This document shows, piece after piece, positions 1 to 64,000 of a stretch of 64,000 nucleotides of DNA (position 1 is its first letter; each line of letters starts with the position of its first letter). The stretch is from Stigmatella aurantiaca. Lineage in GTDB: Bacteria > Myxococcota > Myxococcia > Myxococcales > Myxococcaceae. Position numbers and translations under genes: made by a program. The notes under the pieces were generated by a model, which saw only the letters and a list, made by a program, of their open reading frames with translations, did no database searches and was not told the origin of the DNA. The DNA is taken from positions 62,001 to 126,000 of the forward strand of contig NZ_FOAP01000027.1 of NCBI RefSeq assembly GCF_900109545.1, read 5' to 3'.

Positions 1-715
1 CGCACGTGGCGGCGTAGAAGCCGTGGGCGCGCCGGGCGTGCTCCGGGCCCAGCTCGCTGCCCGGCACGGTGCGCAGGGTGATGCCCTGCCCGGCCGCGGC
101 GCCGCGCTCGCGCTTGAACTGGTTGCGGCGCTTGGAGGTGAAGCGCGACAGGTAGTCCTCGTAGCTCTGGTAGCCGGGGTTCTTCCAGTGGAACTGCAGC
201 GTGAGCCTTCGCGCCATGCCGGTGCGCTCCAGGAAGTCCGCCTCCTCCTCGGTGGGGTAGAGGACGTGCACGGAGGAGCAGCCCTCCTCGCGCGCGCTCT
301 CGATGGCGGCCTCCATGATGGCGTGGCGCGCATCGCTCACGTTCTCACCCTCGGCCACGAGGAAGCGCGGCGCGGTGGCGGGGGAGAGCGGGGCGCCGAT
401 GAGCAGCTTCGGGTAGTACGCCACGCCCATGCGCTGGGCCACCTGGGCCCAGGCGAAGTCGTAGATGTACTCGCCCATGCTGTGGAACTTGAAGTAGGCG
501 GGGGAGGCCGCCACGAGCGTGCCGCCGCGCCACAGCGTGAGGTGGTGGGGCGCCCAGCCCGTCTCCTCCTGGGCGCTGCCGCTCTCCTCCATGGCGGCCA
601 GCCATGCGTGCCGGATGAAGGGGGGCGCATCGGCACCCGCCAGCGCATCCCACTGCGCGGCGGGCACGTCGGTGATGGAGTCGAGCACCTGAACGCGGAT
701 GGATGGATCGAGCAC
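1..715 (-). CDS. GNAT-fold COG3146-type protein (partial, C-terminus outside window)
   Basis: The reverse strand stays open from GTG at 715 through the left edge, giving about 238 residues with no stop. It reads PPFIRHAWLAAMEESGSA, then SMGEYIYDFAWA, a YYPKLLIGAPLSP stretch and SKRRNQFKRER. This order (HAWL..LEESGS, GEYxxDxAWA, YYPKLL) is typical of the COG3146/DUF482 family, which has an acetyltransferase-like fold and is loosely annotated as peptidoglycan-related; the biochemical role is not established. No ATG lies in frame nearby, so the GTG start is an inference. It runs in the same direction as the TIGR02265 gene about 64 bases upstream and may be co-transcribed with it. Confidence 0.7.
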   Translation of the reverse strand, partial: MLDPSIRVQVLDSITDVPAAQWDALAGADAPPFIRHAWLAAMEESGSAQEETGWAPHHLTLWRGGTLVAASPAYFKFHSMGEYIYDFAWAQVAQRMGVAYYPKLLIGAPLSPATAPRFLVAEGENVSDARHAIMEAAIESAREEGCSSVHVLYPTEEEADFLERTGMARRLTLQFHWKNPGYQSYEDYLSRFTSKRRNQFKRERGAAAGQGITLRTVPGSELGPEHARRAHGFYAATC

Positions 716-779
716 GGGGACGGTTTTAACGCGGACCGGCCCCGGGTGCCGAGTTCCATCCAGCCCGGCGGGCCCGCGC

Positions 780-1409
780 TCAGTCCCAGGCCAGCTCGTA
801 CTCGGAGTCCATCGGGCCCGTGGCGCGCGAGAGGACGCGGGGGTTGCGGGCGTTGACGGACTCCAGCACGGCGCTCAGCACGCCCTCGTTGTAGTGCGGG
901 AGCATGAAGTCGCGCGAGAAGGCGACGCGCGCGGCCTTGTCACCCATCATCGTCACGGTGCGCTCGCCGTAGCTCACCGCGGAGCGGTAGGCGTTGGGAA
1001 TCTTGTCCAGCAGGCGCTTGGGCGAGTCGCCCGAGAGCAGCAGCACGGTGCGCCCCGCCATGGAGCTGAGGAAGTCGCGCGTGGCCTGCATGCCCAGGCG
1101 GCGCTGGGTCGTCTCCGGGCTGCCGAGCTGCGAGGTGAGAATCTGCGAGGCGGCGAGCGACAGGCGCAGGAAGTCCGAGACGGGGTAGCTGGAGAAGTCG
1201 ATGAAGCGCCGCTCGAAGCGCTTGTCGTTGAGCCGGGCGTGGCACTGCTTCAGCGCGGGCTCACCGCCGAAGGTGATGACGGCCGACAGCACCCCGTTGA
1301 AGAACAGCCCCCGGGCGGTGTCCGTGGGCGTGGCCAGAGCGATGCGCCGGGCGTATTCGGTCTCCATGGCCTGAGAGAGGGACGCTGCCGAGGGGCTGCG
1401 TTGAGTCAT
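780..1409 (-). CDS. TIGR02265 (DUF2378) myxobacteria-restricted protein
   Basis: A 209-residue protein starting MTQRSPSAASLSQAMETEY. The central block with FNGVLSAVITFGG, the R-F-I-D-F-S-S-Y-P element and the closing part with NEGVLSAVLESVNARNP match my memory of TIGR02265/DUF2378, a myxobacterial paralogous family of about 200 residues. Its function is unknown. There is no signal peptide or membrane segment, so it is probably cytoplasmic. It lies upstream of the GNAT-like gene on the same strand and diverges from bioA, leaving about 170 bases between the two starts for promoters. The family assignment is one of the clearest taxonomic markers in the window. Confidence 0.8.
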   Translation of the reverse strand: MTQRSPSAASLSQAMETEYARRIALATPTDTARGLFFNGVLSAVITFGGEPALKQCHARLNDKRFERRFIDFSSYPVSDFLRLSLAASQILTSQLGSPETTQRRLGMQATRDFLSSMAGRTVLLLSGDSPKRLLDKIPNAYRSAVSYGERTVTMMGDKAARVAFSRDFMLPHYNEGVLSAVLESVNARNPRVLSRATGPMDSEYELAWD

Positions 1410-1580
1410 GGGGACGGCGGCTCCTGAGGAAACAGACCGGGATTATTCCACAAGATACCAGACGCCAGGAAAGGGAAGGGGCCTGCGCCTGGAGGGGTTG
1501 CGAGCGGGCAGAGGCCGGGGCAGAACGCGCGCCGCGGGGCCGGTGCGATGCGTCAACCCGGCTGGAAAGAGGGTGCGAGC

Positions 1581-2927
1581 GTGAAACGCGAGGAGCTGAA
1601 CCGGGAGGCCATCGTCGCGCTGGACAAGCGGCACGTGTGGCACCCCTACACCGCGATGGAGACCTACATCCAGGCCACGAATCCCCTGGTGGTGGTAGGG
1701 GCCGAGGGGGCCTACCTGACGGATGCGGACGGCCGGCGCTACCTGGACGCGAACAGCTCCTGGTGGGTGTCCACGCTGGGGCACCGGCACCCGCGGTTGG
1801 TGAAGGCGCTGGTGGAGCAGGTGGGGGTGCTCGGGCACGTGTCGCTCGCGGGCATCACCCACGCGCCCGCGGCGCGGCTGGCTTCGGAGCTGGTGGCGCT
1901 GGCGCCGGGGGCGGGGCAGGAGGCGCTGCCCGCGGGGGAACGGCTCTCGCGGGTGTTCTACGTGGACAACGGGAGCACGGCGGTGGAGGTGGCCATCAAG
2001 ATGGCGGCGCAGTACTGGGCGCAGAACGGGCGGCCCCGGCGCACGCGCTTCATCACCCTGTCGGGGGCCTTCCACGGAGAGACGGTGGGGGCCACCAGCG
2101 TGGGCGGCATGCCCGAGTTCCGCGAGGTGTTCGGGCCGCTGCTGTTCGACGTGGTGCACGTGCCCTCGCCGGCGGAGGAGGGCGGGTGGGAGCGGGCGTT
2201 CGCGGAGGTGGAGCGGGCGCTGAAGGCGTCCCCGGACGAGGTGGCGGGCGTCATCCTGGAGCCGGTGGTGCAGGGGGCGGCGGGGATGCAGGTGTACGCG
2301 CCGGCGTTCGTCCGGGCGGTGCGCGAGGCGACGCGGGCGGTGGACACGTTCCTCATCGCCGACGAGGTGTTCACGGGGCTGGGGCGCGCGGGGGCGCGCT
2401 TCGCGTGCGAGCTGGCGGGGGTGGTGCCGGACCTGCTGTGCCTGGCGAAGGCGCTGAGCGGGGGGCTGCTGCCCTTCGCGGCCACGCTGGCCACGGAGCG
2501 GGTGTTCTCGGGCTTCCTGGGCGGGCGGGAGCGGGCGCTGTACTACGGGCACTCGTACTGCGGGAACCCGCTGGGGGCCGCCGTGGCGCGCGAGGTGCTG
2601 GCGGTGTACCGGGACGAGGACGTGCTGGGGCAGGTGGCGCGCAAGGCGCCCCGGGTGAAGGCGGCCTTCGAGGCCATGGCGGAGCGGGTGCCGGGGGTGG
2701 TGCGGCCGAGGGCCCAGGGCATGGTGGGCGCGGTGGACCTGGGCGGGGGCGGGTACCTGTCCGGCAAGGGCTGGCGCGTGTACGAGGCGGCGCTGAAGCG
2801 GGGGCTGTACCTGCGGCCGCTGGGGGACACGGTCTACATCGCCCCGCCGCTGAACATCCCGGAGGCCACGCTGGAGGAGCTGCTCCACGGCGTGGAGGAG
2901 AGCCTGCGCGAGGCCTCGGCCGGGTAA
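1581..2927 (+). CDS. bioA: Adenosylmethionine-8-amino-7-oxononanoate aminotransferase
   Basis: Class III PLP aminotransferase that converts 8-amino-7-oxononanoate to 7,8-diaminononanoate in biotin synthesis, using S-adenosylmethionine as amino donor. Seen: the BioA N-terminus with HVWHPYTAM, the SSWW motif (LDANSSWWVSTLGHRHP), FYVDNGSTAVEVAIKMA, the FHGETVGATSVG loop, LIADEVFTGLGR, and the PLP lysine in LAKALSGGLLPF (K290 from this start). It is 448 residues, normal for the family. GTG at 1581 is preferred because GGAAAGAGGG lies about 7 bases before it; ATG at 1548 is in frame but has no good ribosome site. No other biotin genes are nearby. Confidence 0.93.
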   Translation: MKREELNREAIVALDKRHVWHPYTAMETYIQATNPLVVVGAEGAYLTDADGRRYLDANSSWWVSTLGHRHPRLVKALVEQVGVLGHVSLAGITHAPAARLASELVALAPGAGQEALPAGERLSRVFYVDNGSTAVEVAIKMAAQYWAQNGRPRRTRFITLSGAFHGETVGATSVGGMPEFREVFGPLLFDVVHVPSPAEEGGWERAFAEVERALKASPDEVAGVILEPVVQGAAGMQVYAPAFVRAVREATRAVDTFLIADEVFTGLGRAGARFACELAGVVPDLLCLAKALSGGLLPFAATLATERVFSGFLGGRERALYYGHSYCGNPLGAAVAREVLAVYRDEDVLGQVARKAPRVKAAFEAMAERVPGVVRPRAQGMVGAVDLGGGGYLSGKGWRVYEAALKRGLYLRPLGDTVYIAPPLNIPEATLEELLHGVEESLREASAG

Positions 2928-3019
2928 GGCCTCCCCGGTTAACGGTTTTCTAGCATTTCGTTGGGACGGCTTCGGTTCCGGGGGCTCTACAGGGGTGGAA
3001 CCCCTTGGTCCCGGACCCC

Positions 3020-4243
3020 ATGCCTCCAGACGCTCTGCCTCCCTCCACCTCCCCCACCCAGCGCCCTTCGCGCCGGCGCTTCATCCTCGGTGCCACGGTC
3101 CTGGGCGCGGCGGTCCTGCTCGCGGGGGGCGCGCGGATCCTCAGCCCTGATGAGGCGGAGGGCAGGGGCGAGACGCATCCGGCGGCCGCGCCGGGCAGCC
3201 CGAACCCGGGGCCCTCCCGGCAGGGCGCCGCTGCCGGGCTGACCGGCCCCGGAGGCGCGGAGCAGGAGGCCGTCGCAGCCCCTCGGAGGTTCGAAGCCAC
3301 GACGTGCTGGCCGGAACTGGAGCGCTTCGACGGCCACGTGACGATCGAGAACTTCCGCGAGTGGGCCGAGCCGCTGCTGGCCGCGCGCGAGCCGCTCGTC
3401 CGGGATTACCTGAAGGAGCGGCTCACGGAGCTGATCGGGAATGATGCGGGCCGCGCCCTTCAGGTGATGGACTGGGCCCGCGAGGCCGGGCCCAAGGACT
3501 TCAAGGTGTACCTGTCGGCCCTCCGGGACTCCGAGGCCCTCCAGCTGCCCCAGGTCGCGGCGCGGCTCACGGACATGGCGCTGGACGGCAGTCTCGCGCC
3601 CAATCAGCGCGCGGGATTCCTGTCGGCCCTGGACACCCAGAAGCGGCTCGAGCCCGCGGCGCTCACGCGGCTGGCGGACTTCGCCAAGGATCCGGTCTCC
3701 GGCGAGGCGGGCTGGGCCGCCACCCGCACCATCGCGCGGGTCATGAAGCGGGACTTCCACCAGAGCGGCAGCCTCACGCCTTATATGGACACGCTGCTCA
3801 CCATCGGCGCCGAGTCGCCGGACGAGCAGATCCGCTACCTGGCGCTGTCGATGCCCATGCACGCGGCGCCCGTCCTCGACGCCGAGGCCACCGAGCGGTA
3901 CACGCGGATCCTCGCCACCGAGGGCAGCGAGGACGGCCGGGAGGCGGCGGTGCACAACCTCTCCCTGTCCCAGGACAAGGCCCAGGTGCTGGAGCTGTTC
4001 GGCCGCTCCTTCGTGACCGAGCAGGACGTGTGCGTGCGCTGGGCGCTGTTCCGTTTCGCGGCGCGCGCCGCAGGCAGGGACGCGCTCCCGGTCATGGCGA
4101 ACATGGCCATGACGGATCCGCGCTTCCAGCCAGATTACCAGGCCTTCGAGCGGCTCTATGCCAGCGGCACCCTGGACTTCGTGCGGCTGTGGAACAGCCT
4201 GCCCGATCAGGATCCCCACCACTGTCTTGACCGCCACGACTGA
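3020..4243 (+). CDS. Membrane-anchored HEAT-type hypothetical protein
   Basis: About 407 residues. The start has a basic stretch (RPSRRRF) followed by a hydrophobic helix (ILGATVLGAAVLLAGG), which looks like a signal anchor. A Pro/Gly/Ala-rich linker follows and then an all-helical region of roughly 300 residues with repeated degenerate helix pairs, similar in style to HEAT repeats but weaker than in the next gene. No catalytic motif is visible. A TTG at 3005 has better Shine-Dalgarno spacing (AGGGGTGG) than the ATG at 3020, so the start is unsettled. It is followed 7 bases later by a secreted HEAT-repeat protein, and the two probably form an operon and act in the envelope. Confidence 0.7.
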   Translation: MPPDALPPSTSPTQRPSRRRFILGATVLGAAVLLAGGARILSPDEAEGRGETHPAAAPGSPNPGPSRQGAAAGLTGPGGAEQEAVAAPRRFEATTCWPELERFDGHVTIENFREWAEPLLAAREPLVRDYLKERLTELIGNDAGRALQVMDWAREAGPKDFKVYLSALRDSEALQLPQVAARLTDMALDGSLAPNQRAGFLSALDTQKRLEPAALTRLADFAKDPVSGEAGWAATRTIARVMKRDFHQSGSLTPYMDTLLTIGAESPDEQIRYLALSMPMHAAPVLDAEATERYTRILATEGSEDGREAAVHNLSLSQDKAQVLELFGRSFVTEQDVCVRWALFRFAARAAGRDALPVMANMAMTDPRFQPDYQAFERLYASGTLDFVRLWNSLPDQDPHHCLDRHD

Positions 4244-4250
4244 GCCCGCC

Positions 4251-5252
4251 ATGACCCGCTCCACCTCCTTCCACTTGCGCGCGCCCGGCCTGCTGGCCCT
4301 CATGCTTTGCCCGCTGCTGGCCCCGCCGGCCTTCGCACAGGCGGCCTCCCAGGGCCCGGCCCCCGTCCACCAGGGGGAGACGTGCTCGGTGCAAGGCTTG
4401 ATGGAGCAGATCCGGCGGGGGCTCGGCTCGGGGTCGGAAGCGTACAAGCGCTACCTGCGCACGCTCCTGCGCGAGTCCGCCGTCACCTTGCCCGACAGCG
4501 AGCTGCGGGCGGCGTTCGAGCGGGAGACGGAGCCCTCCATGGCCGAGCACCTGGCGGCGGCCCTCGTCGCGAGGACCGAGCGCGGGGTGGACCCCAGTGC
4601 CATGCAGGCCGTGGCGAAGCGGGCCCTGGAGGATCGCGATCCGCAGGTTCGCGCCGCCACGATTCGCGCCATGCGGCGGACCAGCGCCACGGAGAGCACG
4701 GGCGACATGTATGAGCGCCTGGTGAGGGACGCCTCGCCCGAGGTGCGCATGGAGGCCGCAGCCAACCTCATCGAGGACAACCAGTTCGTCTACTCGGGCC
4801 ACCACGGCCCGGCCGCGGACCTGGCGGTGGCGGCGGCCGCCGCCTCCACGGATCCGAAGGTCACCGCGAAGATCCTCGGCAGCCTTTCGACCGAGGCGAT
4901 CAGCGACGGCTCGGCGCGCCGGCTCCAGTCCCTGCTGCGAAGCGGCGACGCGGACGTCCGCGCGGCGGCGGTCACCGCGCTGGGCGGAGTGCCCTCGGCG
5001 CAGATGGCCAGCACCCGGGAGTCGCTCCTCGCCATGTATCGCGGCGAGCAGGACGCCTCGGTGCGCAAAGCGCTGCTGCAGAGCATCGCCCAGCTGGGGT
5101 TCACGGCCGCGGTGCCCGAGCTCCAGCGGCTGCGCGGCGTCGATCCCCGCCTGGTGACGGAGATCGACGCGTGGACGCAAGCACTCGGCATGGGCCTTCA
5201 GGAGTGGAGCCTGATTCTGAGGGAGAAACAGCGGTTACAGCAGGCTCGATGA
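4251..5252 (+). CDS. Secreted HEAT-repeat protein
   Basis: 333 residues with a clear Sec signal (LLALMLCPLLAPPAFAQA, cleavage likely after FAQA). The mature part has at least four HEAT-like units, seen as DPQVRAATIRAMRR, SPEVRMEAAANL, DADVRAAAVTALGG and DASVRKALLQSIAQL, spaced by about 30 to 50 residues. HEAT solenoids are protein-binding scaffolds. The upstream frame is open further, but ATG at 4251 is the only start that gives a signal peptide. It sits between the membrane-anchored helical protein and the M23-like protein, suggesting a three-gene periplasmic or secreted unit; partner and substrate are unknown. Confidence 0.8.
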   Translation: MTRSTSFHLRAPGLLALMLCPLLAPPAFAQAASQGPAPVHQGETCSVQGLMEQIRRGLGSGSEAYKRYLRTLLRESAVTLPDSELRAAFERETEPSMAEHLAAALVARTERGVDPSAMQAVAKRALEDRDPQVRAATIRAMRRTSATESTGDMYERLVRDASPEVRMEAAANLIEDNQFVYSGHHGPAADLAVAAAAASTDPKVTAKILGSLSTEAISDGSARRLQSLLRSGDADVRAAAVTALGGVPSAQMASTRESLLAMYRGEQDASVRKALLQSIAQLGFTAAVPELQRLRGVDPRLVTEIDAWTQALGMGLQEWSLILREKQRLQQAR

Positions 5253-5263
5253 AAGGAGCAACA

Positions 5264-5788
5264 ATGCATCACACGAGCAAGACGGTCCTGGTGGCACTGG
5301 CTTCCCTGGCGCTCATTCCGGCCACGGTGACGGCGCACACGGTCAAGTCCCCCTTCCCCGGTACCATTACGGCGACCACGTACTACCCAAGCGGCGGGTA
5401 CCACGGCGCCATCGATGTCTCCAGCGGCCGCTGCAACTACTGGGGGGCCGAGACGGGCGTGGTGGGTTCGGTCTCCTGGACCGTGACGATCAAAACCACG
5501 GGCGTGGTCTGCAACGGGAACGGCTACGAGAACGCGAACATGGCGAGCCACACCTGGGCGGATGGCTGGAAGTTCACCCAGAAGCACTTCATCAAGACCG
5601 CCGACTCGAAAAACCGCACGTGCGACCGCTGCCAGGTGGGCAACGAGGGCGGCACCGGCCAGGCCACGGGCCCTCACGCGCACCTGATGCAGGACAAGCT
5701 CGGCACCAAGGATACCTCCTGGTACTCGGGCTACACCGTCCAGGGCGAGGCGGTGACCCGCGACGAGACCCTCGGCGTCCTCGACTAG
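5264..5788 (+). CDS. Secreted M23-like (LasA/lysostaphin-fold) protein
   Basis: 174 residues, signal peptide MHHTSKTVLVALASLALIPA with cleavage near VTAH. The mature part has YHGAIDVS and later GPHAHL; the spacing of an H-x3-D element and an H-x-H element fits the zinc ligands of M23 metallopeptidases, which cut peptidoglycan cross-bridges or glycine-rich peptides. The domain is short and contains extra cysteines (CNYW, VCNG, CDRC), so it may be disulfide-stabilised. Start at 5264 is supported by AAAGGAG 6 to 8 bases upstream. It directly follows the HEAT pair. M23 membership is from motifs only; loss of activity cannot be excluded. Confidence 0.6.
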   Translation: MHHTSKTVLVALASLALIPATVTAHTVKSPFPGTITATTYYPSGGYHGAIDVSSGRCNYWGAETGVVGSVSWTVTIKTTGVVCNGNGYENANMASHTWADGWKFTQKHFIKTADSKNRTCDRCQVGNEGGTGQATGPHAHLMQDKLGTKDTSWYSGYTVQGEAVTRDETLGVLD

Positions 5789-5799
5789 CACCGCTCCAG

Positions 5800-5827
5800 G
5801 GGCCTCCTCCGGAAACGGGGGAGGCCC
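5800..5827. terminator. Hairpin between convergent genes
   Basis: GGGCCTCC at 5800-5807 pairs perfectly with GGAGGCCC at 5820-5827 across a 12-base loop. It lies between the stops of the M23-like gene (5788) and the cysteine-rich gene (5858), so it can serve both directions. There is no strong T-run, as is common in high-GC genomes. Confidence 0.55.
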
Positions 5828-5857
5828 TCGCGAACGGGGGGCCCCGCTGAGCCTGGC

Positions 5858-6970
5858 TTAGGGCGCGGAAGGGCGGCAGCCCCACTGCGTCATGTCCTCG
5901 GTGACCGTGGTGCATTGCCACCCATCGCCGCAGGCGTCGAGCACCGCCGGATCACACTGGCGGTAGCAGGTGCTGACGGTGGGGCCGCCCACGCCGCACA
6001 CCTGCCCCTCGGGGCAGCTGTCCGCGCGGAGCGGGTTGCACAAGGCGGCGCACCAGAAGACCCCCGTGTCCTGGGACAGGCGCATGTTGCAGCGCTCCCC
6101 TTCGCCGCACGGCGTCTCGGGGCAGGTGCCCGTGGTGTGGGAAAGGCATTGGTAGTCGGACTCATTCAATTGCTTGCACCGCTGGCCCGCGGCGCACCCG
6201 CGCGAGCGGCAGTCGGGGAAGCAGGCGGGACCGTTGAGCCCCTCCTCGCAGGCATGGCCCTCGGGACAGCTCGCCGCATCGTCGAGCCGGCAGGGGCGGC
6301 TGCACACGCCCCGGTGGCAGGACAGGCCCTCGCGGCATGCGCCCTCCTGGGAGATGAAGAGCCCGTCGCACGGCTCGCCCTCCTGGCGCATCCCGGCGGG
6401 GACACACCGGCGGATGACCGGGCCCGAGGCGCCCGTCGTCACGGGACGGCAGACCTGGCCCGGAAAGCAGTGCGGATCCTCCTCGCACTCGGAAGCCAGA
6501 CATTCGAAGCGGCGCGTCTCGCGGTTGGCCACGCAGCCGGTGCCGGCCGGGCAATCGCTGTCACTGCGGCAGGCCCCGCAGTTCAGCGAGCCATCCTTGA
6601 GCGCGCACAACATGCCCGAGGCGGGAAGCCCGTGTCCGGGAGGCCGCGCATCAGGCTCGGTGGGCTGGCTCCGCGCTTCGTCTGGCGTCTGGACGAGCGC
6701 GGCGGGGACGGCCCGGACCGCGGCTCCGGTGAAGCGGATCAGATGGGCCGCGGGAACCTCTTGCGAGGGGAGCGCCGCTTGGGACAGGGCGCTCGTGGAG
6801 GGCCGCTCCGCGGTGTCAGGCTCCTCCGGTGATTCCGGAAAGGGATGCGTTGCCGCGGGAGGCTTCAGCGCCTGGCTGGGCTGGAACCAGTTCAACGCCT
6901 TGGCGGCCGTGACCGCGGTGCCGGCGAAGATGGCCAGCACCAGGAGGATTCGAGCGAGATTCCGTCGCAT
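5858..6970 (-). CDS. Cysteine-rich membrane-anchored protein, paralog A
   Basis: 370 residues: an N-terminal signal anchor (MRRNLARILLVLAIFAGTAV), a Pro/Glu-rich spacer to about residue 120, then a cysteine-rich domain of short repeated CPxGxxC and CxxGxxC units (for example DSDCPAGTGC, CFPGQVC, CPEGHACEEG, CPEGQVCGVG). Such modules are usually disulfide-bonded and face the periplasm or surface. The domain aligns unit by unit with the gene at 54924-55823, including the shared RQEGE-C and RPCRLD stretches. It follows the 57-residue cysteine-rich peptide gene by 12 bases and is surely co-transcribed with it. Function unknown. Confidence 0.85.
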   Translation of the reverse strand: MRRNLARILLVLAIFAGTAVTAAKALNWFQPSQALKPPAATHPFPESPEEPDTAERPSTSALSQAALPSQEVPAAHLIRFTGAAVRAVPAALVQTPDEARSQPTEPDARPPGHGLPASGMLCALKDGSLNCGACRSDSDCPAGTGCVANRETRRFECLASECEEDPHCFPGQVCRPVTTGASGPVIRRCVPAGMRQEGEPCDGLFISQEGACREGLSCHRGVCSRPCRLDDAASCPEGHACEEGLNGPACFPDCRSRGCAAGQRCKQLNESDYQCLSHTTGTCPETPCGEGERCNMRLSQDTGVFWCAALCNPLRADSCPEGQVCGVGGPTVSTCYRQCDPAVLDACGDGWQCTTVTEDMTQWGCRPSAP

Positions 6971-6982
6971 GGGCGCTCCGGC

Positions 6983-7156
6983 CTAGCAGCTGGAGGCACC
7001 GCAGCAGAGGATACTGGTCCCATCAGGCGAACAGCCGCAGGGTCTGCATTCCCAGCACTCCCGCTTCTGGGCGTAGGCCACCGTCCCCGCTAACACCGCG
7101 CCGCCTAATGCCACGGCAATCAGACAACGCAGCGCCGACATCTTTGGCTTTTTCAC
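6983..7156 (-). CDS. Small exported cysteine-rich peptide (57 residues)
   Basis: Reading the minus strand from GTG at 7156 gives a basic start VKKPKMSALRC, a hydrophobic stretch (LIAVALGGAVLAGTVAYA) typical of a signal peptide cleaved after AYAQ, and a mature tail with CWECRPCGCSPDG and LCCGASSC. The mature part of about 30 residues has eight cysteines. GGGGGAT lies 5 to 6 bases before the GTG. A second in-frame start is the ATG 15 bases later. It is shorter than usual gene-calling limits. It sits 12 bases upstream of the large cysteine-rich gene, so the pair may act together, for example as a disulfide-rich surface complex. Confidence 0.7.
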   Translation of the reverse strand: MKKPKMSALRCLIAVALGGAVLAGTVAYAQKRECWECRPCGCSPDGTSILCCGASSC

Positions 7157-7303
7157 GGAATCCCCCGGTTTCTGTGAATCGGTTGCGATGGTACGGCGAA
7201 GGAAAGGACGAAATCAACGCACCTCGTCCTTGAGTCCATTGTCGGAAGGGCCCCGGGGGAGTTGCGATTTCCCTCGGGAACCCCTGTTTGGACCCCTTCC
7301 CGT

Positions 7304-7339
7304 ACAACCTAGCACGTTGTCCACGCGGCGGACAACCTA
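7304..7339. promoter_or_regulatory. Operator-like repeat cluster upstream of the cysteine-rich operon
   Basis: The octamer ACAACCTA occurs at 7304-7311 and again at 7332-7339 in the same orientation. Between them GTTGTCC (7316-7322) forms a perfect 7-base inverted repeat with GGACAAC (7330-7336), 7-base spacer. It lies about 150 bases upstream of the 57-residue peptide start and downstream of the stop at 7426, in the otherwise gene-free 7157-7425 interval. Confidence 0.35.
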
Positions 7340-7425
7340 CCGGGTCGAGGGCCGTTGCCTGTCAGGCGTTGGCTGGGAAAAGAAAGCAAGGGAATTCCGG
7401 CGCGCGGCCCGTTGAGGGGGCAACG

Positions 7426-8511
7426 TTACCGGCGCGGCTGCAAGGACAGACTGACCTCGCAGCGGGTGATTCCCGTGAAGGCCTCCTTCGCGAAATTGAG
7501 CTCGTATTTGGTCCTGCCATGAAATCGGACATCCACCACTCCCGCGCTGTTCAGCGGGAAACGGGCGCCGGGGGTGAGCGGGATGCCCTTGCCCAGGAAC
7601 TGGGCTTTCAGGTGGACCTTTCCGGAGTCCTCCAGCGCCGGTCTGTCGAAGCACTCGACGGAATCGACCTGAAGCTCATACCGCCCCGCGGCCTCCGGGG
7701 AGATGCGCACGTCGGCGCCCCCTTCGTCGATGCGAAAGGCCAGATAGGTCAGACATTGCTCGCCGTGGGCGCACGCCTTCTGGCTGCTGTGGCCGCCTTT
7801 GCCCTCGACCGCGTTCTCCAGCAGCATCCGCAGCGTGCCCTCCTTCGCATGGCACTCACTCCGGGCCGTGACCGAGCCCGTGCTGGGCACCGCGTGCGCG
7901 CAGGACGTCCGGTGGCGCAACCCTTCCTCCTTCCAGCCACGGACCACGCCCTGGGCTTCGATGACGTCCTGGTCATTGCCGCCCAGTCCACCCCGCTCAC
8001 ACGTCGCGGAGAGGAAGACGGCGGGCGCGCGGCAGGTCCACTCGGGGGGCGGAGCCAGGGGCTTCACCGCGGCGGGCCGGAGGGCCTTGGCCTTCACCAC
8101 GACGGGCTCGGGCGGCCGGCGGGCCGGATTCAAGCCCAGGGAGTCGCCCCCCGAGGCCATGCGGTAACACGCCTCGATGGCTGCCTCGGCGGCGGCGTTG
8201 CCCGTCAGGGGCGCGAACTCCGCCCGCATCCGGGCCTTGAACGCGCCGCCCACATCGAGCGAGGCCTTGGCGTTGATCAGCTTCTTGAAGGCCCCATCCG
8301 CCTGCGCGGACGTACTGGCATCCGCGGAGCCTGCGGCGTGGGTGGTCGAGGCCGTCTGCCAGCAGTCCTTCATGGTCTTCAGCAGGCGGATGCGGTCTTC
8401 GACGGACAGCACCTCCTGGGCGGAGCTGGTGACCGGAACGCCCAGGAGCGCCGCCACCGCCGTCCACATGGCCACTGCCCCACGACGCGAGAACCCTTCA
8501 CGAGATGTCAT
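7426..8511 (-). CDS. Secreted hypothetical protein with cysteine-containing C-terminal domain
   Basis: 361 residues. The start MTSREGFSRRGAVAMW is followed by a hydrophobic stretch ending VTSSAQ, a Sec or Tat-like signal (SRR pair before the core). The N-terminal half is helical and has KDCWQTAS and EACYRMASGG; the C-terminal half is beta-rich with ECHAKEG, ACAHGEQCLTYLAF and a closing TRCEVSLSLQP. I recognise no family. ATG at 8511 has GGGGGGAG directly upstream. The frame is open well beyond this start, but that part is a shadow of the opposite-strand hydrolase. It diverges from the serine hydrolase, with 126 bases between the starts for promoters. Confidence 0.75.
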   Translation of the reverse strand: MTSREGFSRRGAVAMWTAVAALLGVPVTSSAQEVLSVEDRIRLLKTMKDCWQTASTTHAAGSADASTSAQADGAFKKLINAKASLDVGGAFKARMRAEFAPLTGNAAAEAAIEACYRMASGGDSLGLNPARRPPEPVVVKAKALRPAAVKPLAPPPEWTCRAPAVFLSATCERGGLGGNDQDVIEAQGVVRGWKEEGLRHRTSCAHAVPSTGSVTARSECHAKEGTLRMLLENAVEGKGGHSSQKACAHGEQCLTYLAFRIDEGGADVRISPEAAGRYELQVDSVECFDRPALEDSGKVHLKAQFLGKGIPLTPGARFPLNSAGVVDVRFHGRTKYELNFAKEAFTGITRCEVSLSLQPRR

Positions 8512-8637
8512 GCTCCCCCCCTTGCCGGCAGGCTGCCGGACGTGGCGAGTGTAAAGCCGCGCGGAGCGGCCTCGCCACTCCGTCCCGGGCGGACATCGGA
8601 TGAATGGACACTTCCACGCGTGGTATGGCCGGGTTCC

Positions 8638-9762
8638 ATGCGGCTTCCGTCGAACCTGTGGCCCCTGCTTCTGCCCCGGCTCCTGGCCGTGGCCGCGCTC
8701 GCATCGTGTGGGCATCTCCAGATGGACGGTCCGGGGAGCCCGCCTGGCCTGCTCGACGATGGGTGGCCGGTCGCCTCGTTGGAAGAGGAGGGCATGGCGC
8801 GGGAGCCGCTGCTGGAGCTGGAGCGGCGCATCGCGGCGAAGGAATACCCAGCCCCCGATGCCTTGCTCATCGCCCGCCACGGCAAGCTCGTCTACGAGCG
8901 GTACTGGAACGGCTTTCACGGCGACACGCCGCATGACTTGCGCTCCGCCACGAAGAGCATCACCTCGCTGCTGGTGGGGGCAGCCCTGGCGCAAGGGCTG
9001 TTGCCGGGCACTGGGACACATGTCCTGCCGTTGCTTCAGCGCTACGCGCCCTTCCGGAACGCGGACGCGCGCAAGGAGCGCATCACCGTCAGGGACTTGC
9101 TCGAGATGCGCGGCGGGTGGGCGTGCGACGACTGGAACCCGGACTCTCCGGGCCAGGAAGAGCGGATGTATGATTCCAGGGATTGGGTGAAGTTCGTCCT
9201 CGACCTTCCGATGGCCGAGGCGCCGGGCCAGTCCACCGTGTATTGCACGGGCGGCGTGGTGGTCCTGGGCGCGCTGACCGAGGACGCGGCGGGGATGCCC
9301 TTCCCCGAGTTCTCGCGCCGTGCGCTCTTCGGGCCGCTGGGCATCACCCGGTTCGACTGGCAGGCGGCGGACGGGGGCCGCACCGACACGGGGGGGCACC
9401 TGCGCCTGCGCCCGCGCGACTTCGCGAAGGTGGGCCAGCTCCTGCTGAATGGCGGCCAGTGGGGGGGATCGCAGCTCGTCCCGGCGGCGTGGCTCCAGGA
9501 GTCCACCACGAGCGCGCGGACGCTGGGGGACTCCCGGTATGGCTACCTCTGGTGGCTCAACACCTTCACCGTGGGCGGCACACCCGTGGAGGCGCTCTTC
9601 GCGCGAGGCAACGGCGGGCAGTACCTCTTCGTGTTCCCGTCACTCGGGCTGACGGCGGTCTTCACGGGCAGCTTCTACAACGAGGCGGCGTCCGCCCTGC
9701 CCATCGAGCTGGTAGGGCGGTTCGTCCTCGTGTCCGCGCTGCGGCCGGCTCACTGGCAGTAG
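8638..9762 (+). CDS. Lipoprotein serine hydrolase (beta-lactamase/class C family)
   Basis: 374 residues with a lipoprotein signal (LLAVAALASC, lipobox LASC). The serine hydrolase motif S-x-x-K is SATK at residues 103-106, next to SITSLLVGAAL. DLLEMRGGW and Y202 in TVYCTGGV follow; the usual Y-x-N is Y-C-T here. The later DFAKVGQLLLNGG and YGYLWWLN stretches are typical of the family that includes esterases, D-aminopeptidases and penicillin-binding-like enzymes. Likely anchored to a membrane and hydrolysing an ester or amide; the substrate is not predictable. The 3' end overlaps the opposing lipoprotein gene by 13 bases. Confidence 0.88.
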   Translation: MRLPSNLWPLLLPRLLAVAALASCGHLQMDGPGSPPGLLDDGWPVASLEEEGMAREPLLELERRIAAKEYPAPDALLIARHGKLVYERYWNGFHGDTPHDLRSATKSITSLLVGAALAQGLLPGTGTHVLPLLQRYAPFRNADARKERITVRDLLEMRGGWACDDWNPDSPGQEERMYDSRDWVKFVLDLPMAEAPGQSTVYCTGGVVVLGALTEDAAGMPFPEFSRRALFGPLGITRFDWQAADGGRTDTGGHLRLRPRDFAKVGQLLLNGGQWGGSQLVPAAWLQESTTSARTLGDSRYGYLWWLNTFTVGGTPVEALFARGNGGQYLFVFPSLGLTAVFTGSFYNEAASALPIELVGRFVLVSALRPAHWQ

Positions 9763-10238
9763 GCGCGCACGGTGATGGCGGGGCCGGGGTACGTGTAGCA
9801 CTGGCGGATGCAGTAGCTGCCCTTGTGCCCGCAGGGCTTGCCCGCGGTCTCGCCATCCGGGCACGCCGTGTGGCCGCCGCTGACGCAGTTCTGGCTCACC
9901 GTCTCGATGGCCCGGTACGTGCCGTTGACCGGCCGGCACACCTTGGAGACGGAGTAGGGGCCCCAGGAGTAGTTGGCGGAGAACCAGGTGCACGTCTCCC
10001 CCGGCACCGCGCACGCGGCGCCAATCACCCCGTTGCAGACCTGCGTGTAGGGCGTGTACCCCGGCGTCTGGACGCTCTCCCAGATGGCCGAGGCCGAGGC
10101 CGTGTAGTCACCTCCGGCCTCGGCGTCCGCGGGAGCCTCTGGGGTGGCGGAAGGCCCCTCGACGGCCTCCTCGGGAACGCCGCAGCCCGAGAGCAGCAGG
10201 CCGGCCGTGAGCAACAGGAACCCCAAAGGCTTGAACAT
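9750..10238 (-). CDS. Cysteine-containing small lipoprotein
   Basis: 162 residues: signal MFKPLGFLLLTAGLLLSGC with lipobox LSGC, an acidic Ala/Pro-rich linker to about residue 50, then a compact domain with about ten cysteines (VCNGVIGAACAVPGETC, NCVSGGHTACPDG, YCIRQCYTYPG). Family unknown. It starts 33 bases after the stop of the large 942-residue gene on the same strand, so the two are probably one transcript. A small envelope lipoprotein directly after a large putative effector is compatible with an immunity role, but that is only positional. ATG start with AGAT/GGAGA upstream. Confidence 0.8.
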   Translation of the reverse strand: MFKPLGFLLLTAGLLLSGCGVPEEAVEGPSATPEAPADAEAGGDYTASASAIWESVQTPGYTPYTQVCNGVIGAACAVPGETCTWFSANYSWGPYSVSKVCRPVNGTYRAIETVSQNCVSGGHTACPDGETAGKPCGHKGSYCIRQCYTYPGPAITVRAYCQ

Positions 10239-10271
10239 GGTCTTATCTCCAGAACAGGTGGTAAAACCTGT

Positions 10272-13100
10272 TTACCAGAGATTTCCAATCATAGGGTCGA
10301 AAGGCAACTCGTCCGACTCTTTCCAGGCGTCAGGGTCGGGCTGGGGCGCGGCCTCCTCCAGCGAGGGCCGGTAGTTGGGATCGTTGATCTTCAAATTGGC
10401 GATCTGGTGCTGGTCGTCGGTGATGAGCTCGGTGATGGCGTTGATGCCCACGCCCGCGACGCCGAGCCCCAGGGCGAGCAGCGGAGAGCCCGCGGCGAGC
10501 GCCGCCAGCCCCAGGCCGCCCGTCACGACGTTCGTGATGCCCTTGATCTTCTGGCCCTCCAGGCCCGTCTTGTCCGCCGTCATGATGCTGTCGACGCCGC
10601 CCAGGATGCTGGAGACGTTGCCCAGGGCTGCCCCGCCGATGCCCAGCATGCCGCCGAACTTGCCCAGCGCGCCCTTCATCACGCTCGCCGCCGAGCCCAT
10701 GTCCGCCGCCGCGCCCGCAAGCCCGATGGAGGCCGAGGCGATGGCCAGGTTGTTCTTGGTCCGCACCGCATCCATCATCGACGCGGCGGCCGCGCCCGCG
10801 CCGATGGCGCCGCCTCCCACGCCCAGCCCCACGCCCGCCTTCTTGTAGGCGGACGCCGTCTGCGCCATGGCGTTGTCGAGCGTGCCGCCCAGCAGGGCCT
10901 GCGCCTGCGTGGCCTGGGCTTCCTTCACGCCGGAGAAGATGCCGCCGGAGTCGGTGAGCCCCTTGAGGTTGGTGAGGTTCGAGGCCGCGGCGGTCGCCGC
11001 CAGGTTCTCCTCGAAGGGCTGCGTGAACTGGGACGCATCCGTGATTTCGACGGCGTTGCTGCCATCGGCCGAGGAGGACAGCAGCTTCTCGCCATCCGGG
11101 GTGAGCTCGTGGGTGACCCGCCGGCCGTCCTCGATGGCCGCCTGGGACGAGCGGACCAGCTCCCGGCCCGTCCCGGTCTCCCGCGTCTGCCGGTCCATGA
11201 TGGACGAGGACTTCTTGCCGTCGGCCTGGGTGACGTTGCCCTCGGCGTGCTCGGTCACCAGCGTGCCCTGGGCGGTCTGCTCCCGGGTCCGGCGGTAGGT
11301 GCCGTCCTCGACGCTGCCGTCCGCCTGCGTGCGCTGGAAGCTGGACTGGGCGACCTTGCCGTCCTCTCCGTACTGGGTGGTGGAGGTGCCCTTCACGTCC
11401 ACCAGGTCATCCGAGTTGGGGTCCGGCGAGAACGTTTTGCCCGCGTACGTCTCGGTCACCGTGTTGTCCGCCTGGAGCTCACGGCGGGTGGTGATGGTGG
11501 CGTTGGGCGCGCCCTCCACGAAGGTCTGCGACTCGTAGGTGTTCGCGTCGTCCTTGTTCTCCGCCAGCCAGCGCTTGGGGAGCTGGTCCTGCAACTGCGC
11601 ATCGTTGGCGTCGTAGCTGTCCCCCCAGAACCGCTGGTGCGCGTCGCGCAGGTTGTTGAGGTCCTCGAGGTTGTGGTTCTGCTGGCCCACCTTGGACTCG
11701 TAGTCCATGTAGTCGTCCTCGGAGATGACGGGCACCCCGTCTCCGATGACCATGACGGGGCGGACATCCGTGCTCAGCTCCGCGTTCACGTAGGAGGTGG
11801 CCTGGGCGTCGCCCTGCGAGAAGCGCTCGATGCGCTCGTACTCGGGCTTGGGCTGGGTGCCATCCTCGCCGGGCGGGTGGACGGTGTAGGTGTGCGTCGT
11901 GGCCCGGTCCACGGTGCCGTTCGGATCCGCGAAGTTGCCCTTCAGCTTGTCATCGACGCCGCCGAGCCCCTGCTGGTTGGAGTAGGACGTCTGGCTGCCC
12001 TTCACCGCACCCTCGGTCTGCGTGTACGCGTCGGTGGAGAGCGTGCCGCCCTCCTTCACCCAGTTGCCCTCGGCGTCCTTCTGGCCAATGCGCTGCTCGG
12101 AGACGGTGACGGTGCGCTCGCGCGACTGCTGGAGCTGCTCGAAGGACGGCGTGTTCAGGGCGGACTGGTTCTCGGTGCTCTGCCAGCTCGCGCTCTTCAC
12201 CGACGAGCTGCCATCGGCGAGCACCTCGACGACATCGCGCTTGTTGGTGTTGTCCTTGAAGCTCCGGCTGTCGAGCTGGAGGGTGCCGTCGGCGTTGCGC
12301 TTGGCGTAGGTGCGCTCCAGCTCGTTGCCGGCCTCGTCCTTGCGGACCAGCTCCACCTCGTTGTCGCTGCGCTTGGTGACGGAGACGTCCGGGGGCCGCG
12401 CCATGCTCCCGTCCGCCATGGAGAAGATTTCCTGCGTCTTCTGGTTCGCCCCGTCCTTGATGTTCTGGTGCAGGGTCTCCGTCTCCGCGCGGTCATCCGC
12501 CACGGTCTTGACGTCCACCTCCTGCTGGGCGCGCTGCTGGCCGTTGAGCAGCGGCGTCTCGGGGACGACGGAGGAGGCCTCGGGGGTGGCGGCGGCGGAG
12601 ACGGTGTTGGGGGCCTCCGGCGCCTTGAGCAGGACGTTCGGCTTGGCGAGGCCCGTTACGCCAGTGCGGATCGCCGGCTTCTCCGTCGAGGCCAGGTCCG
12701 TGGGGGCCTCCAGCCCGCGCAGGGCCTCGGGCGCCACCGCCGTGCCCCCGGTGACGGTCTGGGCCGCGGTGCGGAGCGCCGGCTCCTCGGGCGAGGCCAG
12801 GTCCACGGGCGTGTTCTGCTCCTCGGCCGGCTCCTGCGTCTGCCCCGTGGCGTTGGAGGTGGGCGCGGCGCTGATCTTCGAGCTGGCATTGCTCATCAGC
12901 TCCAGCGGCTGGGCCGTGTCCGAAGGGTTCTCGGCGAAGGCGTCCTTCTTGGCGGGCTCGAGCGTGGGCTGGGCCACCGCCTTCGCCGGGTCCACCTCAT
13001 TGGGCTTGGCTTGCGGCGTGGCCTCCGTTTTGGCCTCGGGCTTGTCTTCCTTGGGACGGACCGGGGTGTTTCGGGGGGCGTTGGAACGGATGCTCGTCAT
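10272..13100 (-). CDS. Large repeat protein with glycine-rich hydrophobic C-terminus (possible effector)
   Basis: 942 residues. No signal peptide: the first 100 residues are Pro/Ala/Lys/Thr-rich. Residues about 100 to 170 contain two related units, each with a DLAS-P/T-E-E/K-PA-L/I-RT core. The middle (about 230 to 680) is hydrophilic, rich in Thr/Asp/Asn with short DG-containing strands, resembling beta-repeat shafts. The last 250 residues hold several Gly/Ala hydrophobic helices (GVGLGVGGGAIGAG, GGLGLAALAAGSPLLALGLG) able to insert in membranes, then an acidic tail ending FDPMIGNLW. GGAGG precedes the ATG at 13100. I know no family; a secreted pore-forming or predation effector is speculation. 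Confidence 0.75.
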   Translation of the reverse strand: MTSIRSNAPRNTPVRPKEDKPEAKTEATPQAKPNEVDPAKAVAQPTLEPAKKDAFAENPSDTAQPLELMSNASSKISAAPTSNATGQTQEPAEEQNTPVDLASPEEPALRTAAQTVTGGTAVAPEALRGLEAPTDLASTEKPAIRTGVTGLAKPNVLLKAPEAPNTVSAAATPEASSVVPETPLLNGQQRAQQEVDVKTVADDRAETETLHQNIKDGANQKTQEIFSMADGSMARPPDVSVTKRSDNEVELVRKDEAGNELERTYAKRNADGTLQLDSRSFKDNTNKRDVVEVLADGSSSVKSASWQSTENQSALNTPSFEQLQQSRERTVTVSEQRIGQKDAEGNWVKEGGTLSTDAYTQTEGAVKGSQTSYSNQQGLGGVDDKLKGNFADPNGTVDRATTHTYTVHPPGEDGTQPKPEYERIERFSQGDAQATSYVNAELSTDVRPVMVIGDGVPVISEDDYMDYESKVGQQNHNLEDLNNLRDAHQRFWGDSYDANDAQLQDQLPKRWLAENKDDANTYESQTFVEGAPNATITTRRELQADNTVTETYAGKTFSPDPNSDDLVDVKGTSTTQYGEDGKVAQSSFQRTQADGSVEDGTYRRTREQTAQGTLVTEHAEGNVTQADGKKSSSIMDRQTRETGTGRELVRSSQAAIEDGRRVTHELTPDGEKLLSSSADGSNAVEITDASQFTQPFEENLAATAAASNLTNLKGLTDSGGIFSGVKEAQATQAQALLGGTLDNAMAQTASAYKKAGVGLGVGGGAIGAGAAAASMMDAVRTKNNLAIASASIGLAGAAADMGSAASVMKGALGKFGGMLGIGGAALGNVSSILGGVDSIMTADKTGLEGQKIKGITNVVTGGLGLAALAAGSPLLALGLGVAGVGINAITELITDDQHQIANLKINDPNYRPSLEEAAPQPDPDAWKESDELPFDPMIGNLW

Positions 13101-13225
13101 CGATGGAACCTCCACGGCAAAGCCAGAGGGAGGGGCTTTGCCTTCTCCTCCAAGAGGAGAAATCCCTGGGACCAGGGGTGAATGGCACCATGCGTTAACG
13201 TTGGAAAAAGGTGAAGAGACTGTTT

Positions 13226-13238
13226 TGCAACGTTTGCA
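13226..13238. promoter_or_regulatory. Short inverted repeat in the promoter interval
   Basis: TGCAA at 13226-13230 and TTGCA at 13234-13238 form a 5-base inverted repeat around CGT inside the AT-richer interval 13101-13258. That interval lies upstream of the 942-residue protein and downstream of the condensation-like gene. It could be an operator; the arms are short and may be chance. Confidence 0.2.
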
Positions 13239-13258
13239 TTTTTGTCTGTAGGCTAAAG

Positions 13259-14632
13259 TCAGCCTTGCTCCGAGCGGGGGGCGGCCTCCAGGGGCGCCCC
13301 CGCCGCCAGCGCGGCGAGCTGGGCCCGCAAGGGGGCGATCAGCGCCTGCTCCGGCCCCTGGGGATAGGCATTGCAATCCCAGACCACGAGCGCGCGCAGC
13401 CGGCTCCGGAAGGTGCTGAAGATCAGCATGACCCGGGAGGGGGGGAAGAGCTGGGAGAAGTTGATGAAGTCGGCGATGGGCACGCTGCCGAAGCGCTCGA
13501 GCGGGTAGGGCACGGGCCCGGGGTTCGACATCACGATGTTCGACTTGGCGACGTAGCGCGTGATGAGCGAGGAGGAGAGCCGCAGCGGCGAGAAGCGCGA
13601 GAGGGCCGTGTAGAGCCGGACGCGGTACAGCTCCGAGAGGATCTCCCCGCTCTTCCAGTGGGTGAGCTGCTCCGCCATGGCCTGGAGCACCTCCGGGTCG
13701 GAGCCGGAGGTGGGCAGGCGCACGCTGTAGGGCACCACCAGCGTCTCGTAGAGCTCGTCCGCGTTCTCCCGCGTCATGTGGCGCAGGGAGAAGTTGTCCA
13801 GGATGCGCAGCCACCGCCGGCCCACCTGGTCCGGGGCGCTGGCCCTCCACACCTTGAACATGGCCAGGGCGAGCAGGGCGTGCACGGTGACCTTCTCCTG
13901 CTTGGCCCGCCGGCGCAGCCCCTCCAGCAGCTCGGCCCCGAAGTCCACCTTGGCGAAGTCCTGCTCGCCGCGCGGCGTGGCCGGCAGCGGCATCGACACG
14001 TCCGGGCGCAGGAAGTCCTGGATCAGGAGCTTCACCGCCCCCAGCGCATGGTGCAGCCGCTTGCGCAGCGGCAGGTGCGAGGTGAGCATCCCCGCGGTGC
14101 TGCGGTCCGTGACCTGGATGGGCGTGGCGTCGAAGGGCTGGCCCAGCTCCAGGGCGGTGTAGCTCTCGGCGACATCGTGCGCCAGCCGGTAGCCGGCCTT
14201 GGCGTCGTTGTAGAGCCGCACGGTGATGATCTGCAGGTAGCTCCGGGACGGCGTCTCCAGCAGGTGAAAGCGGACCGGGCGGCCCGCCGTCACGTCGAAG
14301 GACTCCTTCCAGACATTGGCCAGCAGCCGCGGGTGCACCGCCTCCTGCGCGTCCGTCTCGCAGCGCTCGATGCGCAGATCAATCGGGAGCGGCTCGCTCA
14401 CCAGCTCACAATCGAAGGCGCGCGCGAAGCGGCGCTTGATCCGGCTGTTCAGCACCGGGTGGCGCGCGAGCGCCTGCAGCAGGGCCGCGCGCAAGCGCTC
14501 GGGGTCGAGCCGGCCGTCCAGCTCGATCAGCTCACACGAGTTGAGGTTCCCGATCGTGATGAGCTGATAGAGGTAGAACAGGTTGTGGGCGGGCAGGGGA
14601 TAGGTCTGGGACGTGCTGTCCACCGCTGCCAT
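13259..14632 (-). CDS. Condensation-domain-like acyltransferase with altered active site
   Basis: 457 residues with the two-lobe layout of the condensation/PapA/WS-DGAT acyltransferase superfamily: N-terminal LDGRLDPERLRAALLQALARHPVL, a mid core strand, and a second lobe with TVHALLALAMFKVW and SNIVMSNPGPVPYP. Where HHxxxDG is expected there is YNDAKAG (residues 141-147), so the catalytic histidine is missing. It may be inactive, use another residue, or only bind an acyl carrier. Start 14632 is chosen because GAGGAG lies 5 to 6 bases upstream; ATG at 14662 has none. It follows the adenylating ligase by about 34 bases, one operon. Confidence 0.72.
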   Translation of the reverse strand: MAAVDSTSQTYPLPAHNLFYLYQLITIGNLNSCELIELDGRLDPERLRAALLQALARHPVLNSRIKRRFARAFDCELVSEPLPIDLRIERCETDAQEAVHPRLLANVWKESFDVTAGRPVRFHLLETPSRSYLQIITVRLYNDAKAGYRLAHDVAESYTALELGQPFDATPIQVTDRSTAGMLTSHLPLRKRLHHALGAVKLLIQDFLRPDVSMPLPATPRGEQDFAKVDFGAELLEGLRRRAKQEKVTVHALLALAMFKVWRASAPDQVGRRWLRILDNFSLRHMTRENADELYETLVVPYSVRLPTSGSDPEVLQAMAEQLTHWKSGEILSELYRVRLYTALSRFSPLRLSSSLITRYVAKSNIVMSNPGPVPYPLERFGSVPIADFINFSQLFPPSRVMLIFSTFRSRLRALVVWDCNAYPQGPEQALIAPLRAQLAALAAGAPLEAAPRSEQG

Positions 14633-14666
14633 GGGAGCTCCTCGCGATGCGGCGTGTGCCATGGGG

Positions 14667-16349
14667 TCAGGCCACGGCGGCCTGGGGGCGCTCTCCCACG
14701 AGCAGGTGGGCGAAGCGCTCGCGCACCTGGCGCTTGAGAACCTTGCCGGTCAGCCCCCGGGGAATCTGCGACTCCTCCACGAAGACGATCCGTCGCAGCG
14801 CGTCCTTGGCCTCCAGCTTCTGGTTCGCCCGCCGCAGCAGCTCGTCCGCGTCCGCGGTCATGCCAGGGTTCAGCTGGATGACGGCGCTCGGCACCGTGCT
14901 GCCATCGGCATCGGGCACGCCGATGACTACCGCCTCGCCGACCTCGGGGAGCTTGAGCAGCTGCTCCTCGATGGGGAGGGTGTAGACGGGACCCTGGCGG
15001 GTCTCCACCACGTCGACGGCCCGGTCCAGCTGGAAGAAGCGGCCGGAGCCATCGCGGTAGCCGACATCGCCCGTCCACCACCACCCGTCGATGACCACGC
15101 CATGCAGGCGGTCATGCGCGTTCCAGTACCCCTTGAACAGCATGGGGCCCTTCACCATGAACCGTCCCACCTGGCCCGGCTTGAGCTCCCGGCCCGTCTC
15201 GTCGGCGATCTTGACCTTGTGGCCGAAGATGGAGGGCCGGCCGATGCAGCGGCTGAACTGCTTCGTCCCCGAGGTGGAGATGCGCGACAGCCCGAAGAAG
15301 CCCAGCTCCGAGGTCCCCCACGCATCGACGAACACCGCGCGGATGACGGGGCGTCCGAACACGCGGAACAGGGCGCCATGCTGGGTGAAGGCGCGGATGT
15401 GGACCTCGTGGCTGGCGTCCGCGGCGGACATCCAGGCGCGCATGGAGCCGAGATCGTACTTGTCGAGCCCATGGTGGTACATCTTGAGGTACGAGTCCGG
15501 GAACCCCACGAAGACGGAGATCCGCTCCCGCTCGATGGTCCGCAGCACGCTCTCCGCATCGAACTGGCTGTGCACCCACACCGGCGCCCCGCCCACCAGC
15601 GAGGTCATCATCCCCAGGTAGGTGGCGTAGTGGTTGTAGGGCCCGATGAACAGGGCCTTGTTCTTCCGGGAGAACGGCTGCATGGCCAGGTTCGCCCGCA
15701 GCGCGCTCATGATGCCGCTGTTGCCGATGAGCACCCCCTTGGGGAAGCCCGTCGTGCCCGACGTGTGGACGATCATCACGTCCGAGTCGCTCGCCAGCTC
15801 CACCGGCTGGAGCTGATCCGAGGCCCGGGGCAGCTCCTGCGAGAGGACCACCGAGGGGACGCCCACCGTGCCCGGGGAGGTGGTGAAGAGCCACTTCTCC
15901 ACGCCCGAGCTGGGGGCCAGCTCCTGCACCCCGCCCTTGAAGGTCTCCGGATCCGTGATGACGAAGCGCGCGCCGGTGTGCGCCAGGTAGTTGCGCAGGT
16001 CCCGGTGGGGCATCCGGGGGTTGATGGGAACCGCGATCCCACCGGCCTTCACGATGGCCAGGCCGAGAAAGAAGTAGTCCGGGCTGTGCGTCTTGTAGAG
16101 GGCGACCCGGTCGAAGCGCTTGAGCCCGGCGGCCAGCAACACATTGCCCAGGCGGTTGATGAAGCCCAGCATCTCCTTGGCGCTCACGGAGCGCTCGGGC
16201 AGGCCGCTGTAGGGCAGCGGCTCCTGGAGATAGAAGACCGCGCCCGAGTGGTGCGCCGCGGAGGCCTTGTCGGCCACATTGGCCAGGGTCAGCGTTGAAT
16301 CCAGGGTGAACCGAATCCGGTTGAAGGGCCGTGTGCGAACCCAGTCCAT
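14667..16349 (-). CDS. AMP-dependent acyl-CoA/acyl-ACP synthetase
   Basis: 560 residues of the ANL adenylate-forming superfamily. Core motifs in order: VHTSGTTGFPKG (P-loop A3), WGTSELG (A5), WWWTGDVGYRDGSGRF (A7), the hinge DRAVDVVETRQG (A8) and LTGKVLKRQVRERF with the A10 lysine. It activates a carboxylic acid as acyl-AMP and passes it to CoA or a carrier. GGGGAGAGC precedes ATG at 16349. The pocket does not let me say whether the acid is fatty or aromatic. It diverges from the paaA-like gene over about 137 bases and is followed by the condensation-like gene. It could supply the thioester oxidised by the PaaABCD-like complex. Confidence 0.88.
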   Translation of the reverse strand: MDWVRTRPFNRIRFTLDSTLTLANVADKASAAHHSGAVFYLQEPLPYSGLPERSVSAKEMLGFINRLGNVLLAAGLKRFDRVALYKTHSPDYFFLGLAIVKAGGIAVPINPRMPHRDLRNYLAHTGARFVITDPETFKGGVQELAPSSGVEKWLFTTSPGTVGVPSVVLSQELPRASDQLQPVELASDSDVMIVHTSGTTGFPKGVLIGNSGIMSALRANLAMQPFSRKNKALFIGPYNHYATYLGMMTSLVGGAPVWVHSQFDAESVLRTIERERISVFVGFPDSYLKMYHHGLDKYDLGSMRAWMSAADASHEVHIRAFTQHGALFRVFGRPVIRAVFVDAWGTSELGFFGLSRISTSGTKQFSRCIGRPSIFGHKVKIADETGRELKPGQVGRFMVKGPMLFKGYWNAHDRLHGVVIDGWWWTGDVGYRDGSGRFFQLDRAVDVVETRQGPVYTLPIEEQLLKLPEVGEAVVIGVPDADGSTVPSAVIQLNPGMTADADELLRRANQKLEAKDALRRIVFVEESQIPRGLTGKVLKRQVRERFAHLLVGERPQAAVA

Positions 16350-16395
16350 GCTCTCCCCTCGTTGAACGCTCGCGCCGTGCGTCAAAATAAACCTG

Positions 16396-16427
16396 CTTTC
16401 CTGGCATTTTGTATATATCCAGGTAAG
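16396..16427. promoter_or_regulatory. Inverted repeat in divergent promoter region
   Basis: CTTTCCTGG at 16396-16404 mirrors CCAGGTAAG at 16419-16427 with one mismatch and a 14-base AT-rich spacer containing GTATATAT. It sits between the divergent ligase and paaA-like operons, so one regulator could control both. The AT content contrasts strongly with the flanking DNA. Confidence 0.45.
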
Positions 16428-16486
16428 GTGTAATGTCAAGGAGAGCGCAGTCGGCCGCTCCAGTGATTTACAGTGAAGAGGTGAGA

Positions 16487-17419
16487 ATGGCAGGCACCGT
16501 GAGGTCGGAGCAGGAGTTCATCGCTCACGTCCAGTCCGGAGGCGTCGTCGAGGCGGGTGATTGGATGCCGGAAGGTTACCGGCGCGCCGTCATCCGCTTC
16601 ATCGAGATGCACGCGAACTCCGAGTACATGGGGGCGCTGCTGGAGCGCGACTGGATTGCGCGCGCGCCCACGCTCGAGCGCCGGATCGCCATCACCTCCA
16701 AGGTGCAGGATGAGGTGGGCCATGCGCAGCACCTCTATTGCCTGCTGGAGGATCTCGGGCGGCCGCGCGCGGAGGTGCTGAGCGACTTGCTGGAGGGGCG
16801 CTCCCGGTACAACAGCTTCTTCCACTACCCCACGGCGTCCTGGGCGGACGTGGGCATCATCGCGTGGCTGTCCGATGCCGCGTCGATCATCGCGCAGAAG
16901 GCCCTGCTCCAGACGAGCTATGGGCCCTACCGCCGCATCCTGCCGAAGATCTGCTGGGAGGAGGCCTTCCACGTCGTGCATGGCCGGGAGATCATGCGCA
17001 CGCTGCTGTCCGGCACGCGGCAGCAGCGCGACATGGCGCAGGAGGCGCTGACGCGGTGGTGGCCGCGGCTGATCTACTTCCATGGGCCCCCCACGCCCGC
17101 GGAGAAAGACGCCGATCTCACGATCTGGAAGCTGAAGGGCCGGCCCAACGAGGACATGCGCCAGGAGTTCCTGCGGCTCTACATTCCCAAGATTCACAAG
17201 TGGGGGCTCCAGCTGCCGGATCCCCAGCTGTCCTTCGACGAGCCGTCGCAGCGCTGGCGCTACACGCAGGCGGACTGGGAGCAGGTGCGCCTCATTGGCC
17301 GGGGCCAAGGGCCCGCCAGCCAGGCGCAGCTCGAGATCCGCCGCCGCGCCATGGAGGACAACCGCTGGGTGGCGGAGACCTTGGCGCCCGTGCCCCCTGC
17401 GCAGGAGGCCTCCCGGTGA
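16487..17419 (+). CDS. PaaA-like diiron oxygenase alpha subunit
   Basis: 310-residue relative of PaaA, the catalytic subunit of phenylacetyl-CoA epoxidase. Seen: HANSEYMGALLERDWI with the first glutamate region, KVQDEVGHAQHLYCLLEDLG (E-x-x-H ligands), FFHYPTASWADVGIIAWL, TSYGPYRRILPKICWEEAFHVVHG (second E-x-x-H). These match PaaA closely in order and spacing, so a ferritin-like diiron site looks intact. Start 16487 is preferred over an upstream ATG at 16433 because GAGGTGAGA lies just before it. It overlaps the PaaB-like start by GTGA. The substrate need not be phenylacetyl-CoA in this context. Confidence 0.88.
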   Translation: MAGTVRSEQEFIAHVQSGGVVEAGDWMPEGYRRAVIRFIEMHANSEYMGALLERDWIARAPTLERRIAITSKVQDEVGHAQHLYCLLEDLGRPRAEVLSDLLEGRSRYNSFFHYPTASWADVGIIAWLSDAASIIAQKALLQTSYGPYRRILPKICWEEAFHVVHGREIMRTLLSGTRQQRDMAQEALTRWWPRLIYFHGPPTPAEKDADLTIWKLKGRPNEDMRQEFLRLYIPKIHKWGLQLPDPQLSFDEPSQRWRYTQADWEQVRLIGRGQGPASQAQLEIRRRAMEDNRWVAETLAPVPPAQEASR

Positions 17420-17748
17420 GCACGCCCCTCCACCCCACGGCGAATGGCCGTGTCCTCTATGATGTGTACGGCCGGGAGAAGCCGGGCGCGCCCGTCAAGC
17501 ACCTGGGCACGCTGGAGGCCCCGGACGCGGAGCTGGCCGGGCTCTATGCCAGCCAGCTCTTCGCCCGGCGCGGGGAGTGCCACGGCCTGCACGTCGAGGC
17601 GCGCACGCAGCAGCAGTCCGCGCCGTCCTACGAGCGGGTGCTGGAGCACCATTCCCTGCGGAACGCGTCCAGCCACTCGCCCCAGAAGCGCGCCCCCAAG
17701 CAGGAGGAGAAGCGGGACGAGGGAAAGAAGGGCCATGCGCACCTTTGA
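17416..17748 (+). CDS. PaaB-like oxygenase subunit
   Basis: 110 residues starting at GTG inside the PaaA stop (GTGA overlap). The first 65 residues match the PaaB fold: VLYDVYGREKPGAPVKHLGTLEA, then LYASQLFARRGECHGLHVEA. PaaB is a small structural subunit that organises the PaaAC complex. The last 40 residues are charged (KRAPKQEEKRDEGKKGHAH) and probably disordered. It overlaps the PaaC-like gene by 14 bases. The assignment rests on the fold pattern plus position between PaaA and PaaC. Confidence 0.82.
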   Translation: MSTPLHPTANGRVLYDVYGREKPGAPVKHLGTLEAPDAELAGLYASQLFARRGECHGLHVEARTQQQSAPSYERVLEHHSLRNASSHSPQKRAPKQEEKRDEGKKGHAHL

Positions 17749-18496
17749 GCCCCGCGTGGAGCTGCTTCTGGCGCTCGCCGACGATGAACTCCTGCTGGGC
17801 CACCGTGACTCCGAGTGGACGGGCGTCGCGCCCAATGTCGAGGAGGATGTCGCCTTCAGCTCCATCGCGCAGGACGAGGTCGGCCATGCGATGGCGCTCT
17901 ATGGGCTCGCCGGCCCGTGGTTGGGCCAGGATGTGAACGCCCTGGTGTTCTCCCGGGAGCCGCGGGACTTCCGCCACGCGCGCCTGCTCGAGGCGCCCCG
18001 GGGGGACTTCGCGTTCACCATCGTCCGCCGCTTCGTCTACGAGCTGGCGGACCGGCTGCGCATCGAGGCGCTGGGCGCGTCGGCGCTGGTGCCGCTCGCG
18101 GAGCTCGCGCGGAAGATCCGCCGCGAGGAAGTGCTCCACTTCGACCATGCCTGGCTGTGGCTGCGCCGGCTGTCGGCGAGGGAGCCGGGCCGCGCCCGCA
18201 TCGAACAGGCGCTCCAGGCGGTGCTCCCCGCGGCCGCGGGGCTGCTGGTGGCCCTGCCCTCGGAGGAGCCGCTGCTCTCGGAGGGGGTGCTGCCCGGCTC
18301 GTGGGAGCCGCTCTGGGCCACGTGGCGGGAGCAACTGCTGCAGCACCTGGGGCACATCGGCTTCGCCCACCTCGCCGAGGGGCTGGCCTATACCCGCGCG
18401 GCGCTCGACCGCTATGCCGTCCCGTCGCCCACGTTCCTGGCCATCCACCGGGACGTCACCGAGGTGAGCCGGCTGGCTCCGGGAGGCCACTGGTGA
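17735..18496 (+). CDS. PaaC-like oxygenase structural subunit
   Basis: 253 residues, ferritin-like. It contains LLALADDELLLGHRDSEWTGVAPNVEEDVAF, SSIAQDEVGHAMALYGL, and RKIRREEVLHFDHAWLWLRRL, the characteristic PaaC order. In known complexes PaaC is the catalytically inactive partner of PaaA; here E-x-x-H pairs are still visible (DEVGH, EEVLHFDH). The ATG at 17735 lies inside the end of the PaaB-like gene, with AAAGAAGG upstream, showing tight coupling. The 3' end overlaps the PaaD-like start (GTGA). Confidence 0.85.
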   Translation: MRTFEPRVELLLALADDELLLGHRDSEWTGVAPNVEEDVAFSSIAQDEVGHAMALYGLAGPWLGQDVNALVFSREPRDFRHARLLEAPRGDFAFTIVRRFVYELADRLRIEALGASALVPLAELARKIRREEVLHFDHAWLWLRRLSAREPGRARIEQALQAVLPAAAGLLVALPSEEPLLSEGVLPGSWEPLWATWREQLLQHLGHIGFAHLAEGLAYTRAALDRYAVPSPTFLAIHRDVTEVSRLAPGGHW

Positions 18497-18999
18497 GCCC
18501 GCCCGAGGGGGGGGCCTCGGCGGTGTGGACCGCGCTCGATGGCGTGAATGATCCGGAGCTGCCGGTCATCTCCATCGTGCAGCTGGGCATGGTCCGGGAC
18601 GTGCGCGTCGACGGCGCGCGGTGCACCGTCGTGTTCTCGCCCACCTTTCTGGGCTGCCCCGCGAGCCGGCTCATCTCCCGGGAGATCGAACAGGCTGTGC
18701 GGGGGCTCGGCCTCGAGCCGGATGTCCAGGTGTCGCACGCCAAGCCCTGGAGCCCCGGGCAGATCAGCGCCCAGGGGCGCGAGGCGCTGCGCGCGGTGCA
18801 CATCAGCATTGGCCACGGCGCCGTCACGGAGGAGGGCGCCCTGGGGGGGCTCGAGTCGCTGGAGAAGGACCGCGTGCCCTGCACCCGCTGTGGCAGCGAG
18901 GACACGGTCCTGATCAGCGCGTTTGGCTCCACCCGGTGCCGTGCCGTCCGCAGGTGCAAGCCTTGCCAGGGTCTTTTCGAGCAGCTCAAGCCCCTGTAA
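18493..18999 (+). CDS. PaaD-like iron-sulfur/maturation protein
   Basis: 168 residues. An N-terminal MIP18/DUF59 domain (VNDPELPVISIVQLGMVRDVRV and TFLGCPASRLI) is followed by a C-terminal zinc-ribbon-like part with CTRCGSEDT and CKPCQGLF. This two-part layout is that of PaaD, thought to help mature the complex or its Fe-S partner. GTG start overlaps the PaaC-like stop. No PaaE-type reductase gene follows; the next gene is an MmpL exporter 34 bases on, so electrons must come from a reductase encoded elsewhere. Confidence 0.85.
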   Translation: MSPPEGGASAVWTALDGVNDPELPVISIVQLGMVRDVRVDGARCTVVFSPTFLGCPASRLISREIEQAVRGLGLEPDVQVSHAKPWSPGQISAQGREALRAVHISIGHGAVTEEGALGGLESLEKDRVPCTRCGSEDTVLISAFGSTRCRAVRRCKPCQGLFEQLKPL

Positions 19000-19032
19000 G
19001 GGGAGGGCCGCATCGATGATAGGAGAACACGG

Positions 19033-21471
19033 GTGATTTCACGGCTCCTCGATCAATTCTTCGCCTGGTACGCGGATGTGTTCCTGCGCCGGCGCTACGT
19101 GTTCCTCGCGGCCATGCTCGTGGGGGTGGCCACCCTGGCGGCGTTCGTCCCGAAGCTGCGCTTCGACAACTCGCCCGAGTCGTTCTTCCTCCGGGAAGAC
19201 AAGACGCTGGAGCGCTACCAGCATTTCCAGGCGCTGTTCGGCACGGATGAGTACGCGCTCATCGTCTTCGAGCGGAAGGAGCCCTGGACCCAGGAGTTCA
19301 TCGAGCAGCTCCGGACGCTCACGGACCGGCTCGCCAAGGTGCCCGATGTGCTCGAGGCCACCTCCATCGCCAACGTGCGCCACGTGGTGGGCGAGGACGA
19401 CCAGCTCATCGTCGAGGACTTCATCCCCCTGGAGATGAAGGAGCCGGCGGAGCTGGAGGCCCGGCGCAAGGCCGCGCAGGAGCACCCCTACTACCGGGAC
19501 ATGTTCGTGAGCGCGGATGGCACCTCGCTGGGCCTCGTGCTCAAGACGCAGATCCACGCGGGGGAGATCGACTACAAGATCGAGATGACCAAGCGCTTCC
19601 GGGCCCTCCTGGCCGAGGAGCCCTACCGGGCCTGGGGGGCCCGCGTGGTGGGCAGCCCCGTGCTGGACGCGGACGTCCGGGAGATCATGTCCCGGGAGAG
19701 TGGCACCTTCTGTGTGCTCGTCCTGCTCCTGATGAGCGCGGTGTTCTACATCGTCTTCCGCAGCTGGCTGGCGGTGGTGCTGCCCATCACGGTGGCGCTG
19801 CTCTCGGTGGTCTGCGCCCTGGGGTTGATGGGGCTCACCGGGATGCCCTTCACGCTCGTCTCGGCGATCATCCCGTCCTTCCTCATCTCCACCGGCGTGG
19901 GGCCGAGCATCTTCCTGCTCTCGGCGTTCTTCAACACCGTCAACGAGGGGCGCTCCCCGCGCGAGGCCGTGGCCGAGGCGCTGCGGCACTCGGCCTCCTC
20001 GAGCGTGCTGTCGATGGTGACCACGGCGGCGGGCCTGTTCGCCTTCTCCGTCTCGAAGATCCGCCCCATCGAGGAGCTGGGCCGCACGATGGGGACCGCG
20101 CTCGGCATCTCCTTCTGCATCACGCTCATCCTCGTCCCCTTCGTGCTGGCGGGGCGCAAGCACATCGCCGCCTCCGCGAAGCGCAAGGACATGCTGGAGG
20201 GGCGGGTGCAGGGGCTGCGCACCTGGGCCGAGATGGTGATGCGCCACCGGCGCAAAATCATCGTCATCTTCAGCCTGTTCGTCGCCACGGCGCTCTCCGG
20301 CGCGCTCCGGCTCCGCTCGGACTACCACTACCTGGGCGTCTTCAAGACCTCCACCCCGCTGCGGCAGGACTACGACTACGTCGAGCGGGCGATGAAGGCG
20401 AGCACGTCGATCGAGGTGCTCATCGACACGGGCAAGCCCGATGGCGTGAAGAACCCGGCCCTGCTCCAGGCCATGCTCGGCCTGGAGCGCACCGTGGCCG
20501 AGCGCTTCGCCAGCATGGGCGCCAAGCCCTACAGCGTGGCGGACCTGACCAGTGAAATTAACCAGGCGCTGAGCAACGGCAATCCCGAGGCCTACACCAT
20601 CCCGGCCACGGCCAACGCGGTGGCCGAGAACCTGCTCCTGTACCAGCTCTCGGGCGACGACGAGCTCACCAGCCTCGTCAGCTCCGACTTCCGCTACGCG
20701 CGCATCCGCATCGCGGTGGCGAACCGGCCGGACCAGGAGAACCAGGCGGTCTTCGCCGTCATCCAGGAGTACACCGGCAAGCACCTGGGCGCGGCCGTGG
20801 GCAGCCCCAAGGTGGAGGTGACGGGGCTCATCCACCTGTGGGCCGCCATCGACAGCTACCTGGCCCAGACGGAGCTCGAGGCGCTGCTCATCACGGTGCT
20901 GGCCGTGGCCCTGGTGATGATCGCCGTCTTCCGCTCGGTGCTGCTGGGGCTGCTGGTGGCCGCGCTCAACGCCTCGGCGGTGCTGGGCACGCTGGGGCTC
21001 ATGGGCTACCTGGGCATCTGGCTCGACCCCTACACCATCCTCATCGCCAGCTTCGCCCTGGGCATCCTGGACGATGACTCCATCCACATCGTGCGCGACA
21101 TCCAGCGCCAGTACGCGCAGACCGGGGACTTGCGGGTGGCCATCGTGAACGCCAGCTCCTCGGCGGGACAGGGCATCTTCTATCTGTCGGCGGCGCTGGC
21201 GTGCGGCTTCGCCACCTATGCCTTCTCCACGGTGGCGAGCCTGAGCAAGTTCGGGCTGCTCATCGCCTTCACCGTGGTGCTCGGCGCGGTGACGGAGTTC
21301 ATCTTCGCGCCCGCGGTGCTCAAGGCCGTGGGCGAGCCGCTGTTCCGCCGCTCCCGGCTCCCGGCGCATGCGCCGCCCGGGGCGGCCCTGGCCGAGGTGA
21401 AGTCCGTGCCCGGCCTGAGCGGCACGCACGAGGACACGTCGTCGGATTTCCGGAAGGAGGCCAGCAAGTGA
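19033..21471 (+). CDS. MmpL/RND-superfamily lipid exporter
   Basis: 812 residues, two homologous halves each with one membrane helix, a periplasmic porter loop and about five more helices. The first half has DNSPESFFLREDKTLERYQHF after the first helix and the sterol-sensing-like stretch VVLPITVALLSVVCALGLMGL; the second has YTILIASFALGILDDDSIHIVRD with the acidic D-D-D typical of proton-driven members. These transporters usually export lipids or hydrophobic metabolites. GTG start with AGGAG upstream. The TGA overlaps the start of the next gene by one base. The tail after residue 780 is cytoplasmic and charged. Confidence 0.9.
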   Translation: MISRLLDQFFAWYADVFLRRRYVFLAAMLVGVATLAAFVPKLRFDNSPESFFLREDKTLERYQHFQALFGTDEYALIVFERKEPWTQEFIEQLRTLTDRLAKVPDVLEATSIANVRHVVGEDDQLIVEDFIPLEMKEPAELEARRKAAQEHPYYRDMFVSADGTSLGLVLKTQIHAGEIDYKIEMTKRFRALLAEEPYRAWGARVVGSPVLDADVREIMSRESGTFCVLVLLLMSAVFYIVFRSWLAVVLPITVALLSVVCALGLMGLTGMPFTLVSAIIPSFLISTGVGPSIFLLSAFFNTVNEGRSPREAVAEALRHSASSSVLSMVTTAAGLFAFSVSKIRPIEELGRTMGTALGISFCITLILVPFVLAGRKHIAASAKRKDMLEGRVQGLRTWAEMVMRHRRKIIVIFSLFVATALSGALRLRSDYHYLGVFKTSTPLRQDYDYVERAMKASTSIEVLIDTGKPDGVKNPALLQAMLGLERTVAERFASMGAKPYSVADLTSEINQALSNGNPEAYTIPATANAVAENLLLYQLSGDDELTSLVSSDFRYARIRIAVANRPDQENQAVFAVIQEYTGKHLGAAVGSPKVEVTGLIHLWAAIDSYLAQTELEALLITVLAVALVMIAVFRSVLLGLLVAALNASAVLGTLGLMGYLGIWLDPYTILIASFALGILDDDSIHIVRDIQRQYAQTGDLRVAIVNASSSAGQGIFYLSAALACGFATYAFSTVASLSKFGLLIAFTVVLGAVTEFIFAPAVLKAVGEPLFRRSRLPAHAPPGAALAEVKSVPGLSGTHEDTSSDFRKEASK

Positions 21472-22277
21472 TGAGCGGATACGGCATGAAGTTCGGGCTT
21501 CTCCCCTTCGCCCTGATGGGGGCCGCGGTGCTCTTGGGGCCCACGCGGGCCCACGCGGACGACATCACCGGCAGCGGCGCCGCCGTCCTGACGCAGATCG
21601 CCGCGTCGGACAGCTGGGGCTTCGCCGATGCGGAGCTCAAGGCCCAGGCGCTCATCCGCGAGAAGGATGGGAAGAGCCGCACGGTGCGCTTCTCGGCGCA
21701 GTCGCGCTACTACGAGGGGACGCTGACCAAGAGCCTGGTGCGCTTCCTGGCGCCGCCGGACCTCAACGGCGTCAAGTTCCTGCAGGTCCAGAAGCGGGAC
21801 ACGGATGACGAGCGCTACATCTACCTGCCCGAGCTCAAGCGGGTCCGGCGCGTCTCCGGCAAGCTGCGCGCCGGCTCGTTCATGACCACCGACTTCGCGT
21901 TCGCCGACCTGGACCGGCGCGAGCTCCGGTTCGCGGAGGCCACCGCCCTGCCCGATGAAAAGGTGGGGGACACCGTGTGCAACCGCTTGACCGTGAAGCC
22001 CACCTCCAGCGACGCGCAGTACTCGCGGCTCGAGGTGTGGGCGCGCAAGGACAACCACATGATCCTCAAGTCCCAGATGTACGATCTCAAGGGCGCTCAC
22101 GCCAAGACGTTCACCGTCGAGGAGAGCAAGCAGATCCAGGGGCGGTGGTTCGTCACCCGCTCCCGCATGGAGAACCACTCGGGGCAGCGGGCCACGACGC
22201 TCGTGCTCGAGCAGATCGTCCCGCGCAAGGACTTCCCGGACAACCTCTTCGACTCCCGCCGGCTGGAGCAGGAGTAG
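21471..22277 (+). CDS. LolA-like outer membrane lipoprotein-sorting family protein
   Basis: 268 residues, signal peptide MKFGLLPFALMGAAVLLGP with cleavage after AHAD. The mature part has the LolA/LppX half-barrel features: KTVRFSAQ-type strands, SLVRFLAPPDLNGVKFLQVQ, YIYLPELKRVRRVSG, SFMTTDFAFADLDR and RLEVWARKDNHMILKSQMYD. This subgroup typically sits next to MmpL transporters and is thought to carry a lipid across the periplasm. ATG at 21471 overlaps the MmpL stop; AAGGAGG lies 10 bases upstream. An ATG at 21486 would give a shorter signal. Confidence 0.88.
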   Translation: MSGYGMKFGLLPFALMGAAVLLGPTRAHADDITGSGAAVLTQIAASDSWGFADAELKAQALIREKDGKSRTVRFSAQSRYYEGTLTKSLVRFLAPPDLNGVKFLQVQKRDTDDERYIYLPELKRVRRVSGKLRAGSFMTTDFAFADLDRRELRFAEATALPDEKVGDTVCNRLTVKPTSSDAQYSRLEVWARKDNHMILKSQMYDLKGAHAKTFTVEESKQIQGRWFVTRSRMENHSGQRATTLVLEQIVPRKDFPDNLFDSRRLEQE

Positions 22278-22281
22278 TCCC

Positions 22282-23862
22282 ATGGGGTGGAAGCAGGTGC
22301 GAGGCGGTGGGCTGGTGGCCCTCCTGATGCTGGCCCCCGGGAGCGTGGGGGCCGCGCAGCAGGAGGAGGCGCCGCTGGCGGGGGACGCGGAGTCCCCTGC
22401 CCCCGCCGCGGAAGAGGCGTCTTCCCCCGCGGACGCGTCCGGGGGCCTGGACACGTCCGGGGACTCCTTCGGCGAGGCCTCGCTGGAGGGCTTCGCCAGC
22501 GAGAGCCAGGCCTCCACCGAGCTGCTCGGCTGGGCCCGGCTCTCGCCCACCTATGACTTCCCCCGGAGCGGGCCCACCGGTGAGCCGCCCGAGCTGCGCA
22601 CCCCGCACGACCGGCTGACGGAGCGCTCGACGCTCTATCTGCGCTTCCACCACCGGCGCGGCGATGGGTGGTCCTTCGCGGCCTCGGGCGCGCTCGATCA
22701 CCGCGTGCGCTGGCGCAAGCAGACGCCGCCCGCCGGGCAGGAGGCAGGAGACTCCTGGCGCACGCAGCTCGAGCCGCGGCTGCAGGAGCTCTACCTTGGC
22801 CTGTCCGGGGCCTCGCTGAGCGTGACCCTCGGACAGCAGCGGATCGCCTGGGGCCGCAACGAAGTCCTGGCCATCAATGATGTCGTCAACCCGCAGGACC
22901 TGCGCGACCCGCTGCTGGTCCCGGAGGAGCTCCGGTACAAGCCGGTCATCGCCGCGCGGGTGGACCTCTCGCTGGGCTCGAGCTCGCTCCAGCTCATCGC
23001 CGTGCCCTTCTTCCAGCCGGCCAGCTTCGACTTCTACGGGAGCAACTGGGCGCTGGTGCAGGACGCCGCGCCCGCCGCGTACCGCGCCGTCCTGGGCCAG
23101 CTGGGAGACTCGTCCCAGGGCAGCGCCCTGTTCTCCCCGGAGCGCGGCGTGAGCGCGGGGCTCACCCAGGCGGCCGCGGGGCTCCGCTTCTCCTGGCGGC
23201 TGGGCGGCGTGGAGATCAACCACTATTACCACCTGGGCTTCGACTCCACGCCCCGCTGGCGGGTGGATGAGGCGCAGCTCGCGGCCTTGTTGGATCCGGC
23301 GCTTCAGGAGGATCCGGCCGCCCGGGCGCTGGCCTTCAACCGCTTCGCCGAGACGGTCTCCGTCAGCTACCAGCGCCGCCACCACGTGGGCTTCTCCGCG
23401 GTGGGCGAGGCGGGGCCCTTCATCCTCTACGGCGAGGGGGCCTATGACTCGCGCAAGGTGTTCATCACCCAGGCGCTCTCCACGGCCGTCCACCCCTTCC
23501 TCACCGCCCTGGCCGGCATCGAGTACCAGCGCGACTTTGATCAGGTGGTGGACTTCGCCCTGTCCTACGGGCGGATCCTCCCCCGCGAGGGGCAGCCTCC
23601 CCCGCTGCTCTGGAACGAGCGCGACAGCCTGGGCTCGGCGCTCACCGTGCGCTGGGGGCTGACGGAGGAGTTCTCGCTGGAGGGCCAGGGTGGGGTGGGA
23701 TTCATCCCCCTGGGGGTGAGTGGACGGCTCGGAGTGCGCTGGAAGCGCGAGCACCTCTCCTGCACCGTGGGCGCGCTCCTCCTGGCCGGCGAGACGTTCT
23801 CCTACGGCGGCTACTACCGCGCGAACCAGGGGCTCTACGCGGATCTGCGCTACGTGTTCTGA
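22282..23862 (+). CDS. Outer-membrane beta-barrel protein, DUF1302-like
   Basis: 526 residues. Signal peptide ends near GSVGAAQ; a low-complexity Ala/Glu/Pro-rich segment to about residue 75 follows. After that come alternating amphipathic strands to the C-terminus, which ends in DLRYVF with an aromatic last residue as in outer-membrane barrels. LSVTLGQQRIAWGRNEVLAIN plus DVVNPQDLRDPLL resemble the G-R-Q-x-x-x-W-G and N-P-x-D elements of DUF1302 proteins. It starts 4 bases after the LolA-like gene. Together with MmpL it suggests an inner membrane to outer membrane export route. Confidence 0.75.
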   Translation: MGWKQVRGGGLVALLMLAPGSVGAAQQEEAPLAGDAESPAPAAEEASSPADASGGLDTSGDSFGEASLEGFASESQASTELLGWARLSPTYDFPRSGPTGEPPELRTPHDRLTERSTLYLRFHHRRGDGWSFAASGALDHRVRWRKQTPPAGQEAGDSWRTQLEPRLQELYLGLSGASLSVTLGQQRIAWGRNEVLAINDVVNPQDLRDPLLVPEELRYKPVIAARVDLSLGSSSLQLIAVPFFQPASFDFYGSNWALVQDAAPAAYRAVLGQLGDSSQGSALFSPERGVSAGLTQAAAGLRFSWRLGGVEINHYYHLGFDSTPRWRVDEAQLAALLDPALQEDPAARALAFNRFAETVSVSYQRRHHVGFSAVGEAGPFILYGEGAYDSRKVFITQALSTAVHPFLTALAGIEYQRDFDQVVDFALSYGRILPREGQPPPLLWNERDSLGSALTVRWGLTEEFSLEGQGGVGFIPLGVSGRLGVRWKREHLSCTVGALLLAGETFSYGGYYRANQGLYADLRYVF

Positions 23863-24012
23863 GCCGGCCAGGTACTCCTTGCACCTACTTCAGCCGACCT
23901 AATTTTCCAGTTTGTCGGAATATTTTCGTCAGGCATTTAATTTGAAACCGGGGTGTGCTAGTTAATCAACGGTTCCCACAAGCCGCACAGGCTGCAAGTT
24001 CCGAGGGTATCC
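23863..24012 (+). promoter_or_regulatory. AT-rich leader, probable internal promoter of the lipid module
   Basis: A 150-base gene-free interval before the fatty acyl-AMP ligase. It is much richer in A/T than its surroundings (AATTTTCCAG, AATATTTTCG, CATTTAATTTG, TAGTTAATC) and carries CCGAC 23894-23898 facing GTCGG 23914-23918. This suggests a separate promoter for the four-gene module, but no consensus -35/-10 pair is certain. Confidence 0.4.
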
Positions 24013-25713
24013 GTGAACACCATCGTCGAAGCGATGCGCCAAAGCGCCGAGCGCGATCCACGCCGTCCGCAGTTCACGTGGTTGATGGATGGCGAGCAGG
24101 AGGGAGGCACGCTGGACACGGCCGGCCTGGACCGGCTGGCGCGTGCAGGGGCCGCGGCGCTGCAAGAGGCGGGCGCCACCGGTGAGCGGGTGGTGTTGCT
24201 GATCCGCCCCGGGCTCGAGTTCATCGCGGGCTTTCTGGCCTGTCTCTACGCGGGGGCGCTGCCCGTGCCCGCCGTGGTGCCCCGCCGCGCGGCCGAGTTC
24301 GAGCGCCTGTTCGGCATCTCCAGCCGGGTGACGGCGCGCTTCGCGCTGGCCGATGGGGATCTGATCAAAACGCTGCCAGAGCCCCTGCGCCAGGCCAGCG
24401 GGATGAGCTGGCTGGCCATCGAGCAGGTCCTCGCGGCGGATGCGGAGCTCTGGCGGCCCTTCTCGCCGAAGCCCAGCGACCTGGCCTTCCTCCAGTTCAC
24501 CTCGGGCTCGACGGGCAATCCCCGGGGCGTCATGGTGAGCCACGGCAACCTCGTCCACAACAGCGAGTCCATCGTCTGGGTGCGCCGTGAGGATCCCTGC
24601 CGCGTGGTGGGCTGGTTGCCGCCCTACCATGACATGGGCCTCATCGGCTGCATCATCCACCCCATCCTCTCGCAGGTGCCGTCGGTGCTGATGTCGCCCC
24701 ACCACTTCCTGCAGCGCCCCGCGCGCTGGCTGGAGGCGGTCACCCGCTACCGGGGGACCATCAGCCCCGCCCCCGACTTCGCGCTGCGCCTGTGCGCCGA
24801 CCGCATCAGCGACGAGGATCGCGACCGGCTCGATCTGTCCAGCTGGAACATCCTCATCTGCGGCGCCGAGCCCGTGCGTCCCTCGACGTGGCAGGCCTTC
24901 GCGCCCCGCTTCGTGCCCGTGGGGCTGGACCCGAACATCCTCTCGCCCTGCTATGGCCTGGCCGAGTCCACGCTCATCACCACGGGGCGGCGCACGGATG
25001 CGCCGCTGGTGTTCCGCTCGGTGGATGCCACCGCGCTGGAGGAGGGCCGGGTGGAGCCCGGCGGGGAGCGGACGCGGATGCTGTTCGCCTGCGGCCGGCC
25101 TGTTCCGGGGCAGCAGGTGGTCATCGTGGACGAGCAGCTGCGGCCCCTGCCCGATGCGATGGTGGGGGAAATCCTCATCGCGGGTCCCAGCGCCACGCAT
25201 GGCTACTACGGCGACGAGCAGGCCACCCGGGAGACGTTCAAGGCCGAGGTGCAGGGCCATGAGGGGACCTTCATCCGCACCGGCGACCTCGGCTTCATGG
25301 ATGACGGCTCGCTGTACATCGTCGGGCGCATCAAGGACATCGTGAAGATCCGGGGCAAGACGCTGCACGCCCAGGACATCGAGGACGCGGCGTCCGCGGC
25401 CCACGCCGCGCTGAGCGCGGGCGCCCTCGCGGCCTTCTCCGTGGAGGAGGAGGGCGAGGAGCGGCTCGTCATCGTGGCGGAGCTCAAGCGCACCTCCCGC
25501 AACAGCCCGCCCGAGCCCATCGTGAACGCGGTCTGTGCCGCCGTGACGCGCGCCCATGGGGTGGTCCCCTTCGAGGTGTGCCTGCTGCGGCCGGGCGGGG
25601 TTCCCAGGACCTCGAGCGGCAAGGTGCGCCGCCGCGAATGCCGGCGCCAGTGGATGGAGCGCAGGCTCAATCCGTTCGCCGCCGAGGAAGAGCTGTCTCA
25701 GGCAGCACCATGA
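24013..25713 (+). CDS. Fatty acyl-AMP ligase (FAAL-type)
   Basis: 566 residues, ANL superfamily, FAAL subtype. Motifs: LAFLQFTSGSTGNPRGVMVSHGNL, the FAAL hallmark WLPPYHDMGLIG, CYGLAEST, FIRTGDLGFMDDG, GRIKDIVKIRGK followed by QDIE, and RTSSGKVRRREC with the last lysine. FAALs make acyl-AMP from free fatty acids and load an acyl carrier protein rather than CoA; the ACP encoded two genes on is the obvious partner. GTG start at 24013. The 3' end overlaps the dehydrogenase start (ATGA). Chain length cannot be read from sequence. Confidence 0.9.
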   Translation: MNTIVEAMRQSAERDPRRPQFTWLMDGEQEGGTLDTAGLDRLARAGAAALQEAGATGERVVLLIRPGLEFIAGFLACLYAGALPVPAVVPRRAAEFERLFGISSRVTARFALADGDLIKTLPEPLRQASGMSWLAIEQVLAADAELWRPFSPKPSDLAFLQFTSGSTGNPRGVMVSHGNLVHNSESIVWVRREDPCRVVGWLPPYHDMGLIGCIIHPILSQVPSVLMSPHHFLQRPARWLEAVTRYRGTISPAPDFALRLCADRISDEDRDRLDLSSWNILICGAEPVRPSTWQAFAPRFVPVGLDPNILSPCYGLAESTLITTGRRTDAPLVFRSVDATALEEGRVEPGGERTRMLFACGRPVPGQQVVIVDEQLRPLPDAMVGEILIAGPSATHGYYGDEQATRETFKAEVQGHEGTFIRTGDLGFMDDGSLYIVGRIKDIVKIRGKTLHAQDIEDAASAAHAALSAGALAAFSVEEEGEERLVIVAELKRTSRNSPPEPIVNAVCAAVTRAHGVVPFEVCLLRPGGVPRTSSGKVRRRECRRQWMERRLNPFAAEEELSQAAP

Positions 25714-27311
25714 ACGGCCTCTACGCGGCAACGCTCGCCCAGCTGGAGCAGCGGCTGGGGCCCGTTTCGGGCCAGGGCCCTCTCGGCCAGGACGCCACGC
25801 TCGCGCGGGATGAGGGCGAGGCCTTCCCCGCGGAGGCCCTGACGGCCCTGCGCGCGCACGGCGTGCCGGACCTGCTCGTGCCCGCCTCGGAAGGGGGGCA
25901 GTTCGTCTCCTTCGAGGGGGCGCTCGCGGTGGGGCTCACCCTGGCGCGGAGGGATCCGTCCGTGGCGTTGAGCCAGGGGATGCTGTGCTGGCTCTGGCTC
26001 GCCTGGATGGTGGGAAGCCCCGGCCAGCGGGAGCGGGCCCGGGCCCTCCTGCAGGGCACCGCCGCGCCGTGCTTCGCCGCCTCCGAGGCCAACCACGGCG
26101 CGGATCTGCTGGCCACCGAGACGCTGGCCCTGTCCAGGCCGGAGGGCTGGGAGGTGACGGGCGAGAAGTGGCCGATTGGCCGGGCCAGCCACGCCGCGTT
26201 CGCCTTCGTGCTGGCGCGCACCCGTCCAGCGCCCGGGCCGCGCGCGTTGAGCTGGTTCCTGGTGGAGCTGGATCAACCCTCGGTGACCCGGCTGCCCAAG
26301 GTCCGCACGGTGGGGCTGCGCGCCTCGGACCTGAGCGGCCTGCGGTTTGCCCGCGCGGCGGCGAGCCCCGTGGGCGAGGAGGGGCAGGGGCTGGAGCTGA
26401 CCCTCAAGATCTTCCAGCTCACCCGCCCGCTCATGGCGGGGCTGGGCCTGGGCACGGGCGACAGGGCCCTGCGGGTGGCCACCCGGTTCGCCCTGGAGCG
26501 CGAGCTCTACCGGGCGAGCGCCGCGAGCCTGCCCTCCGTGCGCCGGCTGCTCGTGGGGGCGTGGCTGCGCCTCCTGGCCGCGGAGATCCTCCTCCTGTCC
26601 GGGGTGCGCGCGCTGCATGGGGCCCCCGGCCAGGCGAGCCTCTCGTCGCCCTTGGCCAAGGCCATCGCGCCCGCGCTGGTGGAGCAGGCGATCCGGTCCG
26701 CCACGACGGTGCTGGGCGCCCGCGCCTTCATGCGGGAAGGCCCCGCAGCGATCTTCCAGAAGATGGCGCGGGACCATGCGGCCGTGGGGCTCATCGATGG
26801 CAGCGAGCCCGTCTGCCTGCATGCCCTGGCCGCGGAGCTGCCCCAGGTGTTCACGGCCAACGCGGGAAGCGGCACCCTGCTGCGCTCGCGCTTCAGCCTG
26901 GAGGAGCCGGTGCCGGCGTTTGCCCCGGCGTCGCTCGGCCTGACCGCCCGCGGCGTGGATGACGTCACCGCGGAGCTTCCCCCCGGGCTGCTCCCCCACT
27001 GGAGCGCGCTGCGGCAGGGCGGGAGCGAGGCGTTGCGCGGGCCGGCGCGGCTGGAGACCGCGCGGCGGTATGGGCTGTTGCACGCGGCGGCCTGCTGCTT
27101 CCACTTCGAGCGCTTCAATCCCGGCCTGGCGCTGTGCCGCGCGGGCGTGCCCGCCCTGGCGGGCCAGTTCCTGATGGATCCCGAGGCCTTGCCTGAGACG
27201 GCGTGCCGGGAGATTTTCGACCTGCTGGCCGCGCGTGTCGAGGGCGGACACCTGCTCTCGGTGACGGATGTGTCCGCCGGGCCAGCCTCGGAGACAGCCC
27301 TCGCAGGATGA
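25710..27311 (+). CDS. Acyl-CoA dehydrogenase-like flavoprotein
   Basis: 533 residues, larger than the usual 380 to 400 by a C-terminal helical extension. The N-terminal helical domain, FAASEANHGADLLAT substrate/FAD loop, EKWPIGRASHA (like the K-x-x-I-x-N-A element), and the C-terminal four-helix part with MREGPAAIFQKMARDHAAVGLIDGSE are typical of the family. Where YEGT with the catalytic Glu is expected there is IDGS (D363), so the base may be Asp or lie elsewhere. In this module the likely substrate is an acyl-ACP, giving an unsaturated acyl chain as in tambjamine-type pathways. ATGA overlaps on both sides. Confidence 0.82.
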   Translation: MNGLYAATLAQLEQRLGPVSGQGPLGQDATLARDEGEAFPAEALTALRAHGVPDLLVPASEGGQFVSFEGALAVGLTLARRDPSVALSQGMLCWLWLAWMVGSPGQRERARALLQGTAAPCFAASEANHGADLLATETLALSRPEGWEVTGEKWPIGRASHAAFAFVLARTRPAPGPRALSWFLVELDQPSVTRLPKVRTVGLRASDLSGLRFARAAASPVGEEGQGLELTLKIFQLTRPLMAGLGLGTGDRALRVATRFALERELYRASAASLPSVRRLLVGAWLRLLAAEILLLSGVRALHGAPGQASLSSPLAKAIAPALVEQAIRSATTVLGARAFMREGPAAIFQKMARDHAAVGLIDGSEPVCLHALAAELPQVFTANAGSGTLLRSRFSLEEPVPAFAPASLGLTARGVDDVTAELPPGLLPHWSALRQGGSEALRGPARLETARRYGLLHAAACCFHFERFNPGLALCRAGVPALAGQFLMDPEALPETACREIFDLLAARVEGGHLLSVTDVSAGPASETALAG

Positions 27312-27640
27312 GAGACATGATAACCAGCGACGAACTCGAACAATGGCTGAAGGCCATGGTGGCCACCCGGACGCGTCTGAGCCCCGACGCCATCGACGTC
27401 AACCTGCCGCTCGATGAGCTGGGGATCGACTCCATGGAAGCGGTGGCCCTGGCCGGAGAGCTGGAGACCCTGCTCAAGCGCCGCGTGGAGCCGACCGTGC
27501 TGTGGGACTACCGCACCCTCCGGGCGCTGTCGCGTGCCCTGACGGGGGAGCAGCAGGCCCCTCCCCCCAGCGCCACCGATGGCATGTCGGATGCCGAAGT
27601 GGAAGCCCTCCTCCGCAAGATGACGGGAACCAAGTCATGA
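27308..27640 (+). CDS. Acyl carrier protein
   Basis: 110 residues. The phosphopantetheine site is LGIDSMEAVALAGELE, with the serine in the D-S-M triad; this is the usual PKS/stand-alone ACP form. Helix 1 is DELEQWLKAMVA. After residue 85 there is a Pro/Ser linker and a short helix MSDAEVEALLRKM that resembles C-terminal docking helices of PKS modules. Start 27308 is chosen for the ATGA overlap with the dehydrogenase; ATG 27317 is possible. It overlaps the synthase start by ATGA. It needs a phosphopantetheinyl transferase, not present in this window. Confidence 0.9.
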   Translation: MRDMITSDELEQWLKAMVATRTRLSPDAIDVNLPLDELGIDSMEAVALAGELETLLKRRVEPTVLWDYRTLRALSRALTGEQQAPPPSATDGMSDAEVEALLRKMTGTKS

Positions 27641-29907
27641 ACATCGACCAGTTGTCTCCTCAGGAGAAGCGCGCCCTGCTCGAGCGGCTGCTCCGCTCGG
27701 GAGGTACCCTGGCCCCGGTCAAGCTCGAGGAGCACGGCACGTTCAAGGCGCTCCGCTCGCGCCTGTCGGTCGTCTCCCGCTGGACCGAGGTACATCCCTT
27801 CTTCAAGGCCCAGGAGGGCGTCACCCGCGACACCACCCAGATCGGTGGGCGCGAGCTGCTGAACTTCTCCACGTACAACTATCTGGGCCTCTCGGGGGAC
27901 CCGCGCGTCTCCGCCGCGGCGAAGGACGCCATCGACCGCTTCGGCACGTCCCCGTCCGCCAGCCGCATCGCCTCCGGCGAGAAGACGCTCCACCGCGAGC
28001 TGGAAGAGGCGCTGGCCTCGTGGCTCCGCACGGAGGCGGCGCTGGTGCTCGTCAGTGGCCACGCCACGAACGTGACCGTCATCGGGCACCTCTTCAACCG
28101 CAGGGATCTGATCCTCTACGACTCCCTGGCCCACAACAGCATCGTGCAGGGCGTGACGCTGTCGGGCGCCCGCGCCCGGCCCTACCGCCACAATGACCTG
28201 GGGCACCTCCGGGAGCTGCTGAAGGAGCACCGGGCCGACGCCGAGCGCGCGGTCATCATCACCGAGGGCGTGTTCAGCATGGACGGGGACATCCCGGACC
28301 TGCCGAAGATCATCGAGCTCAAGCGCGAGTTCAACGCCTTCCTGATGGTGGATGAGGCCCACTCCATGGGCGTGCTGGGGGCCACCGGCCGTGGCATCCA
28401 GGAGCACTTCGGCATCCCCTCGTCCGATGTGGACATCTGGATGGGGACGCTCTCGAAGTCCCTGGCCAGCTGCGGGGGCTACATCGCGGGCAGCTCGGAG
28501 CTCATCCGCTACCTGAAGTACACCACCCCCGGGTTCATCTTCAGCGTGGGCCTGACGCCGTCCAATGCCGCCGCGGCCCTGTCCGCGCTCTCCATCATGG
28601 CGGAAGAGCCCGGGCGCGTCGCCCAGCTCCAGCGCAACGCCAAGCTCTTCCTCGACGAGGCGCGCGCCGCGGGGCTCGACACCCACCTGGCGATGGGCAC
28701 CCCCGTGCTCCCCGTGGTCACCGGCAGCTCCTTCCATGCGCTGCGGCTGTCCGATGCGCTCTACCGCCGGGGCATCAACGTGGACCCGGTCATCAGCCCG
28801 GCCGTGGAGCAGGACAAGGCGCGCCTGCGCTTCTTCGTCAGCTCCACCCACACCCCGGAGCAGATCCGCCAGGCGGTGCAGGCGATGGCGGAGGAGATCG
28901 CCAAGCTGCCGGCCCGCACGAGCGTGATTGGCGAGACGCTGTCCTCGCTGCCGAGCCGGGACCGGGCGGACCTGATGGTCTCGGGGCGCATCACGGATCC
29001 GGGCAAGGTCTTCCGGCGCCGGGCGAAGCTGGTGGATCCGCTGACGGGCGAGCGCGAGAAGCACTTCGATCCCGAGAAGGAGGACCAGAACTCGGTGGCC
29101 GCGCGCAAGTTCTACGAGCAGTTTGGCTCGGGGGGCGGCATCGACACGTCCGTGCTCAGCGAGGCACTCGTGGTGGAGGTGCCCGGCCTCGAGGGCCAGG
29201 CGGCCATGGGGCGGTGGCGCGGCGGGAGCGCCTTCCAGGACTACTGGGCGCACCAGCGCAAGGTCCGGCCCTCGGAGAAGTGGACCGTGGACTACGTCAT
29301 GGCCTATGGCGATGACCTGACGATCAGCGGGCGGCGCACGCTTCCGGTGGGCGAGGAGTGGTACCTGCACCTGCTCACGATGAAGGGGGGCAAGATCGTC
29401 CGCGTGGAAGAGGTGCTGGACGGCGCCGCCTGGCGCGGCGAGGGGGCTCCTGGCCCCGAGGCCTCCACCCTGCTCATCCAGCACGATGCCGTCCGGGCCA
29501 CCGAGAACGGCCAGCTCATGAGGGACCTCTACGAGGCCTGGGTGCGCAAGGCGGACATCGAGAAGTTCATCGTCCGCTGCGCGCCGGACGTGGTGTGGGA
29601 AATCAATGGCCCGAAGCAGCTGCCCTTCGCGGGCGTCTGGCGGGGCATCGATGCCATGCTGCAGTTCTGGCAGGACCTGGCGGCCATCATGGACTTCCAC
29701 GAGCTCTATATCGATGCGCTCATCTGCCGGGGCGACCAGGTCTTCTCGCTCGGAGGGTTCCGCAGCACGGCCATCCCCACGGGCATCGCCTACTCGGATC
29801 CCTTCCTGCAGGTCGGCACCTTCCGCCAGGGCAAGCTGCAGCACTTCATCGACTACCTGGATCCCCGCATCGACCTGGCCGCGTACCGGCCGGACGTCTA
29901 CGAGTAG
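27637..29907 (+). CDS. Alpha-oxoamine synthase fused to two NTF2/SnoaL-like domains
   Basis: 756 residues. Residues 1-22 form an LSPQEKRALLERLLR helix like PKS/NRPS linkers. Residues about 70-430 are a class II PLP alpha-oxoamine synthase: LNFSTYNYLGLSG, SPSASRIASGEKTLHRELE, YDSLAHNSIV, MVDEAHSMGVLG (D239, H242) and the PLP lysine K274 in GTLSKSLASCGGYIAG. Such enzymes condense an acyl thioester with an amino acid, losing CO2, to an alpha-aminoketone. Two related alpha-beta units follow, about 485-610 (FYEQFG...WTVDYVMAYGDD) and 624-750 (LMRDLYEAWVRKADIEKFI), with the cone-like NTF2/SnoaL pattern. These may cyclise or shield the reactive aminoketone. Confidence 0.88.
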   Translation: MNIDQLSPQEKRALLERLLRSGGTLAPVKLEEHGTFKALRSRLSVVSRWTEVHPFFKAQEGVTRDTTQIGGRELLNFSTYNYLGLSGDPRVSAAAKDAIDRFGTSPSASRIASGEKTLHRELEEALASWLRTEAALVLVSGHATNVTVIGHLFNRRDLILYDSLAHNSIVQGVTLSGARARPYRHNDLGHLRELLKEHRADAERAVIITEGVFSMDGDIPDLPKIIELKREFNAFLMVDEAHSMGVLGATGRGIQEHFGIPSSDVDIWMGTLSKSLASCGGYIAGSSELIRYLKYTTPGFIFSVGLTPSNAAAALSALSIMAEEPGRVAQLQRNAKLFLDEARAAGLDTHLAMGTPVLPVVTGSSFHALRLSDALYRRGINVDPVISPAVEQDKARLRFFVSSTHTPEQIRQAVQAMAEEIAKLPARTSVIGETLSSLPSRDRADLMVSGRITDPGKVFRRRAKLVDPLTGEREKHFDPEKEDQNSVAARKFYEQFGSGGGIDTSVLSEALVVEVPGLEGQAAMGRWRGGSAFQDYWAHQRKVRPSEKWTVDYVMAYGDDLTISGRRTLPVGEEWYLHLLTMKGGKIVRVEEVLDGAAWRGEGAPGPEASTLLIQHDAVRATENGQLMRDLYEAWVRKADIEKFIVRCAPDVVWEINGPKQLPFAGVWRGIDAMLQFWQDLAAIMDFHELYIDALICRGDQVFSLGGFRSTAIPTGIAYSDPFLQVGTFRQGKLQHFIDYLDPRIDLAAYRPDVYE

Positions 29908-29920
29908 GACCCAGGGCCCG

Positions 29921-29954
29921 CGGGCTCCCGGCCGGAGTGAGGCCGCGGAGCCCG
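29921..29954. terminator. Extended hairpin after the synthase gene
   Basis: CGGGCTCC plus CGGCC (29921-29933) pairs with GGCCG (29941-29945), a one-base bulge, and GGAGCCCG (29947-29954), loop GGAGTGA. It begins 13 bases after the synthase stop in the gap between convergent genes. No T-run. Confidence 0.6.
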
Positions 29955-29963
29955 GGGACTGCC

Positions 29964-29986
29964 GGGCGCGCTTTTAGGGCGCGCCC
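29964..29986. terminator. Second hairpin overlapping the cupin stop
   Basis: GGGCGCGC (29964-29971) and GCGCGCCC (29979-29986) pair perfectly over a TTTTAGG loop. It overlaps the cupin stop codon and stands next to the previous hairpin, so together they separate the two convergent arms of the locus. Confidence 0.5.
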
Positions 29987-30459
29987 TCTTCGCGGATGAC
30001 CGTCTGCCCCATGCCGGAGAGCAGCGGCATGTTGGTGGAGGTGACGTACTGCACCGCGTGGCCCTCCGCCGCGAAGTGCTGATGCCAGCACCAGGGCGGC
30101 GTGTAGACGGCATCGCCCTCCTGCCACTCGAAGCGCTGGCCCTCGACGATCGAGTAGCCCTTGCCGCGGATGATGTACATCAGGGCTTCGTAGCCATGGC
30201 GGTGGTTCGAGGTCCGCTCCCCGGGCGCCAGCTCGCCGATGCTCATGCTGACCGCCTTGCTCGGCAGCTTCACGGGGTACACCGGGTGCCCCCGCTGCGC
30301 GGAGAAGGCCTTGGCCTGGGCGGCGCCCACGACGCCTTGGTGCAGGCAGGACGCGTCGGGCTTGCGGGAGGGGACGACCTCCAGCGAGTTGCGGTTGTGC
30401 TCCACGTCCGTGAACGCTCCGGAGCCCGCGCCATTGCCCATGTTCTTGGCTTCCGCCAT
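29974..30459 (-). CDS. Cupin-domain protein
   Basis: 161 residues with one cupin barrel. Motif 1 is SNHRHGYEALMYIIRGKG (H86, H88, E91) and motif 2 is EGDAVYTPPWCWHQHFA (H126, H128), so a metal site is plausible. The N-terminal 60 residues precede the barrel and contain KPDASCLHQG. Cupins of this size can be dioxygenases, isomerases or small-molecule binders. ATG at 30459 is preferred because AGGAAGGA stands upstream; ATG at 30483 has none. It follows the diiron oxidase gene by 30 bases on the same strand, and both point toward the synthase module. Confidence 0.82.
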   Translation of the reverse strand: MAEAKNMGNGAGSGAFTDVEHNRNSLEVVPSRKPDASCLHQGVVGAAQAKAFSAQRGHPVYPVKLPSKAVSMSIGELAPGERTSNHRHGYEALMYIIRGKGYSIVEGQRFEWQEGDAVYTPPWCWHQHFAAEGHAVQYVTSTNMPLLSGMGQTVIREEGAP

Positions 30460-30489
30460 GTCTTGAGTCCTTCCTGAGTGCATCGGTGC

Positions 30490-31287
30490 TCAGCCCTGAG
30501 CGGCCGCGTCGAGCCGCCGGAGCCGGTCCATCATGTGATCAAAGAAGTTCGCGCGCGCATCGAGCGCCCGCAGCGTCCCCATCGCCAGGCCCATGCGTCC
30601 ACGCGGAGTCTGCGCCAGGTTCATCGCGATGCCCCGCAGCACCTCGGCGTGCTCGTCATCCACCGCCGCGTGCAGATCGAAGAAGACCCGGTCCCGGAGG
30701 GGCATCTGGGGCCAGGCTTGCTGGATGGCGGTGAGCAGGTTCGCGTACATGAAGCGGACGATCGCCTCGGTGGCGATGCCCAGCGCGCCCACGCCCTGCG
30801 CCGCGTCCGGGCTCCGGCAGACTTCCTGGAAGGTCTCCACCCAGGCCGCCGTCGCCACGTCGGGCTCGCGGCCCATCAGCTGCGCCACATCGAGCCCGAT
30901 GGCCTCCAGGAACCGCCGGAACAGCAGCGGGTGGGGGAAGCTCACGTCCTCGGGGTTGATGCCAACACCGCGCAGGAGCGCCGCGTGCTCCGGATCGATG
31001 TGCCCCGTCTCCTCCGCCAGGTTGCCAGCGAGCTGGGCCCGGTGTTGAGGCGAGTCCAGCCGGGAGATGACCGAGGTGAGGTACTGGGTGAAGCGGTAGC
31101 TGTAGAAGAAGTACTGGCCGAAGAAGTCCTTCAGCGCCGCCTCGGGCCGGGAGAATTCGCGCTGGGCAAACGCGTGCAGCAGCGGGTGGTTCACCGCGCG
31201 TGACCGGGCCGCGAAGCCCTGAAGCGCGACGACGAACTCCTCGGCCGGGAGATTGGAGTCGACCAGCTGGCTCAGTCCTGGGTGCAT
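30490..31287 (-). CDS. Heme-oxygenase-like diiron oxidase (iron-containing redox enzyme)
   Basis: 265 residues, all helical. NLAEETGHIDPEHAALL gives E92/E93 and H96, GIATEAIVRFMYANL gives E174, and FFDLHAAVDDEHAEVLRG gives H206, D210 and H213. The H-x3-D-x2-H ending and upstream Glu/His are the pattern of the HDO superfamily (relatives include UndA, CADD and SznF), which use two irons for oxidative cleavage, desaturation or N-oxygenation. GAGAGG precedes ATG at 31287. The frame stays open upstream as a shadow of maeB. A substrate in the aminoketone pathway is inferred from location only. Confidence 0.82.
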   Translation of the reverse strand: MHPGLSQLVDSNLPAEEFVVALQGFAARSRAVNHPLLHAFAQREFSRPEAALKDFFGQYFFYSYRFTQYLTSVISRLDSPQHRAQLAGNLAEETGHIDPEHAALLRGVGINPEDVSFPHPLLFRRFLEAIGLDVAQLMGREPDVATAAWVETFQEVCRSPDAAQGVGALGIATEAIVRFMYANLLTAIQQAWPQMPLRDRVFFDLHAAVDDEHAEVLRGIAMNLAQTPRGRMGLAMGTLRALDARANFFDHMMDRLRRLDAAAQG

Positions 31288-31300
31288 GTTCGCCTCTCGG

Positions 31301-31317
31301 CTGGCGGAAACCGCCAG
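31301..31317. promoter_or_regulatory. Perfect inverted repeat in the diiron-oxidase leader
   Basis: CTGGCGG (31301-31307) and CCGCCAG (31311-31317) separated by AAA, 14 bases upstream of the ATG at 31287. It could form an RNA hairpin in the leader or an operator. Confidence 0.4.
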
Positions 31318-31354
31318 AAGGGGGACATTCCCGTAAATACGATATTTGTAGAAA

Positions 31355-31378
31355 AAATCAATATGGGTGGATTGATTT
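31355..31378. promoter_or_regulatory. AT-rich 8-base inverted repeat, candidate operator
   Basis: AAATCAAT (31355-31362) and ATTGATTT (31371-31378) are perfect inverted copies with an 8-base spacer. AAATA/TATTT (31335-31339, 31343-31347) is a second short inverted repeat next to it. The region is the promoter of the diiron oxidase-cupin pair and touches the maeB stop. It is the most AT-rich piece in the area. Confidence 0.45.
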
Positions 31379-33656
31379 ACCCCTTGGCCTGGGTCTGCAT
31401 CTGGGCCACGGCCAGGGCGGTCATGTTGACGATGCCGCGCGCGGTGACGCGGGGCACGAGCACGTGGAGCGGCTTGGACATGCCCAGCAGCATGGGGCCC
31501 ACCAGGAGCGCCTCGGTGGCGGCCGAGAGCAGCGTCAGGCCGATGTTGGCCGCGTCCAGGGTGGGCATGACCAGCAGGTTGGCCGAGCCCGTCAGGGGGC
31601 TGTCCGAGACGAGCCGGCCGCGCAGCGCCTCGCTGAGCGCCGCGTCGGCGTGCATCTCGCCGTCGAGCTCCAGGTGGGGCGCCCGGGCCCGGATGAGCTT
31701 CAGGGCCTGGCGCATCTTGCGCGCGCTCTGCGAGTTGCTGGCGCCGAAGCTGGAGTGGGACAGCAGCGCGGCCTTCGGCACGAGCCCGAAGTGGCGCACG
31801 GCGTCCGCGGCCATGAGCGTCATCTCCGCCACCTGCTCGGCCGTGGGGTCCAGGTTGACGTGGGTGTCGCAGAAGAACAGCGCGCCCTTGGGGAGGATGA
31901 GGCAGGAGAGCGCGTAGATGCGGCTGACGCCCTCGCTCTTGGAGATGATGGGCAGCACCTCGCTCATCTGCCGGCCCCAGTCGCCGTTGCCGCCGCACAG
32001 CGCCGCGTCGACCACGCCGCCCTCCAGCAGCATGGCCGCCGTCACCGTGGGCCTGCGCGCCACGCGCCGGGCCGCCGCCTCGGGGGGCACGCCGCGCCGG
32101 CCGACGAGGTGCTGGTAGCGGTGGACGAGCGGGTCGAACACCGCCGCGTCCTCGTTGGGGTCCAGCACACGCACCTGGCGGCCCACGTCGAGCCGCAGGC
32201 CCAGCTCCTTCACCTTGGCCTCGATGACGGCGCGCCGGCCGATCAGCACCGGCTGGGCGATGCGGTCATCCACCACGGTCTGCACCGCGCGCAGCACGCG
32301 CTCGTCCTCGCCCTCGGCGTAAGCGACGCGCCCCGGCGCCCGGCGGGCGACCTCGAACACCGGCCGCATGAGCTGGCCCGAGCGGTAGACGAACAGCTCC
32401 AGTTCCCGGTGGTAGGCGTCGAAGTCCGCGATGGGCCGGCGCGCCACCCCCGAGTCCATGGCGGCCTTGGCCACCGCGGGGGCAATCTTCAGGATGAGCC
32501 GCGGGTCGAACGGCTTGGGGATGATGTACTGGGGGCCGAACACGGGGGCCGCCCCGCCGTAGGCCGCGGCCACCACCTCGCTGGCCTCCGCCCGCGCCAG
32601 CTCGGCGATGGCCTCGGCGGCCGCCCGCTTCATCGCCTCGTTGATCTCCGTGGCGCCCACGTCCAGAGCGCCCCGGAACACGAAGGGGAAGCACAGCACG
32701 TTGTTGACCTGGTTGGCGAAGTCCGTCCGCCCCGAGGCGACGATGGCATCCGGCCGCGCGGCGCGGACCACGTCGGGCCGGATCTCCGGCTCGGGGTTGG
32801 CGAGCGCGAGGATGAGCGGCTTGGGGGCGAGCAGCGGCAGCCACTCGGCCTTGAGCACGCGCGGTGCGGACAGCCCGAGGAACACGTCGGCCCCGCCGAG
32901 CACGTCCGGAAGGATGCGCGCGTCGGTGCGCCGGGCGTAGCGGGCCATGTTCGGCGCCATCGGGTCGCCGCGGTCGGCGTGGACCACGCCCTTGATGTCG
33001 GTCAGCGTCACGTTCTCGATGGGCAGGCCCATCTCCACGAGCAGATCGACGCACGCCAGCGCCGCGGCGCCCGCGCCCGAGGTGACGAGTTTGATCTCCT
33101 CCAGCTTCTTGCCCTGGAGCACGAGCCCGTTGCGGATGGCCGCCGCGCAGACGATGGCGGTGCCGTGCTGGTCGTCGTGGAAGACGGGAATCTTCATCCG
33201 CTCGCGCAGGGCGCGCTCGATGATGAAGCACTCGGGAGCCTTGATGTCCTCCAGGTTGATGCCGCCGAAGGTGGGCTCCAGCGAGGCGACCACGTCCACG
33301 AAGCGCGAGGGCTCGCTCTCGTTGACCTCCAGGTCGAACACGTCGATGCCGGCGAACTTCTTGAAGAGGACCGCCTTGCCCTCCATGACCGGCTTGCCCG
33401 CCAGGGCGCCGATGTTGCCCAGCCCCAGCACGGCCGTGCCGTTGGTGATGACCGCCACCAGGTTGCCGCGCGCGGTCAAGTCTCTGGCGGCCTCGGGGTC
33501 GGCGACGATGGCCTCACACGCGGCGGCGACACCGGGGGAGTAGGCAAGGCCCAGGTCGCGCTGGGTCGCCATGCGCTTGGTGGGCTCGATGGCCAGCTTT
33601 CCCGGCCGGGGCAGGCGGTGGTAGTCGAGGGCTGCTTTGCGGAAATCGTCGTCCAT
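31377..33656 (-). CDS. maeB: NADP-type malic enzyme with phosphotransacetylase domain
   Basis: 759 residues. The first 420 form the malic enzyme: [53 protein letters not shown] (nucleotide site) and [18 protein letters not shown]. From about 430 on there is a phosphate acetyl/butyryl transferase-type domain ([36 protein letters not shown]), usually regulatory in MaeB. It converts malate to pyruvate, CO2 and NADPH. It lies between the biosynthetic locus and the metal efflux operon, same strand as both neighbours, and could supply NADPH, though it is probably a housekeeping gene. ATG at 33656. Confidence 0.92.
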
Positions 33657-33688
33657 GGGGCGCCGCTTCTACCTTGGCGCGGCAGCCT

Positions 33689-33712
33689 TGGGGGAACTCC
33701 GTGGCACCCCCA
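33689..33712. terminator. Weak hairpin between efflux operon and maeB
   Basis: TGGGGG (33689-33694) can pair with CCCCCA (33707-33712) over 12 bases, in the 75-base gap after the efflux pump stop. Short stem, no T-run. Confidence 0.3.
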
Positions 33713-33731
33713 GCGCCTCTGACATGGCGCA

Positions 33732-36700
33732 TCATGTGGGAGCCTGCGCCCGGTCCGGATCGAACCACGCATAGACGGTGGGCAGCACCAGCAGGGTGAG
33801 CAGCGTGGCGCTGAGCAGCCCGCCGATGACGACGGTGGCCAGGGGCTTCTGCACCTCGGCGCCGGCGCCGGTGGACAGGGCCATGGGGAGGAAGCCCAGG
33901 CTGGCCACGAGCGCGGTGGTGAGCACGGGCCGCAGCCGGAGGTGGGCCGCCTCGTGCGCCGCCGCCGCGGCGGGCTGTCCGTCCTGGCGCAGCCGGCGGA
34001 TGGCGGACACCAGCACCAGGCCGTTGAGCACCGCCACGCCGAACAGGGCGATGAAGCCCACCGCCGCGGAGATGGACAGCGGCATGCCGCGCACCGCCAG
34101 CGCCACCAGGCCTCCGGTCACCGCGAAGGGGATGTTGAGGTAGATGAGGAGCGCGGGCCGCACCGCCTGGAACGTGAGGTAGAGCAGCACGAAGATGAGC
34201 AGCAGGGTGAAGGGCACCACCACGGCGAGCCGGGCGCTGGCCGTCTGGAGGTTCTCGAACTGCCCGCCCCACTCCAGCCAGTAGCCCGGGGGCAGCGGCA
34301 CCTCCCGCGCGATGGCCTCCTGCGCGGTGCCGACGAAGCCCTGAATGTCCCGCCCCCGCACGTTGGCCTCCAGCGTGAGGCGCCGCTGGAGGTTCTCGCG
34401 GCTCACCTGGGCGGGCCCCTCGTCCACCTCGATGCGGGCAATCTGGGACAGGGGCACGAACTGCCCGGTGGGGCTGGTGACCTGGATGCTGCCGAGCTGC
34501 TCCACGTGCTGGCGGGCGCTGGGGGCGAAGCGCACCTGGAGGGCGAAGCGCTTCTGGCCCTCCAGCACCACGCCCACCTGCTTGCCGCCCAGCGTCTCGA
34601 TGGCATCGAGCACGTCCCGGGCGTTGATGCCGTACCGGGAGATGGCCTGCCGGTCCACCTGGACGCGCGCCACGGGCAGGCCGGCGATCTGCTCGGCCTT
34701 CACGTCCGCGGCGCCGGGAACCCGGGCGAGCACCGCCGCGAGCTTGTCCCCCGTGCGCTTGAGCACCTCCAGATCCTCGCCATACAGCTTGAGCGCCACG
34801 TCCGAGCGCACCCCGGAGATGAGCTCGCTCACCCGCAGCTCGATGGGCTGGGAGTAGGAGAAGAGGCTGCCGGGCACCTCCTTCTTCAGGGCCGCGTCGA
34901 AGGCGGCGATGAGCGCCTCCCGGTCCTGGCCGGTGGTCCACGCGTCCCGGGGCTTGAGCATCACGAAGATGTCGCTGATCTCCACGCCCATGGGGTCCGT
35001 GGCGATCTCCGCGCGGCCCGTCTTGGAGACCACCGTGCGCACCTCGGGAAAGCGCTTGAGCACCTTCTCGATGAGGGTGGTCTGCCGCAGGGACTCCTCC
35101 AGGGACACCGAGGGCACGCGCCAGGCCTGGAGCGCCAGGGCCCCCTCGTCCAGGCGGGGCATGAACTCCGCCCCCAGGAACGGCACGAGCGCCAGGCTGA
35201 GCCCGAGCACGCCCACGGCGCCTGCCACCACCGCCCGGCGGTGCGCCATGCACGCGCGCAGGGCGGGCGCGTAGAGCTTCCGGGCGCCGGTGACGAGAGG
35301 GCTCTCCTTCTCCGTCACCCGGAGCGGCAGCACGAGCGAGGCGAGCGCCGGGACGAGGGTGAGCGAGAAGACGAACGCGGCGCCCAGGGCACACAGGACG
35401 GTGGTGGCCATGGGCACGAACATCTTCCCCTCGATGCCCGAGAGCGCGAGGACCGGGAGGTAGACGATGCCGATGATGATTTCACCGAAGGCCGCCGCGC
35501 CGCGGATCTCCACCGCCGCGCGGCAGACCACCTCATCGCGCTCCGCGCGGGTGAGCGCCCGGCCGAGCCGGTGGTTCTCCATGGCGATGTGGCGCACCGC
35601 GTTCTCCACGATGATGAGCGCGCCATCCACGATGAGGCCGAAGTCGATGGCCCCCAGGGACATGAGGTTGCCGGAGATGCCGAGGGCCCGCATGCCGATG
35701 AAGGCGGCGAGCATGCACAGGGGGATGATGCTCGCCACGAGCAGCCCCGCGCGCAGGTTGCGCAGCATCAGGAAGAGCACCACGATGACGAGCAGCCCGC
35801 CCTCCAGCAGGTTCGTGGCCACCGTCTGGAGCGTCTGCCGCACCAGCTCCGTCCGGTCGTAGAACGTGTCGATCGTCACGCCCGGCGGCAGGGTGGGGCG
35901 GATGCGCTCCACGGCCTCCTTCACCTGGTTGACGACGGTGCGGGAGTTCTCCCCGAGGCGCATCATCACGATGCCCGTCACCGCCTCGCCGCGCCCATCG
36001 CGCGTGACAGCGCCCTGGCGCACGAGCGGGGCGTACTTCACCTCGGCGATGTCCCGCACGTACACGGGCACGCCCCGGGACGAGGTGGCCACGACGATGT
36101 GGCCGATGTCCTCCAGCGTCTCCACCAGGCCCTCGCCCCGGATGAGCACCTGCTCGGGCCCCCGGGCGATGTAGGCGCCGCCCGCGTTGGCGTTGTTGCG
36201 CTCCAGGGCGTCGAACACCTGCTGGAGCGACAGGCCATAGGCCGTCAGGCGCGAGGGCTCGAGCTGGACCTCATAGGTCTTCAGCTCGCCGCCGAAGGCA
36301 TTCACCTCCACCACGCCCGGCACCGCGCGCAGCCGGGGGATGAGCTGCCAGTCGAGGATCTCGCGCAGCGCCATGAGGCTCATGCCCGGGCCCCGGACCT
36401 CGAACTGGTAGATTTCGCCGAGCCCCGAGGCGGTGGGGCCCATCTCCGGGGTGCCGTAGCCCTCGGGGATGTTCTCCCGCGCCTCCTGGAGCCGCTCGCT
36501 CACGAGCTGGCGGGCGAAGTAGATGTCCGTGCCGTCCTCGAAGACGAGGGTGACGGCGGACAGGCCGAACTTGGAGACGGAGCGGATCTCCTCCGTGTGG
36601 GGCAGGCCGCCCATGGCCGTCTCGACGGGCACGGTGATGAACCGCTCCACCTCCACGGGGCCCAGCCCCGGCGCGGAGGTGAGCACCTGCACCTGCACGT

Positions 36701-36830
36701 TGGTGACGTCGGGCACCGCGTCGATGGGCAGCTGGCTCAGGGCCCGGAGGCCGAAGACGATGACGGCCGCCGAGAGCAGCAGGACGATGAAGCGGTTCCG
36801 GATCGAAAGCCGGATGAGTTGATCGAACAT
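33732..36830 (-). CDS. Heavy-metal RND efflux pump, CzcA/CusA type
   Basis: 1032 residues, the normal length for CusA/CzcA pumps. It starts MFDQLIRLSIRNRFIVLLLS; the region LPIDAVPDVTNVQVQV and PVETAMGGLPHTEEIRSVSKFGLSAVTL are family signatures, and DFGLIVDGALIIVENAVRH carries the conserved acidic pair in TM4 used for proton transfer. It forms the inner membrane part of a three-component system with the next two genes (12 bases and a 4-base overlap). Whether it exports Zn/Co/Cd or Cu/Ag is not decidable by eye. Confidence 0.92.
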   Translation of the reverse strand: MFDQLIRLSIRNRFIVLLLSAAVIVFGLRALSQLPIDAVPDVTNVQVQVLTSAPGLGPVEVERFITVPVETAMGGLPHTEEIRSVSKFGLSAVTLVFEDGTDIYFARQLVSERLQEARENIPEGYGTPEMGPTASGLGEIYQFEVRGPGMSLMALREILDWQLIPRLRAVPGVVEVNAFGGELKTYEVQLEPSRLTAYGLSLQQVFDALERNNANAGGAYIARGPEQVLIRGEGLVETLEDIGHIVVATSSRGVPVYVRDIAEVKYAPLVRQGAVTRDGRGEAVTGIVMMRLGENSRTVVNQVKEAVERIRPTLPPGVTIDTFYDRTELVRQTLQTVATNLLEGGLLVIVVLFLMLRNLRAGLLVASIIPLCMLAAFIGMRALGISGNLMSLGAIDFGLIVDGALIIVENAVRHIAMENHRLGRALTRAERDEVVCRAAVEIRGAAAFGEIIIGIVYLPVLALSGIEGKMFVPMATTVLCALGAAFVFSLTLVPALASLVLPLRVTEKESPLVTGARKLYAPALRACMAHRRAVVAGAVGVLGLSLALVPFLGAEFMPRLDEGALALQAWRVPSVSLEESLRQTTLIEKVLKRFPEVRTVVSKTGRAEIATDPMGVEISDIFVMLKPRDAWTTGQDREALIAAFDAALKKEVPGSLFSYSQPIELRVSELISGVRSDVALKLYGEDLEVLKRTGDKLAAVLARVPGAADVKAEQIAGLPVARVQVDRQAISRYGINARDVLDAIETLGGKQVGVVLEGQKRFALQVRFAPSARQHVEQLGSIQVTSPTGQFVPLSQIARIEVDEGPAQVSRENLQRRLTLEANVRGRDIQGFVGTAQEAIAREVPLPPGYWLEWGGQFENLQTASARLAVVVPFTLLLIFVLLYLTFQAVRPALLIYLNIPFAVTGGLVALAVRGMPLSISAAVGFIALFGVAVLNGLVLVSAIRRLRQDGQPAAAAAHEAAHLRLRPVLTTALVASLGFLPMALSTGAGAEVQKPLATVVIGGLLSATLLTLLVLPTVYAWFDPDRAQAPT

Positions 36831-36842
36831 GGCGCGGGCCCG

Positions 36843-38060
36843 CTAGTGGGAGTGGCCTTCGCCCATGCTCTCCTTGGAGAGCTCGGACTTGAGGATGAAG
36901 GCGCCCTGCGTCACCACGGCGGTGCCTGGTTCGAGCCCCTCGAGGATTTCGATCTCCGTGGCCGAGGAGGCGCCGGTCCGGACATCCACCGCCTGGAACT
37001 GGTGGGGCCCCTTGGGGACGAAGACGACCTGTTCGCCGGCCACCTGCTGCACGGCCTCGCGGGGCACGACGACCTGCTCGGTTCCCGGGGTGCCTGGGGC
37101 GGTGCCGCCGGTGCTGATCTCCGCGGTGGCGAACATCCCGGGTTTGAGGTTGCCCTCGGTGTTGGGCAGCACGACGCGCACGGGGGTGGTGCGGGTCTTC
37201 TCGTCCACGATGTCCCCGATGTACGTCACCTTGCCCTGGAAGCGCTGGCCGGGGATCGCCTGGACGGCCAGGTCCACGGCCTGCCCCTGGCGGACGGTGG
37301 CGAGCTGCGCCTCGGAGACCTCCAGCAGCGCCCAGAGCGTGGACAGGTCCCCCACGGTGAACAGCGGCGTGGTGCCGCCCACCTCCTGGCCCACGGTGAC
37401 GGGGATGTCCACCACGGTGCCGTCGAGCGGGGCGCGCGCGGGAAAGCGGGTGCTGTAGTGCTCATCGGACCGGAGCGCCTTGATCTCCTGATCCGTGAGG
37501 CTCAGCGCGTGCAGCCGGGCATCGGCGGCGTTGCGGTCCGCCTCGATGGTGACGTAGGTGCCCTCCGCCTCGCGCATCTCGCGCTCGCTGGTGATGCCCT
37601 TGGCGAACAGCTCCTTCTCGCGGCGGAAGTTCTCCGCGGCCACCTGGGCCTTCATGGTGGCCGCCAGGTAGTCCGCGCGGGCCCGGCCCAGGTCCGGGCT
37701 CTCCAGGTAGCCAAGCACCTGGCCCTTCTTCACGCGGTCCCCCAGGTCCACCTCGATGCTGGCGATGCGCCCGGGGACGCGGGCGGCCACCTGGGCCACG
37801 CCGCGCTGGGGAAAGGCCAGGCGCGCCGGGACGGTGAGCCCCACGGCGAGCGGCTTGCGCTGGGCCTCGGCGGTCTGCAAGCGCGCGTTGCGCACGGCCT
37901 CCGGCGTCAGGGTGATGGCCTCCGCGTGGGCCGCTTCGTGCCCATGGCCATGCTCGTCGCCATGCGGCGCTTCGGCGGGGTGGGCGGCGGGGGGGGGCTC
38001 CTTCTGGCAGCCCGGAAGCAGGACGAGCCCCAGCACGGACAGCAGGGCAGAGGCTCTCAT
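36843..38060 (-). CDS. Heavy-metal efflux periplasmic adaptor, CzcB/CusB type
   Basis: 405 residues. Lipoprotein signal with lipobox LLPGC, then a His-rich stretch HGDEHGHGHEAAHAE (about residues 35-50) that can bind metal. The hairpin and lipoyl halves (LQTAEAQRKPLAVGLTVPA, RVPGRIASIEVDLGDRVKKGQ and later FPARAPLDGTVVDIPVTVGQEV) and the barrel part follow; the C-terminus GEGHSH is again His-containing. It links the pump and the outer-membrane channel. ATGA overlaps with the channel gene upstream in the same operon. Confidence 0.9.
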   Translation of the reverse strand: MRASALLSVLGLVLLPGCQKEPPPAAHPAEAPHGDEHGHGHEAAHAEAITLTPEAVRNARLQTAEAQRKPLAVGLTVPARLAFPQRGVAQVAARVPGRIASIEVDLGDRVKKGQVLGYLESPDLGRARADYLAATMKAQVAAENFRREKELFAKGITSEREMREAEGTYVTIEADRNAADARLHALSLTDQEIKALRSDEHYSTRFPARAPLDGTVVDIPVTVGQEVGGTTPLFTVGDLSTLWALLEVSEAQLATVRQGQAVDLAVQAIPGQRFQGKVTYIGDIVDEKTRTTPVRVVLPNTEGNLKPGMFATAEISTGGTAPGTPGTEQVVVPREAVQQVAGEQVVFVPKGPHQFQAVDVRTGASSATEIEILEGLEPGTAVVTQGAFILKSELSKESMGEGHSH

Positions 38061-39298
38061 GGAAGGCTCCCGATGACCCGCTGGAGCTGGGCCTGCGCGG
38101 TGCTGAACTCCTCCATCGCTTCGATGTGGTCGCGCCGGGCTTCCAGCGTCTCCCGGCGGATGACGAGCAGCTCCAGGAAGTCCATCTTGCCGGCCCGGTA
38201 GCCCTCCGTGGCCAGGGCCAGGTTCTCCTGGAGCGACTGCTGGGCGTTCTCCCCGAAGAGGCGCAGGGAGGACTCGGCGGTCTGGTAGCGCACGAGCGCC
38301 AGCCGCACCTCCGCGCGCGCGAGCCGCTCCACCGCCTCCAGGGTGCGCGTTGCCTCGGTGACGCGTGCGGCGCTGGTGCCGCGTCCAGCCTGGTTGCGGT
38401 CGAACACCGGCAGCTCGATGGACAGGGTGCCCTGGACGATGTGGGCCTCCTCCTCGCGGCCGTAGCTGATGCCCGCACGAGGGCTGGGCAGCGCCGCCCG
38501 CTGGCTCAGCCGCTGCTGGGCCTGGCTGGCCTCCAGCTCCGCGTGCGCCGCCTGGAGATCGGCCCGGTCGCGGAGGGCCTGGTCGAGCAAGGTGGGCAGC
38601 GGCGGCGCCTGAGGGCTGTCTGGAAGGGGCGTGTCCTCGGCGTGAATCTCCACGGCCTCGTCGAGCCCGATGAGCAGGCCCAGGGCGTTGAGGGCCGACG
38701 CATGGCGGAAGACGGCGCGGTTGTGCTCACGGGCGGCGCGGCCCGCCTCGACGCGGGCCGTGTTGACCTCCAGGCGGGAGGCGGCGCCGGCCTCCAGCCG
38801 CTCCTCCGCCGCGCTCAGCGCTTCGGCGGCCAGCGTGCGGGCATCCTCGGCGAGGCGCACCTCCTGTCCCGCGGCCCGGGCGCGGGCAAACGCCGTGCGG
38901 ACCTCGGCCACGAGCTCCACGCGCCGGGCCCGGAGCTGGGCCTCGCTCGCGGTGACGAGGGCCCGGGCGGCCTCCTTCCGGGCGGAGGGCTGCCCGAAGA
39001 ACTCCACCTGCTGGCTGAGGCCCACGCCCAGCTCCAGGGTGTTTCCGCCCTCGCGCAGGCGCGGGCCCGCCGCCGCGGAGAGCTCGGGGTTGGCCTGAAA
39101 GAAGCGGGCATCGTTCTGGGCCTGCGCCTGGGCCCGGGCCACCCCGGCCTCCAGCGAGACGAGGACGGGGCTCCGCTCCAGCGCGAGCGCGACGGCCTGC
39201 TCGAGCGTCAGCGGCCCGGCGGAGGCCTCGGACAGCGAGAGAAACCCATAGAGACACAGGCACAGCAGGGGAGAGGCGGAGACTCCGCGCGAAAGCAT
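38057..39298 (-). CDS. TolC-family outer-membrane channel, CzcC/CusC type
   Basis: 413 residues from ATG 39298 (an ATG at 39328 is also in frame). Signal peptide runs to SEASAGPLTL. Two outer membrane efflux repeats of coiled coil follow, with LTLEQAVALALERSPVLV at the start of the first and LLDQALRDRADLQAAHAELEASQ at the start of the second, each ending in Q/A-rich helices. TolC-like trimer forms the exit duct for the CBA pump. First of the three structural genes, with the small His/Cys-rich gene 119 bases upstream on the same strand. Confidence 0.88.
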   Translation of the reverse strand: MLSRGVSASPLLCLCLYGFLSLSEASAGPLTLEQAVALALERSPVLVSLEAGVARAQAQAQNDARFFQANPELSAAAGPRLREGGNTLELGVGLSQQVEFFGQPSARKEAARALVTASEAQLRARRVELVAEVRTAFARARAAGQEVRLAEDARTLAAEALSAAEERLEAGAASRLEVNTARVEAGRAAREHNRAVFRHASALNALGLLIGLDEAVEIHAEDTPLPDSPQAPPLPTLLDQALRDRADLQAAHAELEASQAQQRLSQRAALPSPRAGISYGREEEAHIVQGTLSIELPVFDRNQAGRGTSAARVTEATRTLEAVERLARAEVRLALVRYQTAESSLRLFGENAQQSLQENLALATEGYRAGKMDFLELLVIRRETLEARRDHIEAMEEFSTAQAQLQRVIGSLP

Positions 39299-39417
39299 GA
39301 GCGGCCCACGGCGCGAGGCGGCCGGCAAGGGCAGCGGACGCGCGGCAGAGAGGGAGCAACGGACGCACGGCCTGCCCGGGCCACGAGGCCCCGGAAGCCG
39401 TCAGACGAACGCCACGC

Positions 39418-39747
39418 TCAGGCCGCGATGGGGGGGCGCAACAGGCGCCGCATCACCCCGGGGGCGATGCGCTGCTCGGGTGCGAGGAATGGTACTTCGG
39501 GCTCCTGGGGACCGGGGGCCCATCCAGGCACCGAGGGGAGCAGCACCCACTGGCTCACGCAGCAGCCGCAGTGGTGGGCGATGGGGCCGCAGCCGTGCTC
39601 CTTGCCCTCCGCGCCCAGGTCCGTCTCGTGGGGCTCGAAGTGCGCCACGTGCCCGGTGGCCGCGTAATGCACCACCATCTCGACGGCCTCCCCCAGCGAG
39701 GGGACGAGGCCTGACAGGACGGCGGCAATGAGCAGCACGCGCAGCAC
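39418..39747 (-). CDS. Small exported His/Cys-rich protein of the metal-efflux operon
   Basis: 109 residues from GTG at 39747, the only plausible start since an in-frame stop lies just upstream. The signal peptide is LLIAAVLSGLVPSLGEAVE. The mature part has HYAATGHVAHFEPHE and EHGCGPIAHHCGCCVSQW, with six histidines and four cysteines in about 30 residues. Small proteins of this type occur in front of CBA efflux genes and may sense or buffer metal in the periplasm. It lies about 119 bases upstream of the channel gene on the same strand. Confidence 0.7.
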   Translation of the reverse strand: MLRVLLIAAVLSGLVPSLGEAVEMVVHYAATGHVAHFEPHETDLGAEGKEHGCGPIAHHCGCCVSQWVLLPSVPGWAPGPQEPEVPFLAPEQRIAPGVMRRLLRPPIAA

Positions 39748-39768
39748 GGAGGGGGTATTTACCCTCCG
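39747..39768. promoter_or_regulatory. Perfect inverted repeat at the start of the metal-efflux operon
   Basis: CGGAGGG (39747-39753) and CCCTCCG (39762-39768) form a perfect 7-base inverted repeat with spacer GGTATTTA. On the transcribed strand it ends right at the GTG start, so it would be in the mRNA leader or cover the start site. A metal regulator operator or a leader hairpin hiding the ribosome site are both possible. Confidence 0.5.
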
Positions 39769-39857
39769 CCGTCACCCCGTGCAAACCCAGAGAACCGCGA
39801 GGCTGCCTGCACGACAGACCGCTCCATCTCCGGGGCCGGGAGAGGCCCGGGAGGGGC

Positions 39858-40676
39858 TCAGGGCAGCCGGCTCCAGTCGAAGTTGGGGGCCGGGTCGCTC
39901 TTGCGGCCCTTGGGAACGGCCACGTCCTTGTGCCCGACGACGTTCTTCGTGGGCACGTTGTACTCCTGCTTGAGGTAGCCGACGAGCTGGTGGAGCGCCT
40001 TGTACTGGGCCTCGGTGAAGGGCGTCTTGCCGCTGCCGTCGTTGACGATCTCGATGCCGATGGAGCGGCCGTTCACGTCCGTGGGCACGCCGTGCAGCTC
40101 GCCCTTGCCCGCGTGCCAGGCGCGCTTGCTGTCGTTGACGAGCTGGTAGATCTTCCCATCCCGGTCGACCATGTAGTGGGCCGACACCTCGCTGGCGGGG
40201 TTGCGCATGTGGGCCAGGTCGCCCGCGCCGTTGTTGGACGCGGTGTGGTGCATGACGATGGTGTCGATGTCCTTGCCCCCGCGCTCATTGAAGTTGGGGG
40301 AGGGCGCGCTGATGACGGCCGGCTTGGTGAACTTGCCGCCCGGCTGGGTGGGCGGGGTGGGGCCCTGCACCCCTCCGGCGAGCGCCTTCTTCAGCGCCGC
40401 GTGGGTCATGTCGCCGTAGTAGCCCGTGGTGGGCAGCTTCTTGTCGGCCTGGAACTTCTTGACCGCCGCCTCGGTCTGGGGACCGAAGGTGCCGTAGCCC
40501 GTGTTGACCTGGGCCCGGGTCATGTAGCCGGTCTTCACCAGCGCATCCTGGAGCTTCTTGACGTTGGGGCCCGTGTCGCCCCGGCTGAGGCCGGCGGGGG
40601 GGGCGGTCACCGTGGCGGCGGCGGTGGCGGTAACGGCGCGCTGGGCAACGGGAGCGGAGGTGCGCTGGACGGTCAT
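39858..40676 (-). CDS. Peptidoglycan amidase with peptidoglycan-binding domain (amidase_2)
   Basis: 272 residues. After a Thr/Ala-rich N-terminus without a signal peptide comes a PG_binding_1 domain (about 30-95: SRGDTGPNVKKLQDALVKTG, FGPQTEAAVKKFQ). A Pro/Gly linker leads to an N-acetylmuramoyl-L-alanine amidase of the amidase_2/PGRP fold (about 120-272): IDTIVMHHTASNN, AHYMVDRDGKIYQLVND, RAWHAGKG, NGRSIGIEIVND, VVGHKDVAVPKGRKSDP. Zinc ligands likely come from the MHH, GH and the D of SDP. It cleaves the bond between muramic acid and L-alanine. How it is exported is unclear. Confidence 0.9.
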   Translation of the reverse strand: MTVQRTSAPVAQRAVTATAAATVTAPPAGLSRGDTGPNVKKLQDALVKTGYMTRAQVNTGYGTFGPQTEAAVKKFQADKKLPTTGYYGDMTHAALKKALAGGVQGPTPPTQPGGKFTKPAVISAPSPNFNERGGKDIDTIVMHHTASNNGAGDLAHMRNPASEVSAHYMVDRDGKIYQLVNDSKRAWHAGKGELHGVPTDVNGRSIGIEIVNDGSGKTPFTEAQYKALHQLVGYLKQEYNVPTKNVVGHKDVAVPKGRKSDPAPNFDWSRLP

Positions 40677-40857
40677 GTGATTTCTCGGAAGGGGGAGAGG
40701 CCAGAAGACCCCCTGCGACTGGATTATCGGCGTTTGAGAACCTGAAGTTGCTGGATCACAGCGCTTCTTCCGGAAACTGACCCCCGGTCAAAGCCGATGA
40801 CTCCAGGTGAATAGGGACTCAACGTTTCCGTACGGAGCGGACAGGAAGAGCCCCCCT

Positions 40858-40871
40858 CGCTTCCGGAAGCG
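40858..40871. repeat. 14-base palindrome before the IS110-like gene
   Basis: CGCTTCCGGAAGCG is a perfect 14-base palindrome 15 bases before the ATG at 40887. CTTCCGGAA also occurs near 40768, and TCCGTACGGA is another perfect palindrome at 40827-40836. These may be remnants of the non-coding end of an IS110 element or operators. No direct repeats mark an insertion. Confidence 0.4.
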
Positions 40872-40886
40872 CCCTTGGAGCTGGCC

Positions 40887-41642
40887 ATGAACGTCATTCA
40901 CCCCCGCTGTGCCGCGTTGGAGTTTCAGGAGGACACCGTGGTTGCCGTGGTCCGGATCGCGGCGGCCGGGCGGATCATTCAAGAACTCCAGCGCTTCGAG
41001 GCCACGCCCTTGGGGCTGGGCGCGCTGGCGGAGTGGCTGGGCTCCTATGGTTGCCGGTGCGTGGTCATGCGGGCCACGGGGGAATCCTGGAAGCAGGCCT
41101 GGTATCTGCTGGAAGGGCAGCTCGAGCTGGTGCTCGCCGAGCCCCTGAGCGCCCCGGCGCGCGGGCTCGGGACGGAGGATGCCCTGTCGCTGGCGGAGCT
41201 GCTGGCGCATGGGCTGATCCACGGCCGCCCCGTGCCCCTGGAGCCCCTGCCGGAGGTGAGAGACCTCTGCCGGGCCCGCCGCCTGCTCGCCCGGGAGATG
41301 GCGCAGCACCACCTCCACATTCAGAAGGTGCTGAGCGAGGCGAGCGTGCAGGCGACGGGAGCCGGGCCGGGCCTCAGCGGCCGGGCCATCCTGCAGGAGC
41401 TCATGGCCCGGGAGGCCGGCGCGCCTGGCGAGGCGCCCCTGGCGGCGCATCACCGGTTCATGTTGAAGCTCCACCTGACGCAGGTGGACGCGCTGCGAGG
41501 CTCCATCGAGCAGGTGGATGACAGGCTGGCCGAGTGCCTCACCCCCCTGCACGGCGTGTCCCAGGGGGCCGCGGCCGCGCAGCGCCTCACGGGAGAACGG
41601 CTCAGCCCGCGCGCCGGGCCCGCAGCGTGTGCACGAGGATGA
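40887..41642 (+). CDS. Degenerate IS110-like transposase N-terminal domain protein
   Basis: 251 residues against about 340 to 400 for IS110 transposases. It keeps the family pattern: VIHPRCAALEFQEDTVVAVV (for the usual R-C-A-G-L-D-V-H-K), GALAEWLGSYGCRCVVMRATGESWKQAWYLLEG (for M-E-S-T-G), LSLAELLAHGLI, ARRLLAREMAQHHLHIQKVL, LSGRAILQELM and HHRFMLKLHLTQVDALRGSI. The four DEDD catalytic acids are lost or changed: first D is E, the E of MEATG is R, and DVKD reads T-E-D. The C-terminal transposase_20 domain is absent. It is an inactive relic or a domesticated protein; the frame is intact. Confidence 0.72.
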   Translation: MNVIHPRCAALEFQEDTVVAVVRIAAAGRIIQELQRFEATPLGLGALAEWLGSYGCRCVVMRATGESWKQAWYLLEGQLELVLAEPLSAPARGLGTEDALSLAELLAHGLIHGRPVPLEPLPEVRDLCRARRLLAREMAQHHLHIQKVLSEASVQATGAGPGLSGRAILQELMAREAGAPGEAPLAAHHRFMLKLHLTQVDALRGSIEQVDDRLAECLTPLHGVSQGAAAAQRLTGERLSPRAGPAACARG

Positions 41643-41678
41643 AGGCCGCGAAGCGCCCTACCGCCACGACAACCACCG

Positions 41679-42782
41679 CTAGACCAATGGGCTGGCGCGC
41701 CGCTCCTGCCGGAGCTGCAGCAGCTCGCGGACGATGATCTGCACCGTGGCCACCACCGGCACCGCCACCATCGCGCCGATGATGCCGGCCAGCTCCACGC
41801 AGAACAGCACCGCGAGCAGCGTGAGCAGCGGGTTGACGTGCACCGTGCGCCGGAACACCAGCGGCGCCAGCACGTTGCCCTCCAGCTGCCCGTAGATGAC
41901 GAAGTAGATGAGCACCACCATCCCCTTGAACCACCCGCCCGTCACCCACGTGAGCAGCGTGATGAAGCCGCCAGCCACCACCGGCCCCGCGTAGGGCACC
42001 ATGCTGGAGAAGCCGCTGACGATGCCCAGCGGCAGGAAGAAGGGCAGCCCCAGCACCGCCAGCACCACCGTGGTGAGCGTGGCGTTGATGGTGCAGATGA
42101 GCGACAGCCCCGACAGGTAGCCGCCCGTGGCCTGGTACACCTTGAGCATGACCCGCTCGTAGCGCTCGCGGTGCGCCACCGGCAGCTGCTCGATGAGCCA
42201 GCGGGGCATGCCCCGGCCGAACGCCAGCATGAACACCACCAGGAAGAAGATGGTGACGATGCCGCCCACCACGCTCACCGCCCCGCCAATGGCCTCCAGC
42301 ACCGGCGTGAGCGACAGCGGGCTGGCCGCGGGCGACGCCACCGCGCCCGCCGAGGCCCCCGCCACGGCCACGTCCCCGCCCAGCTGCATCAGCATGCCGA
42401 AGTGCTTGTTCAGCACCCGGAACAGCCGGTACGAGCGCACCTCCGCCATCAATGTAGGCAACTGGGTCAGCAGCGCCTCGCCTTGGGTCATCGCCGCGGG
42501 GATGAGCAGCATGCCCAGCCCCCCCACGAGCGCCAGCACCGAGACCATCACCAGGGCGATGGCGAGCCCCCGCCGCATCCCCTTGCGCTGCAGCAGGGAC
42601 ACGCCGTGCTCCAGCGCCAGGGCCAGCAGGGTGGCGATGCCCGTGAGCGTCAGCGCCACGCGCGTCTTCATCACCAGCACGGTGAGCACCCCCATCGCCA
42701 GCAGGGCGAAGCCCACCGTGAAGGCCGTGCGCAACGTCACCTGGGATTTCTGCCAACCGGGAGAACCGCCCTCTGCCACCAT
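41679..42782 (-). CDS. AI-2E family (PerM/YtgP-like) transporter
   Basis: 367 residues with 7 to 8 hydrophobic helices: two at the N-terminus (TAFTVGFALLAMGVLTVLVM, GIATLLALALEHGV), one after KGMRRGLAIALVMVSVLA, a long extracytoplasmic part (about 100-170), then the conserved GGIVTIFFLVVFMLAFG, GYLSGLSLICTINATLTT, LPLGIVSGFSSMVPYAGPVVAG and the closing GIIGAMVAVPVVATV. This order is the AI-2E_transport family. Members export autoinducer or small solutes and some act as Na+/H+ antiporters; substrate not known. Converges with the IS110-like gene with 36 bases between them. Confidence 0.87.
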   Translation of the reverse strand: MVAEGGSPGWQKSQVTLRTAFTVGFALLAMGVLTVLVMKTRVALTLTGIATLLALALEHGVSLLQRKGMRRGLAIALVMVSVLALVGGLGMLLIPAAMTQGEALLTQLPTLMAEVRSYRLFRVLNKHFGMLMQLGGDVAVAGASAGAVASPAASPLSLTPVLEAIGGAVSVVGGIVTIFFLVVFMLAFGRGMPRWLIEQLPVAHRERYERVMLKVYQATGGYLSGLSLICTINATLTTVVLAVLGLPFFLPLGIVSGFSSMVPYAGPVVAGGFITLLTWVTGGWFKGMVVLIYFVIYGQLEGNVLAPLVFRRTVHVNPLLTLLAVLFCVELAGIIGAMVAVPVVATVQIIVRELLQLRQERRASPLV

Positions 42783-43097
42783 CGCCTCGCTTTGCCGCTG
42801 GATGCGTGGCCCCTTGCATGGGGCCGCCCCGGCGGCGGGACAAGCCCCCGGGGGAGGGAAAAGGGCTCAAAACCGAAAAATTAAATTCGCGGGAGATCCA
42901 AGGAGCCCGGTGAACGTCAAAGACCCTGCACGGACGCCGGAAGGCGCCGGAAACTCTCGGTGCTGCGCGCGCCGGATGGATGTCGTCGTCCCCCTCTCCG
43001 GGTCCTCGAAGGACCTGGGCCTGGAGAGATGGGTTCCCGGACCACTAGAGAGGGAGTGGTCCGGGGCCCATTATTTTTCGCCGGTGGTCTGGCCGCC
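42783..43097. other. Gene-free interval of about 315 bases
   Basis: Between the AI-2E gene start (minus) and the tail-collar stop (minus). It holds the promoter region of the AI-2E gene, including an A-rich stretch near 42875-42890 (AAAACCGAAAAATTAAATT), and the hairpin at 43036. An AAGGAG followed by GTG at 42910 opens a short frame of 71 residues without convincing composition; I see no other feature. Confidence 0.5.
43036..43065. terminator. Strong 11-base hairpin downstream of the tail-collar gene
   Basis: CCCGGACCACT (43036-43046) and AGTGGTCCGGG (43055-43065) pair perfectly with loop AGAGAGGG. On the plus strand it is followed by GCCCATTATTTTT. It lies 33 bases after the tail-collar stop read on the minus strand, so it terminates that gene and could also stop plus-strand transcripts. 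Confidence 0.6.
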
Positions 43098-43631
43098 TCA
43101 TCCGTTCGGCGGCAGGTGGCCCTGAATGGCGATGATGAAGCTCACGCACTGGAAGGGCGGCAGGTTGTCGTGGGGCTGGCCTCCGCCCGCGATGCCAATG
43201 GCCTTGGCGTTCATGCTCGTGTTGGGCACGGTGCTGTAGAGGTGCGCGGGCTCGTGCGTGGCGCCATTCACCAGCACCGCGGGCACACACCCCTCGGGCA
43301 CGCTGGCATCGCCCTCGCCCGCGTAGGCCGAGAGCTTGTGGGCATGGGAGGGCATCTGGCTGGAGGTCAACGTCACCGTCTCCGCGCCCCCGCGCGACCC
43401 CAGCGTGCGCGCCGACAGGCCCGGCCCGGTGCCCCAGTGCATGGGCAGGCGCCCCCGCAGGTCCGGCAGGGCGAAGGTGTTGCACCCATCGCCCCCGTAG
43501 CTCGTGCCCAGCAGCGAGAAGAGCGAGGGGTGGAGCGAGATGGGCAAGAGCTGCCCGTTGCACAACGCCCACCCGGGCGGCGCGGAATTGCCACCGAACA
43601 TCCGGATTTCGCCGAGGAGTGGCTCGGACAT
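43098..43631 (-). CDS. Phage tail-collar (microcystin-dependent) family protein
   Basis: 177 residues starting MSEPLLGEIRMFGGNSAPPGW. LGEIRMF, A-P-P-G-W-A-L-C-N-G-Q, LFSLLGTSYGGDG, TFALPDLRGRLPMHWG, SHAHKLSA and LPPFQCVSFIIAIQG are the classical tail collar (MdpB) features: a beta-rich structural fold found in phage tails and in many free-standing bacterial proteins. GGAAAGGAA precedes the ATG at 43631. No phage genes surround it, so it is likely a bacterial stand-alone member with an adhesive or tail-like role. It diverges from the next gene. Confidence 0.9.
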   Translation of the reverse strand: MSEPLLGEIRMFGGNSAPPGWALCNGQLLPISLHPSLFSLLGTSYGGDGCNTFALPDLRGRLPMHWGTGPGLSARTLGSRGGAETVTLTSSQMPSHAHKLSAYAGEGDASVPEGCVPAVLVNGATHEPAHLYSTVPNTSMNAKAIGIAGGGQPHDNLPPFQCVSFIIAIQGHLPPNG

Positions 43632-43938
43632 GTGTGTTTCCTTTCCAAGGAAGCGCTCCGCAAGCGTCGGGAGCGAGACAGCCCTCCCGGCGGGTCCATG
43701 GAGTCCGTGGCGCACCTGCCGCACGCTGGGTTCACGGCGCCGCGCCAGATTCCCAGCTGGAATCCCGGCTCCGAGGTACGCGGGGGGGGAAAATGCAGAT
43801 TTCGGCCGTGCGGTCGCACGATGTGTTGAATGGGCGTGGGCCCGGGGGCCGGCGCGCTCCAGGACAACCGCTGTAGGCGCGTCTTCCGGGGACGTCGGAG
43901 TCCCATGAGACGCTGTGGACAGTCGGCCTGGAGAAACC
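43632..43938. promoter_or_regulatory. Divergent intergenic region with a short perfect palindrome
   Basis: About 307 bases between the tail-collar gene and the gene at 43939. CGTGCG (43807-43812) and CGCACG (43815-43820) form a near-continuous inverted repeat with a 2-base spacer; it could be an operator for both divergent promoters. Nothing else is apparent. Confidence 0.35.
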
Positions 43939-44460
43939 ATGAAAAACACACGGTGGGGAAAGTCCTGTCCTCCGGAAACGCCCAGCGAAGTCGAGGAGGC
44001 GCTGCGCCACCTCGCCCGCCGCACGGCCGAGGACGTGGAAGAGGCCGGGCTGGACGCGCAGTTGCTCCTGACGTTCCAGGAGGCCCGGGACACGGGCACG
44101 GTGCCCCTGGATGCGGGCTTCTTCCTGGTGGCCCACATCCTGCTCGCCATGGCGGACGAGGCGCTCGCCGCAGATGCGCGGGTGCGCGCGCTCAACGGCG
44201 AGCTGGAGGCGATGGAGCGCGACGCGGGCCTGGAGGTGGACACCTTCTGGGCGCCGGAGGACATCCCGGAAGAGTGGGAAGCACTGCTGGTCGAGTACGA
44301 GATGGCCTGTGACGAGGCCCGCGCGGCGTTTTTCCGGGATGCCGGGGAGGAAGTGATGGCGGAGGTGTTCCTGCACGACCGGGCGGCGTTCATCCGCCAG
44401 TTCGAAAGTGGACGCCGCTTCTTCCACGGGCTGCCCATGCTGCCGAGCTACGTGAACTGA
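43939..44460 (+). CDS. Hypothetical acidic helical protein
   Basis: 173 residues, strongly acidic and alpha-helical (EVEEALRHLARRTAEDVEEAG, LDAQLLLTFQEARD), no signal peptide, so cytoplasmic. No family recognised. ATG at 43939 has GGAG about 7 bases upstream. It stands alone between a divergent tail-collar gene and a membrane-protein gene 123 bases on, with an inverted repeat following its stop. Composition and codon use resemble the neighbours, so it is likely native. Confidence 0.7.
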   Translation: MKNTRWGKSCPPETPSEVEEALRHLARRTAEDVEEAGLDAQLLLTFQEARDTGTVPLDAGFFLVAHILLAMADEALAADARVRALNGELEAMERDAGLEVDTFWAPEDIPEEWEALLVEYEMACDEARAAFFRDAGEEVMAEVFLHDRAAFIRQFESGRRFFHGLPMLPSYVN

Positions 44461-44488
44461 CGGCCCGCGCGCCCGCTCCCGGTTAAGT

Positions 44489-44512
44489 CTCTGACGGCAG
44501 GGAGCGTCAGAG
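44489..44512. terminator. Perfect 8-base inverted repeat after the acidic protein gene
   Basis: CTCTGACG (44489-44496) and CGTCAGAG (44505-44512) with spacer GCAGGGAG, 28 bases after the stop at 44460. A second stem GCCCCC/GGGGGC (44532-44537 with 44546-44551) follows. They could act as terminator or as operator for the gene at 44584. Confidence 0.45.
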
Positions 44513-44583
44513 GGGAGGGGTAAGGTCCGGGGCCCCCGTCAGCGCGGGGGCACCCGTGCGTCCTTGGGCGCGGAGCGTGCGAG

Positions 44584-45096
44584 ATGCGGTCAGGAGCAAC
44601 GGCGGTGTACGAGCTGGTCAGTGCATCAGGGGCGAGGGTGGCCTGTGTCGTTTTCCTGCTCCTGGCCCTGGGGCTCGCGGCGGGCCTCTATGCGGTGCTG
44701 GTGAGGGCCTCCGGCGGCCGGGCCGTGTTCCACGAGGAGCCCCGGGTGCGCGGCCCGGTGGCGACGGTGGCCAGCCTCCTGCTGTTCGCGTTCCTGTTCG
44801 GCACGGTGTACGCCACGGTGCTGAGCGGCTTCTACCGGGTGGAGCTGCACGAGGAGGAGGTGCTGCTGCACTACCTGTTCCCCTCGCACGTCGTCTCGTT
44901 GCCGCGCGTGGAGCTGGCCGAGGTGGAGCGCGTGGCGATGCTGCCGGGCCGCTGGAGCATCCGGCTGCACACCCACCAGGGCGCCATGTATCCCAGCGCG
45001 CTCGCGCAGGAGCCCCCGGCGTTCCAGTCCTGGCGGGCGCTCCACGCCTACCTGGGGGGCGGCAAGGGGGACGTCAGCCCCGTGGAGTTCCGGTAA
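44584..45096 (+). CDS. Two-helix membrane protein with PH-like domain
   Basis: 170 residues with two membrane helices: ARVACVVFLLLALGLAAGLYAVL and VATVASLLLFAFLFGTVYATVL. A soluble C-terminal beta-rich part follows (FYRVELHEEEVLLHYLFPSHVVSLPRVELAEVERVA, then RWSIRLHTHQGAMYPS), similar in layout to small PH-like domains of bacterial membrane proteins. Function unknown. Its last 23 bases overlap the end of the convergent MobA-like gene. The ATG at 44584 is a plausible start but its Shine-Dalgarno is weak. Confidence 0.65.
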   Translation: MRSGATAVYELVSASGARVACVVFLLLALGLAAGLYAVLVRASGGRAVFHEEPRVRGPVATVASLLLFAFLFGTVYATVLSGFYRVELHEEEVLLHYLFPSHVVSLPRVELAEVERVAMLPGRWSIRLHTHQGAMYPSALAQEPPAFQSWRALHAYLGGGKGDVSPVEFR

Positions 45097-45661
45097 GGCG
45101 GGAGAGGTCCGCGGCGGTGTCGATGTCCTCGTCCCCCCCGGCGAGCGCCACCTCCACCACGCGCGAGGGCTCGCGCGTGATGACCCGCCGCGCCCCCTCT
45201 TCCGGGGCCAGGGCCTCCAGCTCCGCGAAGAGCGCCCGGGAGAACAGCGCGGGCACCCCGCGCGCGCCCGCGTAACCCGAGGCGACAATGGGGGCGTGGG
45301 TGCGCGTGAAGGTGTCCACCAGGGCGGCCAGGTGGGCGGCATCCACGCGGAGCTGATCGCACAGCACCACGAGCGCCGCGTCCACCTCGGGGGGCAGGGC
45401 CCGCAGCCCCACGCGCAGCGACAGGCCCATGCCCGCGGCCCAGGCCGGGTTGAGCACCGGGTGCACCGGCAGTCCCGCCAGCTCCGCGGCCACGGCCTCG
45501 GGGTGCGCGCCCAGCACGGCGACGACGGGGAGGAGGCCCGCGGCCACGGCGGCCTCGGCGGTGCGCCGCACCAGGGTTTGGCCCTCGTGGAGGAGGAGCT
45601 GCTTGGGCCGGCCCAGCCGCGAGGAGCTCCCCGCGGCCAGCACCACCCCGCCCACCCTCAC
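45074..45661 (-). CDS. MobA/MocA-like nucleotidyltransferase
   Basis: 195 residues of the NTP-transferase fold. VRVGGVVLAAGSSSRLGRPKQLL at the start is the nucleotide signature (G-x-G-x-R-x-G-x-x-K), followed by PVVAVLGAHPEAV, NPAWAAGMGLSLRVGL, VVLCDQLRVDA and RGVPALFSRALF. This is the MocA/MobA-like group that attaches CMP or GMP to molybdopterin for xanthine-dehydrogenase type enzymes. GTG start at 45661 overlaps the XdhC-like stop (GTGA). Co-occurrence with XdhC supports a role in making molybdenum cofactor variants. Confidence 0.85.
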   Translation of the reverse strand: MRVGGVVLAAGSSSRLGRPKQLLLHEGQTLVRRTAEAAVAAGLLPVVAVLGAHPEAVAAELAGLPVHPVLNPAWAAGMGLSLRVGLRALPPEVDAALVVLCDQLRVDAAHLAALVDTFTRTHAPIVASGYAGARGVPALFSRALFAELEALAPEEGARRVITREPSRVVEVALAGGDEDIDTAADLSRLTGTPRG

Positions 45662-46770
45662 GCGAGCCTCCGCGCCAGCGGCGGGGCCGGCGCGTGGATG
45701 GGGGCCTGGCGCTCGCGCAGCTTGCCCCCCTCGCGCCCGGAGAGCACGGCGCGCAGCTCGGCGGCGATGGACAGGGCCACCTCGTCCGCCCCTTCGGCGC
45801 CCACGTCCAGCCCCACCGGGGCGTGCAGCGTGCCGAGCTGCGCCGGGGTGGGGGTGAAGGGCAGCCCGGCGAGCAGCTTCTCCGTGCGGGAGCGGGGGCC
45901 CAGCACGCCCAGGTAGCGCAGCGGCCGGGCCAGCAACTGGGGCAGCAGCAGCCGGTCCTGCGGCAGGCTGTGGGTCATCAGCACCGCGAGGGTGCGCGGG
46001 GTGAGGGGCACCTTGTCCAGCACCTCGCTGGCCTTGGCGGCCACCACCGCGTGGGCGCGGGGAAAGCGCCGCCGCAGCGTGTCCAGCGGCTTGTCGGCCA
46101 CCACCGTGACGTGAAAGCCCAGGCCCGCGGCCTGCGCGCTCATGGGCACCACGTCGAAGCCGCCGCCGAACAGCACCACGGGCGCGGGGGGCTCCACCAC
46201 CTCCACCAGCACGTCCGCGCCGCCGCAGGGGCCGCTCCAGGTGCGCCCCTGGGCGAGGGCCTCCCCGGCCGCGGCATGCACCGCCTCGCGCAGCAGGCCC
46301 GACAGGGTGCTGGCCTCCACGCCGTCCTCGCGCAAGAGCAGCCGGGCGCCCACGGCGTGCGCGGGGCCGCGGTACACCGTGGCCACCACCGCGCGCTTCT
46401 CCTGCCGCCGCGCCTCCTCGGCGAAGGCGAGCGGCTCCACCGGCCCCGGCTCCCAGCGCTCCAGCAGCACGTCCACCACGCCGTTGCACCCGAGCGCGAA
46501 GGACAGGCCGCCCTCGTCGTCGGCGCCCTCGCCCGTGGAGTCGTAGCGCAGCAGGTGGGGGCCCTGGGCCGTCCAGAAGAAGGCCTTGCGGACGATGTCG
46601 CCCTCCAGGCACCCGCCGCTCACCCCACCGGCCAGCCAGCCGCTCTCGGCCATCAGCATGCGCGCGCCGGGGCGCCGGTACGCCGAGCCCGCCACGGCCA
46701 CCACGGTGGCCATCACATAGGGGCCGGGGGTCCGGGCCCGGGCCCGCAGGATGTCATCCAGATCCTTCAC
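45658..46770 (-). CDS. XdhC/CoxI family molybdenum-enzyme maturation protein
   Basis: 370 residues. An N-terminal XdhC/CoxI domain (VVAVAGSAYRRPGARMLM, GWLAGGVSGGCLEGDIV, FALGCNGVVDVLLE) is followed by a C-terminal Rossmann domain (VVLFGGGFDVVPMSAQAAGLGF, HAVVAAKASEV, VLMTHSLPQDRLLLPQLL, YLGVLGPRSRTEKLL). XdhC binds and protects the molybdenum cofactor and helps its sulfuration before insertion in enzymes such as xanthine dehydrogenase. The MobA-like gene is coupled downstream. No xanthine dehydrogenase subunit is seen in the window. Confidence 0.92.
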   Translation of the reverse strand: MKDLDDILRARARTPGPYVMATVVAVAGSAYRRPGARMLMAESGWLAGGVSGGCLEGDIVRKAFFWTAQGPHLLRYDSTGEGADDEGGLSFALGCNGVVDVLLERWEPGPVEPLAFAEEARRQEKRAVVATVYRGPAHAVGARLLLREDGVEASTLSGLLREAVHAAAGEALAQGRTWSGPCGGADVLVEVVEPPAPVVLFGGGFDVVPMSAQAAGLGFHVTVVADKPLDTLRRRFPRAHAVVAAKASEVLDKVPLTPRTLAVLMTHSLPQDRLLLPQLLARPLRYLGVLGPRSRTEKLLAGLPFTPTPAQLGTLHAPVGLDVGAEGADEVALSIAAELRAVLSGREGGKLRERQAPIHAPAPPLARRLA

Positions 46771-46918
46771 AGGTCATCCTTCCGAGGGGGCGCGAGTGTA
46801 CGCCCTCTTGTGGCGCGGGCCCAACAGTGCCCCCTGCCGGCCGGCCAATCCTCTCCGCTTCGCGTCCGTGCCACAACGCTCCTCCACCGTCACGACGCCC
46901 AGGGGGAGGCCCTCACGT

Positions 46919-47962
46919 ATGAGTGGAAATGAACGCTTCGCGCACGCCAGGGACGCGCGGGAGGAGACGCCGTGGGGGGCGGAGCCGGGAGACTGGGACG
47001 TGCCGCGGGCGATGGCCGTGGACTTCACCCGGGGGCCCACCCCGGCGTGTACCGCCTACCCGGCCGAGTCGGGCCTGGACGGCTTCTTCCTTCAGATGGG
47101 CGCGGCCTCCCTCGCGTGTGGCCACCAGCCGGACATCCAGGCGTTCCAGGCGCGCGGGGGCACGGCCATCCTGTCCATCGGCGGCGGCGCGGCCGGGCTG
47201 CTCGAAGCCCGGGAGGCCGACGTCCCGAAGGTGGCCGCCTGCTACGAGGCCATGGTCCGCCACCACGGGGTGCGGCACCTCGACTTCCACGTCCAGGGCG
47301 CCTTCCTCGACGAGCCCGTGGGCCCGGAGCGGCATGCCCAGGTGGTGTCCCGGCTGCGGGCCCTGCTGCCGGGGCTCCAGGTCTCCTACACCCTGCCGGG
47401 CGTGGTGGTGCCGGGCGTGCGGGAGGGCTTCAGCGGCGGGGCGGTCCGGTTCCTCCACACGCTGGCGCGCGGCGGCGTGGAGCCGGCGTTGATCAACGGC
47501 TGGGTGAAGGAGTTCGGGCCAGGGGCGCCCCTGGAGGCCGATGCGTGCTGGACGCGGGCCCTGTACGGCATGCACCGGCACCTCTCGGCGGCCTTCCTCT
47601 CGTGGGATGCGCGCAAGGTGTGGCGGCGCCTGGGGGCGCGTCCCCTGCTGGGCCTCCACCCGGGGGGGAGGACCTTCACCCTGGAGCACCTGCGGCGGCT
47701 GGTGGCCTTCGCACAGGAGCGCACCCTGGGGTGTGTCTCCGGGTGGGAGGCCGCGGACGACCGCAGCCAGGGGTTTGGCTTCTCGCGGCTCATCGCCTCC
47801 TACCGGCCGGGCCAGAGGCCACCCCTGCCGGCGGATGTCTGGGGTTGCTCACCTGAAGGCCGCGCGGCGCCCCCGGGCTCCTCGCTCAACGATCCGGTGC
47901 TCCATGCGATGGGATTGCTGGAAGCCGCCGCCGCCCTGGAGCGGAAGCCACACAACCGTTGA
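46919..47962 (+). CDS. GH18-like protein lacking catalytic acid
   Basis: 347 residues, TIM-barrel style. SGLDGFFLQMGAA, GGTAILSIGGGAAGLL, HHGVRHLDFHVQGAF and YTLPGVVVPGVRE are ordered as in chitinase-like GH18 proteins, where the active loop is DxxDxDxE. Here the loop is D122-F-H-V-Q126, so the acid/base Glu is Gln and other acids are lost. Probably a binding protein or inactive relic; no signal peptide visible. ATG 46919 has GGGGAGG about 10 bases upstream. It diverges from XdhC and precedes the trehalase by about 130 bases. Confidence 0.62.
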   Translation: MSGNERFAHARDAREETPWGAEPGDWDVPRAMAVDFTRGPTPACTAYPAESGLDGFFLQMGAASLACGHQPDIQAFQARGGTAILSIGGGAAGLLEAREADVPKVAACYEAMVRHHGVRHLDFHVQGAFLDEPVGPERHAQVVSRLRALLPGLQVSYTLPGVVVPGVREGFSGGAVRFLHTLARGGVEPALINGWVKEFGPGAPLEADACWTRALYGMHRHLSAAFLSWDARKVWRRLGARPLLGLHPGGRTFTLEHLRRLVAFAQERTLGCVSGWEAADDRSQGFGFSRLIASYRPGQRPPLPADVWGCSPEGRAAPPGSSLNDPVLHAMGLLEAAAALERKPHNR

Positions 47963-48088
47963 TCGATTTGAGGCCAAATAGTTGGGGTTCAGAGCAACTC
48001 GCGGGAGGCAAGCGAACGCGCGAAGCGGGAGATGACGAAAGGGAAAACTCGTGTACGGTGCAAGCCGTTGCGCGAGGTGATTCCCGGT

Positions 48089-50026
48089 ATGCCGTCTCTC
48101 CCTCCGTCTCGTTCTGTGTTGCCCCATGTGCTGGGGGCAGCGCCTCTGTCCGCCCTGTCTGCCGAGCCGAGCCACGCCCTCGTGGCGTCCTCCGCCGCCA
48201 GCCCCTTGTCGCCGAGCGCGTTCACCGCGCGCCTGGCGTACGAGGTGTTGATGGCGTTGGATCTCGACCGGGATGGGCGCATCACCGCCAAGGATGCGGA
48301 GCGCGCGCGCTCCAGCAACCTGCGCTTCGCGGTGGACTTCCTCCTGGGCCCGGGCGTGCGCCTGGAGCTGTCCGGCGCGGAGCGGCTGTCGCACGCCGCG
48401 GACGTGCTCGCCGAGGAGATTCTCCAGGGCCGCGGCGAGCTGCCGGGCCTGCCGGCCACGCGCCTCTTGGAGCGGCGCACCGAGGCGCTGCGGCGGCTGA
48501 TTGATCAAGGCTGGGACGGGCTCCTCCGGCGCTCGGACCGGGTGGAGGACCTCGAGGCCGCGCTGCGGGTGATGCCGGTGAAGAGCCCCGAGGGCCGGCG
48601 GCGCGTGTACGTGCCCGCCGCGGACCGCAAGGCGCTCAAGAAGCTGCGCGCGCAGGCGGTGCGCACGGGCCTGGAGGTGGTGCCGCTCGCCCCGCCGAAG
48701 ACGCAAGCGGACTGGGTGCGGCTCATGCGCGAGCCGGGCATGGCGTACCTGCCGCGCCCGTACATCGTCCCGGGCGGCCGCTTCGTGCAGATGTTCGGCT
48801 GGGACAGCTACTTCAACGGGCGGGGGGCGCTGGCCTCCGGGCGCGCGGAGCTGGCGCGCGACATGCTCGAGAACCAGCTCTACGCCATCGAGCACTACGG
48901 GAAGATTTCCAACTCCAACCTCAGCTACCACCTGTCGCGCACGCAGCCGCCGCTGATGCCCCGGCTGGCGCTGGAGCTGCACGCGGTGCGGCCGGACCGC
49001 AAGATGCTCCAGCGCGTGGCGAAGATGGCCATGAAGGAGCTGGAGACGGTGTTCCGCACCGGCCCCCGCGGCACGCCCAGCGGGCTGTCGCGCTTCAAGG
49101 ACGACGCGGAGGGCCCCGACGCGGAGGACCTGTCGGCCTTCTACGACGAGCCGCGCCCGGACAGCGCGGAGTTCCACCGGCATGACCGGGCCATCCGCGA
49201 GAGCGGCTGGGACATGTGCCACCGCTTCGGCCAGGCCACGCACCACTACGAGCCGGTGTGCCTCAACTCGCTGCTCTTCCAGTACGAGCAGGACCTGGCG
49301 CACATCCTGCGGCTGCTGGAGGGGGAGAACTCGCTCCGGGCGGCCTCGTACGAGAAGGCGGCCCGGGCCCGGGCGCGCACCATGCGCGCGCGCTTCTGGG
49401 ACGAGTCGAAGGGGATGTTCTTCGACCACGACTTCGTGGCGGGCAAGCGCTCGGCCTACGAGTCCGTGGCCACCTTCTACCCGCTGTGGACGGGCTGGGC
49501 CTCGCGCAAGGAGGCCGCCGCGGTGGCCGCTTCCGTGCCGCGCTTCCTCCAGGCCGGCGGCCTGTCCGCCACGAGCCGTCCCTCGCGCGAGGCGGCGGGC
49601 GGCGAGGACTTGCAGTGGGACTGGCCCTTTGGCTGGGCGCCCCATCAGCTCATCGCCGTGGAGGGGCTGCGCCGGTACGGCTTCGACGCCGAGGCGGACC
49701 TGGTGGCCTACCGCTGGCTGTCCATGGTGCTGGACACCGCCGGGGAGCACAACGGCCTCATCAAGGAGAAGTACGACGTGGTGCGCCGCTCGGTGAACGT
49801 GTCCGTCGAGTACGGCAACCAGGGCGCGGACCGCGGCGCGTACCTCTCGCCCCGGAAGGAGCGGACGCTGGGCTTCGCGTGGACGAACGCCTCGGTGCTG
49901 CTGCTGCTCGACGGCCTGCCCGCGCAGCTGCGCGAGCTGCTCGACGTCGGGGTGCCCTCCGAGACGCTTCCGGGCCCCAGCGACGTGCGGCACCGGGGCA
50001 ATGAGCCCCTGCGCGCCATCGGCTGA
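48089..50026 (+). CDS. GH37 trehalase with EF-hand-like loop
   Basis: 645 residues. Trehalase signatures: PGGRFVQMFGWDSYF (PGGRFxExYxWDxYF, with the E replaced by Q), SGWDMCHRFG with the catalytic Asp, QWDWPFGWAP and KEKYDVVRRS and NVSVEYGNQG. It hydrolyses trehalose to two glucose units. Residues 58-69, DLDRDGRITAKD, look like a calcium loop (D-x-D-x-D-G-x-I-x3-D), an uncommon addition. The start is uncertain: ATG 48032 is in frame but lacks ribosome-site spacing, whereas GAGGTG lies about 10 bases before 48089. No clear signal peptide. Confidence 0.88.
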   Translation: MPSLPPSRSVLPHVLGAAPLSALSAEPSHALVASSAASPLSPSAFTARLAYEVLMALDLDRDGRITAKDAERARSSNLRFAVDFLLGPGVRLELSGAERLSHAADVLAEEILQGRGELPGLPATRLLERRTEALRRLIDQGWDGLLRRSDRVEDLEAALRVMPVKSPEGRRRVYVPAADRKALKKLRAQAVRTGLEVVPLAPPKTQADWVRLMREPGMAYLPRPYIVPGGRFVQMFGWDSYFNGRGALASGRAELARDMLENQLYAIEHYGKISNSNLSYHLSRTQPPLMPRLALELHAVRPDRKMLQRVAKMAMKELETVFRTGPRGTPSGLSRFKDDAEGPDAEDLSAFYDEPRPDSAEFHRHDRAIRESGWDMCHRFGQATHHYEPVCLNSLLFQYEQDLAHILRLLEGENSLRAASYEKAARARARTMRARFWDESKGMFFDHDFVAGKRSAYESVATFYPLWTGWASRKEAAAVAASVPRFLQAGGLSATSRPSREAAGGEDLQWDWPFGWAPHQLIAVEGLRRYGFDAEADLVAYRWLSMVLDTAGEHNGLIKEKYDVVRRSVNVSVEYGNQGADRGAYLSPRKERTLGFAWTNASVLLLLDGLPAQLRELLDVGVPSETLPGPSDVRHRGNEPLRAIG

Positions 50027-50052
50027 GGCGCACAGGGAGCATGGGGCCGTGT

Positions 50053-50069
50053 CCCTCCTCAGTGGAGGG
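50053..50069. terminator. Hairpin between convergent trehalase and lipoprotein genes
   Basis: CCCTCC (50053-50058), loop TCAGT, GGAGGG (50064-50069). It overlaps the stop codon of the minus-strand lipoprotein, 27 bases after the trehalase stop, and can serve both directions. Confidence 0.5.
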
Positions 50070-52665
50070 GCACGAAGAGGCCCTGGTACTGGGAGACGGT
50101 GCGGCCACCGAGCGTGGCCACCACGCCCACCGTGCCCGCCTGGGTGCCCTTGAAGTAGAACGTCCCCTCGGCGTGCGGGTTGGCCAGGTTCAGGCCCGTC
50201 AGCGGCGCGCTCGTGCAGCCAGGGTCGGAGTGGAAGCTCACCCCGGCGGAGGCCTCGCCCTGGGCGGCGAGGGAGACGGTGGCGGGGGCGGGGACGGCGA
50301 GGTTGCCGGCCGCATCCTGGCTCTGCACGGTGAGGCTGCCCGAGCAGGCGCCCACGGGCACGGACTGCGCCGCGGTGAGGAAGACGAGCTGCGAGGCGGC
50401 GCCCGCGAGCACGTCCACGGCGAAGGTCGCGCCCGGCTGCGTGGCGGGGTCATACCCCGCGCCCGAGATGGTGTTGGAGGTGATGATGTTGCCGGTGCCC
50501 GAGTCCGCGACGGCCGCCTGGTAGACGTAGCCGTTGGTCACGCTCGGGTGGCTCAGCGTGTTGTTCGCCACGCGGATGCGCGTGGGGCTCGCGGGCGCGT
50601 TGCCGTTCGCCTCGAGCTGGGACAGGTAGATGCCGAGATCATTCCCCGTGACCGTGTTGCCTTCGATGACGAGGTCCTTGCACAGGGGCCCGCCGTAATA
50701 GCCACCGCCGGTCACCAGGATGCCGGGGGCGATGTCATCCGAGCCGCCATAGGCATGGTCCTTCACCACGTTGCCCATCACCGCGCCCTGGGCGCCCAGC
50801 TTGAAGTGGATGCCCTGCTGGACGATGTTGGTGATTCGTCCCCGGCCCTCCACGATGTTGCTGGCGACGATGGCATCCACCGGCCCGGAGAGGGAGATGC
50901 CCGTCTTCTGGTAGCCCGACAGGAGGTTGTTGACGATGTCCACCTGGGGGCGGGAGGGCTGGCTCCCCGTGGCGAGGATCTCGATGGCGGTGCCCTCCTG
51001 GCACCCGCTGGCCCCCTCGGCCTTGCGGATGTTCAGCACCTGGGTGCTGGTGATGGTGCCGGAGGCATCCTCGAAGAGAATGCCGCGCAGCCGCGCGGCC
51101 CCGTCGTAGCAGATGTCCCCGAGCCCCTGGGCGCGCACGGTGACGGAGCTGATGTAGGCGGTGCTGCCCCGGTTGCGGAGCACGGCGCCCTGAAAGTGGC
51201 CCCCGGGCGGATCCACCGCCGTGAGCGAGTGGCCTGTGCCCTCGAGGCGGTAGCCATTGGGGATGTACACCGGCGCATCCACCCGACAGTGGCTGCTGAG
51301 CACGAGCGTCGTCAGCTCCGGGGCAATCGAGAAGGTACAGGCGGGCTGGCTGCACGTGGGGCCCGTCCACAGAAAGGGCAGGCGCTGGGAGCCGGACAGC
51401 CCCGAGGGGTTGGTGGCCGTCACCGTCACCGCGTGGGGCCCGGGGGGCAGACACGAGGGGGCCGTCCAGGTGATTTCGCTCGTGTCCGTGGCGGGGGTGC
51501 GGGGGGCGCTGAGCACGCCGGGCCCCGCCCAGGTGAAGCTCAGCGGCTGGTGGTTCGCTTCGGCGCCCAGCGCGCGGAAGGTGAGCAGGTCTCCCGGGCC
51601 CACGGAGGTGGACGACTGCCAGCTGTCCTCGATGTAGGGCATGAACTGGAGCCCCGGCGTCTGGCCCACGCAGATGCCGAGCGTGCCGGTGGTGGAGCCG
51701 CCCTGCGTGTCCGAGACGGTGACGGTGAGCTGGCAGTTGTTGCAGGTGGTCTGCGCCGGCTGCGTGCTGGGGGTGAACTGCGCCACCCGGGATTGGGCGG
51801 AAGACCAGGTGCCGGGGCAGCTCGCCGTCCACGCGTAGGAGAGGGAGGCCGCGGGGGTGTCCGCGTCCTCCGCGGTGGCGGTGACGGTGAGGGGCTGGTT
51901 CGGGCGCACCTGGGCGGGGGCGGCGCTCAGGGCGTTGACGCGGGGCCAGGCGTTGAAGCGCACGGTGATGGCGGCGCTGCCTCCCTCTAACTCCGAGCTC
52001 CCCTCGACCTGGAGGACGAAGCTCAGGGCGGAGGAGGCGCCCCGGTCATCCGTCACCCGCAGGGTGAGCGTCACGGGCCCCAGGGTGGTGGGCGCCGTCC
52101 AGGTGGACTCGAGCGCGGCAGGGCTGCCGAAGGTGCCGCCGGTGGCCGTCCACTCGGAGGTGACGGTGTCGCCCGGGTTGGGATCATGCGCCGCGGCGCG
52201 GAGGGTCACCGTGCTGCCGGGCCGCACGGTGGGGCGGGTGACGATGAGCGAGTCGATGAGCGGGGACTCGTTCTCGAACGGGACGGGCCGCTGCACCTCC
52301 TGGGCGAGGATGCTCACCTGGACGGTCTCCCCCTCCACGATGGTGACGCCGGTGAGCTCGCCCTCGTAGCGCTTGAGGCCCGCCCCGTCGAAGGCCTCGG
52401 CGTGGAAGCGGCGGCCGGAGCCCGCGGGCAGCTCGCTGAGGAGCCCCACCCAGACTTCGCCTTGCTTCTCCAGGGGCAACACGATGGGGGACACATCCTC
52501 GGCTTGCACGGTGACGTCCACGCGCGTCACGTCCTGGGGGGCGAGCGTGGCGACGACGAAGCGGGCCGCGCCGAGCGGTGCCTGAGGGGCATTCGAGGGA
52601 GAGCACGCGGCCAGCAAGGACAGCGTGGCGATCAGAACTGAGAAGGGACTGCGTCGATGGGACAT
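50059..52665 (-). CDS. Lipoprotein with Ig/PKD-like domains and right-handed beta-helix
   Basis: 868 residues. Lipoprotein signal MSHRRSPFSVLIATLSLLAAC (lipobox LAAC). About residues 20-120 form a beta-sandwich with VTRVDVTVQAEDVSPI; about 130-450 hold repeated PKD/Ig-like units (WTATGGTFGSPAALESTWTA, LTVTATAEDADTPAASLSYAW). About 480-740 is a beta-helix with repeated NxI/NxV turns (IVASNIVEGRG, VMGNVVKDHAYGGSDD, LVIEGNTVTGNDLGIYLSQL), as in NosD/pectin-lyase-like folds. A final beta-sandwich closes it. Surface polysaccharide binding or cleavage is plausible; no catalytic residues can be named. Confidence 0.85.
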   Translation of the reverse strand: MSHRRSPFSVLIATLSLLAACSPSNAPQAPLGAARFVVATLAPQDVTRVDVTVQAEDVSPIVLPLEKQGEVWVGLLSELPAGSGRRFHAEAFDGAGLKRYEGELTGVTIVEGETVQVSILAQEVQRPVPFENESPLIDSLIVTRPTVRPGSTVTLRAAAHDPNPGDTVTSEWTATGGTFGSPAALESTWTAPTTLGPVTLTLRVTDDRGASSALSFVLQVEGSSELEGGSAAITVRFNAWPRVNALSAAPAQVRPNQPLTVTATAEDADTPAASLSYAWTASCPGTWSSAQSRVAQFTPSTQPAQTTCNNCQLTVTVSDTQGGSTTGTLGICVGQTPGLQFMPYIEDSWQSSTSVGPGDLLTFRALGAEANHQPLSFTWAGPGVLSAPRTPATDTSEITWTAPSCLPPGPHAVTVTATNPSGLSGSQRLPFLWTGPTCSQPACTFSIAPELTTLVLSSHCRVDAPVYIPNGYRLEGTGHSLTAVDPPGGHFQGAVLRNRGSTAYISSVTVRAQGLGDICYDGAARLRGILFEDASGTITSTQVLNIRKAEGASGCQEGTAIEILATGSQPSRPQVDIVNNLLSGYQKTGISLSGPVDAIVASNIVEGRGRITNIVQQGIHFKLGAQGAVMGNVVKDHAYGGSDDIAPGILVTGGGYYGGPLCKDLVIEGNTVTGNDLGIYLSQLEANGNAPASPTRIRVANNTLSHPSVTNGYVYQAAVADSGTGNIITSNTISGAGYDPATQPGATFAVDVLAGAASQLVFLTAAQSVPVGACSGSLTVQSQDAAGNLAVPAPATVSLAAQGEASAGVSFHSDPGCTSAPLTGLNLANPHAEGTFYFKGTQAGTVGVVATLGGRTVSQYQGLFVPLH

Positions 52666-52727
52666 CCAATACCCCCGGAATGAATCGAAGACGGGAGCGT
52701 CGACTCTAGCCTCTTTTCCGGGAGCTC

Positions 52728-54938
52728 ATGCGGGAGGGTAGGCTGCTGGCCATGGCACCCATGGCCGGGACACAGACCCACTTTCGCGCCTGCAACCTCT
52801 GTGAGGCTTTGTGCGGAATCCGCATCGAGGTGGAGGCGGGCCGCATCACCTCCATCCGGGGAGACACCGAGGACCCCTTCAGCCGGGGCCACATCTGCCC
52901 CAAGGCGCTGGCGCTCAAGGACTTGTATGAGGACCCGGTGCGGCTGCGCCACCCGGTGCGGCGCACCGCGACTGGCTGGGAGCAGGTGTCCTGGGAGGAG
53001 GCGCTGGACGCGGTGGCGCGGCGGCTCCACGAGACGCAGCGGGCGCACGGCAAGGAGGCGGTGGCCACGTACCTGGGCAACCCGGGCTCGCACAACACGG
53101 GGGTGCTGCTCTTCGTGCCTGGGTTCCTGCGCACCCTGGGCTCGCGCAACAAATACAGCGCCACCTCGGTGGACCAGTTGCCGCACCACCTGGCCTCCCA
53201 CCTGATGTTGGGGCACCAGCTGCTCATCCCGATTCCGGACCTGGACCGCACCCAGTTCCTGCTGATGCTGGGGGCGAACCCCCTGGCCTCCAATGGGAGC
53301 ATGATGACGGCGCCGGACGTGCGGGCGCGGCTCCGGGCCCTCCAGCAGCGCGGGGGGAAGGTGGTGGTGGTGGATCCGCGCCGCACGGAGACGGCGGGCA
53401 TCGCGGACGAGCACCTCTTCATCCGCCCCGGCACGGATGCGCTGTTCCTGTTCGCGGTGCTCCACGAGGTGCTGAAGGCGCCCCGGCTGGGGCGGCTGGA
53501 GGCATTCACCGACGGGCTGGAGACGGTGCGCGCACTGGCGGAGGACTTCCCGCCGGAGCGCGTGGAGGGGGCAACGGGGATTCCCGCGGCGGACATCCGG
53601 CGCGTGGCCGCAGCCTTCGCTCAAGCGGAGACGGCGGTGTGCTACGGGCGCATGGGGGTGTCCACCCAGGCGTTCGGGGGGCTGTGCCAGTGGCTCATCA
53701 ACACCCTGAACATCGTGAGCGGCAACTTCGACCGGGAGGGCGGCGCGCTGTTCACGCGGCCCGCGTTCGACGTGGTGGGCGGACCCGGGGCCATCCGCGT
53801 AGGCCGGGGCGGCTTCGGGCGGTGGAAGAGCCGGGTGCGGGGGCTGCCCGAGTCCTCGGGGGAGCTGCCCGTGGCCACGCTGGCCGATGAAATCCTCACC
53901 GGGGGGGCGGGGCAGGTGCGCGCGCTGGTGACGGTGGCGGGCAACCCGGTGCTCTCCTCGCCCAACGGCGCGAGGCTGGAGCAGGCGCTGCCGTCGCTGG
54001 ACTTCATGGTGTCCCTGGACCCGTACCTCAACGAGACGACGCGGCATGCGCACTACATCCTGCCGCCGCCCTCGCCCCTGGAGCGGAGCCAGTACGACGT
54101 GGTGTTCCACGTGTTCGCCGTGAGGAACACCGCCCGGTACGCGCCCCCGCTGTTCGAGCCGGGGCCGGGCGCGATGCACGACTGGCGGATCCTCCTGGAA
54201 CTGCAACACCGGCTGGCGGTGCTGCGCAAGGGCCGGAGCGTGCGAGGAGCGCTGGCGTACCAGGCCCTGCGGCGGATGGGGACGGAGGGCATCCTGGAGA
54301 TCGGCCTGCGAGCAGGGCCTTACGGGCTGCGCGCGCGAGGGCTGCGCGGAAGCCTGAGCCTGAAGGCGCTCCGGCGGGCGCCGCACGGGGTGGACCTGGG
54401 GCCGCTGAAGCCGAGCCTGCCGGGACGGTTGCAGACGAAGGACCGCCGCATCCACCTGGCGCCCGCGCCCTTCGTGGAGGACGTGAAGCGGCTGCGGGAG
54501 CTGCTGGACGGGGCGGTGGTGCCTGGGCCGGGCGAGCTGCTGCTGATCGGCCGGCGGCACCTCCGGGACAACAACTCCTGGATGCACCGCGTGCCGAAGC
54601 TGATGACGGGCAAGCCGCGCTGCACGCTGATGATCCACCCGGAGGACGCGAAGGCGGCGGGGCTGGAGGAAGGGGACGAGGCGGTGGTGACCTCCAGGGT
54701 GGGCGAGGTGTCCGTGCCGGTGGTGGTGACAGACGAGGTGATGCGGGGCGTGGTGAGCCTGCCGCACGGCTATGGGCACCGGCGCAAGGGGATGCCGTCC
54801 ACGGTGGCGGCAGAGCACGCGGGCGAGAGCCTCAACGATTTGACGGACGAGCAGCGGGTGGATGCGCTCAGTGGCAATGCCGCGCTCAGCGGAGTCCCAG
54901 TGCGGGTGTCACGGGCCCAGACTTCACGGAATGGGTGA
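52728..54938 (+). CDS. Molybdopterin-dependent oxidoreductase with one 4Fe-4S site
   Basis: 736 residues. The N-terminal cluster is C22-x2-C25-x3-C29 with C57 (ACNLCEALCG, HICPKA). LGNPGSHNTG, MLGANPLASNGS, VVVDPRRTETAGIADEHLFI, YGRMGVSTQAFGG and the C-terminal LLLIGRRHLRDNNSWMHRV are typical of the DMSO-reductase/FdhF-like superfamily with bis-MGD. No Cys or selenocysteine is seen near the usual metal ligand site; a Ser (PGSHN) could serve. The substrate is unknown. ATG at 52752 is an alternative start. A MobA-like/XdhC pair lies 6 kb away on the same window. Confidence 0.85.
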   Translation: MREGRLLAMAPMAGTQTHFRACNLCEALCGIRIEVEAGRITSIRGDTEDPFSRGHICPKALALKDLYEDPVRLRHPVRRTATGWEQVSWEEALDAVARRLHETQRAHGKEAVATYLGNPGSHNTGVLLFVPGFLRTLGSRNKYSATSVDQLPHHLASHLMLGHQLLIPIPDLDRTQFLLMLGANPLASNGSMMTAPDVRARLRALQQRGGKVVVVDPRRTETAGIADEHLFIRPGTDALFLFAVLHEVLKAPRLGRLEAFTDGLETVRALAEDFPPERVEGATGIPAADIRRVAAAFAQAETAVCYGRMGVSTQAFGGLCQWLINTLNIVSGNFDREGGALFTRPAFDVVGGPGAIRVGRGGFGRWKSRVRGLPESSGELPVATLADEILTGGAGQVRALVTVAGNPVLSSPNGARLEQALPSLDFMVSLDPYLNETTRHAHYILPPPSPLERSQYDVVFHVFAVRNTARYAPPLFEPGPGAMHDWRILLELQHRLAVLRKGRSVRGALAYQALRRMGTEGILEIGLRAGPYGLRARGLRGSLSLKALRRAPHGVDLGPLKPSLPGRLQTKDRRIHLAPAPFVEDVKRLRELLDGAVVPGPGELLLIGRRHLRDNNSWMHRVPKLMTGKPRCTLMIHPEDAKAAGLEEGDEAVVTSRVGEVSVPVVVTDEVMRGVVSLPHGYGHRRKGMPSTVAAEHAGESLNDLTDEQRVDALSGNAALSGVPVRVSRAQTSRNG

Positions 54939-55823
54939 CCAATCCGGGTGACAGGCGAAGGGCGCATCCGGCCAGGCTTGCCGGCATCGAAACCCTTCGG
55001 CGCAGATGGCAGGGCCCTGAGGATCACAGCCAGGGATGCACTGCCAGTCGTCACAAATCATCCCGGTGGGACAGGGCGGATGATTCTCACCGCACTCCGC
55101 GACACAGCGCATCCACACTTTCCCTGGCTGCGGCGGATCCGTGCGCACGGTACAGCGCTGACCTTCGGGACAAGGCACCTGCTGGCAGGAGGTGCCATAC
55201 ACGCTCGCGCACTGGGAGGCTCCCTCCCCGAACCGGATGCATTGCTCGCCTGAAGGACAACCTCGCTTCTCGCAGGTCGGCAGACAGACTGGTTGGGGCG
55301 TGGTGTCCGCGCAGAAGAAGCCGTCGGGGCACTCCGTGGGAGTGTCCAGGCGGCACGGGCGGGCGCACCAATTGTCCTTCCCCCCGCACAGAAGCCCTGA
55401 AGCACAAGCACTCTGCTGATCTACCGGGACCTTGAAGCAGCCCTCGCCTTCTTGCCGCACACCCAAGGGGGCGCAGATGCGCACGAGCGGGCCTTGCTCC
55501 CCCGTGGCGAACGCACGGCAGACCTCTCCTTCGGGACACTGGGCATCCGTGAGGCACTGGCTGTCGGTGCAGTAGGCTTTCCCATGGCGGAGCTCATAGA
55601 GGCATCCCAAGGGGGGCTCGCACGCGCTGCTCGACTCGCAGGTGCGGCCGTACGTCGCCAACCGCATGCGCTGCTCGGTGTCGAGCATGGGGCTGACGCG
55701 GGCATCTGAAGAGAGAGAAGGACGAAGAAGCGTCCCCAGCAGGAGCACGAGCGGCAGCGGAAGAAGCACTCCCACGCCCATGCCAATGAGGGCGCGTCCG
55801 TTCACCCGCCGCACTCGCGGCAT
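54924..55823 (-). CDS. Cysteine-rich membrane-anchored protein, paralog B
   Basis: 299 residues. A membrane anchor (MGVGVLLPLPLVLLLGTLL) leads into a cysteine-rich domain of about 230 residues. Units include CEPPLGCLYELRHGKAYC, CPEGEVCRAF, RQEGEGCFKV, WCARPCRLDTPTECPDGFFC, CPSGEQC and CIPGCDPQGPAIC. It aligns along its length with paralog A at 5858-6970, which has a longer N-terminal spacer. The start at 55823 overlaps the small gene upstream by 22 bases. Probably periplasmic or surface, disulfide-bonded. It ends by overlapping the oxidoreductase gene by 15 bases. Confidence 0.85.
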   Translation of the reverse strand: MPRVRRVNGRALIGMGVGVLLPLPLVLLLGTLLRPSLSSDARVSPMLDTEQRMRLATYGRTCESSSACEPPLGCLYELRHGKAYCTDSQCLTDAQCPEGEVCRAFATGEQGPLVRICAPLGVRQEGEGCFKVPVDQQSACASGLLCGGKDNWCARPCRLDTPTECPDGFFCADTTPQPVCLPTCEKRGCPSGEQCIRFGEGASQCASVYGTSCQQVPCPEGQRCTVRTDPPQPGKVWMRCVAECGENHPPCPTGMICDDWQCIPGCDPQGPAICAEGFRCRQAWPDAPFACHPDWSPIP

Positions 55824-56014
55824 TTGTCAGGATCCCTGTACGGACCTTCGCATACTTCCTTGCGCCGTCCCTCCGCGCAGCGCTTGATGACGAGCTGCCC
55901 CTTCGTATCTTTGTGCACGGCCTTGGAAATGCGGCCTTCCTTGCCGAACTCAGAGGGGCAATCGGTCAGCGCCATGAGCACCACCACGCAGCTTCCTGCC
56001 CGGAGCCAGCTCAT
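55802..56014 (-). CDS. Small exported cysteine-containing protein (70 residues)
   Basis: 70 residues. The start MSWLRAGSCVVVLMALTDC is a hydrophobic signal; LTDC could be a lipobox but Asp before Cys is unusual. The mature part is basic and has CAEGRRKEVCEG and DKCRECGG at the end. It overlaps paralog B by 22 bases, so the two genes are translated together. Position parallels the 57-residue peptide gene next to paralog A, although the sequences are not obviously alike. Unknown function. Confidence 0.65.
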   Translation of the reverse strand: MSWLRAGSCVVVLMALTDCPSEFGKEGRISKAVHKDTKGQLVIKRCAEGRRKEVCEGPYRDPDKCRECGG

Positions 56015-56093
56015 GAGTTCCTCCCGCGAGGGTCATGGGACGCTATCAGCGTCTTCTTGAGCGCGCCATGATGGGCAGGTGAAAGGGTGCATC

Positions 56094-57137
56094 GTGAAGA
56101 CACTTCCATTCTCTTTGCTCACCGCGTTCCTGCTGATGCCCGTGCTCCCGGGTCATGCGGCGGGCCCAGCCCTTCCCTCGGCGGAGACCACACTGTCCTT
56201 GCTGGAGCCTGTGGAAGCAGGCGCTTGCGAGTGGCGGAAGTTCGAGCCGATCTCCGCGGCAAGCCAGGTGCTCGCGCGGCTTCCGGCGGGCTGCCAAGGC
56301 GGAAGCACGGCGCTGAGCCAGGATGGCAAGCGGGGCGCGGTGAGGTTCTGGCGAGGGGCGGTCAGCATGCCCGTCGTCGGCAAGCCCACCTTCCCCGAGC
56401 CCTTTCCCTCGCAGGCCTTCCGGGACCGGCTGTTCCTCGTGGATCTCGCCACGGGCACGGCCGAGGAACTTCCGTTGCCGCCGGCGGGAGAACTCATCGA
56501 GTACGGCTTCGATGCCAAGGGCCGGTTGTTGGGGCTCAGCCTCCAGGGACTTCCAACGGAAGAGGTGTCGAACTCCCGTGTGGTGGAACTGGATGGCGCG
56601 GGGAAAGCCCGGGGCGTCGGTGGAGGCAAGAAACCCCTGCGGGCCCTGGCCTTCCTCTTCCAGGAGGGCAAGTGGACGCAGCTGGAGATGAAGGCTTCGT
56701 CCGAGATCCTGGGCACCGCGGCCCTGGAGCACCGCAAGGAACTGGGAGAGCGGTCCATCCGTGCCCTGGATCCACGCTTCGAGCCCCGGGACATCGAGGA
56801 TGATGCGGTGCTCGATCAGCTCTACGAGCTGTCGCCCGAGCAGCCCGAGGGGCAATGGGTGGAGTTCAAGAGCGGCTCACACTCGCTGGCCGTCTGGGGC
56901 ACGCCGTTTGGAAACGACATGCTGGCCACGGGACTCGTCCGGCGGCTGGAGCGGGGCAAGGTGGTGGCCCTGCCGTCCTACGCCTACCAGGCCAACGACA
57001 TGATGAGCCTGCGGGCCCGAGGGCCCTACCTGCTCATCTCGCTCTCCGATTCCGGGGGACACCCCCGGATGTACCGGGGCAACAAGCGGGTCTGGAGTTC
57101 CGAGACGGCCCGCGCGGTGACGTTCTGGCCGAAGTGA
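56094..57137 (+). CDS. Secreted hypothetical protein (possible beta-propeller-like)
   Basis: 347 residues from GTG 56094, preferred for AAAGGG 6 bases upstream; GTG 56079 is in frame and near. The signal peptide is LPFSLLTAFLLMPVLPGHAAG. The mature part alternates short beta strands (GSTALSQDGKRGAVRFWRG, RLFLVDLATGTAEELPLP, LIEYGFDAKGRLLGLSL, GPYLLISLSDSGGHPRMYRG), reminiscent of WD/NHL-like blades, but I do not recognise a family. It diverges from the small cysteine gene and converges with the M19 gene, with only four bases between the stops. Confidence 0.7.
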   Translation: MKTLPFSLLTAFLLMPVLPGHAAGPALPSAETTLSLLEPVEAGACEWRKFEPISAASQVLARLPAGCQGGSTALSQDGKRGAVRFWRGAVSMPVVGKPTFPEPFPSQAFRDRLFLVDLATGTAEELPLPPAGELIEYGFDAKGRLLGLSLQGLPTEEVSNSRVVELDGAGKARGVGGGKKPLRALAFLFQEGKWTQLEMKASSEILGTAALEHRKELGERSIRALDPRFEPRDIEDDAVLDQLYELSPEQPEGQWVEFKSGSHSLAVWGTPFGNDMLATGLVRRLERGKVVALPSYAYQANDMMSLRARGPYLLISLSDSGGHPRMYRGNKRVWSSETARAVTFWPK

Positions 57138-57141
57138 GCGG

Positions 57142-58395
57142 CTACTTCGAGGCGGCGTGGGCCGCGGCCTGCTTCCAGACGCGGAAGACGTTGCCAGAGG
57201 CGATCTTCTCGATGTCCGCCTCGCTGTGGCCTCGCTCCAGCAGCACGCGGAAGAGGTTCGGGTACTGAGAGACATCCTTGAGCCCCGTGGGCAGCGTGGG
57301 CCCCACCCCGTCGAAGTCCGAGCCCAGCCCCACGTGCTCGATGCCCACCAGTTTCACCACGTGCTCGATGTGGTCCGCCACGTCCTCCACCCTCGCCAGG
57401 GTGACCGGGTGCTCGGCCTGATAGGACTTGATGAAGGCCGCCACCTCGGGGGCTCCAAAGGACTTGATGCTCCGGCTTTCCATGAACGCCTGGATGGCTT
57501 TGTGGAACTTCTCCAGGGAGGCATTGGCTTCGGCGGTGAGGAAGCTGGAGCCGAAGTTGATCATCACCACCCCCCCCTTCGCCGCCACCGCGCGGATCAG
57601 CTCGTCGCTGATGTTGCGCTCGAAGCCGGGCGTGAAGTGTCGGCACGACGAGTGCGAGGCGATGACGGGCACCTGGCTGACCTCCACCGCCTGCCGGATG
57701 GCGTCATCCGAGAGGTGCGCCACGTCCACCATGATGCCCACGCGGTTCATCTCGGCCACCACCTCACGCCCGAAGGGGCTGAGCCCGTTCCAGGTCCGCT
57801 TGCCCGTGTTGAACGAGGCATCGCTGAGGAGGTTGTCCTTCGAGTGGGTCAGGGTGATGTAGCGCACGCCCCGGCGCTGGAAGTGCGCCACGTTCGCCAG
57901 CGAGTCCTCCAGGGCCGAGCCGTTCTCGATGCCCAGCGCGAACGAGATCTTCCCTTCCTTCGTGTTGCGCTGGGCCTCCTCCACCGAATACGCCATCGCG
58001 AACTTCTCCGGCGACTTCCGGGCGATCTGCTCCACCCGGTCGATCAGCGTGTCCGCCAGCGTCTTGGAGGCGCCCGGCGTCTGCTGGAGATCGGCCGGGA
58101 TGTAGATGGACATGAAGGGCACATCCAGCCCTCCCTCCACCGCGCGCGGGTAGTCGAAGTCACCCCCTGGGGTGCGCTGGGAGATGTCCTCGGTGGGCTC
58201 GCCATCCGGCCCCAGCGTCTCCTGGAGGCGGTAGGGCACGTCGACGTGTCCATCGGCGATGATGAGCCGCTGGGCCAGTGCGCGCGCCCGGGCCGCGAGG
58301 TCCGTGGACCCGGGCGCGCCCGCCGGATTCGAACCGTGAGCGCAGGACAGGGTGGTGAGCGCGGCAAGGCAGGCAAGGGACGGGAGAGGGCGCAT
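57142..58395 (-). CDS. Membrane dipeptidase, M19 family lipoprotein
   Basis: 417 residues. Signal with lipobox-like LTTLSC. Zinc residues sit in IIADGHVDVPYR (H-x-D), GIENGSAL (the bridging Glu), MVDVAHLSDDAI (first zinc-site His), VIASHSSCRHFTPGFERNISDEL (second His and the R-N-x-S/D pair) and VGLGSDFDGV. This order is that of renal dipeptidase/M19 enzymes, which split dipeptides and some beta-lactams. It would act at the periplasmic side of the membrane. It may act in peptide scavenging together with the DUF885 protease-like gene upstream, both on the minus strand. Confidence 0.92.
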   Translation of the reverse strand: MRPLPSLACLAALTTLSCAHGSNPAGAPGSTDLAARARALAQRLIIADGHVDVPYRLQETLGPDGEPTEDISQRTPGGDFDYPRAVEGGLDVPFMSIYIPADLQQTPGASKTLADTLIDRVEQIARKSPEKFAMAYSVEEAQRNTKEGKISFALGIENGSALEDSLANVAHFQRRGVRYITLTHSKDNLLSDASFNTGKRTWNGLSPFGREVVAEMNRVGIMVDVAHLSDDAIRQAVEVSQVPVIASHSSCRHFTPGFERNISDELIRAVAAKGGVVMINFGSSFLTAEANASLEKFHKAIQAFMESRSIKSFGAPEVAAFIKSYQAEHPVTLARVEDVADHIEHVVKLVGIEHVGLGSDFDGVGPTLPTGLKDVSQYPNLFRVLLERGHSEADIEKIASGNVFRVWKQAAAHAASK

Positions 58396-58440
58396 GGCCT
58401 GCCGCTTACCGCACTGGATGGGCTTTGACGAGATGGCGGC

Positions 58441-60180
58441 TCAGCGCGGCTGCTGACGCTGAATCCACGCCTCCACATTGGCGCGCAGTTGCAGGAGCGG
58501 GAGGGTGCCATTTTCCAGCACCACCTGATGGAACTGGCGCAGGTCGAACCGGGGCCCGAGCGCCGCCTCCGCCTGGGTGCGCAGCGCGCGGAACTCCAGG
58601 CCTCCCGAGTCATAGGCCGTCAACTGTCCGGGCAGCACCGCGATGCGGTCCGCCAGCTCCTCGGCCACGGCCTGGTTGAAGCGGCCCGTCTCCTTCGCGT
58701 AGGCCGTCACCTGCTCGCGCGTCCATCCATAGAGGTGGAGGCCGGGATCCGCCACCATGCCCCGCGCGGGCCAGGCGCGGCGGGCAATCTTGGCGGTGTC
58801 GCTGTCATAGAGCCCCAGCTCCTCCGAGAGGGCTTCCGCGTAGCGGGCCCACCCTTCGGCGTACGCGGAGTTGAACGCCAGCCGGGAGAGGTCGCTCTGG
58901 GCCGCGGCGTGCGCGGTGGCGGCTTGCAGGTGGTGTCCCGGCCAGGCCTCGTGCAGCGCGGTGATCGCCGCATCCGAGCGCAGCTGCTCCTTCCAGTCAT
59001 CGAGCTGCAACATGTAGCGTGAGGGCTTCGCCGGATCCGGCTCGAACTCGTAATGCGAGCTGACCCCCGAGCCCTTCATGTAGTCCGGGTAGGGGCGCAC
59101 CTCCAGGGCGTGGGAGGGCATCTTCAGGAAGCTGCCCTTGCACACCTGCTGGGCCTTCTCGACGAGCTCCCGCGAGTAGCGGAAGACCTCCTCCTCGGAG
59201 GTGAAGCGGTTGGCGGGGTCCGTCCTCAGCCGGGCGATGATCTCCGCGAAGTCGCTGGTGCCGAAGGCCTTCTGTCCCAGGGCCTTCACCTCGGCGACGT
59301 TCTTCGCGACCGTCTGCTGCCCGAGCTCGAACACCTCCTGGGGCGAGCGGTCGAGCGTCGTGAAGACGCGCAGGTAGGCCGCGTAGCACGCCTTGCCGTT
59401 GGGCAGCGCGGACAGCCCCAGGCTGTCGCGGGCCTTGGGCAGATACGTCTTCTCCAGGAACTGGCGGTACTTCTGGAGGGCGGGATAGACGCGCGTGGTG
59501 ACAACGGCGGTGAAGGCCTTTTGGAAGGCTACGTCATTGGAGCGCTTGGCGGGGGAGGCGAAGGCCGAGTCCCCGGGCTTGGCGGCGAGCAGACCGTCGA
59601 GCTGCTTGAGGACCCGGCGCACCACGGACTTGGGCACCGAGTACCCCTGGGCGAGCCCCGCGCGGAGCTGGGAGATCTCCGTATCGACATAGCGGGGAAC
59701 CGAGCGCCACCGCTGGAGGGCTTGCTCGCGCAGCGCTGCGGTCTCGATGGGCTGCTTCTCGGCGAACTCCGGAAACTGGAGCTGCCAGCCGAACATGTGC
59801 GAGACGGCCCACTGCTCGGAATGGCAGACGCGCAGGCCCCGGTTGGCCTCCAGCATCTCCCGGAGAATGGCGTATGTGGAGAGGTCCGTCCCCTGGAGCG
59901 CCTTCGCGTCGAGGGCGTTCAGCCGGGCCCAGAGCGCGTCCTCCTGACGCTCCAGGGCCCGCAGCGCCTGGGGGCTGTGGTCCGCGAAGCGGCCATGCGT
60001 GGGCGGGGTCAGCCCGTTGAAGTACGCGAGGGTGGGCTCCGCCTCCAGGCTCAGGGCCACCATCTGGGTGGCAAGCGCCTGGACTTCTTCGGAGGCAGAG
60101 GGCGCGGCGTGCGCGCTCCCGGCGGCCCACAGCAGGACAAGGCCCGGGAGCAGGCGCCAGGCGGGACGGGAAAAGCTCAT
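58441..60180 (-). CDS. Secreted DUF885 family peptidase-like protein
   Basis: 579 residues with a Sec signal ending GSAHAAP. DUF885 members are all-helical zinc peptidase-like proteins; the candidate site is ITALHEAWPGHHLQAA, an H-E-x4-G-H-H motif, followed by NSAYAEGWARYAEALSEELG with the downstream Glu. QLTAYDSGGLEFRALR near the end is also conserved in the family. ATG at 60180 overlaps the small lipoprotein stop upstream (ATGA), so translation is coupled. The substrate is probably a peptide. Confidence 0.88.
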   Translation of the reverse strand: MSFSRPAWRLLPGLVLLWAAGSAHAAPSASEEVQALATQMVALSLEAEPTLAYFNGLTPPTHGRFADHSPQALRALERQEDALWARLNALDAKALQGTDLSTYAILREMLEANRGLRVCHSEQWAVSHMFGWQLQFPEFAEKQPIETAALREQALQRWRSVPRYVDTEISQLRAGLAQGYSVPKSVVRRVLKQLDGLLAAKPGDSAFASPAKRSNDVAFQKAFTAVVTTRVYPALQKYRQFLEKTYLPKARDSLGLSALPNGKACYAAYLRVFTTLDRSPQEVFELGQQTVAKNVAEVKALGQKAFGTSDFAEIIARLRTDPANRFTSEEEVFRYSRELVEKAQQVCKGSFLKMPSHALEVRPYPDYMKGSGVSSHYEFEPDPAKPSRYMLQLDDWKEQLRSDAAITALHEAWPGHHLQAATAHAAAQSDLSRLAFNSAYAEGWARYAEALSEELGLYDSDTAKIARRAWPARGMVADPGLHLYGWTREQVTAYAKETGRFNQAVAEELADRIAVLPGQLTAYDSGGLEFRALRTQAEAALGPRFDLRQFHQVVLENGTLPLLQLRANVEAWIQRQQPR

Positions 60181-60539
60181 GGCCCCGAGTTTGACACGGG
60201 CTCGTCGCAGGCGTCTCCGTCGCAAGTGCCCGTGCACACCGCCTGCGAGGGGAAGGACTCCAGGATGGCGCACTCCGTTCCCCCCGTACACGCGAGGTAG
60301 TCGGTACAGAGGGTTTTCAAATCCACACAGCGTGCCTTCGTCACGCCATCCAAGGTCATGTACACACAGTTCCGGTGCGGGAGGGAGCAGGAGGGCAGGT
60401 CCACGCCGCATTCGGCCAGCTCATCCAGGGAGCTTCCCTCGCGCAGGGTCAACCGGCCCTGGCGCAGCGGCTCCTTCGAATCGCTTCCACAGGCACTCAC
60501 GGCACTCAGGGCAAGCACACACAGCAGCAGTCGCGTCAT
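60177..60539 (-). CDS. Small cysteine-rich lipoprotein coupled to DUF885
   Basis: 120 residues: signal MTRLLLCVLALSAVSAC with lipobox VSAC, then a mature domain with about ten cysteines (AECGVDLPSCSLPHRNC, ARCVDLKTLCTDYLAC, CTGTCDGDACDE). GGAAAGGAAG precedes ATG 60539. The stop overlaps the DUF885 start (ATGA). It may anchor, inhibit or fold the peptidase-like protein, but this is inferred from position alone. No similar protein is known to me by name. Confidence 0.78.
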   Translation of the reverse strand: MTRLLLCVLALSAVSACGSDSKEPLRQGRLTLREGSSLDELAECGVDLPSCSLPHRNCVYMTLDGVTKARCVDLKTLCTDYLACTGGTECAILESFPSQAVCTGTCDGDACDEPVSNSGP

Positions 60540-60735
60540 CGAGGGGCTTCCTTTCCAGAAGAGAACGGCCAGGCACCAGAGCAAGGCGCGGGCCACGGCG
60601 CGGGCCACCAGATCTCCCCGTGTTAGCGAGCCCTGTGCCGGGGGCCTTCTCAAAAAGTTGAGGTCCGTGGGGTTTTTCTGTTTGGCGGACGGTGCCTTGT
60701 GCTTGGGTCCTGCCCTCCTCGGGAGGCCGGCACGC

Positions 60736-61764
60736 ATGAGGCTGATGAAGGCATTGGGACAGGCGCAGTTCGGTGGGACGGAGGTCTTGAAGGAAGTCGT
60801 CCTTCCCGTTCCCGAGCTCCGGGCCACCGACCTGCTGGTGCGCGTCAAGGCGGTGGGCATCAACCCCGTGGACACGAGGGTGCGCAGCAACGCCGCGGGC
60901 CATGGCCAGTTCCAGCAGGAGGAGGTGCGCGTCACGGGCTGGGACGGCGCGGGCATGGTGGAGGAGGTGGGCTCGGCGGTCGGGGGGCGCTTCCGTCCCG
61001 GAGACGAGGTCTTCTTCGCGGGAGACCTGGCCCGCCGGGGATGCCATGCTGAGTACGTGGCGGTGGACGCGCGCGTGGCCGGACGAAAGCCTGCCTCGCT
61101 GTCCTTCGCGGAGTCCGCCGCCATTCCCCTGGCGGCGCTGGCGGTCTGGGAGGGGATGATCGAAGGCTGCGGCATTCCCCGCGAGCCCCGGATGGGCCCT
61201 CCCCAGCGGGCCCTGGTCGTGGGCGGCGCGGGAGGCGTGGGCTCCCTGGGCATTCAAATCCTCTCCCGCGTGTGTGGCCTGCAAGTGATTGCGACGGCCT
61301 CCCGGCGCGAGAGCGCGGAGCACTGCCGGCTGATGGGCGCCTCCGGGGTCATCGATCATTACAAGAACATGAAGGAGCAGCTCGCCTCGCAAGGGATTCC
61401 CGCGGTGGACTACGTGCTGAACACCGCCGACCCGAACACCAACTTCGATGCGCTGGTGGCGCTGCTGGCCCCGCTGGGAAAGATGTGCTGCTTGCAGCCC
61501 ATGACCAAGCCCGCGAACCTGGCCCCGCTCTTCCTGCGGCGCCTCTCGGTGGTGTTCGAGGCGGTGTTCGCGCGCCCGCTGCTCCGCGCCTCACCGGAGG
61601 CACAGGGCGCCATCCTGGACCACGTCTCCATGCTGCTGGATGCCGGGACGCTGCGCACCACGCTGGTGAAGAAGCTGCCCTGGACGGTGGCGGCGCTGGC
61701 CGAGGCCCACGCGCTCAGCGAGAGCGGCCGGGCCATGGGCAAGACGGTGCTCGCGCCCGTGTGA
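60736..61764 (+). CDS. Zinc-independent MDR alcohol dehydrogenase/quinone oxidoreductase
   Basis: 342 residues of the medium-chain reductase family, quinone oxidoreductase branch. VRVKAVGINPVDTRVRSN, GWDGAGMVEEVGSAV, FRPGDEVFFAGDLARRGCHAEYV, SFAESAAIPLAALAVWEGM and VVGGAGGVGSLGIQI (NAD(P)H site) are in the usual order. No catalytic zinc Cys/His set is apparent. It reduces quinones or enones with NADPH. ATG 60736 has GGGAGG upstream; ATG 60745 is an alternative. It stands between divergent small lipoprotein and convergent helicase genes. Confidence 0.88.
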   Translation: MRLMKALGQAQFGGTEVLKEVVLPVPELRATDLLVRVKAVGINPVDTRVRSNAAGHGQFQQEEVRVTGWDGAGMVEEVGSAVGGRFRPGDEVFFAGDLARRGCHAEYVAVDARVAGRKPASLSFAESAAIPLAALAVWEGMIEGCGIPREPRMGPPQRALVVGGAGGVGSLGIQILSRVCGLQVIATASRRESAEHCRLMGASGVIDHYKNMKEQLASQGIPAVDYVLNTADPNTNFDALVALLAPLGKMCCLQPMTKPANLAPLFLRRLSVVFEAVFARPLLRASPEAQGAILDHVSMLLDAGTLRTTLVKKLPWTVAALAEAHALSESGRAMGKTVLAPV

Positions 61765-61774
61765 GGCGCGGCGG

Positions 61775-63031
61775 CTACGGGGACTTGCGCTTGTGCGAGC
61801 GGGCGTGCCGTCCCGGCTCCTGGCTGGGCTCGCGCTTCGAGACGCCGTGGTCCTGCTGGGGCGGGCCCGGGTCCTTCTGGGCCGCGAGGTGGCGCTGCCA
61901 CTCCTCCTGGAAGACGGGGTCCTCGCGCGGCACCGGCCGGCGCGGCACCTTCGCGCGCATGATGCTCTCGATGCGCGCCAGCGTGGGGTTGTCTCTCGGG
62001 GTGGCGAACGTGGTGGCCACGCCGCTGGCCTGGGCCCGCGCCGTGCGGCCAATGCGGTGCACGTAGTCCTCCGGCGCGTGCGGCAAGTCGTAGTTGATGA
62101 CGTGCCCCACCGCCTCCACGTCCAGCCCTCGCGCCGCGATGTCCGTGGCCACCAGACAGCGGCACGTGCCCTGGCGGAAGGCGTCCAGCGCTTGCTTGCG
62201 CTGGGCCTGTGTGCGGTCCGCGTGCAGCACCTCGCACGGGTAGCCCGCGCGTTGCAGCGCCTTGTGGACCTTGTCCGCGCGCTCCTTCGTCCGGGTGAAG
62301 ATGAGCGCCGTGCCCTCGCTCTTCCGCATCAGCGTGAGCAGCAGCGCGGACTTCTCCTCCGCCTTCACGTTGTACAGCCGCTGCTCGGCGCGCTCGGCGG
62401 GCGTGCCGCTGCGGGTGACTTCCACGCGCACCGGCTGGTACAGCCGCTCGCGCACGAAGCGCGTCACATCCGGCCCCAGCGTCGCCGAGAACAGCAGCGT
62501 CTGCCGCCGCCGGGGCAGCGCCTTCAGGATGGTTTCGAGCTGGAACTGGAACCCCATGTCCAGCATCCGGTCCGCCTCGTCCAGCACCAGCGCCTCCAGC
62601 TTGGGAAACGCCACCGCCTGGGAGGCCATCAGGTCCACCAGCCGCCCCGGCGTGGCCAGCACGAACGTGGGGCGCTCTTTCAGCGCCTCCACCTGGGCCG
62701 CCATGTCCTCGCCGCCCACGATGACCGTGTGGGTCAACCCATGGGGCTCGGCGAACAGGCGCACCGGCTCGGCGATCTGCTGCACCAGCTCCCGGGTGGG
62801 GGCCAGCACCAGCCCCAGCAGCCCCTTTCGCCCCGAGAAGCGCTCCACCAGGGGCAGCACGTAGGCGGCCGTCTTGCCCGTGCCCGTGGCCGCGCACCCG
62901 ACGACATCCTTGCCCGCCAGCCCCGGGGGGATGGCCCGCGCCTGGATGGGCGTCGGCTGCGTGAAGCGCGCGCGCTGCAGGGCCTCGAGGGAGGCCGGGG
63001 AGAGGCCGAGCTGGGCGAAGGGAGAGCTCAC
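61775..63031 (-). CDS. DEAD-box RNA helicase, RhlE-like
   Basis: 418 residues. Motifs in order: PTPIQARAIPPGLAG (Q motif), AATGTGKTAAY (I), PTRELVQQ (Ia), TPGRLVDL (Ib), VLDEADRMLD (II, DEAD), FSATL (III), ALIFTRTKERADK (IV), VATDIAARGLDV (V) and HRIGRTARA (VI). A basic low-complexity tail of about 50 residues (SKREPSQEPGRHARSHKRK) probably aids RNA binding. Cytoplasmic; unwinds short RNA duplexes in ribosome assembly or decay. GTG start at 63031. Confidence 0.93.
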   Translation of the reverse strand: MSSPFAQLGLSPASLEALQRARFTQPTPIQARAIPPGLAGKDVVGCAATGTGKTAAYVLPLVERFSGRKGLLGLVLAPTRELVQQIAEPVRLFAEPHGLTHTVIVGGEDMAAQVEALKERPTFVLATPGRLVDLMASQAVAFPKLEALVLDEADRMLDMGFQFQLETILKALPRRRQTLLFSATLGPDVTRFVRERLYQPVRVEVTRSGTPAERAEQRLYNVKAEEKSALLLTLMRKSEGTALIFTRTKERADKVHKALQRAGYPCEVLHADRTQAQRKQALDAFRQGTCRCLVATDIAARGLDVEAVGHVINYDLPHAPEDYVHRIGRTARAQASGVATTFATPRDNPTLARIESIMRAKVPRRPVPREDPVFQEEWQRHLAAQKDPGPPQQDHGVSKREPSQEPGRHARSHKRKSP

Positions 63032-63050
63032 GGCACCGGGAGTATCACCT

Positions 63051-63488
63051 TCAGAGGTGGATGATCTCGATCTCCTTCCACCGGCGTTGCAGGGCCTCCG
63101 CCACCAAGCGCCGGTGGCAGTGCTCAGGGCTCGCCTCGCTGCACAGCAGGCAGCAGGGCTCCTCGAAGAAGGAGCGCTCCAGCGCCTCGATGGCCTGGCG
63201 CTCGCGCATCAGCGCCTGGAACCGGGGCGCGTAGTCCTCCCAGGCCCCCCGGTGCTTCTTGAGGTCATCGAGCATCCCTTGCGTGGGGGCGAGGCTCGGA
63301 AAGGGGTGGTAGCTGGCCCCGCAGAGCGCCTGGAGGAAGTAGCGCAGGTCGTCCCGCTTGGCGAAGGCGGAGAGCTGGGAGGTGGTGTTCAGCCGGGTGT
63401 CGACGAGCTTCTTCATGCCCGCGTGCTTCAGCGCCTCGAAGAACTGCTGGGCGCTCTTCTGGGTGAACCCAATCGTGTAGAGCTTCAT
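63051..63488 (-). CDS. DUF488 family protein
   Basis: 145 residues: MKLYTIGFTQKSAQQFFEALKH, then VDTRLNTTSQLSAFAKRDDLRYFL, and the closing EPCCLLCSEASPEHCHRRLVAEAL with the conserved C-x-x-C and H-C-H-R elements. These are DUF488 features (compact alpha/beta proteins, possible metal binding). Function unknown. ATG at 63488, 19 bases before the helicase start on the same strand, so the two may form a transcript. It diverges from the last gene with 118 bases between starts. Confidence 0.9.
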   Translation of the reverse strand: MKLYTIGFTQKSAQQFFEALKHAGMKKLVDTRLNTTSQLSAFAKRDDLRYFLQALCGASYHPFPSLAPTQGMLDDLKKHRGAWEDYAPRFQALMRERQAIEALERSFFEEPCCLLCSEASPEHCHRRLVAEALQRRWKEIEIIHL

Positions 63489-63606
63489 GGTCTCCTGAGG
63501 CGGCCGGGCAGGCGGGCCCCTCCATGCTATCCGTCATCCTCTCAGAAGGTGGGAACGGGCCCCCCGCTCCCGGCCCGTGGGCCCGGGACGGTAGAGTGCG
63601 TGAGAC

Positions 63607-64000
63607 ATGCGACAGTCCGCTCCCTTCCTGATGCTGCTGGGACTCCTGCTGGCCCTGCCCTCCGTGGCCGGGGCTCCCCGGAAGCATCCACCCTACGTGC
63701 ACGAGATTCGTGACGAGGCCACCTTCTCGCTCTACGCCCACCCGGTGGAGACCGAGGAGATCGGCAAGTTCCTCATCGACGTGAAGACGGACCGCGTCTA
63801 CTTCTTCGACGTCAACCTCTACCGGCTGCACCAGGACTTCGTCATCCGCGCCATCCTGCGCCGACCGATGAGCGAGGAGGAGCGGAGCGCCTACTTCCGG
63901 AACTACCGCGAGGACAAGCCCAGCTACATCCTGGGCTACATCACCCACCACCGCACCGCGAAGCAGTGGACCTTCAGCTACTGGGAGAGCGATAAGATTC
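63607..64000 (+). CDS. Secreted protein cut by the right edge
   Basis: ATG 63607 gives MRQSAPFLMLLGLLLALPSVAG, a clear signal peptide, followed by about 110 mature residues still open at the edge. Visible: YVHEIRDEATFSLYAHPVE, FLIDVKTDRVYFFDVN, RLHQDFVIRAIL, RNYREDKPSYILGYITHH and KQWTFSYWE. Alternating strands suggest a beta-rich domain. No family recognised. The C-terminus lies outside the window, so its length is unknown. Confidence 0.7.
   Translation, partial: MRQSAPFLMLLGLLLALPSVAGAPRKHPPYVHEIRDEATFSLYAHPVETEEIGKFLIDVKTDRVYFFDVNLYRLHQDFVIRAILRRPMSEEERSAYFRNYREDKPSYILGYITHHRTAKQWTFSYWESDKI

What the first reader, a model, noticed from the sequence alone, without database searches (positions are those of the whole stretch)
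19033..23862. Three-component MmpL + LolA-like + outer-membrane barrel route for the product
The three genes are almost contiguous (1-base overlap, then 4 bases) and sit between the oxygenase and acyl-module genes. Inner-membrane pump, periplasmic half-barrel lipid carrier and barrel are each predicted, giving a complete envelope path. This argues for a membrane or surface lipid product rather than a soluble one.
Basis: partly seen in the sequence, partly recalled or inferred. Interest (0 to 1): 0.65.

Follow-up and report, generated by a model that had tools for sequence, protein, structure and literature searches.

The report
Pump-carrier-barrel exporter in myxobacterial gene cluster
Three neighbouring genes in a myxobacterium encode an inner-membrane pump, a fat-carrying shuttle and an outer-membrane channel that most likely carry a home-made oily compound outwards; such sets are already known, but this one travels with the same two biosynthesis genes in unrelated bacteria, and close relatives seem to run a similar set with a different kind of pump.

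Summary
In detail: at 19033-23862 (+) lie an MMPL/RND pump, a LolA_like periplasmic protein and a DUF1302 porin-like barrel, almost touching. Predicted folds agree for the last two. The parts list is not new: AmeABCD, TOL_3187/3188 and ApeLMN are published relatives. Of 80 related pump loci, 36 have all three genes, in four gene orders, and 25 have neither partner. Seen from LolA, the barrel is the constant neighbour (41 of 42 loci) and the pump varies: MmpL 9, FtsX-type ABC 8, neither 25.

New here: this pump falls in a fully supported group of four (window, neighbour genome G079, a Lysobacterales MAG, Leisingera plasmids) that all have carrier, barrel and the same AMP-ligase/condensation-like pair. 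In two same-genus genomes the orthologous ligase, with a more distant condensation-like gene, sits beside an FtsX-ABC/LolA set instead (barrel there weak). Best reading: dedicated exporter of the cluster's hydrophobic product, RND and ABC engines being interchangeable. "Surface lipid rather than soluble product" is plausible, not shown.

The parts
19033..21471 (+). MMPL-family RND (HAE3-like) inner-membrane transporter, 812 aa; Asp pair D681-D682 invariant in the alignment
   Evidence: PF03176 127 bits; TIGR00921 220 bits, under its 352-bit cut-off; D681/D682/H685 invariant in all 14 aligned sequences, window included
21471..22277 (+). LolA_like periplasmic carrier, 268 aa (or 263 aa from 21486), hydrophobic N-terminal segment of signal-peptide type
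   Evidence: PF17131 167 bits; model pLDDT 81.4; Foldseek 3BK5, 9TP6, 4Z48, 3BUU; N-terminus
22282..23862 (+). DUF1302-type outer-membrane beta-barrel, 526 aa: hydrophobic N-terminal segment, about 50 residues of low-confidence acidic/Pro/Ala stretch, then a porin-like barrel ending in F
   Evidence: PF06980 32.4 bits; model pLDDT 66.7, Z 18.9 to OccK7 and about 16-17 to AlgE
14667..16349 (-). AMP-forming acid ligase, 560 aa; orthologues travel with the export genes in other lineages
   Evidence: PF00501 183 bits; 39-42% identity to the L163 and Leisingera ligases; one group at 100/100 in two trees
13259..14623 (-). condensation/PapA-like protein without an HHxxxDG motif, 454 aa
   Evidence: PF00668 28.4 bits, under its 30.6 cut-off; no motif; 28-32% identity to the L163 and Leisingera proteins
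16499..17419 (+). PaaA-like diiron oxygenase subunit (context)
   Evidence: TIGR02156 341 bits, over cut-off
17464..17748 (+). PaaB-like subunit (context)
   Evidence: PF06243 29.3 bits, cut-off 27; no NCBIfam match at 1e-5
17735..18496 (+). PaaC-like subunit (context)
   Evidence: TIGR02158 164 bits, over cut-off
18493..18999 (+). PaaD-like maturation factor; ends 33 bases before the pump start
   Evidence: TIGR02159 133 bits, over cut-off
24013..25713 (+). fatty acyl-AMP ligase (FAAL) (context)
   Evidence: PF00501 203 bits; FAAL-type NCBIfam models, below their cut-offs
25710..27311 (+). acyl-CoA dehydrogenase-like protein (context)
   Evidence: PF02770, PF00441
27308..27640 (+). acyl carrier protein, GIDSM motif (context)
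   Evidence: PF00550 54.6 bits; motif
27637..29907 (+). alpha-oxoamine synthase with a SnoaL-like domain (context)
   Evidence: PF00155, PF12680; best PDB match serine palmitoyltransferase 8GUH/3A2B, E 8e-77

Best explanation
The three genes encode a dedicated export line for the hydrophobic product of this biosynthetic cluster. The proton-driven MmpL/RND pump lifts the molecule out of the inner membrane (family knowledge), the LolA_like protein takes the hydrophobic part in its half-barrel groove and carries it across the periplasm (inferred from the predicted fold), and the DUF1302 barrel receives it at the outer membrane and inserts or releases it (inferred). The carrier-barrel pair is a reusable module that bacteria combine with either an RND or an FtsX-type ABC pump. 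The conserved biosynthetic partners of this pump group are the AMP ligase and condensation-like protein at 13259-16349, so their acyl or aryl conjugate, here probably joined to an aminoketone lipid from the FAAL-ACAD-ACP-AOS module, is the likeliest cargo. Shown here: gene content, predicted folds of carrier and barrel, recurrent linkage, pump and ligase groupings. Inferred: cargo, direction, final location.
For: All three proteins pass the Pfam cut-offs; predicted LolA and porin folds. Of 80 pump-centred loci 36 have both partners, 14 LolA only, 5 barrel only, 25 neither; of 56 with at least 2.5 kb on both sides of the pump 27 have all three, in orders L-B-M 16, L-M-B 4, M-L-B 4 and divergent B'L'M 3. 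MmpL-LolA fusions next to a barrel in three same-genus genomes, L046-L048. Window, G079, L163 and Leisingera pumps group together at 100% SH-aLRT; each of the four has LolA, barrel, ligase and condensation-like gene within about 16 kb. All five Leisingera plasmids have pump, LolA and barrel and ligase and condensation-like gene. Ligase group 100/100, kept when long rows were left out and a mixture model used. Of 72,556 plasmids the ligase (E 1e-60) and the condensation-like protein (1e-10) hit the same 5 Leisingera records, the pump (1e-40) those 5 plus one Halioglobus plasmid not looked at further. In G077 and G078 the orthologous ligase and a distant condensation-like gene lie beside FtsX permease, FtsX-LolA_like fusion and ATPase. 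L078/L079: trio plus FAAL, ACAD, ACP-AOS-SnoaL with a 24%-identical pump.
Against: No chemistry, expression or localisation data. 25 of 80 related pumps have neither partner nearby, and 33 of 42 LolA-centred loci have no MmpL. Most trios elsewhere are not visibly in biosynthetic clusters: AMP-binding genes lie within 4.5 kb of the pump at 10 of 80 loci, and 7 of those 10 lack LolA and barrel. The 80 loci are the best of 506 confirmed relatives, drawn with 14 pumps that already had at least a barrel neighbour, and the LolA and barrel profiles were trained partly on the loci counted. In the ABC variants the barrel is weak (17.8 bits in L248; not reached in L247) and the condensation-like protein distant (21-22% identity, E about 1e-12). 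Leisingera and Lysobacterales members lack the FAAL/AOS module in the stretches read, so the FAAL-AOS lipid may not be the cargo. 150 bases separate the trio from the FAAL gene, so the two may be transcribed apart. The five Leisingera plasmids are alike and count as one lineage; the L163 condensation-like gene is cut by the contig end.
Confidence: 0.72

Rival explanations
1. Self-protection efflux like AmeABCD: the trio removes a toxic, membrane-partitioning product or intermediate to the outside, with no directed delivery to the outer membrane.
For: Same three protein superfamilies as AmeA (DUF1302), AmeB (DUF1329, LolA superfamily) and AmeD (HAE3); deletion of ameABCD lowers monoterpene tolerance (passages of PMC6394551). 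The group members carry aromatic rather than lipid genes in the stretches read.
Against: No AmeC-type gene (COG4447/BNR) was recognised among the genes scanned between PaaA and AOS. A LolA carrier and fusions of it to the pump fit hand-over of a bulky hydrophobic cargo better than efflux of small solutes, but do not exclude it.
Confidence: 0.2
2. A private lipoprotein-sorting (Lol-like) line that delivers a lipoprotein or assembles the barrel, unrelated to the small-molecule product.
For: The carrier belongs to the LolA superfamily; ABC/FtsX partners, as in LolCDE, occur at 8 of 42 loci; a LolCDE-like ABC, LolA-like and Omp85 cluster is described in Borrelia (passages of PMC13078400).
Against: P. 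gingivalis LolA3, a solved relative, binds that organism's LolB only very weakly and lacks the LolA arginine and LolB leucine (passages of PMC13103446); no LolB-like gene recognised among the genes scanned; the pump group tracks biosynthetic enzymes across three lineages.
Confidence: 0.08
3. Uptake route: the barrel and carrier import a hydrophobic substrate that the Paa-like oxygenase and ligases degrade.
For: PaaABCD-like subunits and acid ligases resemble catabolic genes; TOL_3187 (MMPL-LolA) rose and TOL_3188 appeared on n-C28 alkane (passages of PMC6304351).
Against: ACP, FAAL, AOS and condensation-like protein are biosynthetic types; characterised MmpL and HpnN proteins export (family knowledge); Leisingera clusters carry genes that make aminobenzoate-type precursors (pabB, aminotransferase IV).
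Confidence: 0.06

Closest known systems
AmeABCD of Castellaniella defragrans (PMC6394551; passages seen)
   Same: DUF1302 outer-membrane protein, LolA-superfamily periplasmic protein and HAE3-type RND pump in one cassette
   Different: AmeB is DUF1329 (451 aa), whereas the window protein is LolA_like (268 aa) with only a 50-residue DUF1329 match; Ame has a fourth, COG4447 protein; Ame is tied to monoterpene tolerance, this set to a biosynthetic cluster
TOL_3187/TOL_3188 of Thalassolituus oleivorans (PMC6304351; passages seen)
   Same: MMPL plus LolA-like domain beside a predicted porin; a fused form of this kind occurs in same-genus genomes (L046-L048)
   Different: unfused in the window; TOL_3188 is reported without conserved domains; the TOL genes were seen in proteomics on long-chain alkane and no transport test appears in the passages seen
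ApeL/ApeM/ApeN of the E. coli aryl polyene cluster (PMC8253772; passages seen)
   Same: RND transporter plus LolA-like protein inside a lipid-type biosynthetic cluster, proposed to take the product to the outer membrane
   Different: ApeN is LolB-like (DUF3261) and the gene table passage seen lists no barrel; here a DUF1302 barrel takes that place
Borrelia BBJ23-29 (PMC13078400; passages seen)
   Same: LolA-like carrier plus outer-membrane barrel driven by an inner-membrane engine, like the ABC variants in L011/L012 and G077/G078
   Different: ABC engine and Omp85 barrel; the seven genes described include no biosynthetic enzyme
HpnN hopanoid RND transporter
   Same: MMPL/HAE3-like pump for a lipid
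   Different: 75 bits against a 752-bit cut-off; reported to act without periplasmic or outer-membrane partners (passage)

Membership tests
MMPL family (PF03176) | Pfam gathering score | tested here: met
   127 bits against 20.5
HAE3 subfamily model TIGR00921 | curated score cut-off 351.9 | tested here: not met
   219.8 bits; best NCBIfam model but below cut-off, so called HAE3-like
LolA_like family (PF17131) | gathering score and LolA half-barrel fold | tested here: met
   167 bits; model matches 3BK5 and 9TP6 with TM-score 0.74-0.77 by query length
DUF1302 family (PF06980) | gathering score and beta-barrel fold | tested here: met
   32.4 against 23.2 bits, residues 166-401 only; porin-like model of moderate confidence
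AmeABCD-type cassette | DUF1302 + DUF1329/LolA + HAE3-like RND encoded together | tested here: met
   the DUF1329 match covers only 50 residues and the HAE3 model is below its cut-off
AmeABCD-type cassette | second periplasmic protein of COG4447 type (AmeC) | tested here: not met
   no such gene recognised among the genes scanned between 16499 and 29907, so not filed as AmeABCD
ApeLMN-type lipid transport | LolB-like DUF3261 partner | tested here: not met
   none recognised among the genes scanned; a DUF1302 barrel instead
HpnN hopanoid transporter | HpnN score cut-off | tested here: not met
   75 against 752 bits
Tripartite HAE1 efflux (AcrAB-TolC type) | membrane-fusion protein and OEP-family channel with the pump | tested here: not met
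   none beside this pump; a separate AcrB-type set with HlyD and OEP proteins lies at 33732-39298
Lol lipoprotein sorting | carries lipoproteins to the outer membrane | not testable with these tools
   needs biochemistry

The most novel reading that the evidence does not exclude
Gram-negative bacteria use a general small-molecule counterpart of the Lol system: a LolA_like carrier plus DUF1302-type barrel forms a standard periplasm-to-surface line into which either a proton-driven MmpL pump or an ATP-driven FtsX-type pump is plugged. One pump group is dedicated to clusters defined by an AMP ligase/degenerate condensation-protein pair, and relatives of that pair kept the line while the engine was exchanged.
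Probability: 0.4. Interest if true: 0.75.

Novelty: new variant of a known kind. Interest (0 to 1): 0.5.

Why it matters
How hydrophobic natural products and unusual lipids cross the Gram-negative periplasm and reach the surface is poorly known outside LPS, lipoprotein and Mla transport (general knowledge). A compact carrier-barrel line that works with two unrelated engines and is linked to specific enzymes would give a testable genetic system, and a marker (LolA_like plus DUF1302) for finding clusters with envelope-directed products.

Tried and rejected
Scan of genome contigs with the acyl-CoA dehydrogenase alone found no relative. Literature searches for the trio inside biosynthetic clusters turned up, among what I followed, the aryl polyene case, AmeABCD, the Thalassolituus pair and LolA3; this covers the held open library only, and long listings were not read through. 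First paper search for FAAL plus AOS in myxobacteria: nothing. A search for the ligase at E 1e-80 in 369 genomes of the class of the L163 genome found only that genome; in 195 genomes of the window's phylum only 4 have it.

My first LolA profile mixed in pump sequence from fusion proteins; it was rebuilt on domain envelopes and the counts given come from the rebuilt one. PaaC was first taken as 17444-18496; its N-terminal 97 residues overlap PaaB in another frame and the start was moved to 17735. The AcrB-type set at 33732-39298 was considered as the exporter and set aside: other strand, separate genes. L049 was first thought an MmpL-LolA fusion, but its 810-residue N-terminal part has no Pfam match, and one search places it in the rhomboid group. 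The first ligase tree warned of long branches meeting, also at the G077/G078 rows; it was rebuilt without two long outside rows and with a mixture model, and the six-row group stayed at 100/100. The pump tree used the quick method, midpoint root for drawing. The barrel match rows listed were porin-like; absence of other folds there is no evidence.

Rows dropped: of the matches listed only 40 regions were fetched, mostly the best scores, some good ones skipped; two own-genome loci were added, giving 42. The window itself is not among them; L046 and L179 are the same place and occur in the two surveys. Loci of about 3.5 kb (L015-L044 and the like) were left out as too short. One search uses 13 regions: 8 as control, 5 Leisingera.
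Full report
Observation. The junctions read TGATG (one shared base) and TAG-TCCC-ATG (four bases); a second ATG at 21486 could also be the carrier's start. Pfam cut-offs are passed by all three: MMPL 127 bits, LolA_like 167 bits, DUF1302 32.4 bits. The DUF1302 match covers only part, so the barrel was modelled: with 21 relatives the model (pLDDT 66.7) is a porin-like barrel, Z 18.9 to OccK7 and about 16-17 to the alginate exporter AlgE; Foldseek ranks OmpF-type porins first, E about 5e-11. The carrier model (pLDDT 81.4) has the LolA half-barrel and matches 3BK5, 9TP6 (P. gingivalis LolA3), 4Z48 (DUF1329 family) and 3BUU. The pump keeps D681-D682...H685, invariant in all 14 aligned sequences; that this Asp pair serves proton relay is recalled family knowledge.

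Setting. Upstream on the same strand are PaaA, PaaB, PaaC and PaaD-like genes; PaaD ends 33 bases before the pump. Downstream, after 150 bases, come FAAL, acyl-CoA dehydrogenase, ACP and an alpha-oxoamine synthase with a SnoaL-like part, closest in the PDB to serine palmitoyltransferase. On the opposite strand upstream are an AMP ligase and a condensation-like protein without HHxxxDG. A neighbour genome, G079, has the same genes; the four compared this way are 96-98% identical. The organism belongs to the genus group of Hyalangium versicolor: same-genus genome G082 has a contig of 448,868 bases, the length of NZ_JAHXBF010000009.1.

Is the trio a unit? From the pump side, 80 loci, the best of 506 confirmed relatives, were drawn from genome contigs with a pump alignment. 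36 have LolA and barrel, 14 LolA only, 5 barrel only, 25 neither. Of the 56 with at least 2.5 kb on both sides of the pump, 27 have all three, 10 LolA only, 2 barrel only and 17 neither; orders L-B-M 16, L-M-B 4, M-L-B 4, divergent B'L'M 3. The sample is biased: the 14 alignment members already had at least a barrel neighbour, and the profiles were trained partly on these loci. In 8 regions (146.7 kb) not chosen for LolA or barrel, neither profile matched. From the carrier side, 77 of 145 genomes of the order have a match. In 42 loci read (40 of those matches plus two own-genome loci), a barrel lies within 5 kb in 41; the engine is MmpL in 9, FtsX plus ATPase in 8, and neither in 25, of which 19 have a rhomboid-TPR gene. 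So the constant pair is carrier plus barrel and the engine varies. In this genome the other two LolA_like genes sit with FtsX-type ABC genes and a barrel. In three same-genus genomes pump and carrier are one protein beside a barrel (L046-L048). Against a general biosynthetic role: AMP-binding genes lie within 4.5 kb of the pump at only 10 of 80 loci, 7 of these without LolA or barrel; other recurrent neighbours (TetR regulator, short-chain dehydrogenase, histidine kinase and housekeeping genes) give no common theme.

Which product? The closest pump relative in genome contigs, L163 from a Lysobacterales MAG (39% identity), lies in another kind of cluster: BoxB-like epoxidase (473 bits, below the 499 cut-off), carrier, an aminotransferase-III/AMP-ligase protein, pump, PabB/TrpE-like protein, barrel, then a ligase 39% identical to the window ligase and a condensation-like gene (cut by the contig end) 32% identical to the window's. 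A protein search of 72,556 plasmids found the window ligase in 5 records, all Leisingera. All five carry an MMPL transporter, an "outer membrane lipoprotein-sorting protein" and a hypothetical protein that the barrel profile recognises (39-95 bits on the genes as I called them, 85 on the whole annotated protein of L. thetidis). In four the ligase is followed directly by the condensation-like gene; in the fifth the record ends there and tblastn finds it at the start of the circular record. In NJS201 the aminotransferase-III and PabB genes are annotated in pieces. The pump hits these five plus one Halioglobus plasmid, not followed. The pumps of window, G079, L163 and Leisingera group at 100% SH-aLRT among 89 rows (quick method). 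Their ligases and those of G077 and G078 group at 100/100 among 20 rows; the tool warned of long branches, and the group held at 100/100 with 18 rows and a mixture model. In 195 genomes of the phylum the ligase (E 1e-80) occurs in 4, all in this genus.

Engine exchange. In G077 and G078 (same genus) the ligase (40-41% identity) and a condensation-like gene (21-22% identity, E about 1e-12, so distant) lie beside an FtsX permease, an FtsX-LolA_like fusion (in L248 PF02687 50.6 and PF17131 98 bits; in L247 seen by profile only), an ATPase and a 391-402 aa protein that only weakly resembles the barrel (17.8 bits in L248, not reached in L247). So the ligase has an RND line in some genomes and an ABC line in others. 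L248 also holds DHQS-II and DeoC-type aldolase genes; from recall, such a pair makes 3-amino-4-hydroxybenzoate. Leisingera has PabB, aminotransferase IV and a 4-hydroxybenzoate 3-monooxygenase homologue. Aromatic acids are therefore likely partners of the ligase; in the window no aminobenzoate genes were recognised near it, and PaaABCD may act on an aryl-CoA (inference).

A second link, outside that group: L078 and L079 (same family) combine a 24%-identical pump, carrier and barrel with FAAL, acyl-CoA dehydrogenase and an ACP-AOS-SnoaL protein. The AOS is 58% identical over 372 residues, but AOS domains at the end of type I PKS proteins are nearly as close (54-56%), so this supports an association of such lines with AOS-type lipids without proving a common pathway. 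Polyketide-derived sphingolipids made with an AOS are known from Pseudomonas (passages of PMC12134224).

Mechanism. Most likely: pump extracts the product from the inner membrane, carrier shields and ferries it, barrel delivers it. Only gene content, predicted folds and linkage are shown. Direction rests on the biosynthetic setting and on characterised MmpL/HpnN proteins. Final place (outer leaflet, vesicle or medium) is open, so "surface lipid rather than soluble product" stays a plausible guess.

Known or new. The kind of system is known in outline: AmeABCD, TOL_3187/3188 and ApeLMN (passages), and an ABC/LolA/Omp85 analogue in Borrelia. What I did not find with the searches made in the held library is the carrier-barrel pair as a module shared by RND and ABC engines, or the ligase/condensation-linked pump group. 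Hence "new variant of a known kind".

Noticed in passing
L049-L076 (for example L052:9925-13524): In genomes of this order a LolA_like plus barrel pair is conserved beside a rhomboid-TPR protein and mostly a divergent FHA protein, with no MmpL or FtsX pump recognised within 5 kb: rhomboid-TPR at 19 of 42 LolA-centred loci, with a barrel in 18 of these. Function unknown.
   Followed up: partly
L144-L149 (for example L145:9598-18919): The best AOS relatives outside the window type are domains of long proteins (1,861-2,492 aa in these six loci); the two scanned (L145, L146) are type I PKS ending in AOS. A FAAL-type ligase lies nearby in 4 of 6, and a CMAS-type methyltransferase in the two where that gene was scanned (L146, L148). 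49 of 195 genomes of the phylum have an AOS match at E 1e-100 or better, window included. They look like PKS-made sphingoid lipids.
   Followed up: partly
L253-L257: A cluster on five Leisingera plasmids with pabB, 4-hydroxybenzoate 3-monooxygenase homologue, ligase and trio; in the four records read far enough aminotransferase IV, an acyl-homoserine-lactone synthase and a LuxR regulator follow. No paper on it turned up in the one search made for it.
   Followed up: partly
L248:1601-15378 and L247: Same-genus cluster with DHQS-II, DeoC-type aldolase, two AMP ligases, reductase and an FtsX-LolA_like fusion protein.
   Followed up: partly
window 10272-13100 (-): 942-aa protein with no Pfam match beside the condensation-like gene; in G079 a 410-aa gene on the other relative strand lies there instead.
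   Followed up: no
window 33732-39298 (-): A separate AcrB-type pump with HlyD adaptor and OEP channel genes, about 4 kb downstream of the cluster.
   Followed up: no
L049:6798-9776: LolA_like domain fused to an 810-residue N-terminal part with no Pfam match, next to a barrel and near rhomboid and FHA genes.
   Followed up: no
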